Below are positions 1-64,000 of a DNA stretch of 64,000 nucleotides, one piece after another. The notes below the pieces were generated by a model. It was not told where the DNA came from, made no database searches, and saw only the letters and a list, made by a program, of their open reading frames with translations. Each line of letters starts with the position of its first letter. Within the stretch, counting starts at the first letter, position 1. This stretch comes from Heliocidaris erythrogramma (lineage: Eukaryota; Echinodermata; Echinoidea; Camarodonta; Echinometridae). The translations under genes and the position numbers were made by a program. The stretch lies in assembly GCA_025617745.1 (NCBI GenBank), contig CM046873.1:30083410-30147409 (forward strand). Reading direction: 5' to 3'.

Positions 1-361
1 TTCATCAAAATAATACCATACACGAAGTTAAGAGTGAGGCAACAGACTAACATTAAGACTGACGCTAGTGAAGGAAGAGAAATAAGTGAAGAGGAGATGA
101 CAAAATAGGCTCTGAAAAATGTGTAAGATGTTATGGGACATCGTCTGCTTAGACAGGACTGGTCCATGGTGTGTCGTCACATATCTCAGCAGCGTTTGAG
201 GAGCTCTTCAGCTGCTATATCGGGGGCTGTATTTTACCGTTTTATAATTGATAATAATCATTACTTCAAATGTTTCCAAGCGTTGAATTTGGATAACCTT
301 GTTTAATTTATGCCATCTATGCAATAATAAGTATTAAGCCAATATTTAAAATCATTAAAGT

Positions 362-470
362 TCTACTTTAACCCTCATTACCAAGTCCCTCGGAGAGGGC
401 TTAAAGCCGTCCCTGGTTGCTTGCTAGAAGCATACGCATCCTTCCTTAGTGGGCAAAATAAACCAACAAA
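362..470 (+). repeat. SINE body fragment
   Basis: This stretch resembles, in the opposite orientation, the body of the tRNA-headed SINE at 35918-36084: both carry CCTCATTA, CAAGTC, a GAGGGCTTA/GAGGACTTA block and AGCCGT in the same order. The tRNA-like head is absent here. Confidence 0.5.
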
Positions 471-2436
471 CCATTTCAGTATTGACTCTTTATGGGATGA
501 TATTTATCAACAAACTGTGATGAAAATATGCATGAATCTGAGATCAAGAGCCATGATCTGCTCAATCTTTTATTTCACTTAGGTGAATGATAGATCAAAG
601 AAAGATGATGTGTGGAAATGGGTAAGTATATAATGAAAATCAAGTGAATTACGTCATTAGTATTTGAAGTGGTAATAATGTTAGGGCTATTTCGTAGATG
701 ATTTAGCTAGTAATGCTGCTGTACATGGAGCTGTCCTATGCAAAGGCTATGTCAGTGAACTTATTTTGGTGAGGATGGTTCCGTAATGCTTGTATTTCAT
801 TTCATTTCATGGCCTTTCAGAGATGTAGACAAATGCTTGGATAGTACCTTCTCTCATGATTACTGTGGCAGACATCACAAATTTGATATTGTGCATTATG
901 GAAAGCTCGTTCACATATGACGCAGTATAGTGCAACAGGTTTCTTTTAATATATTCAAGGAATAATTTAACTGGTATATAGCATGCATGTAGCAATTTGC
1001 TATGGGTATGATTGCTGCACAAATTTACAGCAGTTTGCTACGTTGATTTATGTAGAATTTTAAAGTAGTCACCCGAAGAGTCAAAAGTGTTTTGAATTGC
1101 TCAAAAAATCATATCATTGCGAACGGGAAGCTTTACTGATTTGGTATAACAACTTCCCTGCAGTTCCCTGGTCAAGATATGTTTGGGGCCCGTAGTAATC
1201 ATCTTTCAAAAATGGTATTTGTGAGATCCAGATTTTCTGCCTTCAGCAGTCCTCCGTCGAGGGTCGCGATGCGTGACGTCACAAGCTTGGCAACATAATG
1301 GGAGCTGCTGGCTAGGCGCGCCGCATGCATTGAAAACACACGCAAGTGACACAATTTACTCATTGATTTTTCGAGACTTAGAGATCAAAATGTAGGTTGA
1401 CGAGGAAATTGAGCTCAATGTGGACATACAAAAATTGGTGAAGAAAGTGATTCAGTGTATAGAACAGTGATGATGATGATGGGGAGGTAGAAGAGATTGA
1501 AGAAGGAGAAGAAGAAGAACTGGGCGATGGTAGAAATCCTCCACAAGCCTACCAGCACGAACCAGAGCCACGGCCACAGGTGGGGGAAGAGGACAGAAAG
1601 AAGATATCCAAAAATCACTCTAAAAATGCTAGAAAACAAAGTAACATTGGGATTCGGTACTGAAAGTCTAAATCTGAAATAGCAAATGTGATGACAACTT
1701 TTTAACAATCCCTGCAGCTGTCTGACAGTCTGAGTGAGTCTGATTATTCTCTAAAAAATACGAAAGCAAAGAAATCAGTCACAAGACGTGCAGGCCCTGT
1801 GAACTCGACTGCACAAACCGCGATAGCCGATACTAAGCTGAAGTTGTCAAACTCGCGAATTGGTTTATAGCTTATTATTGCTTCATAAAAGTTGAAATTA
1901 TCATGCAGATATATTCTATAACGTTTCAAGATGACACACTCCGGAGTGGTATGTCAAATGATATCGAATAATTAATGTGAAAGAGCGACAATAAAGAGCA
2001 GAGGAAAACAAACGTGTGGTAAACAAACGAGAGTAAACCGGCTGCGTGCGCACCTGGCTATATCTGCCGAGGCTGTGACGTCACGATTCAGACCTCACTA
2101 CGACCGTTGTTTGGCTTGGTTTGGGGGTCATAGAAGGGTCTTTAAATCAGCACATCATTTGTGTTTTTCAAGTTGAAATCTTTCCATCCATATATAATTT
2201 TGTCACTAATTCTCAGTTGTCGTGAATTTTTTTTGGTACTACTTTAAACAAAATACCTACCTGCTGACTGAAATTACTATTCAAATTTCAGTAGATAAAT
2301 TATTCCCGATATGTAAATAAATTGCAAGTGAGGACGAAAAAATGTATGTGTAGCTGTGCGCAACCGAGGTCTTACACGTACTCACTTATAAATCTGTGTG
2401 TGCCGTGTTGTAAGATACAGAAATATGAAGCACATA

Positions 2437-2575
2437 ACAGGGGAGTGTTTCATCAAGCGTTTTGTCAGTGATTTTTACTGACAACTGTTATAAGCTACTG
2501 GAATCCTTGCAATTGATTGGCTGAGAGCAAATTGTCAGTTAAACAAAACACTTGATGAAACGCTCCACTGGTATT
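2437..2575. mobile_element. Short MITE, family A copy 1
   Basis: About 135 bp with inverted ends near GAGTGTTTCATCAAGCG and CACTTGATGAAACGCTC. The central block CTGTTATAAGCTACTG is shared with copies at 9970-10113 and 10210-10353 and, inverted and more diverged, at 36595-36745. No coding capacity. Confidence 0.8.
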
Positions 2576-4638
2576 CTGCCCCCGCGGTTCCCTGCAGCAT
2601 ATGTGAACAATGCTTACCTGCTCACTTAGTCCAAATGCCCAGAGCTATATTAAAGTCACTGGATATATGCAGTAATGAAGTGGCTCAAGCTATGAGTCAA
2701 GTGGTGTATTTGTGCTGGTGGCTTTGTGATTCCTCAGCGCTGTGTGCTTAGTGGAAGTACATTTACATGTACTCTCTCTGGCAAATATATTGCATTATTA
2801 TTTATATCGGGCCTCTCAGCTGTGCAATTCAATTTGTGTGTTTTGACTCCTCTCAATGACAGCGGGCAATATTTCCCGATGTACAGTACTGCTTCTTCCG
2901 GGAAATAACCTTATTTTCCATTGACACTGTGTACAAAGACCACAACAATTATATCTCATATTTTGTCTGGTCTTCCATCCAGGAACTTTGGGAAGTCCAT
3001 ACTACATGTATGCGCGCATTAAAACAAAGTACTCACGTATAGTACATTTGGTAGGCGTTTAAGGGCTTAAGCAATGGATACATGCTTCCAAGATTCATTC
3101 TTCTAGCCCCATCCTTGGAGGTTTTCAAGAAACATTTCAAAACTCTGCTTTTCATGCAGTGATCAAATCAACAATATTCTTTCACTGCTTTTTAAAATTT
3201 TTTAATTATTGATGTAAAGCGCTACATACAACTTATAGTTCGTAAGAGCGCTATATGTATTGTATTTGATACGCGCGTTAACAGTTTACGTCATAATTGC
3301 TTTGCTACGAGTACATGCCTGATATGAATTACCTGTAAATAGGGAGACTGACAAGCAAACAGACTTGTTTGTAATTGCTAAGATATCTAGGCATATATAC
3401 GTGACATGAATAAAACATGTAATGATAATATTTTCTGGCTGTACTTTCTGGGAATAACGCTAATATTGCCCTATAGACAGCAAAATACAGCATTCATAAG
3501 CTTGTATCATTATGGGTAATAGAAGGTAGAGGAGTTACATCGTAACAAAGGCCATAAAAGGTGCTTGCTAAAGTTAAGTGTAGAAGGAAGTGATAGTGAA
3601 ATACATGTAATGGCAAATTTTATAGGAATTTTATGTGTTTTCCATTGTATTATACCTTTTTAAAAAAAAAGGCTTAAATATGTGGAAAATTGTACTTTAC
3701 TTCATTTTTATCACTAAATCAATTGTATGTACATGTCATGCTAAACTCTAGTTTAAACCCCCTCTTGGGTTTATTAAGCGTACATGCGCATGGAATCCGA
3801 TCCAATCATAATTTTTCTTTGAGCGTGCGCATGGGCAATGTGCCCTTATTTACGCTTACAGATGGTTAAACCACCTTTGTGAATTCGGTCCTAAGAATTA
3901 ATGTGGCAACAAATGTGTTATTTAAAGTGATAGTAAGCAAACATGCTGTGAAAAACAAAAATACAATTTCTGTAACTCCTTTAATAATCATGTCATATAC
4001 ATGTACATGTTTGTTTACACAATGGATTTCAAGAACATGTCATTAACCTTACACAAGGTTTCTATATCCTATTGTACTACAGCAGCACTTGGCATGCAAT
4101 AAGTACTCTTGGCTTGAGTACAGTTAATTGTTAAAATATTGTCCTGTGGCTCTCTCAGGATGAACCTTCTGAAAAACCTGTACTATATCTGATAAGCTGT
4201 CATTACTTTTTTCAAATTCTTAACCTTGTAACCTTGTAGCAGTAGCAAATCTTTCTGCTCCTGTTCAAGTACACAAAACTCAAATGGAGGGAGTCAAAAT
4301 GACATTTACTCACAGGTTGCATCTTTGTTCTTGGCAGAAGCTTTTTGCTTGGGAGCTCTTTCTGTATTTGAGAACACAGTTCCCTTTCAGCAATTTGTTT
4401 GTCTTGTTTGTTTTCTTACCAAAGCTACATGTATTCTAAAGCTTTCAAGAGTAAATCGCTCATCACTTCTATTTATTTTATTGTTCTCACTTTACTTCAG
4501 GCTAAATGAGTAAAACCCGCAAGTATAGCTCTGCGATCCATAAAAGGAAGCCTCTTTAAAAAAAAAAAATTGAAGTGGTCAAACTGGTGTCTAAAGCAGA
4601 TTGACATTTATTGTTTTCCCTTTTTTTTTAAATTCCAG

Positions 4639-4807
4639 CTTCACCTCGAGGACTTTGTGCAGTCCCCTCAGCAGAAGGAAGTAGACTTCTTTGAAGAGCA
4701 TGCCGACGCACCCTCCAACATCACTCCAATCCCTGCAGATACAAGCAACGGCAGGTTATCTAGCGATCAAGAACTGGTGAAAGTAGAGTCAGCATCGGTC
4801 AAACATG
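4639..4807 (+). CDS. arfgap2/3: ArfGAP2/3 exon (first seen in window)
   Basis: The acceptor is aattccag and the donor is ATG|gtgaga. The exon starts in phase 0 and leaves one base. It encodes the linker after the ArfGAP domain, including VDFFEEHADAP, which resembles the DFF-x-EH segment of vertebrate ArfGAP2. The upstream ORF extension is intronic. A 27-bp transposon inverted repeat begins only 13 bp after the exon end. Confidence 0.88.
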
Positions 4808-7800
4808 GTGAGATCATATTTGTGACCAGGCACCACAAAACCACCAAAAAGCTCAGTCAATGTGTTTTTGGTTGGCATGGTCAAATTGTAGTTTTGGATA
4901 TTTCCTGAAAGAATATACTTTTTTCTAAGTACAGTCAAACCTGTCTATAGCGGCCACCGAAGGGAAACGGAAAAAGTGGCCGCTATAGACAGGTGGCCGC
5001 TATAGACAGGTCGGCGGCCATTTTTATTTTTTTGCACATACACTGTTACACGCAACAAAGTTAGTGTACATGCATCCATATATATCACTTAGGAAAACAA
5101 GCTATAGATCAACAGATTTGACGTATGACATGTCATATGATATATAAATGTTAAAATAATATGCTTTGTTGTCAATAAATGAGAAAAACAATAGATATAC
5201 GAGCAATCTGTCATGTCTGTGTAAAATGAATTTTCCCTCAAATTACCACGTACGTACCACCCGCGGTAGACTGCTTTTCTTGATTTTTATAGTCTAAAAA
5301 CGATGTCTAATCATGCTTTTGCTTCCTGTCAAAAAATTACAATAATAAGTTTATCTTTTGAATAAAATCGTGCAATCAATTTTCATTCAATAAATATTTG
5401 CCTTTTGAATGGTTTAAAAGAAGTTTTAACTGTTTTTGAGAACAGACGATAGAACTAGAAGGTGCTCGCTTGCATTCGTCGAAAGTGCGAACGTCGACAA
5501 TGGCCTGGATCGCCGGTGGACGATCCGAGTCGAGTTTTCATGCCGTTTTTCAGCAGGACAATCTCTCGTACATGAAATCGTTATTATTGATCTTTAAAAA
5601 AAATAATACTTGGGTAGTATTTTATTATTTTCACTTTCTAAAAAAAATCACTCTTTTATTATTTTTTTCAAAAGTTTTAACGCTTTAAATTTTTTTTTTA
5701 TAAATCTTTTAAAAATAAAAAATTATATTAAAGTGTACGAGCCTGTGCTATTGCGCAATAGCGATCAATATCAATGCAATGCCGACCGCTATAGCTTAGG
5801 AGAACAATACAACTAAAGTGTAGGGGATTGCAGCTGGATGGTGCTAAACGAACAATACTCGTGCTTAATTCTTACTAAAAAGACTTTTAATCTCTAATTA
5901 GTCGGCAATGTGGTGAAACTATTAGATCTTCATGGCCATTGTAGAATCTATTCACAACGTTTGTGTGAGAGTGTGACTGAGCTAGGACTCGGTAAACACA
6001 TCGCGCCTATGGCAAAAACTACTTTTTTGTGCATGAAGCTACGGCTCGACTCGATAATAGTGGCCGCTATACGCGGTCAGATATTGTCCGAGGGATACAT
6101 AATGGGTGGCCGCTGGCCGCGTTAGGCAGGTGACCGCTATATGCAGGGTCTACAACACAGTAATTTCCTGCGGGGGATTTTTTGGTGGCCGCTATAAGCA
6201 GGTGGCCGCTATAGACAGGTGGCCGCTAAGACAGGTTTGACTGTAATCTAAAAATTGGAGGCACCAAACAAGCTAAAAGTGGTATTTTTGACAGTTTTTT
6301 TATTAGACTTATGTGTGTCTTCTATGGATTTTGTTGTATTACTTTTCTGAATACTCGTCTCATTTTGATTGCCCATGAATTTTAAATAGAGTAAGTTCTT
6401 GCATTGATACTTGTGCACTATGTTGAACAGGATATGACTATTTTGTATGCCAAGTTTTAGGACATTCTGATAATCCCTTCATAGAAATTTTAATTGAGAT
6501 CTAATCCTCCTTTTGTCACCTTAGCACAACACCTTTCAAGTCAGAGAGCTTCAATAGACTGCAAACTTTAAACCCTTATTTCTCAGAAGTAACATTATGA
6601 GGGACTGTGCATTCTTCTATTTGTATTGTGAGTTAGGAACATCCAATGCTAATGAGTTATATATCATTTTAAAGCTGAGAATCTGCTCTATTAGAATCAG
6701 ACCTTAACTAAAAATTCATATCTGGCGACTTATTGGTGGTTTTGTGGTGCCTGGTCACATTTACTATGTCGATGGCATGTACAGCTTCATGGGTCTTAAT
6801 TTCTACCTAAGGCCATCTGACTATAGGGACCCCTGTCACATAGTATTTACAGTATAAGCTGTCTGCAATGGCTAAATTGTATGTTTCGCAGTGTTGCCAC
6901 AGCTAAAAATCGGAATTATGCCATGTCACGTCCCAAATTATGCTAAATTGAGAAAAATTATGCTAGATCCATTTGAAGCGTAACTCAGGCGCCTGGGAAC
7001 GATTTTCAGTCCAAAATTCTCTTGACAAGCAAAAAAAAAAAAAGGTCCGCAACATTTTAGTGTCTCCTTTTCAGTCCAAAATTCTCTGACAAGCAAAAAA
7101 AAAAAAAAAAGGGTCCTCAGCTTTAGATTTCTGTTCTTAAAAGCAAATTCTCTATTTAAAGTCCGAAATTCAGAATTATGCTAGATCCTACTGAAAATGT
7201 GCCAGATTTGGCCAAATTATGCCAGGAATAATGCTAGAGGGTCAAAATTATGCTAAAAAGCATAATTATGCTAGATGTGGCAACCTTGATGTTTCTCATG
7301 GGTGGCCTTTATAGGGTGTGACAAAGACATGGTCGTTTGAGTGATTGAATTTGTAGGTGGGTAGGATCTGATGGATGGGTGGGTACATGTAGGTGTTAAG
7401 TTTATCAAAGTCAGGTTGTCCAGTGATCAAGAACAGACTCAGTCAGTGTACAGGCAGCATCAATGAAACCTGGTGAAGTCTTGTTTGCTATTTCCCTGGA
7501 ATACAACAAGGACATGTTATATTCCTGTGAATGAATGAGTGAGGGGTTTCAAGTTTTTGGTTGGGTGGATGGATGGGTAGGTGTTATTCAAAGGCATGTT
7601 GTTGAGTGATCAAGAGCGGAGTCAGTCATTGTACACGCAGCATCAGTGAAATTGTGTGAGATCATGTTTGATACTTTGTTGCATACAGTATATGTGTTAT
7701 ACGGACATAGTATTCTGGATTAGTGAGTGATGGAAGGATGTGCGGATGAGTAGTTAGTTGTTCAGTCGAACAAGGCCGGGTTTTCCAAGTGACAAGGAAG

Positions 7801-10800
7801 AGAATCTGCTAATGCTTCAGTCAAACATGGTAGATCTGTTTTTTGAACAGAGATGCTCCTGAATTATCAAATACTATTTTATGTTTCTTGTTGTTATACC
7901 CCTTTACAGCTGAAGAAGAAGAAGAAACACCTGGTGCACCCAACGTTGATGCAGCCCTGAGTACGTCGCCCTCTCAGGTCAAGGTTGAGCCAAGGAAACC
8001 CACCATCGGACAGAGGAAACCAGCTAGTGCTAAGAAAGGGGTAAGAGTAGCCTACTAGTGTGCTGTGATGCATCCAATTAGAGTTCAGGATTCATTTGGG
8101 GTGCCAATGGTGATGGTTTTTGTGATTATTATTGAAATGGTGATAATTCATATGAAGGAATTGCTGTAACTATTTTGAGCTCCTTCTGAATTTAAGGGGG
8201 GGGGGGGGGGCTGCATCTCAGCAGGATATGACCAATATTTGCTGCAAAATTTTCACAGACCACAAGAATCTTTTAAATGATGTGAATCCATTCTCACTTT
8301 CTTTATTGTTTACTTTTTTTTTTTGCACATTTCATGCATAAACCTACATTTCTATTGATAATCCAATTAAAAGGTCTTGGAAATGAGATTTTTGTTGGAA
8401 AATATAAGCCTTACAAAGTTTCATACAAAGAAAACATTGACAATGATTGTAAATCTGTATGATAGTGACGATGATGGTGATGGTGATGATGGTGATGGTG
8501 ATGGTAATGGTGATGATGGTGATGGTGATGATGGTGATAATGGTGGATGGTGATAATGGTGGATGGTGATGGTGATGAAGATGGTGATGGTGGTGGTGAT
8601 GATGATGGTGGTGGTGATGGTGATTATGATAGTAATAATGATGATGGTTATAGTGATGATGATGACAGTGATGGTGATGATGATGATGGTGATGATGATG
8701 ATGACAATAAATATCTCTTCATTGTGATCCTACCCATCAGCTTGGAGTGAAGAAGGGCAAAGGTCTTGGAGCCCAGAAGGTGAAGGCAAACTTTGATGAT
8801 ATCGAATCCCAAGCCCAGCAGCAGGACAAGATGAGGGAAGAGAACGCAAAGATTATGGAGCTTCAGAAGGCTAAGACAAAGGAGGAGGAAGAAGCAAGGA
8901 TGTGAGTCACTCTTTTATTCTCTTGCCTTCTCTTGCCTTTTGTGGAAGTTATTCCAGTTTACTTTGTTTTTTTTCTTATTATTTCATTAGACTTTAAAGG
9001 GACAAATTATCCCCCTCAAATAAAAATTGAACACATGGGTATATTGTTGAAAGATATGATATTGCCCCTATCCCTCCTCTTATAAAAGCCAATAAACATA
9101 TATCTGGGACATTCAAATGGTTAACAATTTAAAAGTATAAAGGTGTAAGGAATATGTTGTGTGAACCCCCCTCCCCCGATATTAATCAGTTAATTCAGAG
9201 TTAAAGCGTAACAGATTATTGTGTCAGAGGTCAGAGGTCAGAGAGACTGATTTACATGTACATGAAGATAATAAGTTTCTTTTTTCATCATTGTCTTGGG
9301 CATCAATGTGTCTTGATAGAAGGACATGTTGGGAGATGAAGAAACAAGAAGAGAAACCGAAGAAAGGAGACCTTAAAGCAAAACAAATGAGTAGTATACA
9401 TGAAAGTAACGAGTTCTGTTTTGTTGATGTGATGTTTTTAGGGCATCAATGCGCCTTGCGTACAAGGACATGTCTGTGGAGATGAAGAAGCAAGAAGAGA
9501 AGCTGAAGAAAGAGGATCCGAACAAGGCTAAACAGATGGAACGTCTTGGAATGGGATACACTGGTAGAGGGTAAGTTTGTGATCTTAAGATTTCCTGTTC
9601 TCTCATTTTTCTTTCTCCTTTCCCTTCTTCTGCCTCGTTCTCCTTTGCCCACTCTTTCTTCTTCTCCTCCACCTCCATTTTATGTGCTTCCAGAATCCGG
9701 CTTGTGATCAGGCCTTCCTTTTGTATTTCATTTTCAATAAAATTATTTGTAGAGGAATTTGTGGCTGATTGAAAATATATTCTGGAATGATCCCTAATTG
9801 TATAAACAGGGCATTGTTTTTTTCCTTCCGCCTCTCTTAGAATTACTGCAGACGATTTCTGTGTGAATCATAGAGTATGCTACTAAACAGTCTTGACTTT
9901 GATAATGCATTTAGACCCTTGTATAAAGACTGCATGAGAGGAACAAGAAGTGTGGTTTTATTAGGCATATGGGGAATGTTACATCAAGTGTTTTGTCATT
10001 GAATTTAAACGACAACTGTTATAAGCTCCTGAAATCCTTGCACCGGATTGGCTGAGAGCAAATTTGTTGGTAAAAATCACAGACAAGACACTTGATGAAA
10101 CCCTCCCATGGTCTCTACATACATGTTCCTTTAACCCATTGTTTGCAGGAACCGAGTGGTCCCTGTATTAAGTCTATGGGACTGAGAGAATCCGGTAGTC
10201 ATCGGGTTAACCTAGGTAGCGTTTCATCAAGTGTTTTGTCAGTGATTTTTACCGACAACTGTTATAAGCTACTGAAATCCTTGCATCTGATTGGCTGAGG
10301 GCAAATTTGTTGGTAAAAATTACTGACAAAACACTTGATGAAACGCTCCCCTGGTTTCAATGAGAGATGTTATATTTCTCAATGGAAGCACTCAATGTCG
10401 TCTTTATATAGACAGGTAGACACTACAGCAAGTTTCACTGTATTTATCGTTTCCTTTAACCTGTTTAATCCCAATTTTCTTTGCTGTTTGTTCCCAACAC
10501 AGTGGAGTATCACATTCGGCAATGAACGACATGCAGACCATTGAACAGGTGAATCCAGTCAAGTCAGGTGGTGGCAGCAGCCGGTCTAGATCAAGAGATT
10601 TCTTTGACGAATACGACTCGGGCTTCTCACGCAATTCATCTTCTTCATCATCAAGGTATGCGAAGTGTGGTTTAGAGGGTGTGAATGAAAAGTACATTTT
10701 GTTGAAGAAGTACCAACATGGAACTAGGTACAGGTGGTGATGTTGAAATCTGCATGCATTGAAATACACACATGGGACTATGAATAAGGGGTGTTGCTGA

Positions 10801-13800
10801 AAGCTGCATATGTTGAGGTCCCCAAACATTTGAATGATAATTATAGCAACATTTCAGAGATTTTTCGATGAATACTTCTCTAGCTTCGTATACCGTTTGT
10901 ATTCCTCATCATCAAGGCATGTCAAAATGTAGTTTAGAAGGTGTGAATGCATGCGTTGAAAAGTACCATTGTGGATTTGCAGAAATGGAATTATGTATTT
11001 GGGGTATTGCTGAAGTCTTCATGCAATGAAATACACCAACATGTATATGCACACATCGGACTGTGTATAAGGGGTGTTGCTGAAATATGCATGTATTGAG
11101 AAACACCACCATAGATATGCACACATGGGTCAATGTATACAGGGTGTTGCTGAAGTATGCATGATGGGGCTGTAGGTTTTTTTTTTCTCATCTAGAATAG
11201 TTACGCCTTCTATTACATTTGTTCTTCCAAACTTTTCTTTGTATCTCTTTGCAGGGGGTACAAGGACTCCAGCTCCACCTCATTCTGGAGTGACGATAAG
11301 GACGAAGAGAAGACCGATTCTACCTGGGACATCATCGACAAGAGTGAGACGAGGCAGAGCAGTTACGATAGCATAGCTCCTCTTGAATCCAAGTAATTGC
11401 TTACAGTTATCATTTGAACGGCTTTCAGAGAGAAAAGAGGGAGTAGCGAATGGCATTTGCTTTGAATGGATTTTGCTGAATGCTTATCAATACCTTTACT
11501 TGCACAGTTCTCTCATTCCCTCTCTCTCTCTCTCTTACTCATTTTTCTTTTCTGTTGCCACTTTCACATGTCTTTCTTTCTCTCATCTTCTTGAATTTCT
11601 CCTTCACTTTCTGTCTCACTGTTTTCTCTTATGTACTTTTCATCTTGTCCCTTTCTTCCATTTTTTAAAATTCACTTTCTTTGCTTCAATGCTTTATCGG
11701 AAAATGGTGTTGAAGAGAGTCCTACTAAAGCTCTTTCGTCTTGCACTCATCACAGTATACCTTAAGAATGATCAGAAAGCATAGTAGAAACCATGAACTC
11801 TAAAAGAATTAAGCGAGCTGCCTGAAACTAATGGGAAATTAGGCTTAGTCCCAGCCAGTTTTGTAATAACTGGAGCTAAAATAATATGAGCGTCCTCACA
11901 GACTCTTTCTGTGTTCACAGAACAGGATCAGTGTGCTGAATGTATGTGGTTTCGAGCATGCGCAGATATGTTAAGATCCTCGCTCGGCTGAGAACTTTGA
12001 ACCAAGATGAACAGTATTGATCAGCGCACTCTTGACAGTTAAGTAAGTGGAGAGTGAGAACAGAAATGGCATTGTCTGCCATGTTTTAACGAGCGCAGGG
12101 GTTGTGACCGCGCACTAGCCTAGCGGTTCCGAATAGAGGAAGGTACGTGCTGATTTACACTATCTACCAGTCTTTGAGTCGTACGCCCTATGTACCGAGC
12201 CTCAAATCTGCGCTTGAATTCATAGATAACATTGCTAATCTGCGTAATAGGGAGGACATCTTTACTGACAAACAAGATCATTCTATGCGTGGTAAATCCC
12301 ACGCGTGGCTCAACGGTAGGGAAAGTGCTGCATACAGCTTGCTTAACCAGTTTCTCAAACTTTTGGGATGCTTTCCCTCGCCACGGCAGTTTGAGATAGA
12401 CGGGACTTTTGTTTGGCCCGAAGAGAGGCGTCTGTGCCAGTTCGTTCAATTTCCGCGAGAAGTGGAATTCCATAATGTGGTCGAATTTCCGTGCAGGATA
12501 TCCTTGACACTGCTTTCTATTTTCTGCCACTCCCTGACTTAGTTCCATTTCATCTTTTACGGTTCTCCCTCACACTTTTTCTGCTTTATCCATCCTTTCT
12601 TTCTCTGACACCTTTCTTTGTTGTTGATATTTCATCCATTTTCTTCCTCTCATCCATTTTATTCTCTACTTGGATCTCATTTTCTCCCCCCCCCCCCCTG
12701 CTCAGTGTGTAGAAATCTCTTTGCAATGCTAGCTTTCATTTTCATTCACGCTGCCTTCCTCTCCTTCACCTATACTTTTATATTATTTTTTTGTAGCTCA
12801 GTTTGTATCATTACCTGCTCATGTATAGCCCAAAAATAGAGAAAAAAAAAATAAGTATATATATATATATTAACTATTATACCCGCATAGTATGCTCATA
12901 TTATTTTCATTTCCATGATTATTATTGGCGCATTGCATATCAGGAAGAAATTATGTTTTTACCCTGTTTTCAACTTTAAAAAGAAATAAAATCATTGATA
13001 CTGATTTTGTAATTGAATATCTGTACTTACGTGTTCATATCACTGCCAAGTTTGGAATATGTGTTCTACTTGGCATCTGAAAGCTGTGATTAATAAGTGT
13101 GATCATCCAATTAGAAAACACCAATAAGTATGACCGTCCAATTAAAAAACACAATTCACGTTACATTTGGAGTGGTTTTGAATTACATCTTAAGCTACTG
13201 TTCTCTTACTACATGTGTGAGGTAAATGAGTTTTATTTACAACTTTGCACACATATGAAAGTACCTAAATACAGTATAAAAACTTAAGAAGTAACATACA
13301 TACTGCCAACCCTGCAAATGTTCAGTTACTCATGTATACCTGCCAACTGTCCCTATTTAACAGGGACAATCCCAATTTTTGTTAAAAGAAAAGGCCACTT
13401 CTACCACTGTGTCCCTATTTTTGGAGAAATCTGTCTGTAGTAATGTATAGGAAACTCAGAAATGTCCCTATTTTCAGCCTCTGCCTTGTCATTTGTCCCT
13501 ATTTCTTGGGTTTCAGGGTTGGCAGGTCTGCTCATGTTACATTATTTTAAAAAATGAATGTAACAAGAGTAACGGAACATTTGCAGGGTTGGCAGAAAGT
13601 ATGTTTCTTATTCTGAAGATTTTGAACTGTACTCTAATATGCGTGCATTGTTGTGACTAAAATTCATTTAACTAACACCTGTAGTAAAAAAACAGGAGCT
13701 TAAGAGATAACTCAAATCCTCTCCAAAAGTAACGTGAGTAACCATGGAATTGCCCAGGAGATGATTGTAAAACGGGAATGTTCAGACAAATTTATTGTCT

Positions 13801-16800
13801 ACTTTAAACGAAAGCTAAATTCTGTGACTGCCTACAATTTCTCTGTGTACACAAATTTCGTCAATGACAGGGACTATTTGGAATGTCATAGTGTTGTGGA
13901 ATGTGCATTTTATTTCAAAATCTTAGAAAAAACTATTTGAACATTTTAAAACAAGGTATGTGTGTTTTTTCAGAAGAGAAATTTGCCTATTTTGGATTGC
14001 TGTGAATTTGAATTACCATTGAAGAAATAGATGCAGCTTTTTGTAATTACCTGCAAATGTATCCTTTCTATATAAAATGAGTAATTCGTTCAGATCGGTG
14101 AATGTTTCGGTGAATGTTTCTACTGTTTTGGTGAACAGTGCTTTATGTGACAGTGTGGTAAAGCATTGTAAATGGTAAATGGTTCTGCAATCGTAAAAAT
14201 ACAGTTTTTATTATTTTTGAATTATTGGTTGTCATTTTTAATTGGAGGGTCACATTCATTCATAAATATCAACTCTGGAAAAAAAAGCGTAATCTTCACT
14301 GCTTTGGCAAGATGCTTTTGAGGTATAAAACAGACCTGCCATAAAGGAGAACATACTATGTGTGCCCAAATCAGATGCCCTTTTTAATTGGTATGAAATC
14401 ACTGCTAAAGATCACTTCTAAGGATCACTTCTTTTGGTAGCTCATAAGTGGTTCAGGGATGAAATGCTCAACTCTTTACTTGCCTTGGGCAGACTAAAGG
14501 CACAAATAGTAGAATGCCGCAGTCGACTTTTGTCACAAATACGGTAAACTCCAAACTCCAAACAACGTACCAGTTCAGGATCTTAATAATCCATAGCGAA
14601 TAAAGAGTTAAGATGCTTACGATGGAATGAAGTTAAGTGTCTCTCTGTATGATTTTTGGAACCACTTAGGACCAAATCCACAACCAAATCCACAACCAGA
14701 AAGACCGACTATGACTCTGGAGCTTCAAGCGAAGCCTGGAAACGTTTCGCTAACGCCAAGAGCATATCGTCAGAACAGTTTTTCAGCCAGGAATCCAAGG
14801 ATTCTGATGTAAGCATACTCTGTAATTTATTCATCATGCAAAAAAAAAAAAGGAAAAAGAGAAAAAGAAAAAAGAGAGAATGTGACATTTTATGGTAACT
14901 TCACTTTTCTATAAACCTCACACTTATAATTTTACTGTTGTGGTCTAGTAGTTTGAGCACTGTTCTCTTTAGGCTCTTGGTTCAAGTCCCTGCTGCGGAA
15001 GAAATTGGACATAGGGCAATCCAGCCTCGATGTTTGAGTTCTGTTTTTTCTTATGATTTGTGCTATTTATTTTTAAATTCTGAGAATGCTTTGCTTGTAT
15101 TTTCTGCTTTCAGTTAAAGTAACTCGACATCAAGGTTGGATTGTTTTGAAATGTTGATGGTTTTTCCATTGTTCTTATTATGAGAATGAATTACTTAGCA
15201 AATATTTTTATATCGCTTTTTTATCACATACACAAATCAAAGAAGGCTCAGCAAAATCATGTTTTATCTAATATTGACTTACTTGTTATCAGGTCAGTGG
15301 ATTACCCATTTGTGAAGCAATGATTGTCATAATGTCAACAGACTATGAAATAGCAGTTTGAGTTGCGATCATGCTTCTGTGTCAATGCTAAGTCTCAATA
15401 TCATTACTATCAAACCAGAAATATTTGCGTGCTTGGAACTTCTGCAAAGTTTTCCAATGGTTGAGATTCAGGAAGTTTCCTGGCTCAAATTTTTAAAAAT
15501 TTTAGATGAACCACAGATGAAACATTTGAAATTCACAATTGTTTCCTGCCATGGCTGTCATTAGTGGTTTGCGTAAGTTTCAGGTGACACACTAGTTAGC
15601 AGACCATTTTGGCCTGTCAGAGGGACTTGAAGGTCAAATCAAAGCGCGTAACTGAATCGGCCCTAAGATTTGCTATTTTGAGAGGGCCATTAGTAGTTAG
15701 TTTGGCATCACAGCAAAATGTTGTGTGACCTCTACATAATTTATGGCATACAAAGGATTCATGATATTCACTGCAATTAAAATAGACAAGCTAATCAACA
15801 AGCATGGTAGTCAACTGTTTCAGTAAGCCTTTGAGGAGCTATTTTACTTTCAAAATAATATTTCATTTTGAAAAACTAGTCAGTGCTTCTCACTTCTCCT
15901 GCATCATGTTTGCACAATTGCACAAACTAAAATCGTGATATTCAGCAAAACCTCTGGTACTGTATATTGCATCATCTCGATGACTGCTGTTTTCTAGATC
16001 TCTAGATTTTCTCCAGTCACTCTGACTCCCAATTATACATGTAATAGTACACTATTCTTTGTTTTCATTCCAGAATTTGGCATATATTTTTTTTTTCCCG
16101 CTACACACAAACAAGATGGAAATATTGTATCATAGACGAGAGAGAAGTGATACTTACATAATAAGTACAGAATTCATGTGGTACAATTGCCTTTTAATAT
16201 TATGTTTGCGTGTGTATGCTTGTGATCACTTCACCAATATATCTTGGATGATGTAAAGTAGTGTCACCAATGATTACTTCTTTGCATTTCCTTCCCATAT
16301 GATATCGAGTCGGTTCTTAAAGGCCAAGTCCACCCTAACAAATAGTTGATTTGAATAAATAGAGAAAAATCCAACAAGCATAACACTGAAAATTTCATCA
16401 AAATAGGATGTAAAATAAGAAAGTTATGGTATTTTAAAATTTCGCTTAATTTCGCAAAACAGTTGTATGCACATCCTGCTCAGTATGCAAATGAGGGAAC
16501 CAGTGACGTCACCCACTCACTATTTCTTTTGTATTTTATTACATGAAATACGAAATATTTTAATTTTTCCTTGTTATAATGTGAAACAAGGTCTGATTCC
16601 TCGCTGAACATGTGTAATTGCCATTGTTGCAACCTATACGCAATTCAATGAGAGCTTCCTAATTGTGAAATCTGCAGAAATTAAAATATTCTATATTTCA
16701 CATAATAAAATACAAAAGAAATAGTGAGTGGGTGACGTCACTGGTTCCCTCATTTGCATACTGAGCAGGATGTACATATAACTGTTTTGCGAAATTAAGC

Positions 16801-18502
16801 GAAACTTTAAAATACCATAACTTTCTTATTTTACATCCTATTTTGATGAAATTTTCAGTGTTATGCTTGTTGGATTTTCCCCTATTTATTCAAATCAACT
16901 TTTTGTTAGGGTGGACTTGGCCTTTAAAGGAGAAATGTTAAAGCCACAATCATAGCAATGACATTTTGAGCAAAATCTGATAAAGAATAAAGTTATGAAT
17001 ATCTGAAGTTGTTATCAATCAAACACAAACTGGCAACCCTTGGATGTATCTGTTGAGGTCCTCTTCCATTTGCTCTGTAGTACATAAAATCATGAAATTC
17101 TAATTTTTCCAAAGAAAATATTTAATCATACATGCAACCTAGATATAATCATTGTACATATTTATTTAAACAAAACCTGTATGAAGCAAGCTGAATGTAT
17201 TCCTTCATCAACAACTAAGAAAAAAATTTATGAAATTTTCTTCACTGACCAAACGGGAGAGGAGTTGACAATTTGTGTTTGATTGATTACAAATTCATAA
17301 CTTTCTTATTTCTTGTCGGATTTCGCTCAAACTGTCACTGAACTGTTTCTCTCATTTTTCTGCTCTCATTCAAATCAACTAAATACCAGTGTGGTCTTTC
17401 CCGTTAACATGTCTTTGTTCTCATTACATCGGTTATGAGAAATAAATCTTAGCGGTATAAAACAGAATATTTTGATATTGGAGCTCTTGTGGGTTTTTCT
17501 ATAGAAAATGTAAGATTTCAAAGCGGTAGTTTTCGTATTTTTTTTTTATTTCTAGAGCTTTTTCAGCTGTCCATAACTTTTAATAGAACTTTTAATATTC
17601 ACTGGAAAAATGGGAAATTTCACCAAATTGTAAAGGACAGCGATTTTCAGGCAAGAAACTTTTGTGAATCACGAAAATTCATGTTGCATCAGTTAAGATT
17701 CAATTATTTTGTCGACGCGAAAAAATTTCTGGTTTTCCAGTAGTGCATTCTCTGATCCTTTCTCCTTGCAGCATGAGAACCAGCAACGGTCTGCCCGGTT
17801 CGCGAACGCGCAATCCATATCAAGCGACGAGTACTTCGGGAGGACAACGACGAGGGGTTCCACCGGAGCTGATCTGGGGGCCATAAAGGACGGCATGAAG
17901 GACGGCGTCAACCAGGTCGCCGGCAAGCTCTCCCGCATGGCCAACGGACTCGTCAACTCTATACAGGTCAGTTCTTAAGCCATTGTCTACGGGAACAGGG
18001 TGATCCCTGTATTAAGCCTATGGGAATGAGAGAATTCAGTGGCCAATGGCTTATGGGTATGTTTCTTTCGCTCTTCGTATATTTTCTTTTTCACACCTAA
18101 CCAGAATGATATTAAGCTGTTATTTGCCATTAGGATGGCGAGCACTTGTCAAGGGCCAGGCTCGACAAGTGGTGTACAGAGTCGTAAGGCGTCAAACTCG
18201 GTTGACTTGAAATACCTCAGTTAAAGTAGAATTATTTGACTTGAAATTTGGCCAATCCTTGGAATTCTGAATAATGAGCTCTGAAGGGTAGATCATAATG
18301 TCGAGTTGTCCAAGTTTTCTTTGACATGACCTTTGCCAAACTCTCAAATTTGAAACTTAGAAATGAAAATGATATCTTAATTACACCTGTGTATTTTGTT
18401 AACATTGCTAACATGCCAAAAGATTTGTTTACAAATTAAAAACGTTGCTAACATTACTTTGTTTTATCATTTGTTTGTTTTCAGGATCATTACGGTTATT
18501 GA
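4639..18502 (+). CDS. arfgap2/3: ArfGAP2/3 (ADP-ribosylation factor GTPase-activating protein 2/3), C-terminal part, 9 exons
   Basis: Coding exons are 4639-4807, 7910-8040, 8741-8901, 9442-9570, 10503-10655, 11255-11392, 14670-14808, 17772-17966 and 18485-18502; together 1233 nt, 410 residues plus TGA, with every junction in phase. ArfGAP2/3 activates GTP hydrolysis on Arf1 at the Golgi and binds COPI coatomer. Seen here: an acidic DFFEEH segment, a basic KKG-rich stretch with LGAQKV, the conserved MASMRLAY and ERLGMG segments, two ISS motifs of the Glo3 type (KSISSEQFF and QSISSDEYFG), a probable amphipathic helix ending MANGLVNSIQ, and a DHYGY end. The order matches the vertebrate ArfGAP2/3 family. 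The catalytic zinc-finger domain (about 120 residues) is missing and should lie upstream of the window. Whether it is closer to ArfGAP2 or ArfGAP3 cannot be decided; invertebrates usually have one copy. Confidence 0.93.
4821..6759. mobile_element. Non-autonomous DNA transposon with perfect 27-bp inverted ends, split by a second element
   Basis: The left end 4821-4847 and the right end 6733-6759 are exact reverse complements (outer bases TGTGACCAGGCACC). Both outer flanks read ATTT or similar, so a short target duplication is possible. It starts 13 bp after the donor-side exon end at 4807. A pogo-like element (4932-6243) sits inside it. No transposase was recognised. Confidence 0.8.
4932..6243. 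mobile_element. Pogo/Tc1-mariner-type MITE, 1.3 kb, TA target site
   Basis: The inverted ends begin CAGTCAAACCTGTC and finish GACAGGTTTGACTG, each flanked by TA, as in Tc1/mariner and pogo elements. Subterminal copies of GTGGCCGCTATAGACAGG occur several times at both ends and may be transposase-binding sites. ORFs at 5470-5816 look like low-complexity reading of AT-rich DNA, not a transposase. Confidence 0.85.
6893..7284. mobile_element. MITE with GTTGCCACA ends
   Basis: About 390 bp. It begins GTTGCCACAGCTA and ends TAGATGTGGCAAC, with repeated ATTATGCTA/ATTATGCCA blocks inside. Two similar segments holding A-runs (7031-7043 and 7097-7112) follow each other. No coding capacity. Confidence 0.75.
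7340..7840 (+). repeat. Three tandem units of about 178 bp homologous to the exon at 4639-4807
   Basis: Segments 7413-7487, 7591-7672 and 7771-7838 align with the end of the exon at 4771-4830, including the GTGATCAAGA block, the GCAGCATC/TCAGTCAAACATGG block and the start of the intron. Each unit also has a GGATGGATGGGTAGG-like stretch. They look like decayed tandem duplicates of an exon edge, now intronic. Confidence 0.65.
7910..8040 (+). CDS. arfgap2/3: ArfGAP2/3 exon
   Basis: The acceptor is ctttacag and the donor is GGG|gtaaga. The first two bases complete an Ala codon with the previous exon. It encodes a run of five Glu, a Ser/Thr-rich linker, and the basic segment IGQRKPASAKKG, which matches the coatomer-binding basic region of the family. 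It ends in phase 0. Confidence 0.92.
8459..8708 (+). repeat. GAT/GGT microsatellite
   Basis: About 250 bp of GATGGT-type repeats in the intron just before the exon at 8741. The Asp/Gly-rich ORF over it is a repeat artefact. Its closeness to the acceptor means length changes could affect splicing. Confidence 0.9.
8741..8901 (+). CDS. arfgap2/3: ArfGAP2/3 exon
   Basis: The acceptor is cccatcag and the donor is AT|gtgagt. It encodes LGVKKGKGLGAQKV and a predicted charged helix rich in Glu, Gln and Lys. It leaves two bases that make ATG with the next exon. A GAT/GGT microsatellite ends about 35 bp before its acceptor. Confidence 0.93.
9442..9570 (+). CDS. arfgap2/3: ArfGAP2/3 exon
   Basis: The acceptor is gtttttag and the donor is AGAGG|gtaagt. 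It encodes ASMRLAYKDM, a Lys/Glu-rich helix, and MERLGMGYTGRG, which are among the most conserved segments of ArfGAP2/3. A similar-looking ORF at 9219-9485 reads mostly intron. Confidence 0.94.
9970..10113. mobile_element. Short MITE, family A copy 2
   Basis: It shares ATCAAGTGTTTTGTCA, CTGTTATAAGCTCCTG, GATTGGCTGAGAGCAAAT and CACTTGATGAAAC with copies 1 and 3. It lies about 100 bp from copy 3 in the same intron and orientation. Confidence 0.8.
10210..10353. mobile_element. Short MITE, family A copy 3
   Basis: The best preserved copy: it begins AGCGTTTCATCAAGTG and ends CACTTGATGAAACGCTCCC, with about 45 bp of inverted arm each side. Confidence 0.85.
10503..10655 (+). CDS. arfgap2/3: ArfGAP2/3 exon
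   Basis: The acceptor is caacacag and the donor is TCAAG|gtatgc. It encodes VSHSAMNDMQTIEQ, matching the conserved SHS-x-MxxIEQ segment, then a Gly/Ser-rich stretch with RDFFDEY and six serines. Its second half has a decayed tandem copy in the next intron (10858-10916). Confidence 0.93.
10735..11165 (+). repeat. Tandem repeat of about 75-100 bp in ArfGAP intron
   Basis: Roughly four units share AAGGGGTGTTGCTGAA, TGCATGTATTGAGA-like and ATATGCACACATGGG-like blocks. The ghost exon sits within the same repeated region, so the array seems to have grown together with the exon duplication. Confidence 0.6.
10858..10916 (+). pseudogene. arfgap2/3: Ghost copy of the ArfGAP exon at 10503-10655 (3' half)
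   Basis: The segment after an AG at 10856-10857 aligns with the exon end: AGATTTTTCGATGAATAC against AGATTTCTTTGACGAATAC, and both end in TCATCATCAAG. The following intron sequence is also shared (GTAGTTTAGAAGGTGTGAATG-like). The copy has GC instead of GT at the donor. At 59 nt it would break the frame if spliced in, so it is probably a relic. Confidence 0.65.
11255..11392 (+). CDS. arfgap2/3: ArfGAP2/3 exon
   Basis: The acceptor is ctttgcag and the donor is TCCAA|gtaatt. It encodes SSSTSFWSDDKDEEK, then a Trp-Asp acidic stretch and SSYDSIAPLES. Phase 2 on both sides fits its neighbours. The Trp-containing acidic linker matches the equivalent region in vertebrate ArfGAP2 in composition rather than in detail. 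Confidence 0.9.
11890..12548 (-). pseudogene. Penelope-like retroelement fragment with GIY-YIG endonuclease
   Basis: Read from 12548 down, the ORF gives YLKLPWRGKASQKFEKLV, then IYEFKRRFEARYIGRTTQRL and NQHVPSSI. This is the end of the Penelope-like reverse transcriptase linker plus the GIY-YIG domain. The ORF stops at about 12120, but in shifted frames it continues with YLRMLETTYIQHTDPVLCEH, the usual Penelope C-terminus, to about 11890. The reverse transcriptase palm is absent, so this is a truncated, frameshifted relic in an ArfGAP intron, antisense to the gene. The overlapping + strand ORF at 12147-12542 is a shadow. Confidence 0.85.
12550..13300. other. Intron DNA: CT-rich stretch, poly-C and AT repeat, no gene
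   Basis: 12550-12720 is pyrimidine-rich on the + strand with a C run near 12690. An AT repeat lies near 12858-12872. Short ORFs here have low-complexity composition. Nothing else recognised. Confidence 0.7.
13304..13604. mobile_element. MITE with CTGCCAACCCTG ends, possibly nested
   Basis: The left part ACTGCCAACCCTGCAAATGT is matched inverted by ACATTTGCAGGGTTGGCAG at the right. An inner pair, CCTGCCAACTGTCCCTATTT against AGGGTTGGCAGG, suggests a second related copy inside. The block GTCCCTATTT recurs four times. Confidence 0.7.
14670..14808 (+). CDS. arfgap2/3: ArfGAP2/3 exon with first ISS motif
   Basis: The acceptor is ccacttag and the donor is GAT|gtaagc. It encodes a doubled TKST segment, then SSEAWKRFANAKSISSEQFF. 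The last part is an ISS element of the Glo3 regulatory motif typical of ArfGAP2/3. It ends in phase 0. Confidence 0.93.
14938..15080 (+). repeat. tRNA-headed SINE
   Basis: GTGGTCTAGTAGTTTGAGCA resembles a pol III A box, and GGTTCAAGTCC about 30 bp downstream is a B box. No clean cloverleaf is seen. It lies just after the exon at 14670-14808. Confidence 0.55.
15100..16310. other. ArfGAP intron, nothing recognised
   Basis: AT-rich unique-looking sequence with only short ORFs. No exon signature, repeat or RNA gene was found by eye. Confidence 0.6.
16321..16923. mobile_element. Palindromic MITE with TTAA target duplication, carries TGACGTCA twice
   Basis: It begins AGGCCAAGTCCACCCTAACA and ends with its reverse complement, and is flanked by TTAA at 16317-16320 and 16924-16927, as for piggyBac-type elements. 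Arms of about 225 bp pair almost completely. Both arms carry the octamer TGACGTCA (16504-16511 and 16733-16740). No coding capacity. Confidence 0.88.
16928..17405. mobile_element. Probable second MITE next to the TTAA element
   Basis: It starts AAGGAGAAATGTTAAAGCCA and ends in a partly inverted CAGTGTGGTCTTTCCCGTT. An internal block (CACAAACTGGCAACCC to ATTTTCC) recurs in similar form at 62118-62215. The arms are weakly paired, so the ends are uncertain. Confidence 0.5.
17772..17966 (+). CDS. arfgap2/3: ArfGAP2/3 exon with second ISS motif and C-terminal helix
   Basis: The acceptor is ccttgcag and the donor is CAG|gtcagt. It encodes SARFANAQSISSDEYFG, then a Gly/Thr linker, and a helix (KDGMKDGVNQVAGKLSRMA) that matches the family's C-terminal amphipathic segment. 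GC content is higher than in the surrounding intron, as expected for real coding sequence. Confidence 0.95.
18485..18502 (+). CDS. arfgap2/3: ArfGAP2/3 last coding exon and stop
   Basis: The acceptor is tgttttcag. It encodes DHYGY then TGA. Vertebrate ArfGAP2 ends in a very similar Asp-Arg-Tyr-Gly segment, so this short final exon is well supported. Confidence 0.9.
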   Translation, partial: DHYGY

Positions 18503-18840
18503 TGAAAGCATGTCTAGTATATCCCATCCAAGTGTCTTTTACAAGTCTCCAAGAGCCGCTGAGAAGTAAAGTTGGATCATGAGAAGTACCCAATCCACGT
18601 CGGGACACATGCAAGTGGCCAGACTCTCAAACCCTGCAGTTTTCAGATAATTTCAAAAATACTTTTTCAGGGCACATGGAACAAGCCAAACCAAGCAATC
18701 AAGCAGTTTTCCAGATATTTTGACGTGCTTCAGCAAAGACAAACTTGTTTGAGTCTTCAAAAAATGTGTTCTGCATGTAGTTCGCTGGATTCCCTTGTCA
18801 CATGAGTTTTGATAACCCTAGCCATGACATCATGTTCTGA

Positions 18841-18891
18841 GAGCCAGAAGGGCATTAACTGTGCTTTTTTTTGTTAATGCCCTTCTGGCTC
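18841..18891. repeat. Hairpin 1 after ArfGAP stop
   Basis: The 19-bp arm GAGCCAGAAGGGCATTAAC pairs perfectly with its complement at 18873-18891 across a 13-nt T-rich loop. The arm shares its first 12 bases and its TTAAC end with hairpin 2. Confidence 0.9.
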
Positions 18892-18948
18892 TGGCTTTCA
18901 AGCAGACAATGTGAATATTCTAAATCAAACTAACTTGTTCAAAAGAAA

Positions 18949-19033
18949 TATCGTCTGTTTGGAGCCAGAAGGGACGTTAACCGTGTACAAAAGATAGGAG
19001 TTAACGCCCTTCTGGCTCCAAACAGACGATATG
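18949..19033. repeat. Hairpin 2 after ArfGAP stop
   Basis: Arms of about 33 bp pair with a single bulged A: ATATCGTCTGTTTGGAGCCA continues to AGAAGGG(A)CGTTAAC, and the complement ends CCAAACAGACGATAT. The loop is about 18 nt. Likely a tiny MITE or a small-RNA precursor. Confidence 0.9.
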
Positions 19034-22000
19034 TGGTAGACTCTCTGTAGAAAACTGTTGATAACAGGATCTATTCGTGTATGGTATCCTTTAAATTTTT
19101 TTCCCCTATTTTTGATAGTTATTTATTCAATTCATTTTAGGGTAGCTAATATTCTTCAAAATCCTTTGAATTTTTCATATTTATGTCCTTTTCAAATCAT
19201 GGTGGAGGGAATTCATTAACATCTTCTCATTTTTAATAGGACACCCATTGATGAATTTAATTTACAGACATGTCTTGAATGAAGTTGGAATACTGTCACC
19301 GTAATCTTCCATGTGATCTGTGATAGTAAATTGTAGATAAAATGCAGATTGGCATTGGTTATCCTGATGATCAATTAGTCTGGAAGATCACTTTTTCTTA
19401 AGGTATCACTCCGTTTGTATTATAAACACAACAGCAAACACTTTGCAAATATTACCGTGACATATTACATAACCCGAACATGATTTCTATAAAAATGTAT
19501 AACTTTGGGTGTTCGTAATGCATTCAAATTTTAATGCTTACCTCTTTGCCAAACTCCTAGTAACAAATTATTACATCCACCTGTTACAAGTCATTGTATT
19601 TCAGTAGTCAGAATGCAGATTGCATACATTAAGTGTTGCTAGGTTGGGCGATCCAAAATGTTTGTCCAACCTAACAATGCCTAATGTATGCAATTCACAT
19701 TTTGACTATTGAAAAAGAATAGGGTTTTACAGGTGAATGTAATAGTTTGTCACTAGGCAAACGTGTATAAATTTGAATACATTACAAAAATGGATTATTG
19801 CCCACGAATTGATTTCTTGGAAGTCTGGATATCCTTGCGTTAAAGTTATTGCAGAGTATTGGTATTAAGGCGAATAATATCCGTTTATTAAAGTTGCCTT
19901 GTTTAATACAAGTAGATGCTATGTAATTTAGGAAGGATTGGTTCTGAAATGATCTCATATTTCAAATGTGATAAGTAATTTATAACCTTTTTAATTGGCC
20001 ATTATTATTTTACACACCAGTACATTCACAACAGTGTATTTTTTTATTCTGGGCAAGATTTAATGATTCTGTTTCGTAAGTATACCTGATAGCCTCGTGA
20101 AACAAGGATTGCCTAATTTTTTGCAGGATCAACCAGTCAGAATAAATGTAAGACTATTCCTGCCCAGTTACTCAACTCTACCTTTAAAGCTTGTGTACTA
20201 TTGGAACACGAATAATGACAGTAATATATGATACAATTATTGCACTATGATATTAAAGACACTTTGAATCTTCGGTTTTTTTATTGTATGTTTGTAAATA
20301 TATATCGTCAGAAACTTTATTATTACATGTAGTATAGATTGTATCTTTAATAGCAATGTCGTATTTTACAGATGTTGCAGCATATGGCGCTCATTAATCC
20401 CACTATATGAAATCTTGCTGATGCTTCTTGGCAGGTCACAGATGTGATTTGATTGAATGGCAAAACTAAGATAGCTGACGTTTTTCCAAAATTCTGTTAT
20501 TGCTTTGTTTTCAAGGAGAGGAAAGTCTATTTATCTGATCATTAATGTATTGTACATGGGGTTTATTTACCATTTATGTTTTCATTATTCAGAGTTTATG
20601 TTAGAATGTGGCAATCTGACGTGTGTAGAAAAATATTCATATGATACTCTTGAAGGTCCAGTTACTAATATAACAGGGTTCGTTTTAGCTTCATGTCTCT
20701 GTCAATGGCCCATATACTGCAAAAAATAGCATTGTATTCATGTTGCTAACAAATTGGAAGTTAAGTTGGAGGTTTTATAAGTGTGGAGCTCCTTTAAATG
20801 TAATGAAGTAAAAGCCTGTTCCATGTATTATTTTTTCATCACATCCTCAAATTGGCAACGTCAGGCAATTTAAGTCCTTATAATGTAAAATACTTTACAC
20901 CCCTTCAATAAATTTTAAGACCAGGTGCAACATGGAATTCTTGTCATTTTGAGGAATGCAGCCAATATTTCTTTGAAGTTTTCAACATTAGTGATATGTT
21001 TTATTCTAGATAATATTAGAGACAAGTTTAAAATTTCAGCCTGTATTTCTGTATTTTGGGAAAATGGTATGAAGTGCATTTCAGTTTTGTTTGGGTGTGG
21101 GTCAATAATTGTTTCACTGAAAGTAAATATTTCATGGAATATTTCTTTTTTATATATTTCCTTTGAGATTATTATTTTCTCTTGGCAATGGTTCTGGTGT
21201 TTTTTTTGATCTCCAAAACCCTATGAATTAGGCAACAAAAAGCTGACTGTTATTACATATATGTGCTTCCATTTTGAAGAGTAATTCTGAAAATTGTATT
21301 GTCTTAATGATAGGAGGAAATGAAAATGATTTGCTGAACAAACGCATGTTAGAGCAAGAGCAGTGCTACGCATACAAAATAAGGAGTGATGAAACTAACC
21401 AAAGACACCTCCCCGTCAAAAACAAAACAAACATAAAAAAAGGGAATCGCAATGAAGTAATGTTAGGTCATCTGTTTTGCTAATTCGCAACAATCCAAGT
21501 TTGACTATGACTCGTATAAAAGATGATGGACGCTCAATTTAGAATGAATCGACATCTTTTATAATTAATTTTAATTCGTTCTTGTACTGCTTAATTTTTT
21601 GTGATACCAATATTTCTTGTAGAATGTAATTCCTTTATGCACTTATTTGTATTTTTGGGAGATATTCCTTTGATAGGTTTAAGGTCACAGTAACAAATTG
21701 CAATTGATGATTTTGTTTTGTCTTACGAGTTATTACACATATAAGTGCCTTTATATCATTGTGATATTATCAACTGTGCATGATATGTGTATTAAAACCT
21801 TTTGTTACATTCCGCTTCCATGTTAAATTATCATCTTCGCCAAAGTTCAGTAATTGAATGCTTTTAGGGAGGAACTTGTGTATTAAAGATAAATTTTTGT
21901 AATACCTTAAATGCAACGTTATACACAGCATTAAATGGAAAGTCATTAGCCTTTTGCATCCTATTGTAATGCATATGCTTTAAAGTCTGTTGATCTTTGT

Positions 22001-22700
22001 TATATACTGCTTGTAAAGAAACGATACTCAAAACTGGAACGTGAATATCATTTTGAAAATATTGTCTGTATTTGAGTTTGTAATGTCAACAGAAATAATG
22101 CACAAGTGTAATGCTATTGCCTAATTTACTCATGATAATTTGCTCTTCATTATATTTGTTTGTTTTTGCTTTCGTTCTCGCCTGCCAAGTCGTGTACCAC
22201 ATATTGCCACATTCTGTCAGTTTACCGACTTAAAAGATTTAAATTCTGTTATTTTATTTCCATTCATTTTGAGTATCCTCAGAAAACATTTCTAAAGGTA
22301 ATATGGATATGTGCTCTTTTAACATCATTCATTTGTACAGTAATCCAGTTAAAAAATTATTTTCCTTTGTCTGTTATTTTATTAATAATATGTAGTCCTT
22401 CAATTTTCCTGTCATATCCTTACATTTTGACATAAATTATTCAACTCATAACGAAATGAATAAAATGCGTTGTGATGTATTACAAGCACTTGCCCTGGGG
22501 ATTTGACAGATTGCAAATAAACACTCGTTTTCCCGATAACCATGGTAACCAGAAGATGCAGTTTTGAAATTAATCTGGAGTATAAATGAAGTAAAATCAT
22601 TAACATTATTCGTCACTGGTATTACACGGACTGCATTCGAATGTAACAAACATCTCTGTAAATAAAACCAAAAATCAGATGTAACGTATTGTGTGTCTTA

Positions 22701-23624
22701 TATTTGTGTATATCATTGCAATGCTAGCCTCTATTTGTATTTTCATGCTAATGGTTTTCATATTAGTACGATTCTGTGAAACATTTCGGGTACAATATAT
22801 TTTTTTTAAATTGTAATTTTTTACCCCCAAAATGAAAAAAAAAATCACTTGATAAGACCATTGAGTAAAGTGTCTTTTCAGTATCACTACACAATGACCA
22901 CTCAACAAATTTTCACCAATCAGAAGTTAAGTCAGCAGGCTAGAATTTTTCTTTTTTTTTTTTTTTTGGTCACTAAAGTAACATTCAGAATAAGATATTT
23001 TGAATGGGGCACATTTCATGACATCGCCAAAAACAAGGATCTAACTTTAGGGTTAGATAGACGTTTCGGTTACTGGGGGGGGGGGGGGCAAAAGTCAAAA
23101 ATCTCTGACGAGAGGGAGAGAGAGAGAGAGAGGTTATCACAATTTTAGGTGCTTTTTTATTCAAACATTCTCTTACAATTTTTCTTATTATTTCAGGTGC
23201 CTTCTTTGGTCTGAATTATTGTTGCAGGAGAAGGGGAAGGGGAGGCAATAAAAAATCAGAAGGCACTTTTATGCGTGAATCTTTCTATTACACTGGGATT
23301 TGCAGGGGCATGGGGGCACAAGGAAAAAGAAACCAAAAAAAAATAAGTCGGCACCTGAAGAAAGGGGCACCTTTTTGGAGATGTGGACAAAATATAGGCC
23401 ACTTGGGTTTCAAAGGGGAAGGGGGTGGACCGGTCCCCCCCCCCCCCCCCCTTTCTCTAGAAGGGGAGGAGGCAGTGCTCTTTCTTTTGTTTAATGTTTA
23501 CCCTCTGATGGGTGGGCCGATCCCAGTGTCCTGATCCGGATTTGAGACGTGCAATGACCGTGATGTGAATGTGTGACGTCACAGATGATAATTTATGTAG
23601 AGGAAGTTTGTCCGATGATTATGC
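22701..23624. other. Intergenic DNA, simple repeats only
   Basis: It contains G runs (near 23077), a GA repeat (near 23107-23131) and a C run (near 23437-23450). Short ORFs across these are artefacts. TGACGTCA occurs at 23574-23581. A 70-bp block here (23531-23600) recurs, diverged, at 25575-25645. Confidence 0.6.
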
Positions 23625-23628
23625 TTAA

Positions 23629-24051
23629 AGACCTCAGCCTGACCCAAAACAACCATATATTGACGTAAAGCTTAGTAAACAGAATATAATTACCCTGGTT
23701 ATTCATAAATTTTCGTCTCCGTTTATCCATAAAAAAATAAAAAAGATAATTTTTTTGGTCCGCCCCCTCCCTATGGCGTAACACTGCAGGGGGTCGCTAG
23801 ACGTGTGACGATATGTCATGTATACAGCTCCGAGTGCGTCTACACGATATGTCGTCATCAAATTTTCACCCCCCGCAAAGTAGCGTTCCTCAGAGACGGG
23901 GCCCAAACACCGGGGCTCAACATTCGGGACGCTGTTACTCATTCCACAGGAAACGGAATCTCATGAAGTTGGTTTCAATTTGTTCAGAAAATATATAGCT
24001 CCCCGTGGATGAATAAAGGGTATATTTCAAAATTCGGTCAGGCTGAGGTCT
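23629..24051. mobile_element. MITE with TTAA target site and AGACCTCAGCCTGACC ends
   Basis: Left end AGACCTCAGCCTGACC and right end GGTCAGGCTGAGGTCT are flanked by TTAA at 23625-23628 and 24052-24055. The same end recurs at about 24699-24717, suggesting a second related element or a partial copy covering 24056-24717. Confidence 0.8.
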
Positions 24052-24763
24052 TTAAAGGGAAATTAACCTCAGCGTATGAATTAGCTTATTTTGAATGGTG
24101 TAGTATATGCCTCTTATTTGATACATGCAATTTCATGTAAAAACACAGGATATAGATATAAATCACTATTTTCCAGCCAAGTTATCGTCTGCTAGCAATA
24201 ATAAGGGGGCTGCCATTACTTTATGTGTACACGAACATATTTTTCATCCCAAGTAAAATTTCCTTCATCGTTAACTTGTAATTGATTTTTAGAGGACAAA
24301 TATATATTAGATAAAGTCACATATTCTGAAATGTAAGTTTAGTTTTATATATTTTTTAAAAGGTCTTAATTTGTTCATAAAAAATATACTTCATAAAAAA
24401 TATACGTCAAGGACGGAGAATTGACGTCAAGGACGGAGACAATCGTAACAATACCAAAACAAAGCGAGGAATCTGCTTTACAGGATGGCTATTAGAACTC
24501 ATGGGTCGTCAATTATCTAGGCCCATGGCCAATAACAATCGTAATACAATCAGAACAAAGCGACGTATCTGTTGTAAAGGTAGGCTATTATCAATGCATA
24601 TGGTACCTAATGATCCGTGTCATGCACAAAATGGCAGCCTCCATGGAAAGACGTAGCAGACAATAGGTGCATCTAGAATATCACGTGGGGTTAATTGTCA
24701 GGCTGAGGTCTTTAAGAACGAGGAAGAGCAATGAATCAATACAATTTAAGGCTCGGGTCTACG

Positions 24764-25122
24764 CACTATGAACACGGTGACAAAGAGAGCGGACAAAATA
24801 TACAGCTCCTCACTGTACCCTCCACAATAGACCTGTTTACTAAGTGATTCAAATTTAAGGATGCTTCTTTCCTGGGGACCTAGTAACGAGGTATTCCATT
24901 AACCTGTTATTAATGAATGAACTACAATACTTGGAATCCAGTTTGCATACATTACTTGCTGCTATGTCTGACAAGCCTCTGGCAAGCTTTCAGGTTGTCA
25001 AGAACAACCTTTGTTTCAAAAGTATGCATAAAATTTGAACACTTAGTAAACAGGTCTATTGTGGAAGGTACAACGAGGAGCTGTATATTTTGTCCGCTTC
25101 TTTGTTTGCCATGTTCATAGTG
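24764..25122. mobile_element. MITE with 95-bp inverted arms
   Basis: The arms 24764-24860 and 25034-25122 pair, for example GCGGACAAAATATACAGCTC and CACAATAGACCTGTTTACTA with their complements. The loop is about 170 bp. No coding capacity. Confidence 0.8.
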
Positions 25123-25234
25123 ACGGGGCGGATATCCCTTGAACAATTATCAATTTTCTATTCTGTAAAATACATCTAGAATATGTCGGGTTGCCCTCTT
25201 TTTTGAGAATTTGTAGAGTCTCTGTACTCTACAT

Positions 25235-25274
25235 GATACTACACATGATCTTAGCCAAAAGGCCGAGAAGCGAT
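25235..25274 (-). pseudogene. U2 snRNA 5'-end fragment
   Basis: Read on the - strand from 25274, the sequence ATCGCTTCTCGGCCTTTTGG continues through GCTAAGATCATGTGTAGTATC. This is the conserved first 40 nt of U2 snRNA, including the GUAGUA branch-site pairing element. After that it diverges at once: the Sm-site region and later stems are absent. A perfect 8-bp stem (TGTAGAGT and ACTCTACA) follows directly. It is probably a truncated retro-copy or a chimeric small RNA rather than a working U2 gene. Confidence 0.85.
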
Positions 25275-25740
25275 AACTGCAATCAAATTTAGCGAAAATA
25301 AAGCCAGAACCAAAAATCAATCAGACAAAGTAGTTATTAATAATTAGACTCTGAGTCATTTAAAGATCAATTTTGTATGATATTTTTAAGACGGTAAAAG
25401 CTAGAGAAAAATAAATGCTACATTCCAGAGGGGGGAAATATTCGATATAACACATGAGATGACTTTCTATCACAGGTAGATAATATAAGTTTTAACAACG
25501 ATACACCCAGTAGTAACTACAAGAGCACAGTATACTATACATAAGCATGAACCTGCAAAACAAAGCCTGTCCGGATCCGGATGTGAGGTGTGCTGTGAAT
25601 CTTTCGTGAATGCGTGATGTCATAGATGGTAATTCATATAGAGGCAATAATTGCTAAAGAACTAGGGAGGTGGAGAGAGAGAAAAAAGGTGGAATATTGA
25701 GAGTACTTCAACAATAGGAGGGAACACATATTTGATTTGA

Positions 25741-25873
25741 TTTGATATTATTTATTGGTTTATATATCAGCATCTCCATAAACATACTTTTGTGATCTGA
25801 TTAATTTTTCAATACAGTATACACATAGAAATGTAGGGTATGTATTTACACACATCAGTTAAATACAGGAGGC
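25741..25873 (-). repeat. LINE 3' tail
   Basis: GATTTGATTTGAT followed by ATTATTTATTGGTTTATATA resembles the end of a - strand CR1-like LINE with an (AAATC)n tail, as at 42469 and 59316. Only the end is present. Confidence 0.5.
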
Positions 25874-26101
25874 TCGGGTCCGCTCGCTATTCATAGAAAA
25901 CCGCTATTCATTTAACACGCGTTATGAGTAGTGGTCCTTATGAATGGAAGTCTTTATGAATAGCGAGGTAATTTGTCTATGGTTTGCTCGTTATTTAAAA
26001 GGACCGCTATTCATACATAACCGCTATTCATTTAGTCACGCGTTATTGATAGCGGTCCTTATGAATAAGTGGTCATTATGAATAGCGGTCCTAATGACTA
26101 G
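25874..26101. repeat. 220-bp repeat, copy 1
   Basis: It is built from inverted and direct blocks such as GACCGCTATTCAT, GTCACGCGTTAT and GGTCCTTATGAAT. A second copy in the same orientation lies at 28815-29035, at perhaps 85-90 percent identity by eye. Probably a MITE with many subterminal sites, or one of two ends of a larger element. Confidence 0.75.
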
Positions 26102-26339
26102 CGTAAGGAAAACTGCGAAATAAAACGAAAATGATGACTCGCAGAGAAAGGTAGGGAAAGGCGGAAAGAGTGTTGTTTGCTAACTAAAATTATAATTACA
26201 CCTGTTGATACAATAAGAGTCAGGTTCAAAGTTACAGACACCAGGTTATGGACGATATTGGCTGAATAATAAAAAAAAATTGAGACACGAGCCATCAATA
26301 CGTACACATCAGCTTTCTTAAAAGAATATATGTTGGCTT

Positions 26340-27400
26340 CAGATTACGAATATCAGCAGGGAGAGAGTCTCATACATCTGGCCAGTGTGTCTAGTGTATT
26401 AAGTATTTTGATATACTTTTCGTACTTTAGGGAATTTGTCAGTAGCCTATGCCTCCAAATATCAAGATTTTTTTGTTTTACCTCTTCAGAGGTCATTTAT
26501 TCGATGCAATCAACAATACATTATTAAAATACATATAAATATACATTCACTTCTCAACGAAAAATCTCCAAAGGAAGAAAGAAAAATAACAGTCGGTTAT
26601 AATCACGGAATAAATTGTTGAATAGCATTTGATATATCATCTGAAATGTTATCAAAATGTAATTCGTTTTAAAAAGCATGCCATATTGTGAAACTATTAT
26701 AAGTTTTCCCCTGAAAGTAGTTCAACATATACATCTTTATATATCGCATATTGTGCGTATGTAATGACTATATTTATATCTTTAGCATTTAAAAATTTAG
26801 AATCTAAACCGACAATCAAGTGTTTTTCATTCAATATAAGTGTTTGTTTGAAGTCATAACGAATAAATGCAGCAATACGTTTCCAGAATAATATTACCTT
26901 GGGGTATATTCTAACAAAACATGAACAAAAGGTTCAGTTCTTTTGCAAAAGTACATCGATTTTCATTTACAATTTTCCATTTCCATAAATTATATGTGAA
27001 AGGTAAGATACGATGAAGTGCTTTAAAATTGAATTGCTTTACTTAATTGTTTTTCATTCTTTTAAATTTAAATTTTAATATGTGTTTCCAATCAAAATCG
27101 ATAGAAATGTTAAAATGTTCTTCCTAGTGTCTTTATACAGTTGGGTCACTTTTCTTGAACTCACACAGTAAACTATAAAAATGTTTTGATTTCACTGTTG
27201 ACAATCTAATGGCATCCCCTGGTTTGATTTCATGAAACTCATTATCATAATTATGCATAGAACCTATATTAAATATCAAGATATTTGAAGCAAACTCGAA
27301 CTTTTTAGTGAAGTATCAGCGACATATGATTTTTCATGGTGGCGAAAGTGACAGAATGCATGGTGTAACCCTGAAAACTTTACCTACAGCTCAAAACTCC
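26340..27400 (-). pseudogene. Probable Tx1/L1-like LINE remnant
   Basis: On the - strand near 27060-26920 the reading gives FKALHRILPFTYNLWKWKI, then NENRCTFCKRTEPFVHVLLE. This Trp then Cys-x-x-Cys then His spacing is like the C-terminal region of Tx1/L1-type LINEs. The frames are broken and no reverse transcriptase core is seen. The limits are rough. Confidence 0.45.
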
Positions 27401-27649
27401 AACCATTTCTTTGTTGTGCATGTTCGTGTTCACGTATTGTACTCATCTGGGAAAACATGCTGAAGCCCTGGAGCAGTAAGACAAAAAAAAATCATCTTAC
27501 TCAATACCAGGAGAAAATCATAACTATAGATAAATCATATTTCAATAATTAATTTGTTTGGCAGCGCTTTGTACATTGATTTCTCTGATATAAGCATATT
27601 TTTTACTGCGAGGTTGATTGGATGTAATTTTCTGAGGTTTGGGGAAATA

Positions 27650-28075
27650 TTTGCGGGAAGGGCCTGATGGCGCTGCTGTTATATTTTGCTTTAAGTTTAT
27701 AAACCTTAACTATAATGGGTTTGATAGAAAAATTATGAGGTTAAGATTCAGATTGATCATCTGGATCTGAATCTCATAAATTATCATTTATCATCTTTTT
27801 TTTTATCCCAACCTTCCAACCTTTAAAGTTTGCTTACTTTGTATCTTGTAAATATGTTTAACAGTATTATTATTATATTTTTATTTTTTTACCTTAGTTC
27901 TTTATAGATGTTTTTCTTTGATGCTCTAATGTTGTTTGTATATTTTATCATATTCATGTGTAATTTTTTAAAATATGTTTTTACTTCTTACAGGGCCCCT
28001 TGGAAGATCAATAGTCCTTATTGAAGGGGCCACCCTGTATAAAGGAGATTTGACGAAATAAATAGATAAACACAT
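27650..28075 (+). repeat. LINE 3' end with AAATA tail
   Basis: GCCCCTTGGAAGATCAATAG and GGGGCCACCCTGTATAAAGG followed by GAAATAAATAGATAAA are typical of the 3' UTR and tail of CR1-group LINEs in marine invertebrates. No coding part is preserved. Confidence 0.55.
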
Positions 28076-28199
28076 TTTTAAACGATATATATTTATTTCC
28101 TTGATATGCTGTGAATATAAAATAAATGTTAAATTTACATACATGGAGGAGGAAGGCGAGATTCCCTCTTATAAGGGGTTCACCATAACGATACGTAGA

Positions 28200-28262
28200 T
28201 GCATACACACACCCACACCCATCCTAATGCACACCCACTCACACACACACACACACACACCC
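28200..28262 (+). repeat. CA microsatellite
   Basis: A CA-rich run with a pure (CA)n stretch near 28241-28260. No other feature. Confidence 0.85.
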
Positions 28263-28814
28263 ATATACTTTACATTATTATACATTAAATACGTAGATAT
28301 GTACAGGAAAAGAGTATTTTAAAAAAGGAGGAAAATATATGTAGTATGTCCTATGGAATGTACAGTTCAAAAATTACTTTCTTTTCTTTTATTGTTTTCT
28401 TTTATACAATACGAGTAATAAAAATACTAGCGAAGGGCGCGTTATTCAAATTGTTCCAGACACTTCCAACCATTTGGGACCATTCAAACGGATATATTAA
28501 TTCAACGAAACATTTCAAAATTGGATTGATTTCAATCAAAGATATCTCCAAATTGTTTGAGGAGACATGTGTACATATACCCTTCTACTTGAAAACTTAC
28601 TGTTGATACGTGACATTATCTTCGAATCAAAAGAGTCTCAAATCATGAAATAATAGCGAGTGGTTACTTTAAAAAACACCTAGTCATTTTTTTTGACCAG
28701 ATCACCTGGTCACATTTTCTTAATCAGATTCTATTCATTCTTACTAGGATTCTGTTAATTTTGACTAGGATTCTGTTCACTTCAAACCCCAAGCGGATAG
28801 TTTTGACTAGAATA

Positions 28815-29035
28815 GTGCAGGTGTCCATGGGTTATGAATAGCGGTCCTTATAAATAGTTATGAATAGTGGTCCTTATGAATGGAGGTCCTTATGAATAGC
28901 GAGGTAATTTGTGTATGGTTCGCTTGCTATTTAGAATGACCGCTATTCATACAAAACTGCTATTCATTTAGTCACGCGTTATGGATAGCGGTCCTTATGA
29001 ATAAGTGGTCCTTTTGAATAGCGATCCTTATGACT
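28815..29035. repeat. 220-bp repeat, copy 2
   Basis: Direct copy of 25874-26101 with the same block order, including TAGCGAGGTAATTTGT and TAGTCACGCGTTAT. The two copies bound 2.7 kb of AT-rich DNA that includes LINE pieces. Confidence 0.75.
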
Positions 29036-29689
29036 AGAGAGGGTTACCCCCATACCCAACTGAGCGATTTTTGGAGGGCTGGCGAGGAGGGAAACGATAC
29101 GAATCTCCCTCCAAGCATTTCCCCAAAGTTGACAGCCGTGCATTTGTGTGCACCCCTTCTACAAAATCCTGGCTACGCCACTGGCTTTCTTTGGTTGGTC
29201 CACGTAGAAGAAGAGCGTGATCTTACGCTTGGTGGAATCTATTTGTTACAATGAGGTTTAAGGGAGGGAACACCGTCCTGTAGACCTGTGATTGGCCCAC
29301 TGAGGATATGTATGGGCGTGGAAATAACGAGCCACGCGATCACGTAAGATAAATTGGAAAAACTATCGTCTGCAGAATCACTTTTTGGCGGTACATCTTG
29401 GTCTACTAGCTAGGTCAACTAGACGGACTGCTTCTTTCCTGTCGTGCCATTCTTTTTTACCCCCCCTTTTTTTTTGGTTGTTGTTAGAAGAATCATCTTC
29501 CACGGATTATCGCTTCCACGGGTTTTCTCAATAGTGTGGTAAGTAAAGGGGGGGGGGGGGTACTCGTGTTTTCGCAGGTTCGTAATTCCGAAAATCAAAG
29601 AGGGTTTCGTAATTCTTCTAAAATCAACGTCATATCAGTGTGGACCTCCCTTTTAAAGATACAGTTGATTTCTAAGCCCCGTCTTATAA

Positions 29690-31275
29690 AGGGCTAGATT
29701 TGTCATTTGACACTATAGATCATGAATTTCTTTAAAACAAACTTTCCCATATTGTTTTTGATTGGTTTGGAAATGATATATACGAAAGTCAACACTATGT
29801 CTGTATTGATAATTTGCACGTCACAATTAAGACACATTAATTGTGGTGTCTCACAGGGTTCTACCCTAGGCCCTTAACTTTTTATTTTGTATAAAATTGA
29901 CTTTCATAGATAATCAAATATATTGACATTTATCACGTATGCAGATGACACTAATCTGTTCTTTTCACATAAAAGCCTAAAGACTCTAAGTAATGTGATT
30001 AATTCTGCACGTGATTCAGTTGCAATACAGATTAAGGATTACACCTTAAATCTAGAAAAATATAAATTACATGTTATTTACTAATACTTTTAACGAACTA
30101 CCTCATCGAATTTTAATAGATAATTTCAAAATACAAAAATTTATCAGAACAAAATTTCTAGATACTATAATAGATAATAAACGTTCGTGGAAGCATCACA
30201 TTGACAATGTATGTAAACTGATATCGAGAAACATTGGTGTGATTTAAACAAATAAATGTTTTTTTTTCGTCAAACATTCTTTTATCACTATAATTCACAC
30301 CAGTTTTTCCATATCCAATTATGGAATTGTGAATTGCCCACTGTCTTTAATTTACAGTAAATCATAAAAGGTACAGCATAATCCCACTAGGCAAATGTAT
30401 CTGTATCACTTGTCAAGAACTCGATCCTTATTAACAGAAGAATACTTTTATATTTACTTAATTTATTTAATTTTGGAATTCCCTTCCTTTAGATATACGA
30501 GACAGTAAAAAGTAGATTTTTTTTTTGAAATCGTTATTTGTTTTTTTTATGGAAATTGAACCCTCATTGATGTCAGTATTTCAAGATTTTCTTAAAGCAG
30601 AGACTGGCATCTCCCTTTAGCAGTTATAAAAAATACTATTTAAAAAAAATATATACTATTTTGTTTACTTGTTAAAATCTAGAAATTAGATAAAACCTTC
30701 CAGATCCCGCTCGACCTGTCAAACTGTCCTTTTTGTTCTATCTTATGTAAAATTTAAGTTTTTACTATTTCCAGATTGTTGTTTTTACAATTTCTTTCAT
30801 GCTTTCTCTTTTAAACAAGTGTGGTTTGTTATGTTTCTTTGTTGTTAATGATTTGTTTGTTTTCCTTGGTCATGCATCTGTCTTCTTTTTCTCTGTCTTT
30901 TATTTGCCCCTTTTCTTCTCTTTCCCCTTTTCATTCTTCTTTCTTTTCCCCCTTTTTGACATATCCTACATGAGTGTCCAATATAATTTGTATGTATTGC
31001 CTGAATTATAATTTACCTGTTGCCAGGGATCAGAGCTTCTACAAGCACTGCTTCTTTGCCTGCCTGTGCTTTCATTCTCATTTTCATATAATTACTATAA
31101 TCTATAGTCTTCACTGTTTTTTATTATTTTGTCTTACGACTCAAACATTACTGCTGTTTATATTGCTGATAATTACTGAAATTGTGTTTGCACTTAGTTT
31201 CGTTGTCAAACATTTTTAAATTGTTAATTACACAATTGTTACTTTGAAAAATGAAAATGAAATGAAATAAAATCT
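29690..31275 (+). pseudogene. CR1-like LINE, decayed reverse transcriptase and 3' end
   Basis: Across shifting frames it reads DTIDHEFL, NCGVSQGSTLGP (the GVPQG motif), FITYADDTNLFFSH (the ADD catalytic motif), and then IIDNKRSWKHHIDNVCKLIS. These are reverse transcriptase motifs in the correct order. Several stops and frameshifts are present. The 3' UTR runs to an AAATGAAATAAAA-like tail near 31270. The element lies between two copies of the GGAATTACGAACC short repeat. Confidence 0.75.
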
Positions 31276-31289
31276 GAAAATCTAAAAAT

Positions 31290-31545
31290 TCGCAATTCTG
31301 GAAAGTTATGTAGTGCTCCAATGCATTTTCGGAATTACGAACCTTCTGAATTATGAATCTTTTTTTTTTTTTTCATTTTTCGGAATTATGGACCGTATGT
31401 CATTTCCAGAATTATGAACCCTATTTAATTTTCGGTATTACGAACCTTCGGATTAATGCATCAAATATTCCGAATTATGAACCCTATTTTATTTTCGGAA
31501 TTATTAATCTTCGGGGGAAAAAAACCTTCGGAAAATCGAGTATCT
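31290..31545. repeat. Dispersed short tandem repeat (TTTTCGGAATTACGAACCTT type)
   Basis: Units of about 30-36 bp built on CGGAATTATGAACC and ATTTTCGGAAT recur five to seven times. The same unit is found at 29571-29630, 33535-33650 and 44090-44390 (both orientations). No coding potential. Confidence 0.75.
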
Positions 31546-32054
31546 CCCAAGTGGTCGACCTAATAAGCTGTCTTTCCACCAATTCATGACTGGCCCCTCT
31601 GATCTTGTTACTTTCATTACTTTACTTTTATTAATAATTTATCTTCATTCCGAAGTCTTCGGCCATTATTGAGTTCATTAGCCTTTGAAGTCCTTCTTCA
31701 CTTTAGGGTCATATAAGACTTGTATGCATGATGTATGCAGGTTGTTTACTCTATATAGCTAAGTGGTATACTTGTAAAACATTTTACACTGAATGCTGAA
31801 AATTAGAAGAAAATAAAACGGTAAAAAAGAAGGGATTATACAACATCCCTGATAAACCACCCACTCCCCTTTACATTCCAAAAAAGTGTCCCCTTTCATA
31901 TTTCTGACTCAAATGCACATAAAATAATGATTTAAAATGGAAAGAAAAAAAATATTTTTAACAATATTTTCATTATGATGACCTGTCTTGTTAGTCACTT
32001 TTGCTTGTAACAGTTTTTATTTTTGTAAATAAATGAGCACCAAAAAAGTGGATA

Positions 32055-32069
32055 ATATATATATACATG

Positions 32070-32108
<39 letters not shown>

Positions 32109-32110
32109 TT
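32055..32110. repeat. AT microsatellite
   Basis: Alternating AT with GTATAT interruptions. The ORFs with Tyr-Ile runs here are artefacts. Confidence 0.9.
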
Positions 32111-32910
32111 AATTTTCATGTTTTGTTGTTTTTTCTCGGAATCATACCCACAATTGTTTACATACAAGTATATTGTTTGAATACGGTCGTTGACTGGCAT
32201 GACAGGGATGTCACATTTAATGGCCACTTTAACAACTATAAAATACCAAATGTTAGGCCTATTTTCTGTGGTGGATGTTTTCGATGATGAGTTGATCAGT
32301 GGATCGTATTTGCTTTGTAGCTGTAGATTTGCACCAGCCAAGGCTAATGGGAAAAAGACAGAATAATTCATTTGTAATTATGCAAGAAATAATTGCTAAA
32401 CTGTAAAAATATAACTGTAAAACTACAGGATTCTGGTTTACCAGAAATATATATTTAGTAAAATTTTATTGTAAATTTACATATTCTTATTGTAAATATA
32501 TGCTGATTTCCGGTATAAAAATCTGTGGAAAAACGGGCATTCCCGGCATCTCGACTGCAGGAAATTCCCGTGAAAAAAATAACTGTTTTTTTTAAGTGTA
32601 CCGTCAAGTCTGAATTATGGTCTACCACTCCTAGGGGCGGCCCTAGAACATTTTCAATGGGGGCAGGGGGGGGGGGGAGTTGTGACACCATACATATTAG
32701 AAAATGTGAATCCCCCCTCCCCTTCAATTTAATCCCAGGCAACCACTTTAAATAATAAGTACCTTTCTCAAGTGCCCCAAACTTTAACGATTTTTATACG
32801 GAACAACATTTTTTTTAGCATAATACATGTAGCATATTCTTACGCCTGTAGTACATATCTATTCTTATTTTTCTGACTCTATCTCATGTAGCATTCAGTG
32901 ATAAAGCAGA

Positions 32911-33289
32911 ATGTTCGGTGGAAACCTTGCTTTTCTCCTTATCATCTCAACACTGGTAATGATTCAAGATATCAAACGCTGTTCTGTTACGGCTGAACTT
33001 CCGATCCAGCATGGTGTCAACTTTCTCGGCATCGGCTACAACATCATAGAGGGCAACCCAGAAGGGGGCGATCTGAGTACCGGTGGTGTGGATCCCGGCC
33101 TCCTTCTCAGTCGACGGATCTTCGAATTCACTTTTGACCAAGGGGAGTTGACTTCTGACCAGCAAAATCGAATTCCCGACGGGGTGACTTTCGTACGCCG
33201 TAACAGCGCCTTTTCAACATCATCACTGTCAACGTTTTATGGTACCGAAAGTTACGCTTCTAAACTCTCCGCACAGGTTGACGTAGCTG
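32911..33289 (+). CDS. Apextrin-like exon 1: signal peptide and MACPF start
   Basis: The ATG at 32911 opens a hydrophobic leader (LAFLLIISTLVMI), with likely cleavage near residue 24-28. Then comes GIGYNIIEGNPEGGD, typical of the MACPF start in apextrin-like proteins. The donor is GCTG|gtaggt, leaving one base. Confidence 0.88.
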
Positions 33290-36200
33290 GTAGGTATCAT
33301 AGGAACTTGGGAGCCTGTTCGATATTTCAAATAATAGAAAATCATTTGTATTTGTATTTCCAAATGACCAGGTCGTCTGCAAATAAACAAACACAAAGCC
33401 TTTGAACCTTTCATATACAAAGAATGACAAAACGGAAGAAATGGAAAAAATGAACTTGAAAGGCCTCCCTGCATAAAACCTAGAATAATTGATGGCGACA
33501 AAGTTGACACCATTTTTGGAAAAGGGTTCATAGTTCCAAATGAACCCTTTTTCATTTTGGAAATTACGAACCCTATTCCATGATTCCATTTTCGGAATTA
33601 CGAACTATCGGAGTAACGAACCTTTGGAAATACGAACCTTCGGAAAAACGACGTGTAACTTTTTTAGGTTAACTATCTTACACATTGGCATTATCTGCAT
33701 ATGAAGCAGTGAAGATCTCCGACATGCATATTATATATTGGCTACCTTGATTCTATTATACTATGTCATCTTTGCCTCCTCCACAGCCATGTGGTAAGTT
33801 TTATGACACATACTCGTTTATCTTCCTGTAAAAGCAATAGCTTTCCGGAGCCTAACTCAAAGGAGAAGTCCGGTCAAAGAATTACTAGGTTTTGATAGAA
33901 GCAGAAAAATCAGACAAACATAATTTTTTAAGAGTTTGAGAAAAATCGGACAACTAATAAGAAAAAAACATATTACTATAAATTTTTAATTTGGTTCAAG
34001 TTATGAGGAAATCATATTCCTAGACAAAAATTGAAAGTTTGTATTATTTATGTCAAGAAATTAATTGGTGTGTTGTGAGGTAATGACGTCACAAACTCAT
34101 TCACGATGGCCAATGTATCTAGTGATTTTCATTGTTTTCCCTACTTTTCATGTAAATTAAAAACAAATCATAACTTTCTTAGTTGTCCGATTTCATCGAG
34201 CTTTTGTTTCATTTATTTATTTTCTTCTATTAAAACCATGTAATTCTTTGACCGGACTTCCCTTTAAAAGGATACTCAACCGCAGATTGTGGACGTTTTA
34301 ATGCCGCGAGAGGGCACCGTGATCGTTACCTGATCATGCCGTTGCCCCTCGGGGCGCAAACCTCGGAAGACTGGTCGCCGCACAAACATGTACGCTCCAC
34401 CTGAGCTCGAGCTCTCGTGCGACATTCGGTCGGCTTCGTGCAGTCGAAATGTAATCCCACTTAGTCCAACGAACGCGTTTGGCGCACAAACTTTGTGTAT
34501 GAGTGAATGGGGCTTACGCAATCCTGACTTTCCCCACGGCCGCCCGGTGGCGTATCCTTTTAAACCCGGCTCACACGAGGCGTCATTGCCGAAATAAGGA
34601 CTGTGTCGGTGACTTGTATAGCCTTTTGACAAGGCCTTGTGACTTGGCCATTTTCCTCGCCATGCTGTGCCTGAGATGAGACTAGCCGGCGACGAAAAGA
34701 ATCAACACGGCCGGGGTGAACGCGCGATCCAGCGACTTTAGTAGCGAGGCCTTTTGGAACCTGGGTTTCCATCGTCCGATATGAATTATTCACGAGTTGA
34801 CATTCGTATGCTAACACGCCTACACCGAGGATTATCGACCAATCACAACGGTCTCTGCGGGGCTTGCTTTCCATTCGGTCATGATTGATGTAGCCTTGCG
34901 CCGGGTGCAGTACGTGCCGAGCGAGCTAGTGCTCGAGATGAAGGCGAATTTCATACCAAATTTATGCTGACGTCATGCGAAGATACGTCCGCTGATTGGC
35001 TCCTACCAAAAAGGTAGCAGATCCTCGCTCGGAACAAAGGATAACATAAGAAATACAAGCCAGGTTCCAAAAGGCCATCGCGACACGTCGCTCGATAGCG
35101 CATTCACCGGGCTGGGCGGCTAGTCTTGTTATGCAGCCACTACTAGCTTACTTGCCAAGAAAAATAGCCAAGTCACGAGGGCCTTGTCAAAAGGCTATGA
35201 CTTGTACGGTGCTTTTGCGCCTTCATGAAGGAGTGACATCGTTAAAATGCGATTGCAAAATGGACAGGGCAAACAATACTTTCAATAACTGGCCGTGTGG
35301 AATAATTCCCTCCACGGGCATGACCATATTGCGTTTGATGCCAGGAATTTAAAAAACGAGAATCCTTGAATTGGCAACACATTGAGAGGTTCAAAATCAT
35401 TATTTTTTCATCAAAATTGGCAATTGTTTCAACTATTTGACAAAATATCTAACCATGTATATTGTTTTCAAAGACATTACACCTTATTAGAACCATGTAG
35501 ATCTAAAAGAAAAATATTATTGTTGCCATTTTGAAGAACAAAATGTGATTAATTTAGCCCTTAAATAATTCCTGTCCTGAAAGGGTAAAAGCTAAAGACA
35601 ACGTGTGTGTAATTGGGTTTTTACAGACGTGTATCAATCAGATATGATTATTTACGTCTGGGACCGACCTTTAACGTCACCATCCGAAAGACGTGACTCA
35701 ATCTCGAACCTGGGTCCGCTGAATCAGTTTATTACTTCCACTGGTAGCTGGATTACAGGCGCACGCCACAAAGCCCAGTGATTTCCCAGTGATTTTCACT
35801 GTATCTTCTTTCCTTTTTTTAGGTGGATACGAAGGTGCCACGGCAAGTGTCCAGTTTGCTGCAAGTGCCCGTAAGTTTGATGGTTTATTCTACCTGACTG
35901 CTGAGAAAGCATGTGCATGCTTGTTAATAGGCACCCAGAGGACCTACGGCTCTAAGTCCTCTGCGCGTGACTTGTTAATGAGGATTAATTCCTTACCAAA
36001 GGGCACCAGCGCATCCACTTGGTTTCGAACGCTGGTCGTCTCAGTTATGAGACTACTGCTGTACCACTGAGCCATCGCGCCTCTAATTCCACTAAAAGTC
36101 GTAGAAATTCGTATCAGTTGTGTTCAATATTTTGTTATTTGAATTGTTGGCCTGTTGCAGACTTTGAATATCGAACTTGGAGAAAGAAAGAGTTTGTTTA

Positions 36201-39200
36201 AGACAAGTTCTTTTTCAATGTAAAATTATTTTTTAAAGTAAAAATAAAAAATAAAAGTAAAAAAGTCAATAATTTTCCATTTTTATTCCATGTTGAATCT
36301 ATATTGATAATTAATATTAGCATGGCAACCTCTTTTATGGTCCCGGTGTGTGTTGGTATGTACACCAACACTGAGCATCAAATGAGGTCGGCGATATATG
36401 TATCTTAACCTTTCACCTTAAGTTTAAGTATTGTATCCATTTGACCTCACTCAGCCTAACTGTCTCAGCAAATATGATAAAGATGCCTAAATCATTTTTT
36501 TTAACCCAAAAACGTAAATCTTGATTGTTTCTCAAACAAAACTTAGAGTAGGTCTACTTCCCACTCCTTGGAAGGATCCAGAATGGGATCCTCTGTCGAA
36601 AACGAACTTGTTATCAGTAACAACTGCAATATTTCTATGACAAAATTGCTCTCAGCCAATCAGATGCAAGGATTTCAGTAGCTTATAAAAATTACAGTTA
36701 TTGCAAGTTGTTTTTGATAATAAGTTTTATGAGACAGGGCCCTGGTGTAAATTCCAACGCAATTATTCGACTATTAAGCAACGTTAGTGCCTATTTTTGT
36801 TATTAGTACGGTATGTTTGGACGAAGGAATGAATACATTCTAAAGAGCCCATTAGATGTCAGCCTTTATCAAACAAGACGTAAGTTTCTCTCTTTATTCC
36901 CCCTGTCACTGCAATCATGTAATGTCCATACCATGAATCCAATTTTAATATGATTTTTACTAATGAATGACTGTGTTGATTAATAAAGGCTACCAACGAG
37001 TGGCCTCGAAAACCTCTAGTCAAGGATCTGTGTTCCTGAGTAATGAGACGATAACAAACCTTGGTCACGCACGTTACGAGACTGAACTTGCACATTCCGG
37101 GAGACATTTACTCTCCGCTGGCTTCGTTGCTGACTCTTGCCGCCTTCCAAACACTTACACAGACGAGACAAAGAACGAATACATGGAATTCATGGATAAT
37201 TGGGGAACGGTAAAAAAAATCACCCCGAAAAAAAATGCTTTTCATTTCTTTACATTAAAAAATCAAGTATATGTATTTAATTTCCACTTTTGTGGTTATA
37301 ATTTGTAGATATTGTCGTAGTCGATTGGTTTATTCACTTGACTGGGGATGCACAGGTCGTGGGCTCGAACCCCGGCACGTAAAAAAGGCGACTAGCTGGA
37401 ATGCTCCCTGGCGAATGGATAATGTGTACTGTAATATGCAGAATAATAATAATAATAATTGAATCAAATGACTTTGAAAATAATACTCTAATATTATTTT
37501 TTTTTTATTTTGTTATTATCATTTATTATTATTATCATCATCATTATTATTAACTCATATAAATGATTTTAGCCAGGAAGTACTGGGATGTGTCATCGAT
37601 ATGGATTATAATATATACATAATCAGGCATGGCGAGTAGCTCACGGGGCAATGGTTACGGCATGTACGGAGTGGTCATTTCTGACTATGTGTTTAGTAGT
37701 GTGTGGGTAAATCACTTAGTAATCTCAGACTGTCTTCCTTTTCGATTTGATAAACTTATCGCAATTCGCTTATTTTCAACAATAATTGGATTTCTTCCAC
37801 TTAAGACTGCCCGTACGTGATGTATTGATATCAGGTACCATATAAAAGAAAAGAACATGACCTTTTTTGGACAAAATTTAATTATTGAATAATTTACTCT
37901 TTCTCTTGGGTCTCCTGCTTTCAGAAACATCCTGTGTGACAGTGCTCTATCCATACGTTGACTGGGTCAATAAAAGTACTGAATACTATAATGTATCACA
38001 TTGTATTCTCTTCGAATTTGAGACATTCCGTCCTTTACATTTTTGTCAGTGCGTGTGTTGCGTTGAATTCCTGAGCAGGCTGTATCATGTCTATTATTAA
38101 TGTTAATATTTGAAATGCAGTTACTGCAAAGAAAAATTAATGTGATGTGTGTGTGCTTTTGTTTAACAGCATGTTGTCATTGAGGTTGCTCTGGGAATCA
38201 AGGAAGGCGAAAACCTCGAGGAAGAAAGGTCATCCTTCGTCAATTATGCTGCGCAAAATGTAAGAATATGATTTATATATATATATATACATATGTATAT
38301 ATATTGAGAGAGAGAGAGAGAGGCAACAAAATAAGTACACCTGCAGACGTAGCTGTTGGTACCACGCTTTTAATAAGCTTTCGGGCACTTAGCCCTTAGG
38401 GGAATGGGGGAATTAGGCTAAACTGAAAAAGACAGGAATAAAGGATAACAATCCAGCCCGAGGAATTATGTCTTTGAATCTTTTTTTAAAACATACAGGT
38501 TGAAGGAAGTATCAGTGCTTCGGGAGCGTATGCTGGATTCAGTGCATCCGTTTCGGTTAACATGGAATCCTTCGCTAGCTCAATGGACAGCGGAACAAGT
38601 TTTGGCCGCAGTTACTCAAAGTACAAGATTGGAAGCGAGACCTTGAACGGTGGGATATTTAACCGATTGGTTGTCAAATGGTGAAAGTTCGTCATCCTCT
38701 CTTTCTCTCTCTCTCTCTCTGTGGATTTTCTATGCACATAAAGTAACAAAAATATATTGTTCCACGAGTTAAATTTACAAATAGATTATTTCCTAACGAA
38801 TTTAGTGTTCCTCATAGAGGTGCTCGGTGTAAAATAAATGTATGTACCTTGCCCTGTATCGATTCACAGCGCACGAAAAGTTGAAAGTTATTGACGGTTA
38901 TTAGAGAAAAAATTCAAGAAATGCGAAGATGAATGTGATCCGACAAAATAAGAAAGGAAGGAGGTCAAGAAGTCAACGTCAAAAAAAAAGGAAAGAAAGC
39001 ACCCACACACATGCACGCCCACGCACATAGGAAATTACTAGACAATGGAAAGGGAAATGAACATTAAACGTTATACTATTAGTACATGGTTCGGAGTGCG
39101 TTGGTGCGATCTGGCAACATAAATAGTTTTTATGGTGGTGTACTTATTACGTACGAGGCGCAAGCCGAGTGTGTTGGACACCACGATAAAATTCATGTGC

Positions 39201-41045
39201 GTTTCAGTCTATGGTTCAGTGCGCGCATGTAATCCCTGCGCTAAAATGACAATTAAAACTACGCGATTTCATTGCGTTTTAAGTTTGCACGCATTAGAGG
39301 TACGCGTACGCACAGCTCAGCCGTGCTTTAGTATGTTTTTTCGCACGGTCACGTGGTGTTATTTGACCAATCAGGATGGCTACATTTTTGAACCCGTTTA
39401 TAATGCATGTTAATACATATTTTTCGAGTTTCCTTTAGCGGGAATCAGTGGATGTTTCTAGAAGTATGATCATTATTAAAGCAACCTTCTTCCAACTTAT
39501 TTTACGTTTTGCCCTTTTTAGTTACTGAAGCCACATTTTGATTAGACTTTGTGCTGATAATAGAAATATTGCGGAAAGAAATGGAAAAAAACGGTTAATA
39601 TAAAGTACGATATAAGCGAAGTATCACTATTCCCTCTTTTTTTTTTTTAATATGATGATTTCTCCTTTTATATCGCCAGTATCTACCTCTGCTATTCTAC
39701 CGAACTTCCAAACTGCCATTAAAGCAGTTACAAATAATTTGGGAGTGAAGCAGAGGGATTGTAATTATGGTTCACAAGTTTTGTTTTTCATGACCATTCG
39801 GCATAGATATAGCCGTATCATTTGCTTGCGAATCGTGTCCTTTTCATTATGTAATGTTTCCTTGTAAATTATAACGTGAATAAGCCAGTTCGTAATTCGT
39901 ACATGGTACAAATGACCCTGAAATGACCCTGAAATGACCCCGATTTGTACGTGCACGCAAATCTGTTTCGGTGGACGCGCTAATTGTTATGATATACTTC
40001 AAATGCTTTATAGATTATTTGATTGAATATAATGATTATTTATACATGTACGATTATATTCTCCATTACCCTGCATATGTGTGACATGATATTAAATGCC
40101 ATTCTCATTGTCATTGCCATTGTCATTGTTAAACAACTAAAATAATCGTACTGGTACGCGCATCCTGGTGTGCTCACTGTGAAAGGTCTAACGGTCAACT
40201 GTACTCGGTAAAAATTACTTTTATCTGCCCATGCGCAAATTGTAATTACGAACTGGCTTATTGTCAAGGCAGAGAGCGTCGTTCAGAGAAATGAAGAAAT
40301 TATGAAAGTCTGATCATCTCGTCTTTTTATAGAGCCCATCAGTTTAAAGGTGGCTGCAATGCCTCAGGTATTCGAGCTCGACTACTGGACTGGACTGAAG
40401 GATTACATAGAAGCAGGCCATTGCACCGCATCTTTTAATAGGAGCGCAGTTAAAGACAATATGGACCTTGCCTTGCATGGATATGGCGACTGGCACAGAA
40501 TAGCGAGCAGCACAAGTATGCAAAAAAGAAATCTCAAGCTTCATTGTATTTGTTGTTGATGAACAAATACATTTTCAACTTAAAGAGTGTGACTGGAAAA
40601 AACATGTGTCCAATTATAAATGTACATGGAAGATGCAGGTATAATAAAACCTGTGTTTGATTGATCCCAAATTTTAAACCTCCGTTTCTAAACCTTTATC
40701 GATTTTCCTCACATTTTCCCTGAGCTGCGTTTCTCATTTCTAAAACCAGGGTGGGCATCCCCTTTAAAGTACATTGATAAAATTCCTCAAGAAAAAGGGG
40801 GAATTGGCAACTGTAAATTGATGGGTTCCGAGACTCCCGACGACTAGATGAAGCTCAAGAAAGAAAACGCGATTCAAGAATTCCTTCAGCGTCAATAGCT
40901 AAAATAATTTTTAGTTTACTAAGGCTAATAAGATTGATGTACGTAAGACTGCACTGACAGTGGTAGAAGGTTCTTGACTCTCATTCGAGAGGTTGCGGGT
41001 TCGATCCTTAATACTGATGTGTCTACCCTAGGTCATTATGAACAA

Positions 41046-41080
<35 letters not shown>

Positions 41081-42103
41081 CATTATTGTTATTATTGTTA
41101 TTAATATTATTATTATAATTATCATGATCACTATGATGATGATGATGATGATTAATATCTATCTTATTATTATTGTTGTTGTTGTTATCATCACCATAAT
41201 CATCACAATCCTTATTATCATCATCATCATTTTAACGTAATTTCTGAGTATGGTCTTCTCCATGTAACATTTTTTAGACCCAGAGATCCGAATCCCGCTC
41301 ACCTGGCGGACGGTGTCTACGGGCTTCCTCGTCCTTTCAATGGGTGTCCCACTGACTGGGATGCTGGAAATCGCATTCATCCCTCACAGGGCGACCCAAA
41401 CTCTGGCAGCGACGGGAAGGCTTTTGCGGGCTGGTGGTTCGGGCAATATTCGAAACAAGAATTTTGCATGAAAACCGTACCTGACATGCCTGGTGCGCAA
41501 TGGCAATGGCAGCCAGGGTCGTATTGCATTTACCAGTATGGTTCACAATGCCCACAAGTATGATTTGCATATAAATGTATATTCCTTCCATGGAATTTCA
41601 TTTTCTTTCCATAAGTCGTTTTATATTTCAATTTCTGTCACCGTGTTTTATCATATACTACGGACAAAAATTCTACACCAATCTCCGAGGTTTCGAATCT
41701 CGAAAATTTCTCGGTAAGTGATTGAGGAGGGGCACACGAGTCATGGGGGGCAATTCCACAGAAAATGATCACTTGCCAAAAATCATAAAATGTGTCGTTT
41801 CACGACATTATTAATTGGTATATCAATAGGATTGAAGTGTATTTAGTAATGATCTTTTATTCTTAAAACAACTCTATTTGAGGACTAAATGTGACTACAA
41901 TTTTGGTCAAAACATCTTCATAAAATCTACCGAAGAAAATGCAGTAGGGTGCGTCACCTTTTGAAATATGCGAATATGACAATGACATACATGTATATTC
42001 AACCAAAAAAGTGATAAGCCAGGAGCCTGTCCGGAAATAGTCATCCCATTTTACCCATAAGTTTTGACCCTTAAAAGTTAAACCATAGTAAGTCATTGAC
42101 AAA

Positions 42104-42134
<31 letters not shown>

Positions 42135-44615
42135 CTTCAATGTCCAAGCCGACGTTCCGCTACGCATGCCAACAATTTCATATTGAAAGGCCTGTTGTTT
42201 CAGAAAAATGCATGCTTTTGGAAAAAGCATGCATGCACTAAGAACAATGTAGCAGTAGTACTGAATTACATAACAGTTTTGTATGTCGGGTCATCTTCAA
42301 TGAAGATGCTTACTCGTACACAAAATATACCTTATATGCCATTACAAAAAGTGCAGCTTTTTTTTTTTGGACTTTGTATCAGGAAATACATTTTTTGATA
42401 ATGAAAAGTTAATTTTATGGCAACGATTTACTAGTCACATTGTGCGTAAGAAATTGCGCATCCATTTTTGATTTGATTTGATTTGATTTGATTTGTTTCC
42501 ACAATCGGTTTTACATATATACATACAGAAAGCAAAATATAAACATACATACATGTATGACATAATACAAAGGATAATACATATAACATAACTCAGTATA
42601 ATAAATATCTTCCAGTAAATGTAATAAACGCATACAATATATACATTTCTGGGGGAACCTATTAAAAGCGAGGTTGGTCGAGTTAAGTCCCCATTTAGCG
42701 AGAAAAGGAGCTGGAAAGTAGAATGGGGACATTAAGATGAGAAGAAACAAAGAAAGGACGAAAATCAGCAGATGGAAACAAAAGAAAACATAAAAAAAAT
42801 AAGTAGCTATAGAATGAAGAGAGAGAGTTTGTGTGTGTGTGTGTGTGGAGAGAGACAGAGAGAGAAAAGAAAAGAGAGAGAGAAGAGAAGAGAGAAGCGA
42901 AGTACAGATCGAGATCAGCAACCATGCAGCATTCTAGCATATGGTTTCAGCAAAAGAGATTTCAATTGTTTTTTTTTAAATGATGCAGTCTCTCTATTTC
43001 CTTAAGGTCTGGATCGAGACTGTTCCAAAATTTGGGACCTGGAAAGACGAATGTTTTGTGTGCTAGGAGCGTTCTCGTGCGGGGAAGATGGAAAAAGTTT
43101 GATTGTCTCGTTGGTAGTTGTGGAGTGTATTGTTAGTTGTGAAAAGGTCTGAGAGAGCATTCGGAAGTTCATTATTTATTAGTTAGAACATAAATTGACC
43201 CAGATTATAAAAGTATAAGTCAGACACTTGTTAACTTTATTACTATGAAAGAGCTGGTCAGTATGTGAGAGATAACCTGTAAGAGATACAATCCTCATGT
43301 TCTTTTTTGAAAGTAATAGTAATCTGTTTAGTTGTTGCGCGGTAGAGTTGCCCCATGCTAAAATTCGATAATTATGATGTTGAAAACATAAGGTTAGGTA
43401 AAGAGACAACAAAATAAAGGATGGGAATTGGTATTTCAACTTATTAATTACTCCTGTGTTTCGCGAAATCAAATTTGACAAGTTATCAGTCTGTGGTTTC
43501 AAGAGAGCTTATCGTCAATTATTATACCTAAAAATTTAGTAGTTTTCACTTTTTCGATAGGTATATTATCAAAAAGAATATTACCAGGCAGGGATTGAAG
43601 AGTATTGCTGAAGAGCATGTAATTTGTTTTATTTAGGTTTAGAGACAACTTATTCGCTTTTATCCATCCGTAACACGTTTCAGCTCGGAATTGACTGTTG
43701 AAAGTAAAATTGCTGGCTCCCGATGGGAAAAAAAAGAGATTGAATCGTCAGCAAACAATATGAAAGATAAAATGGAGGAAGATTTATAAAAGTCATTGAT
43801 GTATAAGATAAAAAAGTAAGGGTCCAAGGAGAGATCCCTGTGGTACTCCACAATTTATGGTTAACGTTTGCGAGATCAAAATTGGCAAAATATTTTTTGA
43901 GATATATGAAAAAAATGCTACGGGGGACTTATTCTTGGTTGAGTGAGTTATATATATATACACACATGTATCTAATTGCATATGTGTGTGGGTGTGTGTG
44001 TGTGTGTGTGTGAGAGTGTGTGTGTATGTGTGTATCCCACGATATCAACTCGTAGATGATGTAACGTCCGTCATGCGATTAAACCTGTGATGATTCAAGG
44101 GTTACATGCTTTTTCCGAAGGTTCATAATTCCGAAGGTTCGTAGTTCCGAAAATGAAATAGGGTACCTAAATTCTGAATTTAAGTAAGGTTCATAGTTCC
44201 GAAAATGAAATAAGGTTCTTAATTTCGATGGTTCATGATTCCGAAAAGGTTTAGTAATAGAAGCCTGCATCATTCATCGCATTTTCCGAACCAACGGAAA
44301 AATGAGCCAGTGTCATTTTCAGATTTAATTACGAACCCTAATTCATTTTTTGAATTATGAACCTTCGGATTAACGGACTTCACAGTAATCTTATTACGGA
44401 TTCTTTCCCAGGTTTCACATTGGTCACATACATTGGACTGAGGAGAATGATTCTCGGACACACAGTTTAAATACTGGCGTTGTGCCTGCTGGGACATATG
44501 GCACCGACCCGAAATCCAGTACTGCTGCAGAAATGATGGCGTTATTTCCCAGTCGATATTCCTCCCTACTGATGTAAACTTCATGCTCTTAGCGCGCTTT
44601 GATCGATGTCAACAG
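32911..44615 (+). CDS. Apextrin-like protein (signal peptide, MACPF domain, ApeC domain), 8 exons seen, ApeC frame broken
   Basis: Exons: 32911-33289, 35823-35870, 36989-37209, 38170-38259, 38499-38649, 40333-40515, 41278-41557, 44412-44615. The first six join in phase (about 357 residues). A hydrophobic signal peptide comes first, then the MACPF domain with its Trp-Gly-Thr-His signature split across the exon 3/4 junction. Exons 7-8 encode an ApeC domain (GVYGLPRPFNGCP, EFCMK, YCCRNDG, CQQ). MACPF plus ApeC is the apextrin layout known from sea urchin embryos and from invertebrate immune or egg proteins; such proteins are secreted. Frame breaks occur near 41307 and 44512-44518, and the exon 7/8 phase does not fit. 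The last exon is missing and may lie in the N gap. It could be a pseudogene or reflect assembly errors. Confidence 0.85.
33859..34266. mobile_element. Palindromic MITE with AAGTCCGGTCAAAGAATTA arms
   Basis: The left GAAGTCCGGTCAAAGAATTA pairs with TAATTCTTTGACCGGACTTC at the right; the flank beyond reads TTTAAAAGG. It carries TGACGTCA at 34084-34091. It lies in apextrin-like intron 1. Confidence 0.8.
34267..35350. mobile_element. GC-rich island, probably a non-autonomous transposon
   Basis: This stretch is clearly richer in GC and CpG than the AT-rich intron around it. TAGCCTTTTGACAAGGCC (34619) is matched inverted at 35182-35199 (GGCCTTGTCAAAAGGCTA). The ORFs on both strands show no known domain. 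TGACGTCA occurs at 34968-34975. Confidence 0.5.
35630..35780 (-). repeat. SINE with 7SL-like 5' head
   Basis: On the - strand from 35780 it reads GGGCTTTGTGGCGTGCGCCT, then GTAATCCAGCTACCAGTGG. This is like the 5' domain of 7SL RNA. GGACCCAGGTTCGAGATTG (pol III B box) follows about 40 bp later. The downstream part, GGATGGTGACGTTAAAGGTC, is like SINE bodies in other marine invertebrates. No other 7SL domain follows. Confidence 0.5.
35823..35870 (+). CDS. Apextrin-like exon 2 (48 nt)
   Basis: The acceptor is ttttttag and the donor is CCC|gtaagt. It encodes GYEGATASVQFAASA, matching the MACPF segment before the first membrane-insertion helices. Phase 1 at both ends fits its neighbours. Confidence 0.85.
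35918..36084 (-). repeat. tRNA-headed SINE
   Basis: On the - strand it begins GAGGCGCGATGGCTCAGTGG, with an A box TGGCTCAGTGGTA and a B box GTTCGAAACC, then a body with AGGACTTAGAGCCGTAGGTC. A similar body lies at 362-470. It is not a functional tRNA: acceptor-stem pairing is lacking. Confidence 0.75.
36595..36745. mobile_element. Short MITE, family A copy 4 (diverged, inverted)
   Basis: TTGCTCTCAGCCAATCAGATGCAAGGATTTCAGTAGCTTATAA in pieces matches the centre of copies 1 to 3 on the other strand. The ends are decayed. Confidence 0.65.
36989..37209 (+). CDS. Apextrin-like exon 3
   Basis: The acceptor is taataaag, with a weak pyrimidine tract, and the donor is ACG|gtaaaa. It encodes about 73 residues up to the Trp-Gly-Thr of the MACPF signature, preceded by YMEFMDN (the usual Tyr-x-x-Phe spacing). 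It includes two Cys-free Ser/Thr-rich stretches likely to form a pore helix bundle. Confidence 0.88.
37308..37462 (+). repeat. tRNA-headed SINE with AAT tail
   Basis: An A-box-like CGTAGTCGATTGGTTTA and a B box GGGCTCGAACCCC are followed by a short body and (AAT)n. It lies in apextrin-like intron 3. Confidence 0.7.
38170..38259 (+). CDS. Apextrin-like exon 4
   Basis: The acceptor is gtttaacag and the donor is AAT|gtaaga, with exactly 30 codons in phase 0. It begins with the His of the MACPF signature, then VVIEVALGIKEGENLEEE. In this family the signature ends in His-Tyr/Val-Val. Confidence 0.88.
38270..38325. repeat. AT and GA microsatellites
   Basis: TATATATATA then GAGAGAGAGAGAG inside apextrin-like intron 4. 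No other feature. Confidence 0.85.
38499..38649 (+). CDS. Apextrin-like exon 5
   Basis: The acceptor is acatacag and the donor is AACG|gtggga. It encodes a Ser/Gly/Ala-rich segment (GSISASGAYAGFSASVSV) of the kind that forms the second helix-hairpin cluster of MACPF domains, then YKIGSETLN. It leaves one base. Confidence 0.87.
39881..40260. mobile_element. MITE with TAAGCCAGTTCGTAATT ends
   Basis: The left TAAGCCAGTTCGTAATTCG pairs with AATTACGAACTGGCTTA at the right. About 380 bp. Contains a 13-bp tandem repeat (ATGACCCTGAA). It ends 70 bp before exon 6. Confidence 0.8.
40333..40515 (+). CDS. Apextrin-like exon 6: end of MACPF
   Basis: The acceptor is tttttatag and the donor is ACAA|gtatgc. 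It encodes PISLKVAAMPQVFELDYW, the typical last strand of MACPF domains, then a linker with one Cys and GYGDWHR. It leaves one base. Confidence 0.86.
40945..41240 (+). repeat. tRNA-headed SINE with long ATT-type tail
   Basis: GGTAGAAGGTTCTTGACT and the B box GCGGGTTCGATCC precede a short body. A tail of ATT, GAT and GTT repeats follows from 41045 to 41235. The Ile/Val-rich ORF here is an artefact. It ends about 40 bp before exon 7. Confidence 0.65.
41278..41557 (+). CDS. Apextrin-like exon 7: first half of ApeC, with a frame break
   Basis: The acceptor is attttttag and the donor is CCACAA|gtatga. In phase with exon 6 it reads PEIRIPLTW and then leaves the family pattern. From 41309 the next frame gives DGVYGLPRPFNGCPTDWDAG, then WWFGQYSKQEFCMKT and a Trp-rich end with YCIYQYGSQCP. 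One base is therefore missing (or two added) near 41307, in GGCGG. A cryptic acceptor at 41285-41286 would avoid the break but drop the conserved start. Confidence 0.8.
42091..42134. repeat. Poly-C run
   Basis: About 30 consecutive C, a likely source of assembly slippage. Nothing coding. Confidence 0.9.
42469..43985 (-). pseudogene. CR1-like LINE, 5'-truncated, decayed
   Basis: On the - strand: NCGVPQGSLLGPLLF (43890-43810), FILFADDSISFFSH, then LNLNKTNYMLFSN-type, KTTKFLGIIIDDKLSW and NTGVINKLKYQFPS. These are reverse transcriptase motifs in order. Frames change several times. It ends in a (AAATC)n tail (seen as GATTTG repeats on the + strand at 42469). A CT/GA microsatellite interrupts it near 42830-42900. 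It lies in the intron between apextrin-like exons 7 and 8. Confidence 0.8.
44090..44390. repeat. Dispersed short tandem repeat (GGTTCGTAATTCCGAAAAT type)
   Basis: Units such as GGTTCATAATTCCGAAGGTT and TTCCGAAAATGAAATA recur six or more times; same family as 31290-31545 but mostly the opposite strand. It ends about 20 bp before exon 8 of the apextrin-like gene. Confidence 0.75.
44412..44615 (+). CDS. Apextrin-like exon 8: second half of ApeC, with a frame break
   Basis: The acceptor is ctttcccag and the donor is CAACAG|gtgagt. It reads HWTEENDSRTHSLNTG and then GTYGTDPK in one frame. From 44520 it reads YCCRNDGVISQSIFLPTDVN to ARFDRCQQ in the next. One base is missing in the AAATCC region at 44512-44518. 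Its entry phase also fails to fit exon 7. The Cys-Cys and Cys-Gln positions match ApeC. Confidence 0.8.
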
Positions 44616-45191
44616 GTGAGTAGTTAACTATTAATTGCAAAGAACAGTTTACCTGTTTATATGCTTTCTCTTCATACATGGGCCCGCGGAACTGGGGGGG
44701 GGGGGGGGCTGGGGGCTCCTTTGGTAAAATTGTATGTTAAGATAATGTATAAGATAAATAAGATAAATTAGAAGCAAATGTCTTTTCTTCCCCCCTGTTT
44801 CAACAGAATCAATAACAACAATGTTGTTAACCATGGCAAAATTCTAATGTCGCTGTCAACGTATTAGATTTGCTTTTGTAACTGGGTAGTCATTATAATA
44901 ACAGCCAAAGCCGCGGAAAGCATTCAAAGAAAGGGTCTGAGCAGGTACCCTTTACTACCGTTTTTACTATACGTTGTTGAGAGTGGCAAATGCAGATTAA
45001 AGGAGAATTACGATCAAAAAATAAAGATGATAGTGTACAAGGTGTTATATACTCCTACTTGTTAGACTATATGGCTTCGCGTCAAAATATACGAGATCGA
45101 TCCGAATCACGATTTTCTGAGCAAAATTTACCATCTGCTAGCATATGTATCGTCTGCTAGCAGCACATGGAGGCTGCCATTTTGTTTATGT
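44616..45191. other. Intron or flank of apextrin-like gene up to the gap
   Basis: Contains a G run (44695-44708) and a block (ATCGTCTGCTAGCA and GAGGCTGCCATT) similar to 24184-24220. No exon recognised; the last ApeC residues are not found here. Confidence 0.5.
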
Positions 45192-45691
45192 NNNNNNNNN
45201 NNNNNNNNNNNNNNNNNNNNNNNNNNNNNNNNNNNNNNNNNNNNNNNNNNNNNNNNNNNNNNNNNNNNNNNNNNNNNNNNNNNNNNNNNNNNNNNNNNNN
45301 NNNNNNNNNNNNNNNNNNNNNNNNNNNNNNNNNNNNNNNNNNNNNNNNNNNNNNNNNNNNNNNNNNNNNNNNNNNNNNNNNNNNNNNNNNNNNNNNNNNN
45401 NNNNNNNNNNNNNNNNNNNNNNNNNNNNNNNNNNNNNNNNNNNNNNNNNNNNNNNNNNNNNNNNNNNNNNNNNNNNNNNNNNNNNNNNNNNNNNNNNNNN
45501 NNNNNNNNNNNNNNNNNNNNNNNNNNNNNNNNNNNNNNNNNNNNNNNNNNNNNNNNNNNNNNNNNNNNNNNNNNNNNNNNNNNNNNNNNNNNNNNNNNNN
45601 NNNNNNNNNNNNNNNNNNNNNNNNNNNNNNNNNNNNNNNNNNNNNNNNNNNNNNNNNNNNNNNNNNNNNNNNNNNNNNNNNNNNNNNNNNN
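45192..45691. other. Assembly gap, 500 N
   Basis: Exactly 500 unknown bases, a conventional scaffold-gap length. ORFs spanning it have no meaning. Confidence 1.
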
Positions 45692-46949
45692 GTTCCTATT
45701 AAAAAGAAATACATCAGCTCTCACTTGGATGAGATTTTCAGCCCCCCAAAAAGAAAAATCAATGGTTTTTGATTGATTTTTTATGTTGCAACAACAGAGT
45801 CACCAAAAATTGTTTAAAGTAATTTTGTGTTTTACTCTAATTGGGCATTTTCTTTTAAAAATATAATGCCGATTTAAAGTGGATTTCAATCGTGCTATTC
45901 CTGGTGCACTGGTTTGCAGAATGACGTAAAATAAATGTTATCTTTGCAGGCAACGTTGATTTCAGGGTCTGAACCCCCTGCCCAAATTTGGCTTTGCCAA
46001 GGACTAATAGCGAAAAAATGTGAAATAATATCAGCGGTGTGTCTATGGGGACAGGAGCACACATGCCCTGGGCATCGATCTCCACCTCGATGGCCCCGGG
46101 CGACACAGATGGGGGCTAAAAACGCAAAAGAGAGAAAGAAAAGAGGTGGATTGCAAACATTCTGGATTCTTCGCCTCCAATCCGCAGGGTAAATGCATCA
46201 GAAATATTTTTTTGAGGATTTGCAATGCAAAAGTTTTCTGCAGCTCGGTCGCTTTACTTCCTGGCATAATTTTCCTCCGAGATCTCATAATTTCACACCC
46301 CAGTATAGGATATAGTGTTTTAGAAGGGCTCAAGAATAATTCTCGTTGCTTTGCTCGCCATTATGCAAGTTTCATCATCCTAGCTCTTGTTGAATATTGC
46401 GCCCCAATGTAGGATCGCTTTTACAAAGGTTCAACATTTAAAAGAAATGTCAACTTTCGGTTGTCTTCCTAAATTCTTCGACTATTTCTTAATGTTACTA
46501 TTAATTTTAGAAGGAAGTGAATAGAAACCTGTTTATCAATGCTAAAAATTCAGATCTCTACCCCTCGATCACAGTGCTCAAGTGTGACAAATTTTCCTTG
46601 GTAAATTGCATAAGTAATTGCGTTTTGGGGGTTAAAAATACAAAAAAGTCTATTGCTCGTATGCTTTGCTCCCTCGCTTTTAAAATGACATGGATAGGTT
46701 GGAGGGGGGGGGGGGGTAGGGGCACTACTTCATTGTTTGCCCCGGGTGCCAGAAGTCCGAGATAAGCAACAGAATTAAAAAAATATATGTTCTGCTCACA
46801 GCACCCCCAGTAAAAAAAATCGTTCCCAGGGGCCTGGTGTCTTGGACATGTATGACAAGTAAGAATTTTAAAAAGAATCAACTTTACTGATAAAAATAAA
46901 GTTTCCACATTTTTAAAGCTAAATATGTACATCATGCATTACAGTGCAT
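45692..46949. other. Intergenic DNA, nothing recognised
   Basis: Several short ORFs on both strands (for example 46146-46412) with no domain or splice pattern that I recognise. A G run lies near 46704-46715. The 3' end of the apextrin-like gene was looked for here and not found. Confidence 0.5.
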
Positions 46950-46958
46950 CCTTTCCCC
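46950..46958 (+). repeat. 9-bp target site duplication, left
   Basis: CCTTTCCCC, repeated in the same orientation at 58738-58746 just outside the matching inverted arm. Confidence 0.75.
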
Positions 46959-47297
46959 TATAACTCCAGGGAGCTCCAACGCACAGCATTGGAGCTCCAG
47001 GTACAAATAACCAAAGTCCACCTCTCCTATTAGTATGGCTAGTCGCATCGCTTAATTTCGGCAAGTAAGATAGAAATTTGTACTTAAATTTCAAGAGAAT
47101 TACTGTAAGTATGTAGGAGGCTCTTTGATTTTACGATTTAACGATTATTTTTATACAGTGTTTCTATTTGTGTGCTACTTGTGCACTTGCCTTGAATGTT
47201 TTTCTTGCCCAGTGCATATTGACAGGTATCTCTTTAGTAAAATTGTGTATTTGTAATTTGTTTGTATACTTACTTTGTAACTTGTTTATGTACTCTT

Positions 47298-48530
47298 ATG
47301 CCTGAAGATCGTAACTACCAACAATTCAGAACTTTTGATATTAACCATTATACAGATATTTTGTCTCCTAATGACAATGACAGCAATTTAGATAGACCAC
47401 AACAGTCATTTTATTCTCCTCTGGAATTTAATGATCATTTACGTGACTATAATATAGATCAAATTAAAAACAAATTTTGTTGTCTCCATATTAATTGCAG
47501 AAGTTTACATAAAAATTTTGATAACATGATAGCAGTTCTTAGTAGTATGAACGTGCAATTTTCTGTTATCGGTCTAACTGAGACATGGCTGAGACAGAAC
47601 GACCCATTGTACAATCTAGAAGGCTATATATTCAAAGGAAATTCTCGCAAGGAAAAAACTGGTGGTGGAGTAGGGATTTTTATCAAAGATGAAATCACTG
47701 TGAAATATAGAGATGATTTAGATGTATATACTGATTATATTGAGAGTATCTTTACTGAAATACTTCATGTTCATAAAAATATTATTGTAGGTGTTGTGTA
47801 CAGACCTCCTGGTCAACCTGTGCAACCATTTTTGGATGCATTGAATGTTATAATTGATATTGTGAATAAGGAAAAGAAACTGTTTTATTTATTAGGTGAT
47901 TTTAACATTGATTTGCTTACAGCTACTTCTTGCCAGTATGTCGATGATTTTCTTGATCTTTTCATGACTAATTCAATGTATCCTTTGATACATTATCCGA
48001 CTCGGGTTACCACACACTCTGCAACGTTGTTAGATAACATATTTACAAATGATTTTAATGTATTATCCACAGGTGTAATTTTAGTTGATGTAAGTGACCA
48101 TTTTCCTGTATTCTGTATTTGTGACAATCAAATAAGCAGTAAGCTGTTAAAGATAAAAAGACGTGAAATAAAGGAAGAAAATATAATCAGTTTTATTGAT
48201 AAATTAAATGATGTTAGGTGGATATTCGATATTGATCCAAATAACAGTTATGATTGCTTCTTTAAACAATTTTTTCTTGTATATGATGAGTGTTTCCCAA
48301 TCAAATATGTGACTTTTTCTAAGAAGCATAAACAAAAACCCTGGTTTACAAAGAAACTACGCAAACTATGCAACAAAAGATGGAGTCTTTATAAACAATT
48401 TATCAAAAATCCTACTGAATATCGGGAAAAGAAATATAAAAAATTTAGAAATATGGTCACTTTTGAATTAAGATTGGCTAAACAGATGTATTTTAAAGAC
48501 AAGTTCTCTGGTGCAAGAGCAAATATAACT
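47298..48530 (+). CDS. LINE ORF2 part 1: APE-type endonuclease
   Basis: ATG at 47298. Motifs in order: HINCRSLHKN, GLTETWL (catalytic Glu), GGGVGIFI, GVVYRPPG, LLGDFNIDLL (Asp/Asn pair), and SDHFPVF (Ser-Asp-His). These are the catalytic residues of the LINE apurinic endonuclease and all are present. Then comes PWFTKKLRKLCNKR, the linker before the reverse transcriptase. The frame is cut at 48530 by a MITE and resumes at 50021. Confidence 0.9.
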
Positions 48531-48689
48531 AGATGAATATTCGACCGCGCGCGGTCGGAATTTATGCCTCCGCCATCACCAGATCGGAAATGTATGGTAT
48601 ACATGTACACTCTAAAAAGGATTGGTCCAACAAAATTACAAATCATTTCACTTAAAATGCACAGGAGACAAAAATTTATTTCATTTCAT

Positions 48690-49870
48690 TTTCAAACGAG
48701 GCTAAAAACCAGTAATGTCATGCAATTTCATGTAAAATTGACCTCTGTGGCCTCTGACCTTTGACCTACTTACACCAAAATCTAATCAGTTCATCTTTCT
48801 ATGAGGATACATACTGGTACCAAGTTTGAAGTTCTTACCTCAAACAGTTCTTGAGATATCGCAGTAACGGTGCTAAAAACCAAGAATTTCATGTAATTTC
48901 ATGTAAATTGACCTCTGTGACCTCTGACCTTTGACCTACTTACCCCAAAATCTAATCAGTTCATCTTCGTACGGGGATACATACTAGTACCAAGTTTGAA
49001 GTTCTTACCTCAAACAGTTCTTGAGATATCGCGGTAACGGTGCTAAAAACCAAGAATTTCATGTAATTTCATGTAAATTGACCTCTGTGACCTCTGACCT
49101 TTGACCTACTTACCCCAAAATCTAATCAGTTCATCTTCGTATGGGGATACATACTAGTACCAAGTATGAAGTTCTTACCTCAAACAGTTCTTGAGATATC
49201 GCAGTAACGGTGCTAAAAACCAAGAATTTCATGTAATTTCATGTAAATTGACCTCTGTGACCTCTGACCTTTGACCTACTTACCCCAAAATCTAATCAGT
49301 TCATCTTCGTATGGGGATACATACTAGTACCAAGTTTGAAGTTCTTACCTCAAACAGTTCTTGAGATATCGCAGTAACGGTGCTAAAAACCAAGAATTTC
49401 ATGTAATTTCATGTAAATTGACCTCTGTGACCTCTGACCTTTGACCTACTTACCCCAAAATCTAATCAGTTCATCTTCGTATGGGGATACATACTAGTAC
49501 CAAGTTTGAAGTTCTTACCTCAAACAGTTCTTGAGATATCGCGGTAACGGTGCTAAAAACCAAGAATTTCATGTAATTTCATGTAAATTGACCTCTGTGA
49601 CCTCTGACCTTTGACCTACTTACCCCAAAATCTAATCAGTTCATCTTCGTATGGGGATACATACTAGTACCAAGTTTGAAGTTCTTACCTCAAACAGTTC
49701 TTGAGATATCGCGGTAACGGTGCTAAAAACCAAGAATTTCATGTAATTTCATGTAAATTGACCTCTGTGACCTCTGACCTTTGACCTACTTACCCCAAAA
49801 TCTAATCAGTTCATCTTCGTATGGGGATACATACTAGTACCAAGTTTGAGATTCCTACCTCAAATGATTC
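48690..49870 (+). repeat. Seven tandem units of exactly 170 bp with AGGTCA half sites
   Basis: The marker CAAACAGTTCTTGAGATATC starts at 48841, 49011, 49181, 49351, 49521 and 49691 (170 apart); a diverged seventh is at 49861. Each unit holds TGACCTCTGACCTTTGACCT, which on the - strand is three AGGTCA half sites spaced by one base, with one more half site 3 bp away in most units. Confidence 0.95.
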
Positions 49871-49897
49871 TTCAGATATTGCGGTAACGAGAAGTGG

Positions 49898-49960
49898 GAC
49901 GGACGGACGGACGGACGGACACACGGACGGACGGACGGACGGACGGACGGACGGACGGAC
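49898..49960 (+). repeat. GGAC microsatellite
   Basis: (GGAC)n with one ACAC interruption, at the right end of the MITE. Arg/Pro/Ser-rich ORFs here are artefacts. Confidence 0.95.
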
Positions 49961-50020
49961 AACCCGAAAACATAATGCCTCCGGCACCCACCTTCGGTGG
50001 GCGGAGGCATAAAAATAACT

Positions 50021-50419
50021 TGGTATATAAGGCGGTTCAATGGTGTTTTGGGTAAGAAGAAAAAATCTGTAAATATTCAACATATAATTTGTAATAATCA
50101 ATCGATTCGTGATGAGTCTACTATATCTCAAATTTTTAATGATTATTTTGTTGATATAGGTTACAACCTCACCAAAGATCTACAGGATTCGAGAAATAAT
50201 TTTACAAAGTATTTAAGCAGAAATGGATGTTCTGCTTATTTCAAACCTATAACATGTAAAGAAATAATAGATATAGTGTGTAATATGAAAAATGATACAA
50301 GTGCAGGATTTGATGATGTCACAGTCAAAATTATTAAAAGAGTTATTCATATAGTTTGTTTACCACTTTGTAAAATATTCAATAGGTCTATGACTGAAGG
50401 AGTGTTTCCTGACAAACTT
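50021..50419 (+). CDS. LINE ORF2 part 2: reverse transcriptase N-terminal part
   Basis: In frame with part 1 it reads TWYIRRFNGVLGKKKK, then INDYF-like IFNDYFVDIG, FKPITCKEIIDIVCNMKND, AGFDDVTVKIIK and EGVFPDKL. The Gly-x-Asp and PDKL segments match reverse transcriptase motif 1 and 2 of CR1-like LINEs. The frame is cut after Leu by the DIRS element and resumes at 56606 with KIAKDVPVYKNG. Confidence 0.88.
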
Positions 50420-50670
50420 GTAAAATCAGCACTGATTTTCTTATTTACTATATAAATCTATATACCTACCTATTATGCCTGTAGTCTTGACTACGGGACC
50501 CCTTCGAGAATTTAACACACATGAGTCACAATATTGTGCGCACCCCCCGTAATCCTATTGTCCCCTTCGCCACTCACGCGCGTCAACACGCTACGGCCAT
50601 CTTCCTCTTTTGCGAGCAATCCCAAGTAGAAACATGTTGCTTGCAAGGTGAGGGGAAGGAGGGAGGGTCA

Positions 50671-50764
50671 TAGGTAGGTATATAGATTTATATAGTAAAT
50701 AAGAAAATCAGTGCTGATTTTACAAATTTACTGCAATAAATCATATATACCTACTTATTATGCC
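50671..50764. repeat. DIRS internal complementary region
   Basis: 50671-50723 is the reverse complement of the left end (50420-50475). 50724-50764 is the reverse complement of the right end (about 56565-56605). The junction GATTTTAC|AAATTTAC matches the ends joined as in a circle. The region follows the tyrosine recombinase ORF. Confidence 0.9.
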
Positions 50765-50831
50765 AGACCAGCGCCAACTCAAAGACCGGGAGGCATGTTT
50801 CGAGCAGAAGGGAATAGGATTACACCAAAGA

Positions 50832-51557
50832 CTACAAAGAAGACACAGCGGCCTTCAAGGTGGCTGACGCAAACAAAGCTTCACCTGCGGGAACATCCCT
50901 AAGGTAGCAAGAAATGAAGGAATTGGGCGAACGCCAATAAGCAGCCTTCAAAATATCAACAAGCGCCACACCTTGAAACAGAGCCCAAGAAGTGCTGACA
51001 CTACGAGTATCATGAGCACGAGGCTTACTGTCGGATAAAAGAGCCTCTGTGCCAGCGGCCCTAATAGCTTCAACGATCCATCTAGAGATGGAATCAAGAG
51101 AGGCAGGAGAAAAAGGCTCTCTAGTGATCAGGAACAACTGATCATCCTTACGATAAGACTTAGTCTTATCAATATACCATTTGAGAGCCCTTACAGGACA
51201 CCAAACTTTGTCCTCACGCACCGAAGAAAAGTTAGAAAGCGGACAAAGAAAAATCTCAACAGGGCCAGAGGCAGCTGTCTGATTCTTGGCAACAAAAGAA
51301 GCCCTAGGAATCAATCTAACGCCTTTTCTCTCCCAGCGAACATGACCAGGAGTAAGACAGAGAGCATGAAGAGTACTGCGCCTCTGCCCAGAGGCAATAG
51401 CTACCAAAAAGAGCGTCTTAACCGTAAGATGATGAAGCGAAGCTTCACCTAACGGTTCGAAAGGAGGTTTCGCCAAGGCCTCCAGGACCTTAGGCAGACT
51501 CCAAGACAGCACTAACTTAGAAAAAGAAGGTCGTTTCAGAAAGAACGAACGAATCAA
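50832..51557 (-). CDS. DIRS tyrosine recombinase (catalytic part)
   Basis: One open frame of 241 residues holds the expected residues in order: Arg in SGQRRST, His-x-x-Arg in HDTRSVSTSW, and Trp then Tyr in YWRSPNSFISCYLRD. These fit the Arg-His-Arg-Tyr set of tyrosine recombinases, which in DIRS elements integrate a circular intermediate. The N-terminal core-binding part (STREIYNSRLSVFFLWCKEK, near 51790-51730) lies in another frame, and a TAG follows in RGYR-stop near 51628, so the full protein is broken. Confidence 0.85.
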   Translation of the reverse strand: MIRSFFLKRPSFSKLVLSWSLPKVLEALAKPPFEPLGEASLHHLTVKTLFLVAIASGQRRSTLHALCLTPGHVRWERKGVRLIPRASFVAKNQTAASGPVEIFLCPLSNFSSVREDKVWCPVRALKWYIDKTKSYRKDDQLFLITREPFSPASLDSISRWIVEAIRAAGTEALLSDSKPRAHDTRSVSTSWALFQGVALVDILKAAYWRSPNSFISCYLRDVPAGEALFASATLKAAVSSL

Positions 51558-51806
51558 ACCACTTAGTAGCGGGGAATTGGAAATCCCCGAACCATCCGAG
51601 AAACCCGAATGAATGGCCCCGATCGCCTAACGGTAGCCTCGGATAGTAGAGATAGATCTCCCTTTGTCAAATAACAAGATTAAGAAATCCGCAATTGAAC
51701 CAATAGGAGCCTTAGAAGGGGTTCGATTTCTTCTCTTTGCACCAAAGAAAAAAGACCGAGAGACGGGAATTGTAAATTTCCCTAGTAGAAACCCTACGAC
51801 TGGACA

Positions 51807-53385
51807 TTAAAAAGTCCGCGGCTCTATCAGAGAGACCCGACTGTCTTGCAGATCCCCTGACAGGGGCCAAGCAGTCAAATGAAGAGGCTCCGGACTGTGG
51901 TGAAGAATCCCCGATAGGGGCTGTAACACCAGATCCGCTCTTAACGGGAGAACGAACGGTTGAGCCCTTAGGAGGCTCATAAGTTCTGGAAACCAATTCC
52001 TCCTGGGCCAAAAGGGAGCTATTACGAGCACCCGCGCCCGATCTTCCCTGATTTTCCGCAAGACACGCGGAATCAGTTGGAAGGGAGGAAAGGCGAATCC
52101 CTGAAGGTTCTCCCAGCTGAGGGAGAAAGCATCGAGAGCCCATGCTCCCTGATCGCGAACACGGGAGCAATACTTCGGCAGCTGGTGATTTAGCACCGAC
52201 GCAAATAGATCCACTTCCAGTGGACCTAGGCAACTGCGAATGCGGCAAAATACCTCCGGATGGAGCGTCCATTCCGATGGAAGATACCTGCCCCGAGACA
52301 GAAAATCCGCAATGAGGTTTTCCCGACCGGGGATGAAAGAGGCCACGGGTGTGATTGCCATGCGACGACACCACCTCCACAGCTGAGCTGCTAGGGCATT
52401 CAGGGCAACCGAACGAGTGCCTCCCTGCCGATTGATATATGCCGCCACAGTAACATTGTCCGTGAGAATCAGAACCGAACGACTGAGAAGTCGACTTCTG
52501 AAATGGAGCAAGGTCAACAGAACTGCCATAAACTCCAGGACATTGATATGAGGAAGAGTCCCAAGATGAGACCAATCCCCCGCAACCGTGCTGCCGTTGC
52601 AGTGTCCTCCCCACCCCAACCGAGAGGCGTCCGTCGAAACCGATATCGACGGAAGAGGGGCAGAGAAGGACCTGCCTCGCGCGAGAAACACCTCGCTCGT
52701 CCAACAAGAGAGAAGAGACTTGATCCTTACTGGTACTGGAATCCAGACCAAAAGAGAGTCTTTTCCCGGCTTGAAGAACCTGAGGAGATGTCTCTGAAAG
52801 GGTCTCATGAGGAGCCGGCAGTCCTCTAAAACATCGACTAGACTGGCTAGATAACCTAGAAACTGAAGCCACTGTCTGGCCGAGACTCTTCTGGCCAGCA
52901 AGAGCTTGCGAGCCGCAGAGACAATGGTGAGAATCCTGTCTCGACTGGGCCGAGCCAACTGATTCCTTATGTCTAACACCGCCCCCAGAAAAACTGGGCT
53001 GCGAGTGGGAACTAACTCTGACTTTTCCCAATTTATTAGGAAACCTAAGTCTTGAGTAAGATTGACGAGCAAACTAGTCTCGTCCAACAAACAATCGCGC
53101 AACTCCGCTAGGAGAAGCCAATCGTCCAGGTAGCAAAAATAGCCGAAGGCCGCATCGCCTCAGAGAGGCTGCCAGCACGGCTACAACCTGAGTAAGAACC
53201 CGAGGGACTGGGCACAGCCCGAAGGGAAGAGTGCGAAAAAGATAAGTCCCTGAGAGGAAGAAAAACCCCAGAAGATCGCGCAAAGCGCGATGAACGGGAA
53301 AGTGGAAATACGCATCTTCGAAAACTATCAAGACCGCGTAGTCCTTCCTCTTGATCAACGGGAGAATGGAGGCGAGAGTCTCCAT
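51807..53385 (-). pseudogene. DIRS reverse transcriptase and RNase H, frameshifted
   Basis: Upstream part (53385-53140): METLASILPLIKRKDYAV, then DAYFHFPVH, DLLGFFFLSGTYLFR and LPFGLCPVPRVLTQV. Then YLDDWLLLAEL (near 53127-53095, catalytic Asp pair) continues into a frame open to 51807 with WEKSELV, STDASRLGWGGH (RNase H), TDNVTVAAYINRQGG and PGRENLIADFLSRG. A run of five A (53135-53139) breaks the frame just before YLDD. Motif A reads IVFEDAYF where the family has an Asp, so the catalytic Asp is lost. Not functional as written. Confidence 0.9.
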
Positions 53386-53740
53386 CCGAAAATGTACTGA
53401 AGTTTTCCCGAGTGCTTGGGAATAACAAAAGTCGGAGAAAGGGAAAAAGACAGCCTGTGAGGTGACCGAGTTCCTATAGCACCTCCAGGGAGCGGGGCGG
53501 ACAGATCTATGAAGAATCCGTCTCGTCCGTCAAAGAGAACAAAAGCGTCCCCGGAGATGGCCTCCCAAGCGGGGAGAAAGGAACGAAGACAGCCACCAAC
53601 CAATACTCTGCAACGGTACATGACCGAGGCAGCTGCAGTGGAAAACTATGACCACTACAAACCAAACATGACGCTCAAAAGAAGCACCGCTTCAATGCGT
53701 CCAAAATCCAGCTAGAAATCCTCCGCAAGAGAAAAACACT
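53386..53740 (-). pseudogene. DIRS reverse transcriptase N-terminal region, broken
   Basis: Fragments such as PLPGGAIGTRSPHRLSFSLS and FVIPKHSGKLQYIF (like the PKK/KWR-type start of the fingers) occur in a short - strand frame (53621-53355). Frame changes separate it from the downstream part. Confidence 0.6.
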
Positions 53741-55390
53741 CCGAGGAATCCCGCTGCCTGAACCCAAGCAAAGTCGAACCCTGCGCGCGGGTTGACTAAA
53801 AAGTCAGGGAAAGTTTAGAACAAAGCAATCGCTTCTACCCCACAAAGGGAGAGCAACTAAGGCTCTGCCTGCCCCAGCGATTCGGAAACCGAAGCTTGAG
53901 AGGCCGCTTCCAAAACTGGATCCGCCTGAAATGATCGTGACAAAGAATCACGAACAAAGGCAGAAACGGTCGGATTCACGCATGAACCGCCATAAGCCCC
54001 CTCACCCGACGGAGCCCCGAGGCTGCGAGACTAGGAGGCGCATGTGATCCCATCACAGACAAAGAAGAATAAACCATAAAAGGCTAATTAGTCTCGATGT
54101 CCGACCCAAAAAAGGGACAAGAGCAGGGGATGTGAATCCTGGTACAAGGGACCAACCCTGAGTCTGGGCAAAGCCCATCTCACACTGAACATCTCAGCTT
54201 GAGAGACCGGAGGGTTAGCTAAACCCGATGGGCAAGAGGCAGGCAAAGCCTTGCCTCTTTTAGCCCCTTCCCTAGGCTTCTGATTGGCCCAAAAAGAGCC
54301 TAAGTCGAAACCCGCTTTTCAGAGCGTTTATTCGGTTTCGTTCGGATCCCCGAAGCCTTTCGGGAACACGAACCGAACCCTCCGCTGAGGGACGCTCACC
54401 TCCCTTTATGGGAGAAGTGCGCTGAGGGTATTGAACCCAAAGACGCGCACCAATTACCCATATCGGCCGAGCAAGGAGATGCAACAGCCATGGGCCGGAC
54501 GCCAAGGCGCCCAGAGCAAGGGCGGACCGGGATGACCCGGCAAAGGAACGCCAACAAAGGACTCAGCAGGAATCCCGCTGCTTAAACCAACGCGAAGTCG
54601 AACCCTGCGCGCGGGTTGACTAAAATTCAGAGAGATATCTGGATAACAAAGCAATCGCTTCCACCCCACAGAGGGCGAGCGATTGAGACTCCGCCTGCCC
54701 AAGCGATTCAAAAACGAAGCTTGAGAGGCCACCTCCAAATCTGGTTCCACCCGAGTGGAAAGAGACAAAGGAACGCTAACAAAGGCCTCAGCAGGCAGAG
54801 CCCCGCATGGTTCAACGAAAGTCTCCTCGCCCAGCGGCGCCCCAAGGGCCGCGGGAATAGGAGGCACATGCGAAACCGACTCAGACAAAGACGAATCCAA
54901 CACAAAAGGCTGATTAGTCTCAAAGTCAGACCCCTGAATAGGGACAGAAGTCAGGGTTGAAGTAGCCGGTACAAAGGACCAACCCTGATTCTGAGCAAAA
55001 GCCCGCATCATGCTGAACATGTCAGCTTGAGAGGAGCTAGCTGGGTTAGCCAGGCCAGACGGGCAAGAGGCCGGCAAAGCCTTGCCACTTTTTGCCTTCT
55101 TCTTGGCCTTTTTCTTGGCTGGCTCGACAAGAGTCGTAGCCGAAACCCTTTTGTTAGAACGCTTAATCGGATTCGTTCGGATCTCCGAAGCCGCTTCGGA
55201 AACACGAACCGATCCCTCCGCGGAGGGACGTTCACTTCCCATAAAGGGATTGGAGCGCTCATGGCGTAAGCCTAGAGAATCGCCCAAATCACCCATATTG
55301 GCTAAGCAAGAAGATGCAGTAGCCATGGGTTGGGAGCTAAAAGCTCCCAGTGCGTGGGCAGACCGAGATGACTCGGTATGTGCCCGATGA
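53740..55390 (-). repeat. Direct duplication of about 824 bp inside the DIRS gag region
   Basis: The block from about 53740-54560 recurs at 54560-55390 with an offset near 824 bp. Shared words: GTCGAACCCTGCGCGCGGGT, GAAGCTTGAGAGGCC and CCTCCGC(T/G)GAGGGACG. Identity by eye is about 80 percent. The copy farther from the element's 5' end has more frame breaks. Confidence 0.8.
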
Positions 55391-55566
55391 CTACTAAAGG
55401 CGTGTGAACCCGCTATTGGACCGCTCGAAAGCAGCAATAGGGGAGCACTAGTAGTCACGCACTCAGGTGAAAACACCTGTTGCCCCGAAGAGCGTCCATA
55501 ATTGTTAGCTCGAGCATTCCCATTAGCTGGCAATATAGACAGCCCAGGAAGTACTCGTTCCCCCAT
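54454..55566 (-). CDS. DIRS gag-like ORF
   Basis: 370 residues, Ser/Pro/Ala-rich, with a basic run AKKKAKKKAKSGK and an Arg-Ile-Lys-rich segment. It has the position and composition of the first ORF in DIRS elements, which have poorly conserved gag proteins. No zinc knuckle is seen. An upstream frame (56061-55846) with Ser-rich MDSEEEAARSRRPASSEESS could be the true N-terminus, separated by a frame change. Confidence 0.6.
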   Translation of the reverse strand: MGERVLPGLSILPANGNARANNYGRSSGQQVFSPECVTTSAPLLLLSSGPIAGSHAFSSHRAHTESSRSAHALGAFSSQPMATASSCLANMGDLGDSLGLRHERSNPFMGSERPSAEGSVRVSEAASEIRTNPIKRSNKRVSATTLVEPAKKKAKKKAKSGKALPASCPSGLANPASSSQADMFSMMRAFAQNQGWSFVPATSTLTSVPIQGSDFETNQPFVLDSSLSESVSHVPPIPAALGAPLGEETFVEPCGALPAEAFVSVPLSLSTRVEPDLEVASQASFLNRLGRRSLNRSPSVGWKRLLCYPDISLNFSQPARRVRLRVGLSSGIPAESFVGVPLPGHPGPPLLWAPWRPAHGCCISLLGRYG

Positions 55567-56605
55567 ATGGCGTTTGCCGGGGGCTAGGGTTTGAGAACCC
55601 AGACCAACATGGACTAAGCCCGTGGGTTGCCCTGCAGTAGTGGGGCGCGTCTCCCCTAACGGATCAGAGCGAGTGAACGCTACCGTACGGGAAACAACCG
55701 CCTCCCCCCTCTGGTCTCAGCGACCGGGGGATTGGAATCGTTAGATATCCAAACCACTAGAATCTGACGCCACCCACCCCGAAACCACGGGCTTCGGAGT
55801 TGACAATCCCGACTCAGTTAACGCCACCCGTCCCGAAGCCGCAAGCTACGAGACTGGCAAACTCTGCAAGGAAACACCACTAGGCAACTTACCCTTACCC
55901 CTCCTCCCTCCCCCATGTACCGAAGTACTCGGGAGAGTTCTGGAAGGCCGAGTCGTCTTGCTAGACGACTCTTCGGAAGAAGCAGGCCTCCTTGACCTAG
56001 CTGCTTCTTCTTCCGAATCCATACCACTGCAATAAAACAGACAAAAAAGTATACTTTTCAAAATAAGAAATACTTCAACTGATGCAGTAAAATAAGGGTA
56101 AATTTTATTTGGGAGATACGCACAAAAGAATTTTCACAGCCAAAAAACTGTAAGAACAAACACCGAACCCAAAGGCTCGGTGACAAACGGAAACACCCGC
56201 AAACACACAGAAATATCTACGTGGGGCTGACCGTGAAAGAGAAAAATAAATGCCAAGAAAGGGAAACAAAAATCCCTTGCAATCGGCAAGAGTGACTACT
56301 AAAACACAAAGTACTATAATCTAAGCGAATATAGGTACCTAAAAGTGCTTTAAATGTGCGAAAAAGCGCACCTAAAAGATACTATACGACCTGATTTCAG
56401 GAGCGCTGTGACTATACGTCCTATCTCGTCGGGGGCGAGCAAGAAAGAGGAAGATGGCCGTAGCGTGTGAGTGGCGAAGGGGACAATAGGATTACGGGGG
56501 GTGCGCACAATATTGTGACTCATGTGTGATAAATTCTCGAAGGGGTCCCGTAGTCAAGACTACAGGCATAATAGGTAGGTATATATGATTTATTGCAGTA
56601 AATTT

Positions 56606-57976
56606 AAAATAGCTAAAGATGTACCTGTATATAAGAATGGTTCACATGAAGAAGTTACTAATTATCGCCCAATATCTGTACTCTCTATATTTTCAAAAAT
56701 CATTGACAGGTGTTTTTAAAACAGGCTATCGTGTTTTTTAACTCAGTGCAATATAATTAGTGAGAGTCAGTATGGATTCAGAGAGGGGCACTCCACAGCG
56801 TCTGCCTTAGTTGACTTTATTCATAAAGTATCAACTGCACTTGACAATAAACAATCAACAATAGGTTTATTTTTAGATTTGAGCAAAGCATTCGACACTT
56901 TAGATCATGGTATTTTATTGAATAAATTAGAGAATTATGGAATACGAGGTGTTATATTGAAATGGTTTCAAAGTTATTTATCAAATCGTAAGCAGTATGT
57001 TATAATTAATAATTGTGAATCTCAAATGAAGTGCACGCGATGTGGGGTGCCCCAAGGTTCAATCCTCGGCCCGTTATTATTTATAATATATGTTAATGAT
57101 ATATGTCATGTGTCAAATATACTTCAGTTTATTCTTTTTGCAGATGACACTAGTGTGTATTTATCTCATGAAAATGTACAAACTCTTCAACTTACTTTTA
57201 ATACTGAACTTATGGCACTGACTGAGTGGTTCAACACAAATAGATTAATTCTGAATGTAAATAAGACAAATTTTATGATTTTCTCAAACAAGAAATGTAA
57301 TTTTGATAATGTGTCTCTTATTATGAATAATACCGATGTTCATCAAGTATCTACTTTGAAATTTTTGGGTGTAACCATTGATAATAAACTCTCTTGGCAT
57401 AATCATATTGGTGACATCTGCAATAAGGTATCAAAAAATATAGGTGTTTTAAACAAGTTGAAAATATTCCCTACCACTATCTTGAAAATACTATATTACT
57501 CACTTATATATCCATATCTTAACTACTGCAATATTACCTGGGCTAATTCTAAAGATTATTATATGACACGTTTGTTTAGGTTACAAAAGCGAGCTATAAG
57601 GGTTGTAAGTAAAGTGTCTTTTTATGCACATACTCAGCGACTATTTCTTCAATTGAAAATTCTGAATTTGTATAATGTGAACATCTATAATATTTCAATT
57701 TTTATGTACCTATGCTCTAAGAATAAAATCCCATTACGTATTTCTAAGCAATTTCATTTAAATACCACAATACATAATTACTCCACCAGAAACTCAGTTA
57801 ATTTTCACGTTCCTATGATAAGAACACTAGTATCAAAGAATTCTATTTTCTTCAAGGGCCCTATGGTATGGAAATCTATTCCTCTTGATATTCAAAACAG
57901 TCCATCTTTGCAATGTTTTAAAAGGAGACTTAAAGTTACTTTATTGGAAAATCAAAAATGTTTAGGAGCTGAATGA
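56606..57976 (+). CDS. LINE ORF2 part 3: reverse transcriptase core, one stop codon
   Basis: It continues the frame after the DIRS insertion: VPVYKNGSHEEVTNYRPISV, then SESQYGFREGHSTASALVDF, LFLDLSKAFDTLDH (motif A Asp), GVPQGSILGPLLFIIYVNDI, FILFADDTSVYL (Asp pair) and FLGVTIDNKLSWHNHI. It ends at TGA 57974-57976. A TAA at 56717-56719 is the only break noticed. An intact downstream ORF starts at about 56879 (365 residues). Confidence 0.9.
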
Positions 57977-58348
57977 TCAGGCTTGTATTTGTATTTGTTA
58001 ATTTTCTTCTTTCCTATCATACTTCTTTTGCTTATTTCTATTCTGTCCCCTTGTCTGTTTGTTCTCTTGTATACATGCCACAATAACTGCCAATTGCAAT
58101 ATCACTGTATTTTATTATTTTTTAGTCAATTTACCTTCATGCAATTTTCTTGCTGGGGTAGCTATTATATAAGATTTGCTCTTCTCAGCTGCCCCCAATC
58201 ACATAATAAGATTGTCTTTGTAATGTTCTGTTGTACATAATTATGTACTTGTATTCTTTGTTGTAATGTTTATTCTTTGGATTTTGAATGTAATACGTTG
58301 TATGACCTGTCTTTTATTATGTGTTTGAAATAAATTGAATTGAATTGA
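57977..58348 (+). other. LINE 3' UTR and tail
   Basis: AT-rich 3' UTR ending in TTGAATTGAATTGAAT. The 85-residue ORF here is low complexity. Confidence 0.75.
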
Positions 58349-58737
58349 ATGAAAAAAATGGGAATTTCCTTGCCGAGCCGATCTTTCCCCGTACTGTACC
58401 GTCATTCAAATGACTCAATCGCATGGTGCGTAATGTGCACTGTATACCGTCGCTGACTCGATCACACAGTGCAATCGAATCATTTGAATCGACGGTACAG
58501 TACGGGAAAGATCGGCTCGGCGAGGAAATTCCATTTTTTTTTCATCGAAATAATCGTTAAATCGTAAAATCAAAGAGCCTCCTAGATAGTTTCAGTAATT
58601 CTCTTAAAATGTAAGTACAAATTTCTATCTTACCTGCCGAAATTAAGCGATGCGACTAGCCATACTAATGGGCGAGATCGACTTTGGTTATTTGTACCTG
58701 GAGCTCCAACGCTGCGCGTTGGAGCTCCCTGGAGTTA

Positions 58738-58746
58738 CCTTTCCCC
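58738..58746 (+). repeat. 9-bp target site duplication, right
   Basis: CCTTTCCCC, partner of 46950-46958. Confidence 0.75.
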
Positions 58747-58830
58747 ATGTCCCAGACAGTAACGCATCCTCAAGTGGTTGGAAGAGATGGGGCAAAGAAA
58801 GAAATAACATTAAATGGTAAAAACTGATTA

Positions 58831-59648
58831 GTTATCCTCACTATATCATTCGGTGTTGATAGTTTAAAGAGTAAAAGTTCCCTAAGGATAGTCTGGGAGT
58901 AGACATACTTGTTTTATGGTAAATACCCATTCTTTGCTTTCTCTAATGCCTCATATAAAAGAGAATGGAGCCTTGTGCTCGTGGCAATATTTCCATTTTC
59001 TGGATCTAGCAATATACTCCTGCCACTTTGTGTGGACGGTAGAAAAAAGAGGGTAGAAAGTTATTCAATGGCAATTCCATTGCTTTCACATTTTATAACT
59101 CTGTGACTCTGTGACTGTCGCCCATATTTATAATGTAACACTCTAAATATTTATTAGTTCTTATTATCTGTAGCGTGGTACTGGGCGAGTGTCACGTCAA
59201 ATAATAACAAAGCACAGGTTGGGTCCAATGTTACAGCGAAGTACGTATAAGTATTTATTTTGCCATCCAGGCACACATAAATATGGGCGACAGTCACAGA
59301 GTCACAGAGTTATGATTTGATTTGATTTGATTTGATTTTATTCGTCAGGTATATTGCAATACAAACATAACCAGGTACCATGACAGGATAGCCCATGAAA
59401 GCCGAAATAAAATGTGAAAGCAATGGAATTGCCATTGAATAACTTTCTACACTCCTTTTTCTACCGTCCACACAAAGTGGCAGGAGTATATTGCTAGATC
59501 CAGAAAATGGAAATATTGCCACGAGCACAAGGCTCCATTCTTTTTTATATGAGGCATTAGAGAAAGCAAAGAATGGGTATTTACCATAAAACAAGTATGT
59601 CTACTCCCAGACTATCCTTAGGGAACTTTTTTATAGTGAGAGGATAAC
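58831..59648. mobile_element. Foldback element, right arm interrupted by a LINE tail
   Basis: The left arm about 58831-59135 pairs with the right arm about 59275-59648 (GTGGACGGTAGAAAAA, GTTATTCAATGGCAATTCCA, CACAGAGTCACAGAGTTAT). The same 60-residue reading (FYGKYPFFAFSNASYK) appears on both strands for this reason. An insert of about 90 bp (59316-59406) with GATTTG repeats is present only in the right arm. Confidence 0.85.
59316..59406 (-). mobile_element. Short LINE 3' end or SINE with (AAATC)n tail
   Basis: It begins with GATTTGATTTGATTTGAT on the + strand and is absent from the matching position in the left arm of the foldback element (58831-59135). The - strand reads as a LINE tail. 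Confidence 0.7.
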
Positions 59649-59669
59649 TACCGTATTCTCCTTGAGACA

Positions 59670-59755
59670 ATCATGGAGGTCTTGGAGGAGAGAAATGGTC
59701 AATAAACATATGGAGGTCTTGGAGGAGAGAAAGGGTCAATAAACATATATTCTGA
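59670..59755 (+). repeat. 37-bp unit repeated twice
   Basis: ATGGAGGTCTTGGAGGAGAG then a variant AAA(T/G)GGTCAATAAACAT, twice in a row. Confidence 0.85.
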
Positions 59756-60094
59756 ATGAGTTATATTCCAGGCTAGGGACCAGGGTTACCACAAAATAGG
59801 GTGATATGTAATTAATATGGATACACTATATTTTAGATGTATACTCTTGCTATTTCCTATCTTACAGCTACGTGGTTGTGGAGGAGGGGTGGGATAGGAA
59901 TCATACGATTGCTTGGTCCCTTTGGATGAACAGAATCAGCATGAATCTTTACATCCACTTGACTTGTGACTGTTAAAGTGAATGTCCCCTCTGGTTTTAG
60001 TTGATTTGAATAAAATAAAGCAGAAAATGAGAAAAAAACAGATTAATAAAGTTACAGCAAAATACTAAGTGTCCTAAAAAAAAGATTAATATTA

Positions 60095-62105
60095 AAATTT
60101 TAATACGACCCCCAAATAAAAAGTTTTAGTGAATTTTGGGGAAATTTTGATATATATGGATAGCTTAAGGTCTCTTCTATCTTATGACACCAAAGAAGTC
60201 CAAAAATATTTCATGCTTTGGTGAGCATTGCCCACTTTTTTAAAGGACGTAAAAATTAGGTTGCGCAGGAATTCACTATCCAGTTTGGCTGAGATGAGAA
60301 GTTCTCAAGCTTAGAAATTGCTTATGGTATGATGAGTTTATGATAGATTATGATGGATATGGGTTTGTGCGGTGTGTGACATGGTGTGATGTAATCAAAA
60401 GTTTATGCATGACAGTGATCATAATTTGACTGTGGACATTTTAAAAGCATTACCCGCTGTTGATCTGTGGTATGAATTGTTAGGGTTGGGATTTGTGCTG
60501 GGTATGGCATGGTTTATGTCACCATTATTCAGGAACAGAAATTTGATAATTCAGAATCCAACACTGATCCAATCAATCAATCAATCAAACACTGATGAAA
60601 TCAATCAATTGATCAAACACTGATTCAATCAGTCAATCAATCATGAATCAATCAATCAATCAATAAAAAACAACAATCAAACAACCAATCAATCAACCAA
60701 ATGGGTATTATTAGCGATCTTTCTTTGTATGGCAAATGAGTTTTGGAAATGGTAGAGTTTTGGGCAAGAAAAGATAAGATGAATGGTATGGAATGGAGCA
60801 AAATGCCTACGGATGGACCTATGACAATGGAAACCACCCCCGGAATTGTGACACGTCACCCCCCCCCCCCAGAGATGCCAAGTTCAAAAAATTTTTATGC
60901 GTGAGATTTTCATGACTCGGCGTCTCTGCGTTCGCGCGCATGCGAGGGAGCCATACGTAGGCCTACGTACAAAAACCATGCGACGCGCACACGATTCATC
61001 GTACTAGTATAATCATGTACGTACCGTGTACGTAGTAGCTGATATGTGCATTCATTGCTGCTGCACACTGTGCGCTCTCGATTCGTCGCGTGTGCCAGGC
61101 TAGACGGCTCGTGCGAAGGTGGGCGGCCAGTGCGTAGTCTAGCAAATAATGCTAATCGTAAGACGGACCCTAAATGCGTGAGACTTGGTAGCTCTGCCCC
61201 CCCCCCCCCAACACACACACAACCACCCCCCCACTCAACCAACCTTTTTTAGGATGTGGGTGTGCCTCTGCCAATCTCAAAACAGGGGGCTAAGGAGCTA
61301 AATGGTTAATTGAGGAAGCTCATTTTTGAGGGTCTAAGGAGCGAAAGAGCTAATTTTAGCTGCTCCCGATCTCACTACTCTGGTACACATGCGGCCGTGG
61401 CGAGCTGAGTCGGCGGTTGCAGCGCTGTTTTTAACACTGTACATGCCACTGCACTGAATTCAGAACTCGATGTCACATGCAGATTGATCTTGCTGAGGCT
61501 GAGCCGCCGCAATATAGCACTAGGGACACTAGGGCCGCCCAGCTCCCCCACTGCGCTGGCCTGGGAGGCTAGCTACCCGGACAATGGCTCTGCGCATTGT
61601 TTTCTCATATCTAGGGAGCTAGTCAGAAGCCAATCGAGGTGCGGTTAGTGAAAATCGCATATCATGTTAGCGGCCCGAGAAGGTTGAAAATGGGGGACGT
61701 CACAGCGGCACACACATGTGTGACATTATTTGTGATTAAAAAGACAATACATGATCACTCATGCATAAACTTGAATTATTAGCCGTGTAATTCACTGCAC
61801 AAACCCATATCCATCAAGATTTATCATAAACTCATCAGACAACCAGCAATTTCTAAACTGGATATATAACTCTTCACTTCACTGCACCCAAAGTGGATAG
61901 CCAATTCCTGCGCAACCTAATTTTTGTGTCCTTTACAAAATTGGGCAGTGCTCACTCAAGCATAAAACATTTTCAGGCTTTTTGGTGTCACATGATGATA
62001 GAAAAGACTTTCAGCTATTCACATATAACTTTTCCCCAAATTCGATAACAAATTTTATTTGGGGGCCATTTTAAAAGTGTATCACTTTTTGGGGGACACT
62101 CGGTA
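60095..62105. mobile_element. Large foldback element, about 300-bp arms and 1.4-kb interior
   Basis: Arms 60095-60385 and about 61795-62105 pair (blocks GGTTGCGCAGGAATT, ATGGATATGGGTTTGTGC, GTGAGCATTGCCCA and their complements). The interior holds AATC repeats (60570-60700), a C run (60859-60870), another C run and CA repeat (61198-61235), and a GC-richer stretch with CpG (60900-61700). No domain was recognised in the interior ORFs. Confidence 0.7.
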
Positions 62106-62117
62106 TAAGAAAAATCA

Positions 62118-62330
62118 AACAAGCACAAATTGGCAACTCTGTGATGTATCTTGTGAGCAGCTCCTCTCCCATTGCACAGTAGAAAATTTCATAAATTTTC
62201 TTTACCTTAGTTTGTGATGAAGGAATAGATTTGTTTCATACAGGTTTTGTGTAAATTAAGCATATGAGCAATGATTATATGTTTGAATATTTTCTTTAGA
62301 GAAAATGGAAATTAATGATCGACTCTTGGA
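62118..62330. repeat. Repeat related to 16995-17110
   Basis: CACAAATTGGCAACTCTGTG and TAGAAAATTTCATAAATTTT are close to blocks in the MITE at 16928-17405. Probably a partial copy of the same family. Confidence 0.5.
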
Positions 62331-62539
62331 GTACAGCTGGGCAAATGGGAGAGGAGCTTGCAAGATACGTCATAGGGCTTTTGCTAAACAGTCGGGTAAC
62401 GTCGCGTCGCGTTGGTAGAAATTTTCGAACATTTTTCAGGAAGGTGTCTTCAAGGGGACAAATTGAAAAAGAGTCCATCTCAGTATGATTTTTCCCGTTT
62501 TCAGGCTAAAAACGACAAACAAGGGAATAAAGAAAACAA

Positions 62540-63250
62540 TAGAAGGATAATGCAAAGAAAAACATGAACTATAAAGAGAGAATAGAAGGGTAGGAAGGAT
62601 GGAAGAAAATATGATGAAAGGAAACAAAGAATGTAAAAGAAAGTAAAAATGAGTGGATAAAAACAAAGAAAAACATAAAGAAAGATAGAGACATAAATGA
62701 TAGAAGGATAAAGATATTAAGAGTAACATAAGGAAAGATAGAAGAGAAGATGATAATTTGAATAAAGGAATAACATAACGAAAGAAAAGATGAAAGGAAA
62801 ACAAAATGATAGAATAAAAGCAAAGAATGTTTTAAGGAAAGTAAATAAAGATGGGAAGCAGAAAATGATTTTAAAAAGAATAATATAAAAAAAAAGAGAA
62901 AATGATAGGAAAAAAAAAAGTTTAACTTATATAAAGAAAGACAGAGAGAAATGATAGAAGGATAAAGATTAACGTGAGGAAGGTGGGGGAGAAAATGATA
63001 ACAGGAAACAAAGAATATCATAACGAGAGGAAGGATGGAAAGATAACTGATAGATAGATAAAAGCAAGAAATGACAAAGCGAGAGATAGAGAGAAAAATG
63101 ATAAAAAGATAAATATAAACATGAAGAAAGGTGGAAGAGAAGATGATAAAAGGGAACAAAGAATAACAAAGTGAAGATGGAAAGCAATAAAAAAAGAGGA
63201 TAAAAAGAATAAATATAAACAGTAACATTATGAAAGATGGAAAACAAAAT
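62540..63250 (+). repeat. Polypurine tract, about 700 bp
   Basis: The + strand is nearly all A and G with loose repeats such as GATAGAAGGATAAAGAT and AACATAAGGAAAGAT. Long - strand ORFs rich in Phe, Leu and Ser come from this composition and are not genes. Confidence 0.85.
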
Positions 63251-64000
63251 TTAATTTCATGGTGGGGGGGGGGGGGGGGGGGGGGGAGGGGGTTATGAAT
63301 ATTAATTAACAAATAAACATGGGTAACTTCGGGGTTTATCATAAAGAGTATCACAAAGGATTATGAAAAAAAACATGGTTGTCATGGTTTCTATATGCAG
63401 GCCAGTAGCCAGGGTTTCTAAAGGGGAAGTTGGTAAAGTGGACCTTTTTGTAAGGTCCTTGCTTGGGGTCCGGGTGCATGCCCCCCCCCCCCCCCCCGGA
63501 AAATGATAAAATATAGATGCTTACTGCTGTAATTTAATGACTCCCGAGGGGAAATTTAGGGGTTGTGAATGATGGTGAAGTGAGTTGCAGTGTTGCCAAT
63601 ATTTTTTTTTTCATGAAAAAGCAGATATCATCCCAAGAAGGTGGGGGTGGGGGGTCGTCCGACCCCTCCGACCCCCTGGCTAGGGGCCTGATATGCAAAT
63701 CGGAAAAATGTTCATTGTGACGGACGGACGAGATAGAAATTGATTGCTTGACTTCCTCGTCCCCTTTTGTAATTACAATCCAAATAAATTAAACTTGTCA
63801 AATATTTTCTTATTAAATGTTAGTTACATAAACAGGGTTTACAATCATCTGTCAAGTTTATGTCGAGCCCCTGATTTTGTAGCGAATGCTAAAGAGGGTG
63901 TAACGGATTTTTGCTAAACATGGCAATTTTTAACAACACCCATGCTGAAAATTGTATGGCCCAAATAAGTAGACATATCAGAATTTTCTAACAAATCATT
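63251..64000. other. Right edge, nothing recognised
   Basis: G run (63264-63285), C run (63481-63497) and AT-rich DNA. No ORF or repeat end that I recognise. Confidence 0.6.

Follow-up and report, generated by a model that had tools for sequence, protein, structure and literature searches.

A transposable element stack nested four deep, with a dispersed repeat as its outermost layer, in the sea urchin Heliocidaris erythrogramma

The region spanning positions 46950 to 58746 of the window, by which we mean the whole 64,000-nucleotide stretch of DNA analyzed, is almost certainly a real nested stack of ordinary transposable elements, four deep. Its 11.8 kb contain four element classes, and for each of them the same genome offers an empty site (Table 1). 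Comparisons were made in the window's own 1.06-Gb assembly, in which an empty site was found for every insertion of the stack, and it is from these sites that the boundaries and a partial order of insertion are read. The initial annotation had counted four levels: a palindromic DNA element, a LINE that splits it, and two elements inserted in the LINE. These four elements reach a depth of only three, because the two inner insertions, a Helentron-like element and a DIRS element, are siblings inside the LINE; the depth becomes four once the host repeat, here called X, is added. The order first proposed, palindrome, then LINE, then the two inner insertions, is borne out by the empty sites, which fix each junction to within a few bases, so that the expectation of nearly base-precise placement was justified.

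Table 1 Features of the stack, in window coordinates (TSD, target-site duplication; TIR, terminal inverted repeat; rc, reverse complement)
Feature	Position	Strand	Basis or remark
Host repeat X, left part	46849..46958	.	Boundary approximate; alignments of 8/8 copies
Left TSD copy, 9-bp CCTTTCCCC	46950..46958	+	Empty sites in X
Foldback element, left part	46959..47150	+	TIR TAACTCCAGGG from 46961; extra TA at 46959-46960
LINE segment A, 5′-truncated, endonuclease	47151..48528	+	Exo_endo_phos, E 1.2e-10
HINE/pearl-type Helentron	48529..50010	-	Architecture compared with PMC7492417 and PMC4067079, as excerpted
HINE 3′ palindrome GACCGCGCGCGGTC	48543-48556	-	
HINE 3′ subTIR	about 48564-48574	-	
HINE seven 170-bp repeats	48701-49889	-	
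HINE GGAC microsatellite	49897-49960	-	
HINE IR and 5′ subTIR	49975-50010	-	
LINE segment B	50011..50419	+	Includes clustered changes (3 substitutions, 6-bp insertion), 50016-50036
DIRS, structurally complete	50420..56605	-	Ends from empty sites and other copies
DIRS inverted terminal repeat, element's 3′ side	50443..50610	-	
DIRS internal complementary region (circle-junction sequence)	50670..50764	-	rc of left end joined to rc of right end
DIRS putative tyrosine-recombinase frame, C-terminal part, frame broken	50832..51626	-	R/HxxR/Y motifs
DIRS putative RT C-terminal part (YLDD), RNase H-like part, possible methyltransferase	51807..53159	-	Weak Pfam matches (see text)
DIRS putative RT N-terminal part	53074..53529	-	RVT_1, E 0.0047, below curated cut-off
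DIRS gag-like frames, 54454-55716 and 55846-56133	54454..56133	-	Gag by position only
DIRS inverted terminal repeat, element's 5′ side	56444..56603	-	
LINE segment C, reverse transcriptase	56606..58349	+	RVT_1, E 2.3e-32; 3′ end (TTGAA)n
Foldback remainder, inner hairpin and right arm	58350..58737	+	
Right TSD copy, 9-bp	58738..58746	+	Empty sites in X
Host repeat X, right part	58747..58829	.	Boundary approximate

The outermost layer, X, is an older dispersed repeat that had been missed initially. Local alignments of its copies to the joined flanks start at window positions 46849-46910 and cross the junction, and the repeat is continuous across the palindrome site, in all eight copies fetched from at least 39 matches. 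The best 39 of 211 matches to its right part, nearly all of which end at about query positions 75-87, are 85-93% identical; the left half was not among the best 40 of 1070 matches to 46700-46949. At the insertion site the fetched copies carry one related 9-mer, which is CCTTTCCAC in 4/8 and a one- or two-base variant of it in the others, the exact CCTTTCCCC being found there in 0/8. The palindromic element was correctly described as having a 9-bp duplication: CCTTTCCCC stands on both of its sides, these being the only two occurrences in the window (there are none on the other strand), and has a single counterpart in the X copies.

The arms of the palindrome (46961-47150 and 58548-58737) are identical at 178 of 190 positions, and the arm runs on as an inner hairpin at 58346-58544. 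Among eight other distinct foldback copies with both ends, seven have the 9-bp duplication (four perfect, three with one mismatch), and one, L024, lacks it. Long inverted arms and a 9-bp duplication are shared with the Mutator/Foldback elements Tm1 and Tetris, for which the excerpted accounts give duplications of mostly 9 bp and of 8-10 bp, respectively (PMC3169594, PMC4079207). Duplication length and arms, the two characters on which superfamily placement draws here, suggest that the element is Mutator-like. The foldback element struck X, an old dispersed repeat of about 190 bp or more, and duplicated 9 bp of it.

That the palindrome was subsequently split by the LINE is confirmed by a duplicate of the locus elsewhere on this contig (L022, around 48.11 Mb), which is 95% identical over the flank and holds the same palindrome insertion, with the same TSD and extra TA, and without the LINE. 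The right palindrome arm is missing at this locus, and the LINE empty site there is one-sided; the insertion site is also uninterrupted in copies of the foldback family (e.g., L028, L029, and L040). After the foldback insertion, the locus was duplicated or else split into two haplotypes. In the window copy a 5′-truncated LINE then entered the foldback arm, presumably through target-primed reverse transcription; there is short microhomology at the 5′ joint, and a few bases were lost.

The LINE is divided by the inner insertions into three segments, as had been claimed, the second of which begins at about 50011. Its Exo_endo_phos and RVT_1 matches both exceed the curated Pfam cut-offs. The 5′ truncation, unremarked in the initial annotation, is apparent from fuller copies, which reach at least 363 bp further upstream, and a 3′ end of the (TTGAA)n type is also found on other LINE copies. 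Endonuclease and reverse transcriptase (RT), a short-repeat 3′ tail and 5′ truncation characterize the CR1/L2 group of non-LTR retrotransposons, with all of which the window LINE agrees, as it does in having no target duplication seen. Family knowledge, from which we also infer the enzymes and transposition mechanisms named in this report, would place the LINE as CR1/L2-like.

The possibility that repeats were mis-joined during assembly into a false stack is, in our opinion, very improbable. Every component is a repeat, and a 500-N scaffold gap (45192-45691) lies upstream, its end 1.26 kb from the left TSD; however, the stack itself contains no Ns, the junctions coincide with family ends in other copies (save at the LINE 5′ truncation), and matching empty sites exist. 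Moreover, a 9-bp duplication with a single counterpart in 8/8 fetched relatives of the flank is not something that mis-joining would produce. Still less probable, to the point of being negligible, is that the inner inserts belong natively to a single composite element, i.e., to a LINE family carrying such segments, a reading for which proximity and nothing else speaks. The initial annotation had named a LINE consensus of this kind as a finding that would refute the stack, and the copies compared speak against it. The DIRS is absent from 12/12 other LINE copies and the 48.5-50.0 kb insert from all 10 that cover its site, and both inserts are found at many other places, with at least 39 near-identical matches each.

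The insert at 48.5-50.0 kb, initially labeled a tandem-repeat MITE with an ATAACT target duplication, is by its end sequence and anatomy a non-autonomous Helentron of the HINE/pearl type. SubTIRs, an IR, a microsatellite, central repeats and a 3′ palindrome are all present, as in the HINE definition in the excerpted source (PMC7492417). Compared by architecture with published descriptions, the insert shares with HINE/pearl elements a 5′ subTIR with IR, a GTCC-type tetranucleotide microsatellite, tandem repeats of about 170 bp, a 3′ subTIR, a 3′ palindrome and a T-rich target without duplication (PMC7492417, PMC4067079, both as excerpted). One end of the element reads CTAGATG, with AA preceding CTAG, at 20/20 loci; AAAA follows the other end at all 15 loci where that end was found, 5/20 being incomplete. 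The LINE is continuous at the site in each of the 10 copies that cover it (2 of the 12 fetched do not reach it), and a second, independent empty site, located in a poly-A tract, likewise lacks a duplication. Elsewhere in the genome there are at least 39 other near-identical matches (the best 39 of 1137 candidates).

A cut-and-paste MITE with a 6-bp duplication, the reading that the ATAACT on both sides of the insert had invited, is highly unlikely. The CT belongs to the element's own end at 20/20 loci, the empty site is ATAAAAAGAAC or ACAAAAAGAAC and never ATAACT in 10/10 copies, and ATAACT is shared across the element in 0/14 other two-ended copies, the longest share being 5 bases (at L052). 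Neither copies ending before CT nor 6-bp duplications with known empty sites were seen among the copies compared, and the anatomy matches that of HINE elements as far as the excerpted descriptions go (PMC7492417, PMC4067079). The HINE instead entered the LINE at an A/T tract with no target duplication, presumably by rolling-circle insertion.

Adjoining the 5′ end of the HINE, the LINE carries three substitutions and a 6-bp insertion within 22 bp, a cluster absent from 10/10 other LINE copies covering the site; across the rest of the LINE, a young copy, private substitutions number about 12 in 3.5 kb. The cluster could have been left by error-prone repair where a rolling-circle insertion took place, in which case Helentron insertion would be locally mutagenic. 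We consider this doubtful: at the one other comparable HINE site, which lies in a repeat that is older and noisier, there is no such cluster, which counts against it. Many other HINE copies could serve to test the idea.

The presence of the DIRS inside the LINE holds up, all 12 fetched LINE copies being continuous at its site. The empty site is exactly CAAACTTAAAATAG in 10/12 copies, with no target duplication in 12/12, and the outer left flanks, the side considered, end in TT at 19/20 loci and in CT at the remaining one (L063). The inverted terminal repeats, one taken in reverse complement, align with 156 identities, 1 mismatch and 14 gap columns. In the internal complementary region, 50670-50729 is the reverse complement of 50414-50473 (59/60), and 50724-50764 that of 56565-56605 (41 nt, 98%). 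The inverted repeat 50414-50473/50670-50729 was considered as a further insertion in the DIRS and rejected, since it is this internal complementary region.

The reading frames of this DIRS copy are broken. The motifs RRST, HDTR and YL in the frame at 50832-51626 form the R/HxxR/Y pattern, which makes the frame a candidate tyrosine recombinase; a Pfam search of this frame gave no match, its best PDB match was at chance level (E 0.57), and structure prediction yielded no usable fold (pLDDT 34.5). YLDD and TDAS motifs occur in the putative RT/RNase H region, where the Pfam matches are weak and below curated cut-offs (RVT_1 0.015, RT_RNaseH 0.072, PCIF1_WW 0.009). A Pfam search of 54454-55716 gave no match. 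The gag-like frames overlap an approximately 830-bp tandem duplication (53744-54428/54568-55264), which perhaps is a trait of the DIRS family: three other copies with pairable ends among the matches listed keep nearly full length. A defect of the window copy was considered and set aside, the end positions of these other copies (n = 3) suggesting that the duplication is family-wide.

With DIRS1-like elements, as described in the excerpted source, the window DIRS shares inverted terminal repeats, an internal complementary region with circle junction, an NTT-type core, the lack of a target duplication, and, putatively, YR-type and RT-type frames; unlike them, it has the gag-side tandem duplication, and the frames of the window copy are broken (PMC3266345). 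It entered the LINE without duplication and independently of the HINE, presumably when a tyrosine recombinase crossed its circle over into a TT core. At least 39 other near-identical copies were found for each end (best of 885 and 1981 candidates).

The initial annotation held that relative ages can be read from the stack. This is true of the outer order, whereas that of HINE and DIRS is unreadable because the two do not touch. Private substitutions number 4/380 in the palindrome arms, 12/~3,500 in the LINE and 5/1,841 in the DIRS; the rates agree with the outer insertion order, with the caveats that the numbers are low and that similarity guided the choice of copies for comparison. The two flanking modules of the HINE have 2/333, nominally above the LINE rate and not distinguishably so; the whole HINE has 12/1,361, of which 8 fall in the last repeat unit and may reflect misalignment.

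Nested elements are common, methods that read insertion order from them are established, TinT and interruption analysis among them (as excerpted in PMC3014933 and PMC2517846), and the locus is a very clean instance of something ordinary. What it adds is unusually complete evidence, with each element class bringing its own presumed insertion mechanism. The stack further suggests that near-identical copies of both the DIRS and the HINE are abundant in the genome.

Running the empty-site check proposed in the initial annotation directly on the window's own genome (1,064,227,859 bases in 26 contigs; the window is C21 30083410–30147409) recovered such sites. The nested stack is real, accurately located and well ordered, but one of its elements had been misclassified and one level overlooked. 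All parts look like members of known families, from which their insertion mechanisms are inferred. Match lists from the genome comprise about the best 40 matches, and copy numbers refer to first-look candidates rather than confirmed copies.

Features of the stack and its neighbourhood (window positions; X boundaries approximate)
Feature	Position	Strand	Remarks
Long palindrome	16317–16927		250-nt arms, 96% complementary, 111 nt between
Host exon	41156–41563		ApeC (apextrin C-terminal) domain, E 1.4e-15
500-N gap	45192–45691		downstream of ApeC exon
Piece of another dispersed repeat	46700–46837		immediately upstream of X; 1070 first-look candidates, listed matches about 79–86% identical
Host repeat X	46849–46958, 58747–58829
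Palindrome arms	46961–47150, 58548–58737		178/190 positions match
Inner hairpin	58346–58544		prolongs the arms
LINE	47151–48528, 50011–50419, 56606–58349
HINE	48529–50010	-
Mutation cluster	50016–50036		LINE beside HINE 5' end
DIRS	50420–56605	-	G+C 50.8% vs about 30% in surrounding LINE, 37% in 1–45191
Tandem duplication, gag side of DIRS	53744–54428 / 54568–55264		about 830 bp
Second nested stack	58831–59653		adjoins main stack; holds possible LINE tail starting (TGATT)n
Its foldback arms	58873–59096 / 59407–59630		221/224 identical
Element enclosed in it	59095–59313		~219 bp; 37-bp perfect inverted ends

A fourth level had been claimed and does exist, but it is one that the initial annotation did not see: X, a dispersed host repeat around the palindrome. 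With the right flank (58747–58872) as query, 39 other matches were listed, the best of 211 candidates; they are 85–93% identical, and nearly all stop at about query position 75–87. Eight of the 39 copies were fetched for comparison, and all eight pass unbroken from the right-flank sequence to that of the window's left flank. Where the two meet there is one related 9-mer, which is CCTTTCCAC in four copies, a variant in the other four, and CCTTTCCCC itself in none of the eight. This continuity across a single 9-mer indicates that the palindrome inserted into an older repeat, and the empty site supports the 9-bp duplication reported for the palindrome. Counting against the X reading, the left half of X is absent among the 40 listed matches to 46700–46949, which are taken up by a different, more abundant repeat.

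One palindrome arm gave 1400 first-look candidates, with the best 40 scored. Among the 20 loci examined (L021–L040, including the window's own two arms), both ends were found in eight other distinct elements; two further loci, L038 and L040, were left out as duplicates of counted elements, and the remaining ten have no pair of ends. A 9-bp target duplication accompanies seven of these eight elements (four perfect, three with one mismatch) and is lacking in one, L024. In the window the duplication is CCTTTCCCC, the left copy of which is separated from the terminal repeat by two extra bases, TA. The combination of a 9-bp duplication with long foldback arms resembles Tm1 and Tetris (8–10 bp duplication), which their authors assign to the Mutator superfamily.

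The site of the LINE within the palindrome is intact in other members of the palindrome family, L028, L029 and L040 among them, and also at a second copy of the window's left flank on the same contig (C21 48111166–48111415, reversed, 96% identical). The locus there, L022, matches window 45854–46550 and 46616–47150 at 95%, sharing CCTTTCCCC, the extra TA and the palindrome arm, and its palindrome runs on without the LINE. Further along, this palindrome is interrupted by other DNA, which includes a frame resembling a helix-turn-helix transposase (HTH_28, E 3.4e-9); no right arm of the palindrome was found at the duplicated locus. L022 may represent a segmental duplication or a misplaced second haplotype. 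The duplicated locus (L022/L081) spans C21 about 48.108–48.113 Mb, and 257 bp further on correspond to window 62376–62632 in reverse (97.7%). The window LINE is, by sequence comparison, 5'-truncated, since fuller copies reach at least 363 bp further. Its 5' joint lies in a shared TATTT, its 3' end is (TTGAA)n, and its insertion cost a few target bases and produced no duplication.

The first insert in the LINE, described initially as a tandem-repeat MITE with an ATAACT target duplication, is a non-autonomous Helentron (HINE). Its 170-bp repeats number seven and are accompanied by a GGAC microsatellite; one end bears a hairpin, and close to the opposite end lies a GACCGCGCGCGGTC palindrome. On the minus strand these parts follow the HINE layout of PMC7492417 and PMC4067079: subTIR, IR, tetranucleotide microsatellite such as GTCC, tandem repeats, subTIR, palindrome. 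A genome search gave 1137 first-look candidates, the best 40 of which, when scored, were 99–100% identical over 188 bases. The element starts AA|CTAGATG at 20/20 loci, the window's own counted; the far end was located in 15, always followed by AAAA, and was not found within the locus in the other five. Ten of the 12 fetched LINE copies reach the insertion position, where they read ATAAAAAGAACATGG or ACAAAAAGAACATGG (L018 carries one additional change). Thus, ATAACT is missing from the empty site in all ten, and the CT in it belongs to the end of the element. Another HINE insertion, L059, can be set against an empty site, a poly-A stretch in L027 and L023, and likewise shows no duplication, as is the case for published HINEs.

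Within 22 bases of LINE sequence adjoining the HINE 5' end lie three substitutions and an insertion of 6 bp, all absent from 10/10 other LINE copies covering the region. At the background rate, at least three substitutions there have P = 6.8e-5, uncorrected and for a region chosen after the cluster was seen. The cluster may stem from damage at insertion, or it may be an inherited variant; no such cluster is present at the only other HINE site compared.

The DIRS site is uninterrupted in 12/12 other LINE copies (L014 and L017, one near-identical duplicated stretch, are not independent), reading exactly CAAACTTAAAATAG in ten and one-base variants in L018 and L020; the window junctions read CAAACTT-GTAAAATC...GCAGTAAATTT-AAAATAG. 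This insert carries inverted terminal repeats (ITRs) as well as an internal complementary region (ICR) formed by complements of both ends, a region that DIRS elements bear and that the rolling-circle integration model needs (PMC3266345). Outer left flanks end in TT at 19/20 loci (exception L063), in keeping with the published NTT rule. The domains are less well supported: hits to reverse transcriptase and RNase H fall short of curated cut-offs, and the recombinase is recognised by motif only, a PDB search giving no more than a chance-level match and a single-sequence fold prediction no confident structure (pLDDT 34.5). The reading frames of the window copy are disrupted. Searches with the two ends yielded 885 and 1981 first-look candidates, and the best 40 at each, window copy included, are 99–100% identical, which suggests recent activity, although limiting the list to the best 40 favours such an outcome. 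Nineteen other loci are 91–99.5% identical to the window copy over 1.84 kb (L076 over 1.44 kb only). Three of them, L064, L066 and L070, picked by end identity, are only 91–92% identical over the first 1.84 kb and 99.7% over the terminal 345 bp (end, ITR, ICR), a contrast that may reflect end exchange or strong constraint. Three other DIRS copies with pairable ends are similar in length to the window copy with its tandem duplication on the gag side, being shorter by 14, 112 and 290 bp.

Private substitutions amount to 4/380 in the palindrome arms, 12 per about 3,500 in the LINE, 5/1,841 in the DIRS and 2/333 in the flanking modules of the HINE; the whole HINE has 12/1,361, of which eight fall in the final repeat unit and may reflect misalignment. 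These values match the topology roughly. With so few substitutions, comparison copies selected for their similarity and a HINE value nominally above that of the LINE, they support its outer order only. The topology itself places X first, then the palindrome, then the LINE and, within it, the HINE and the DIRS, mutually unordered.
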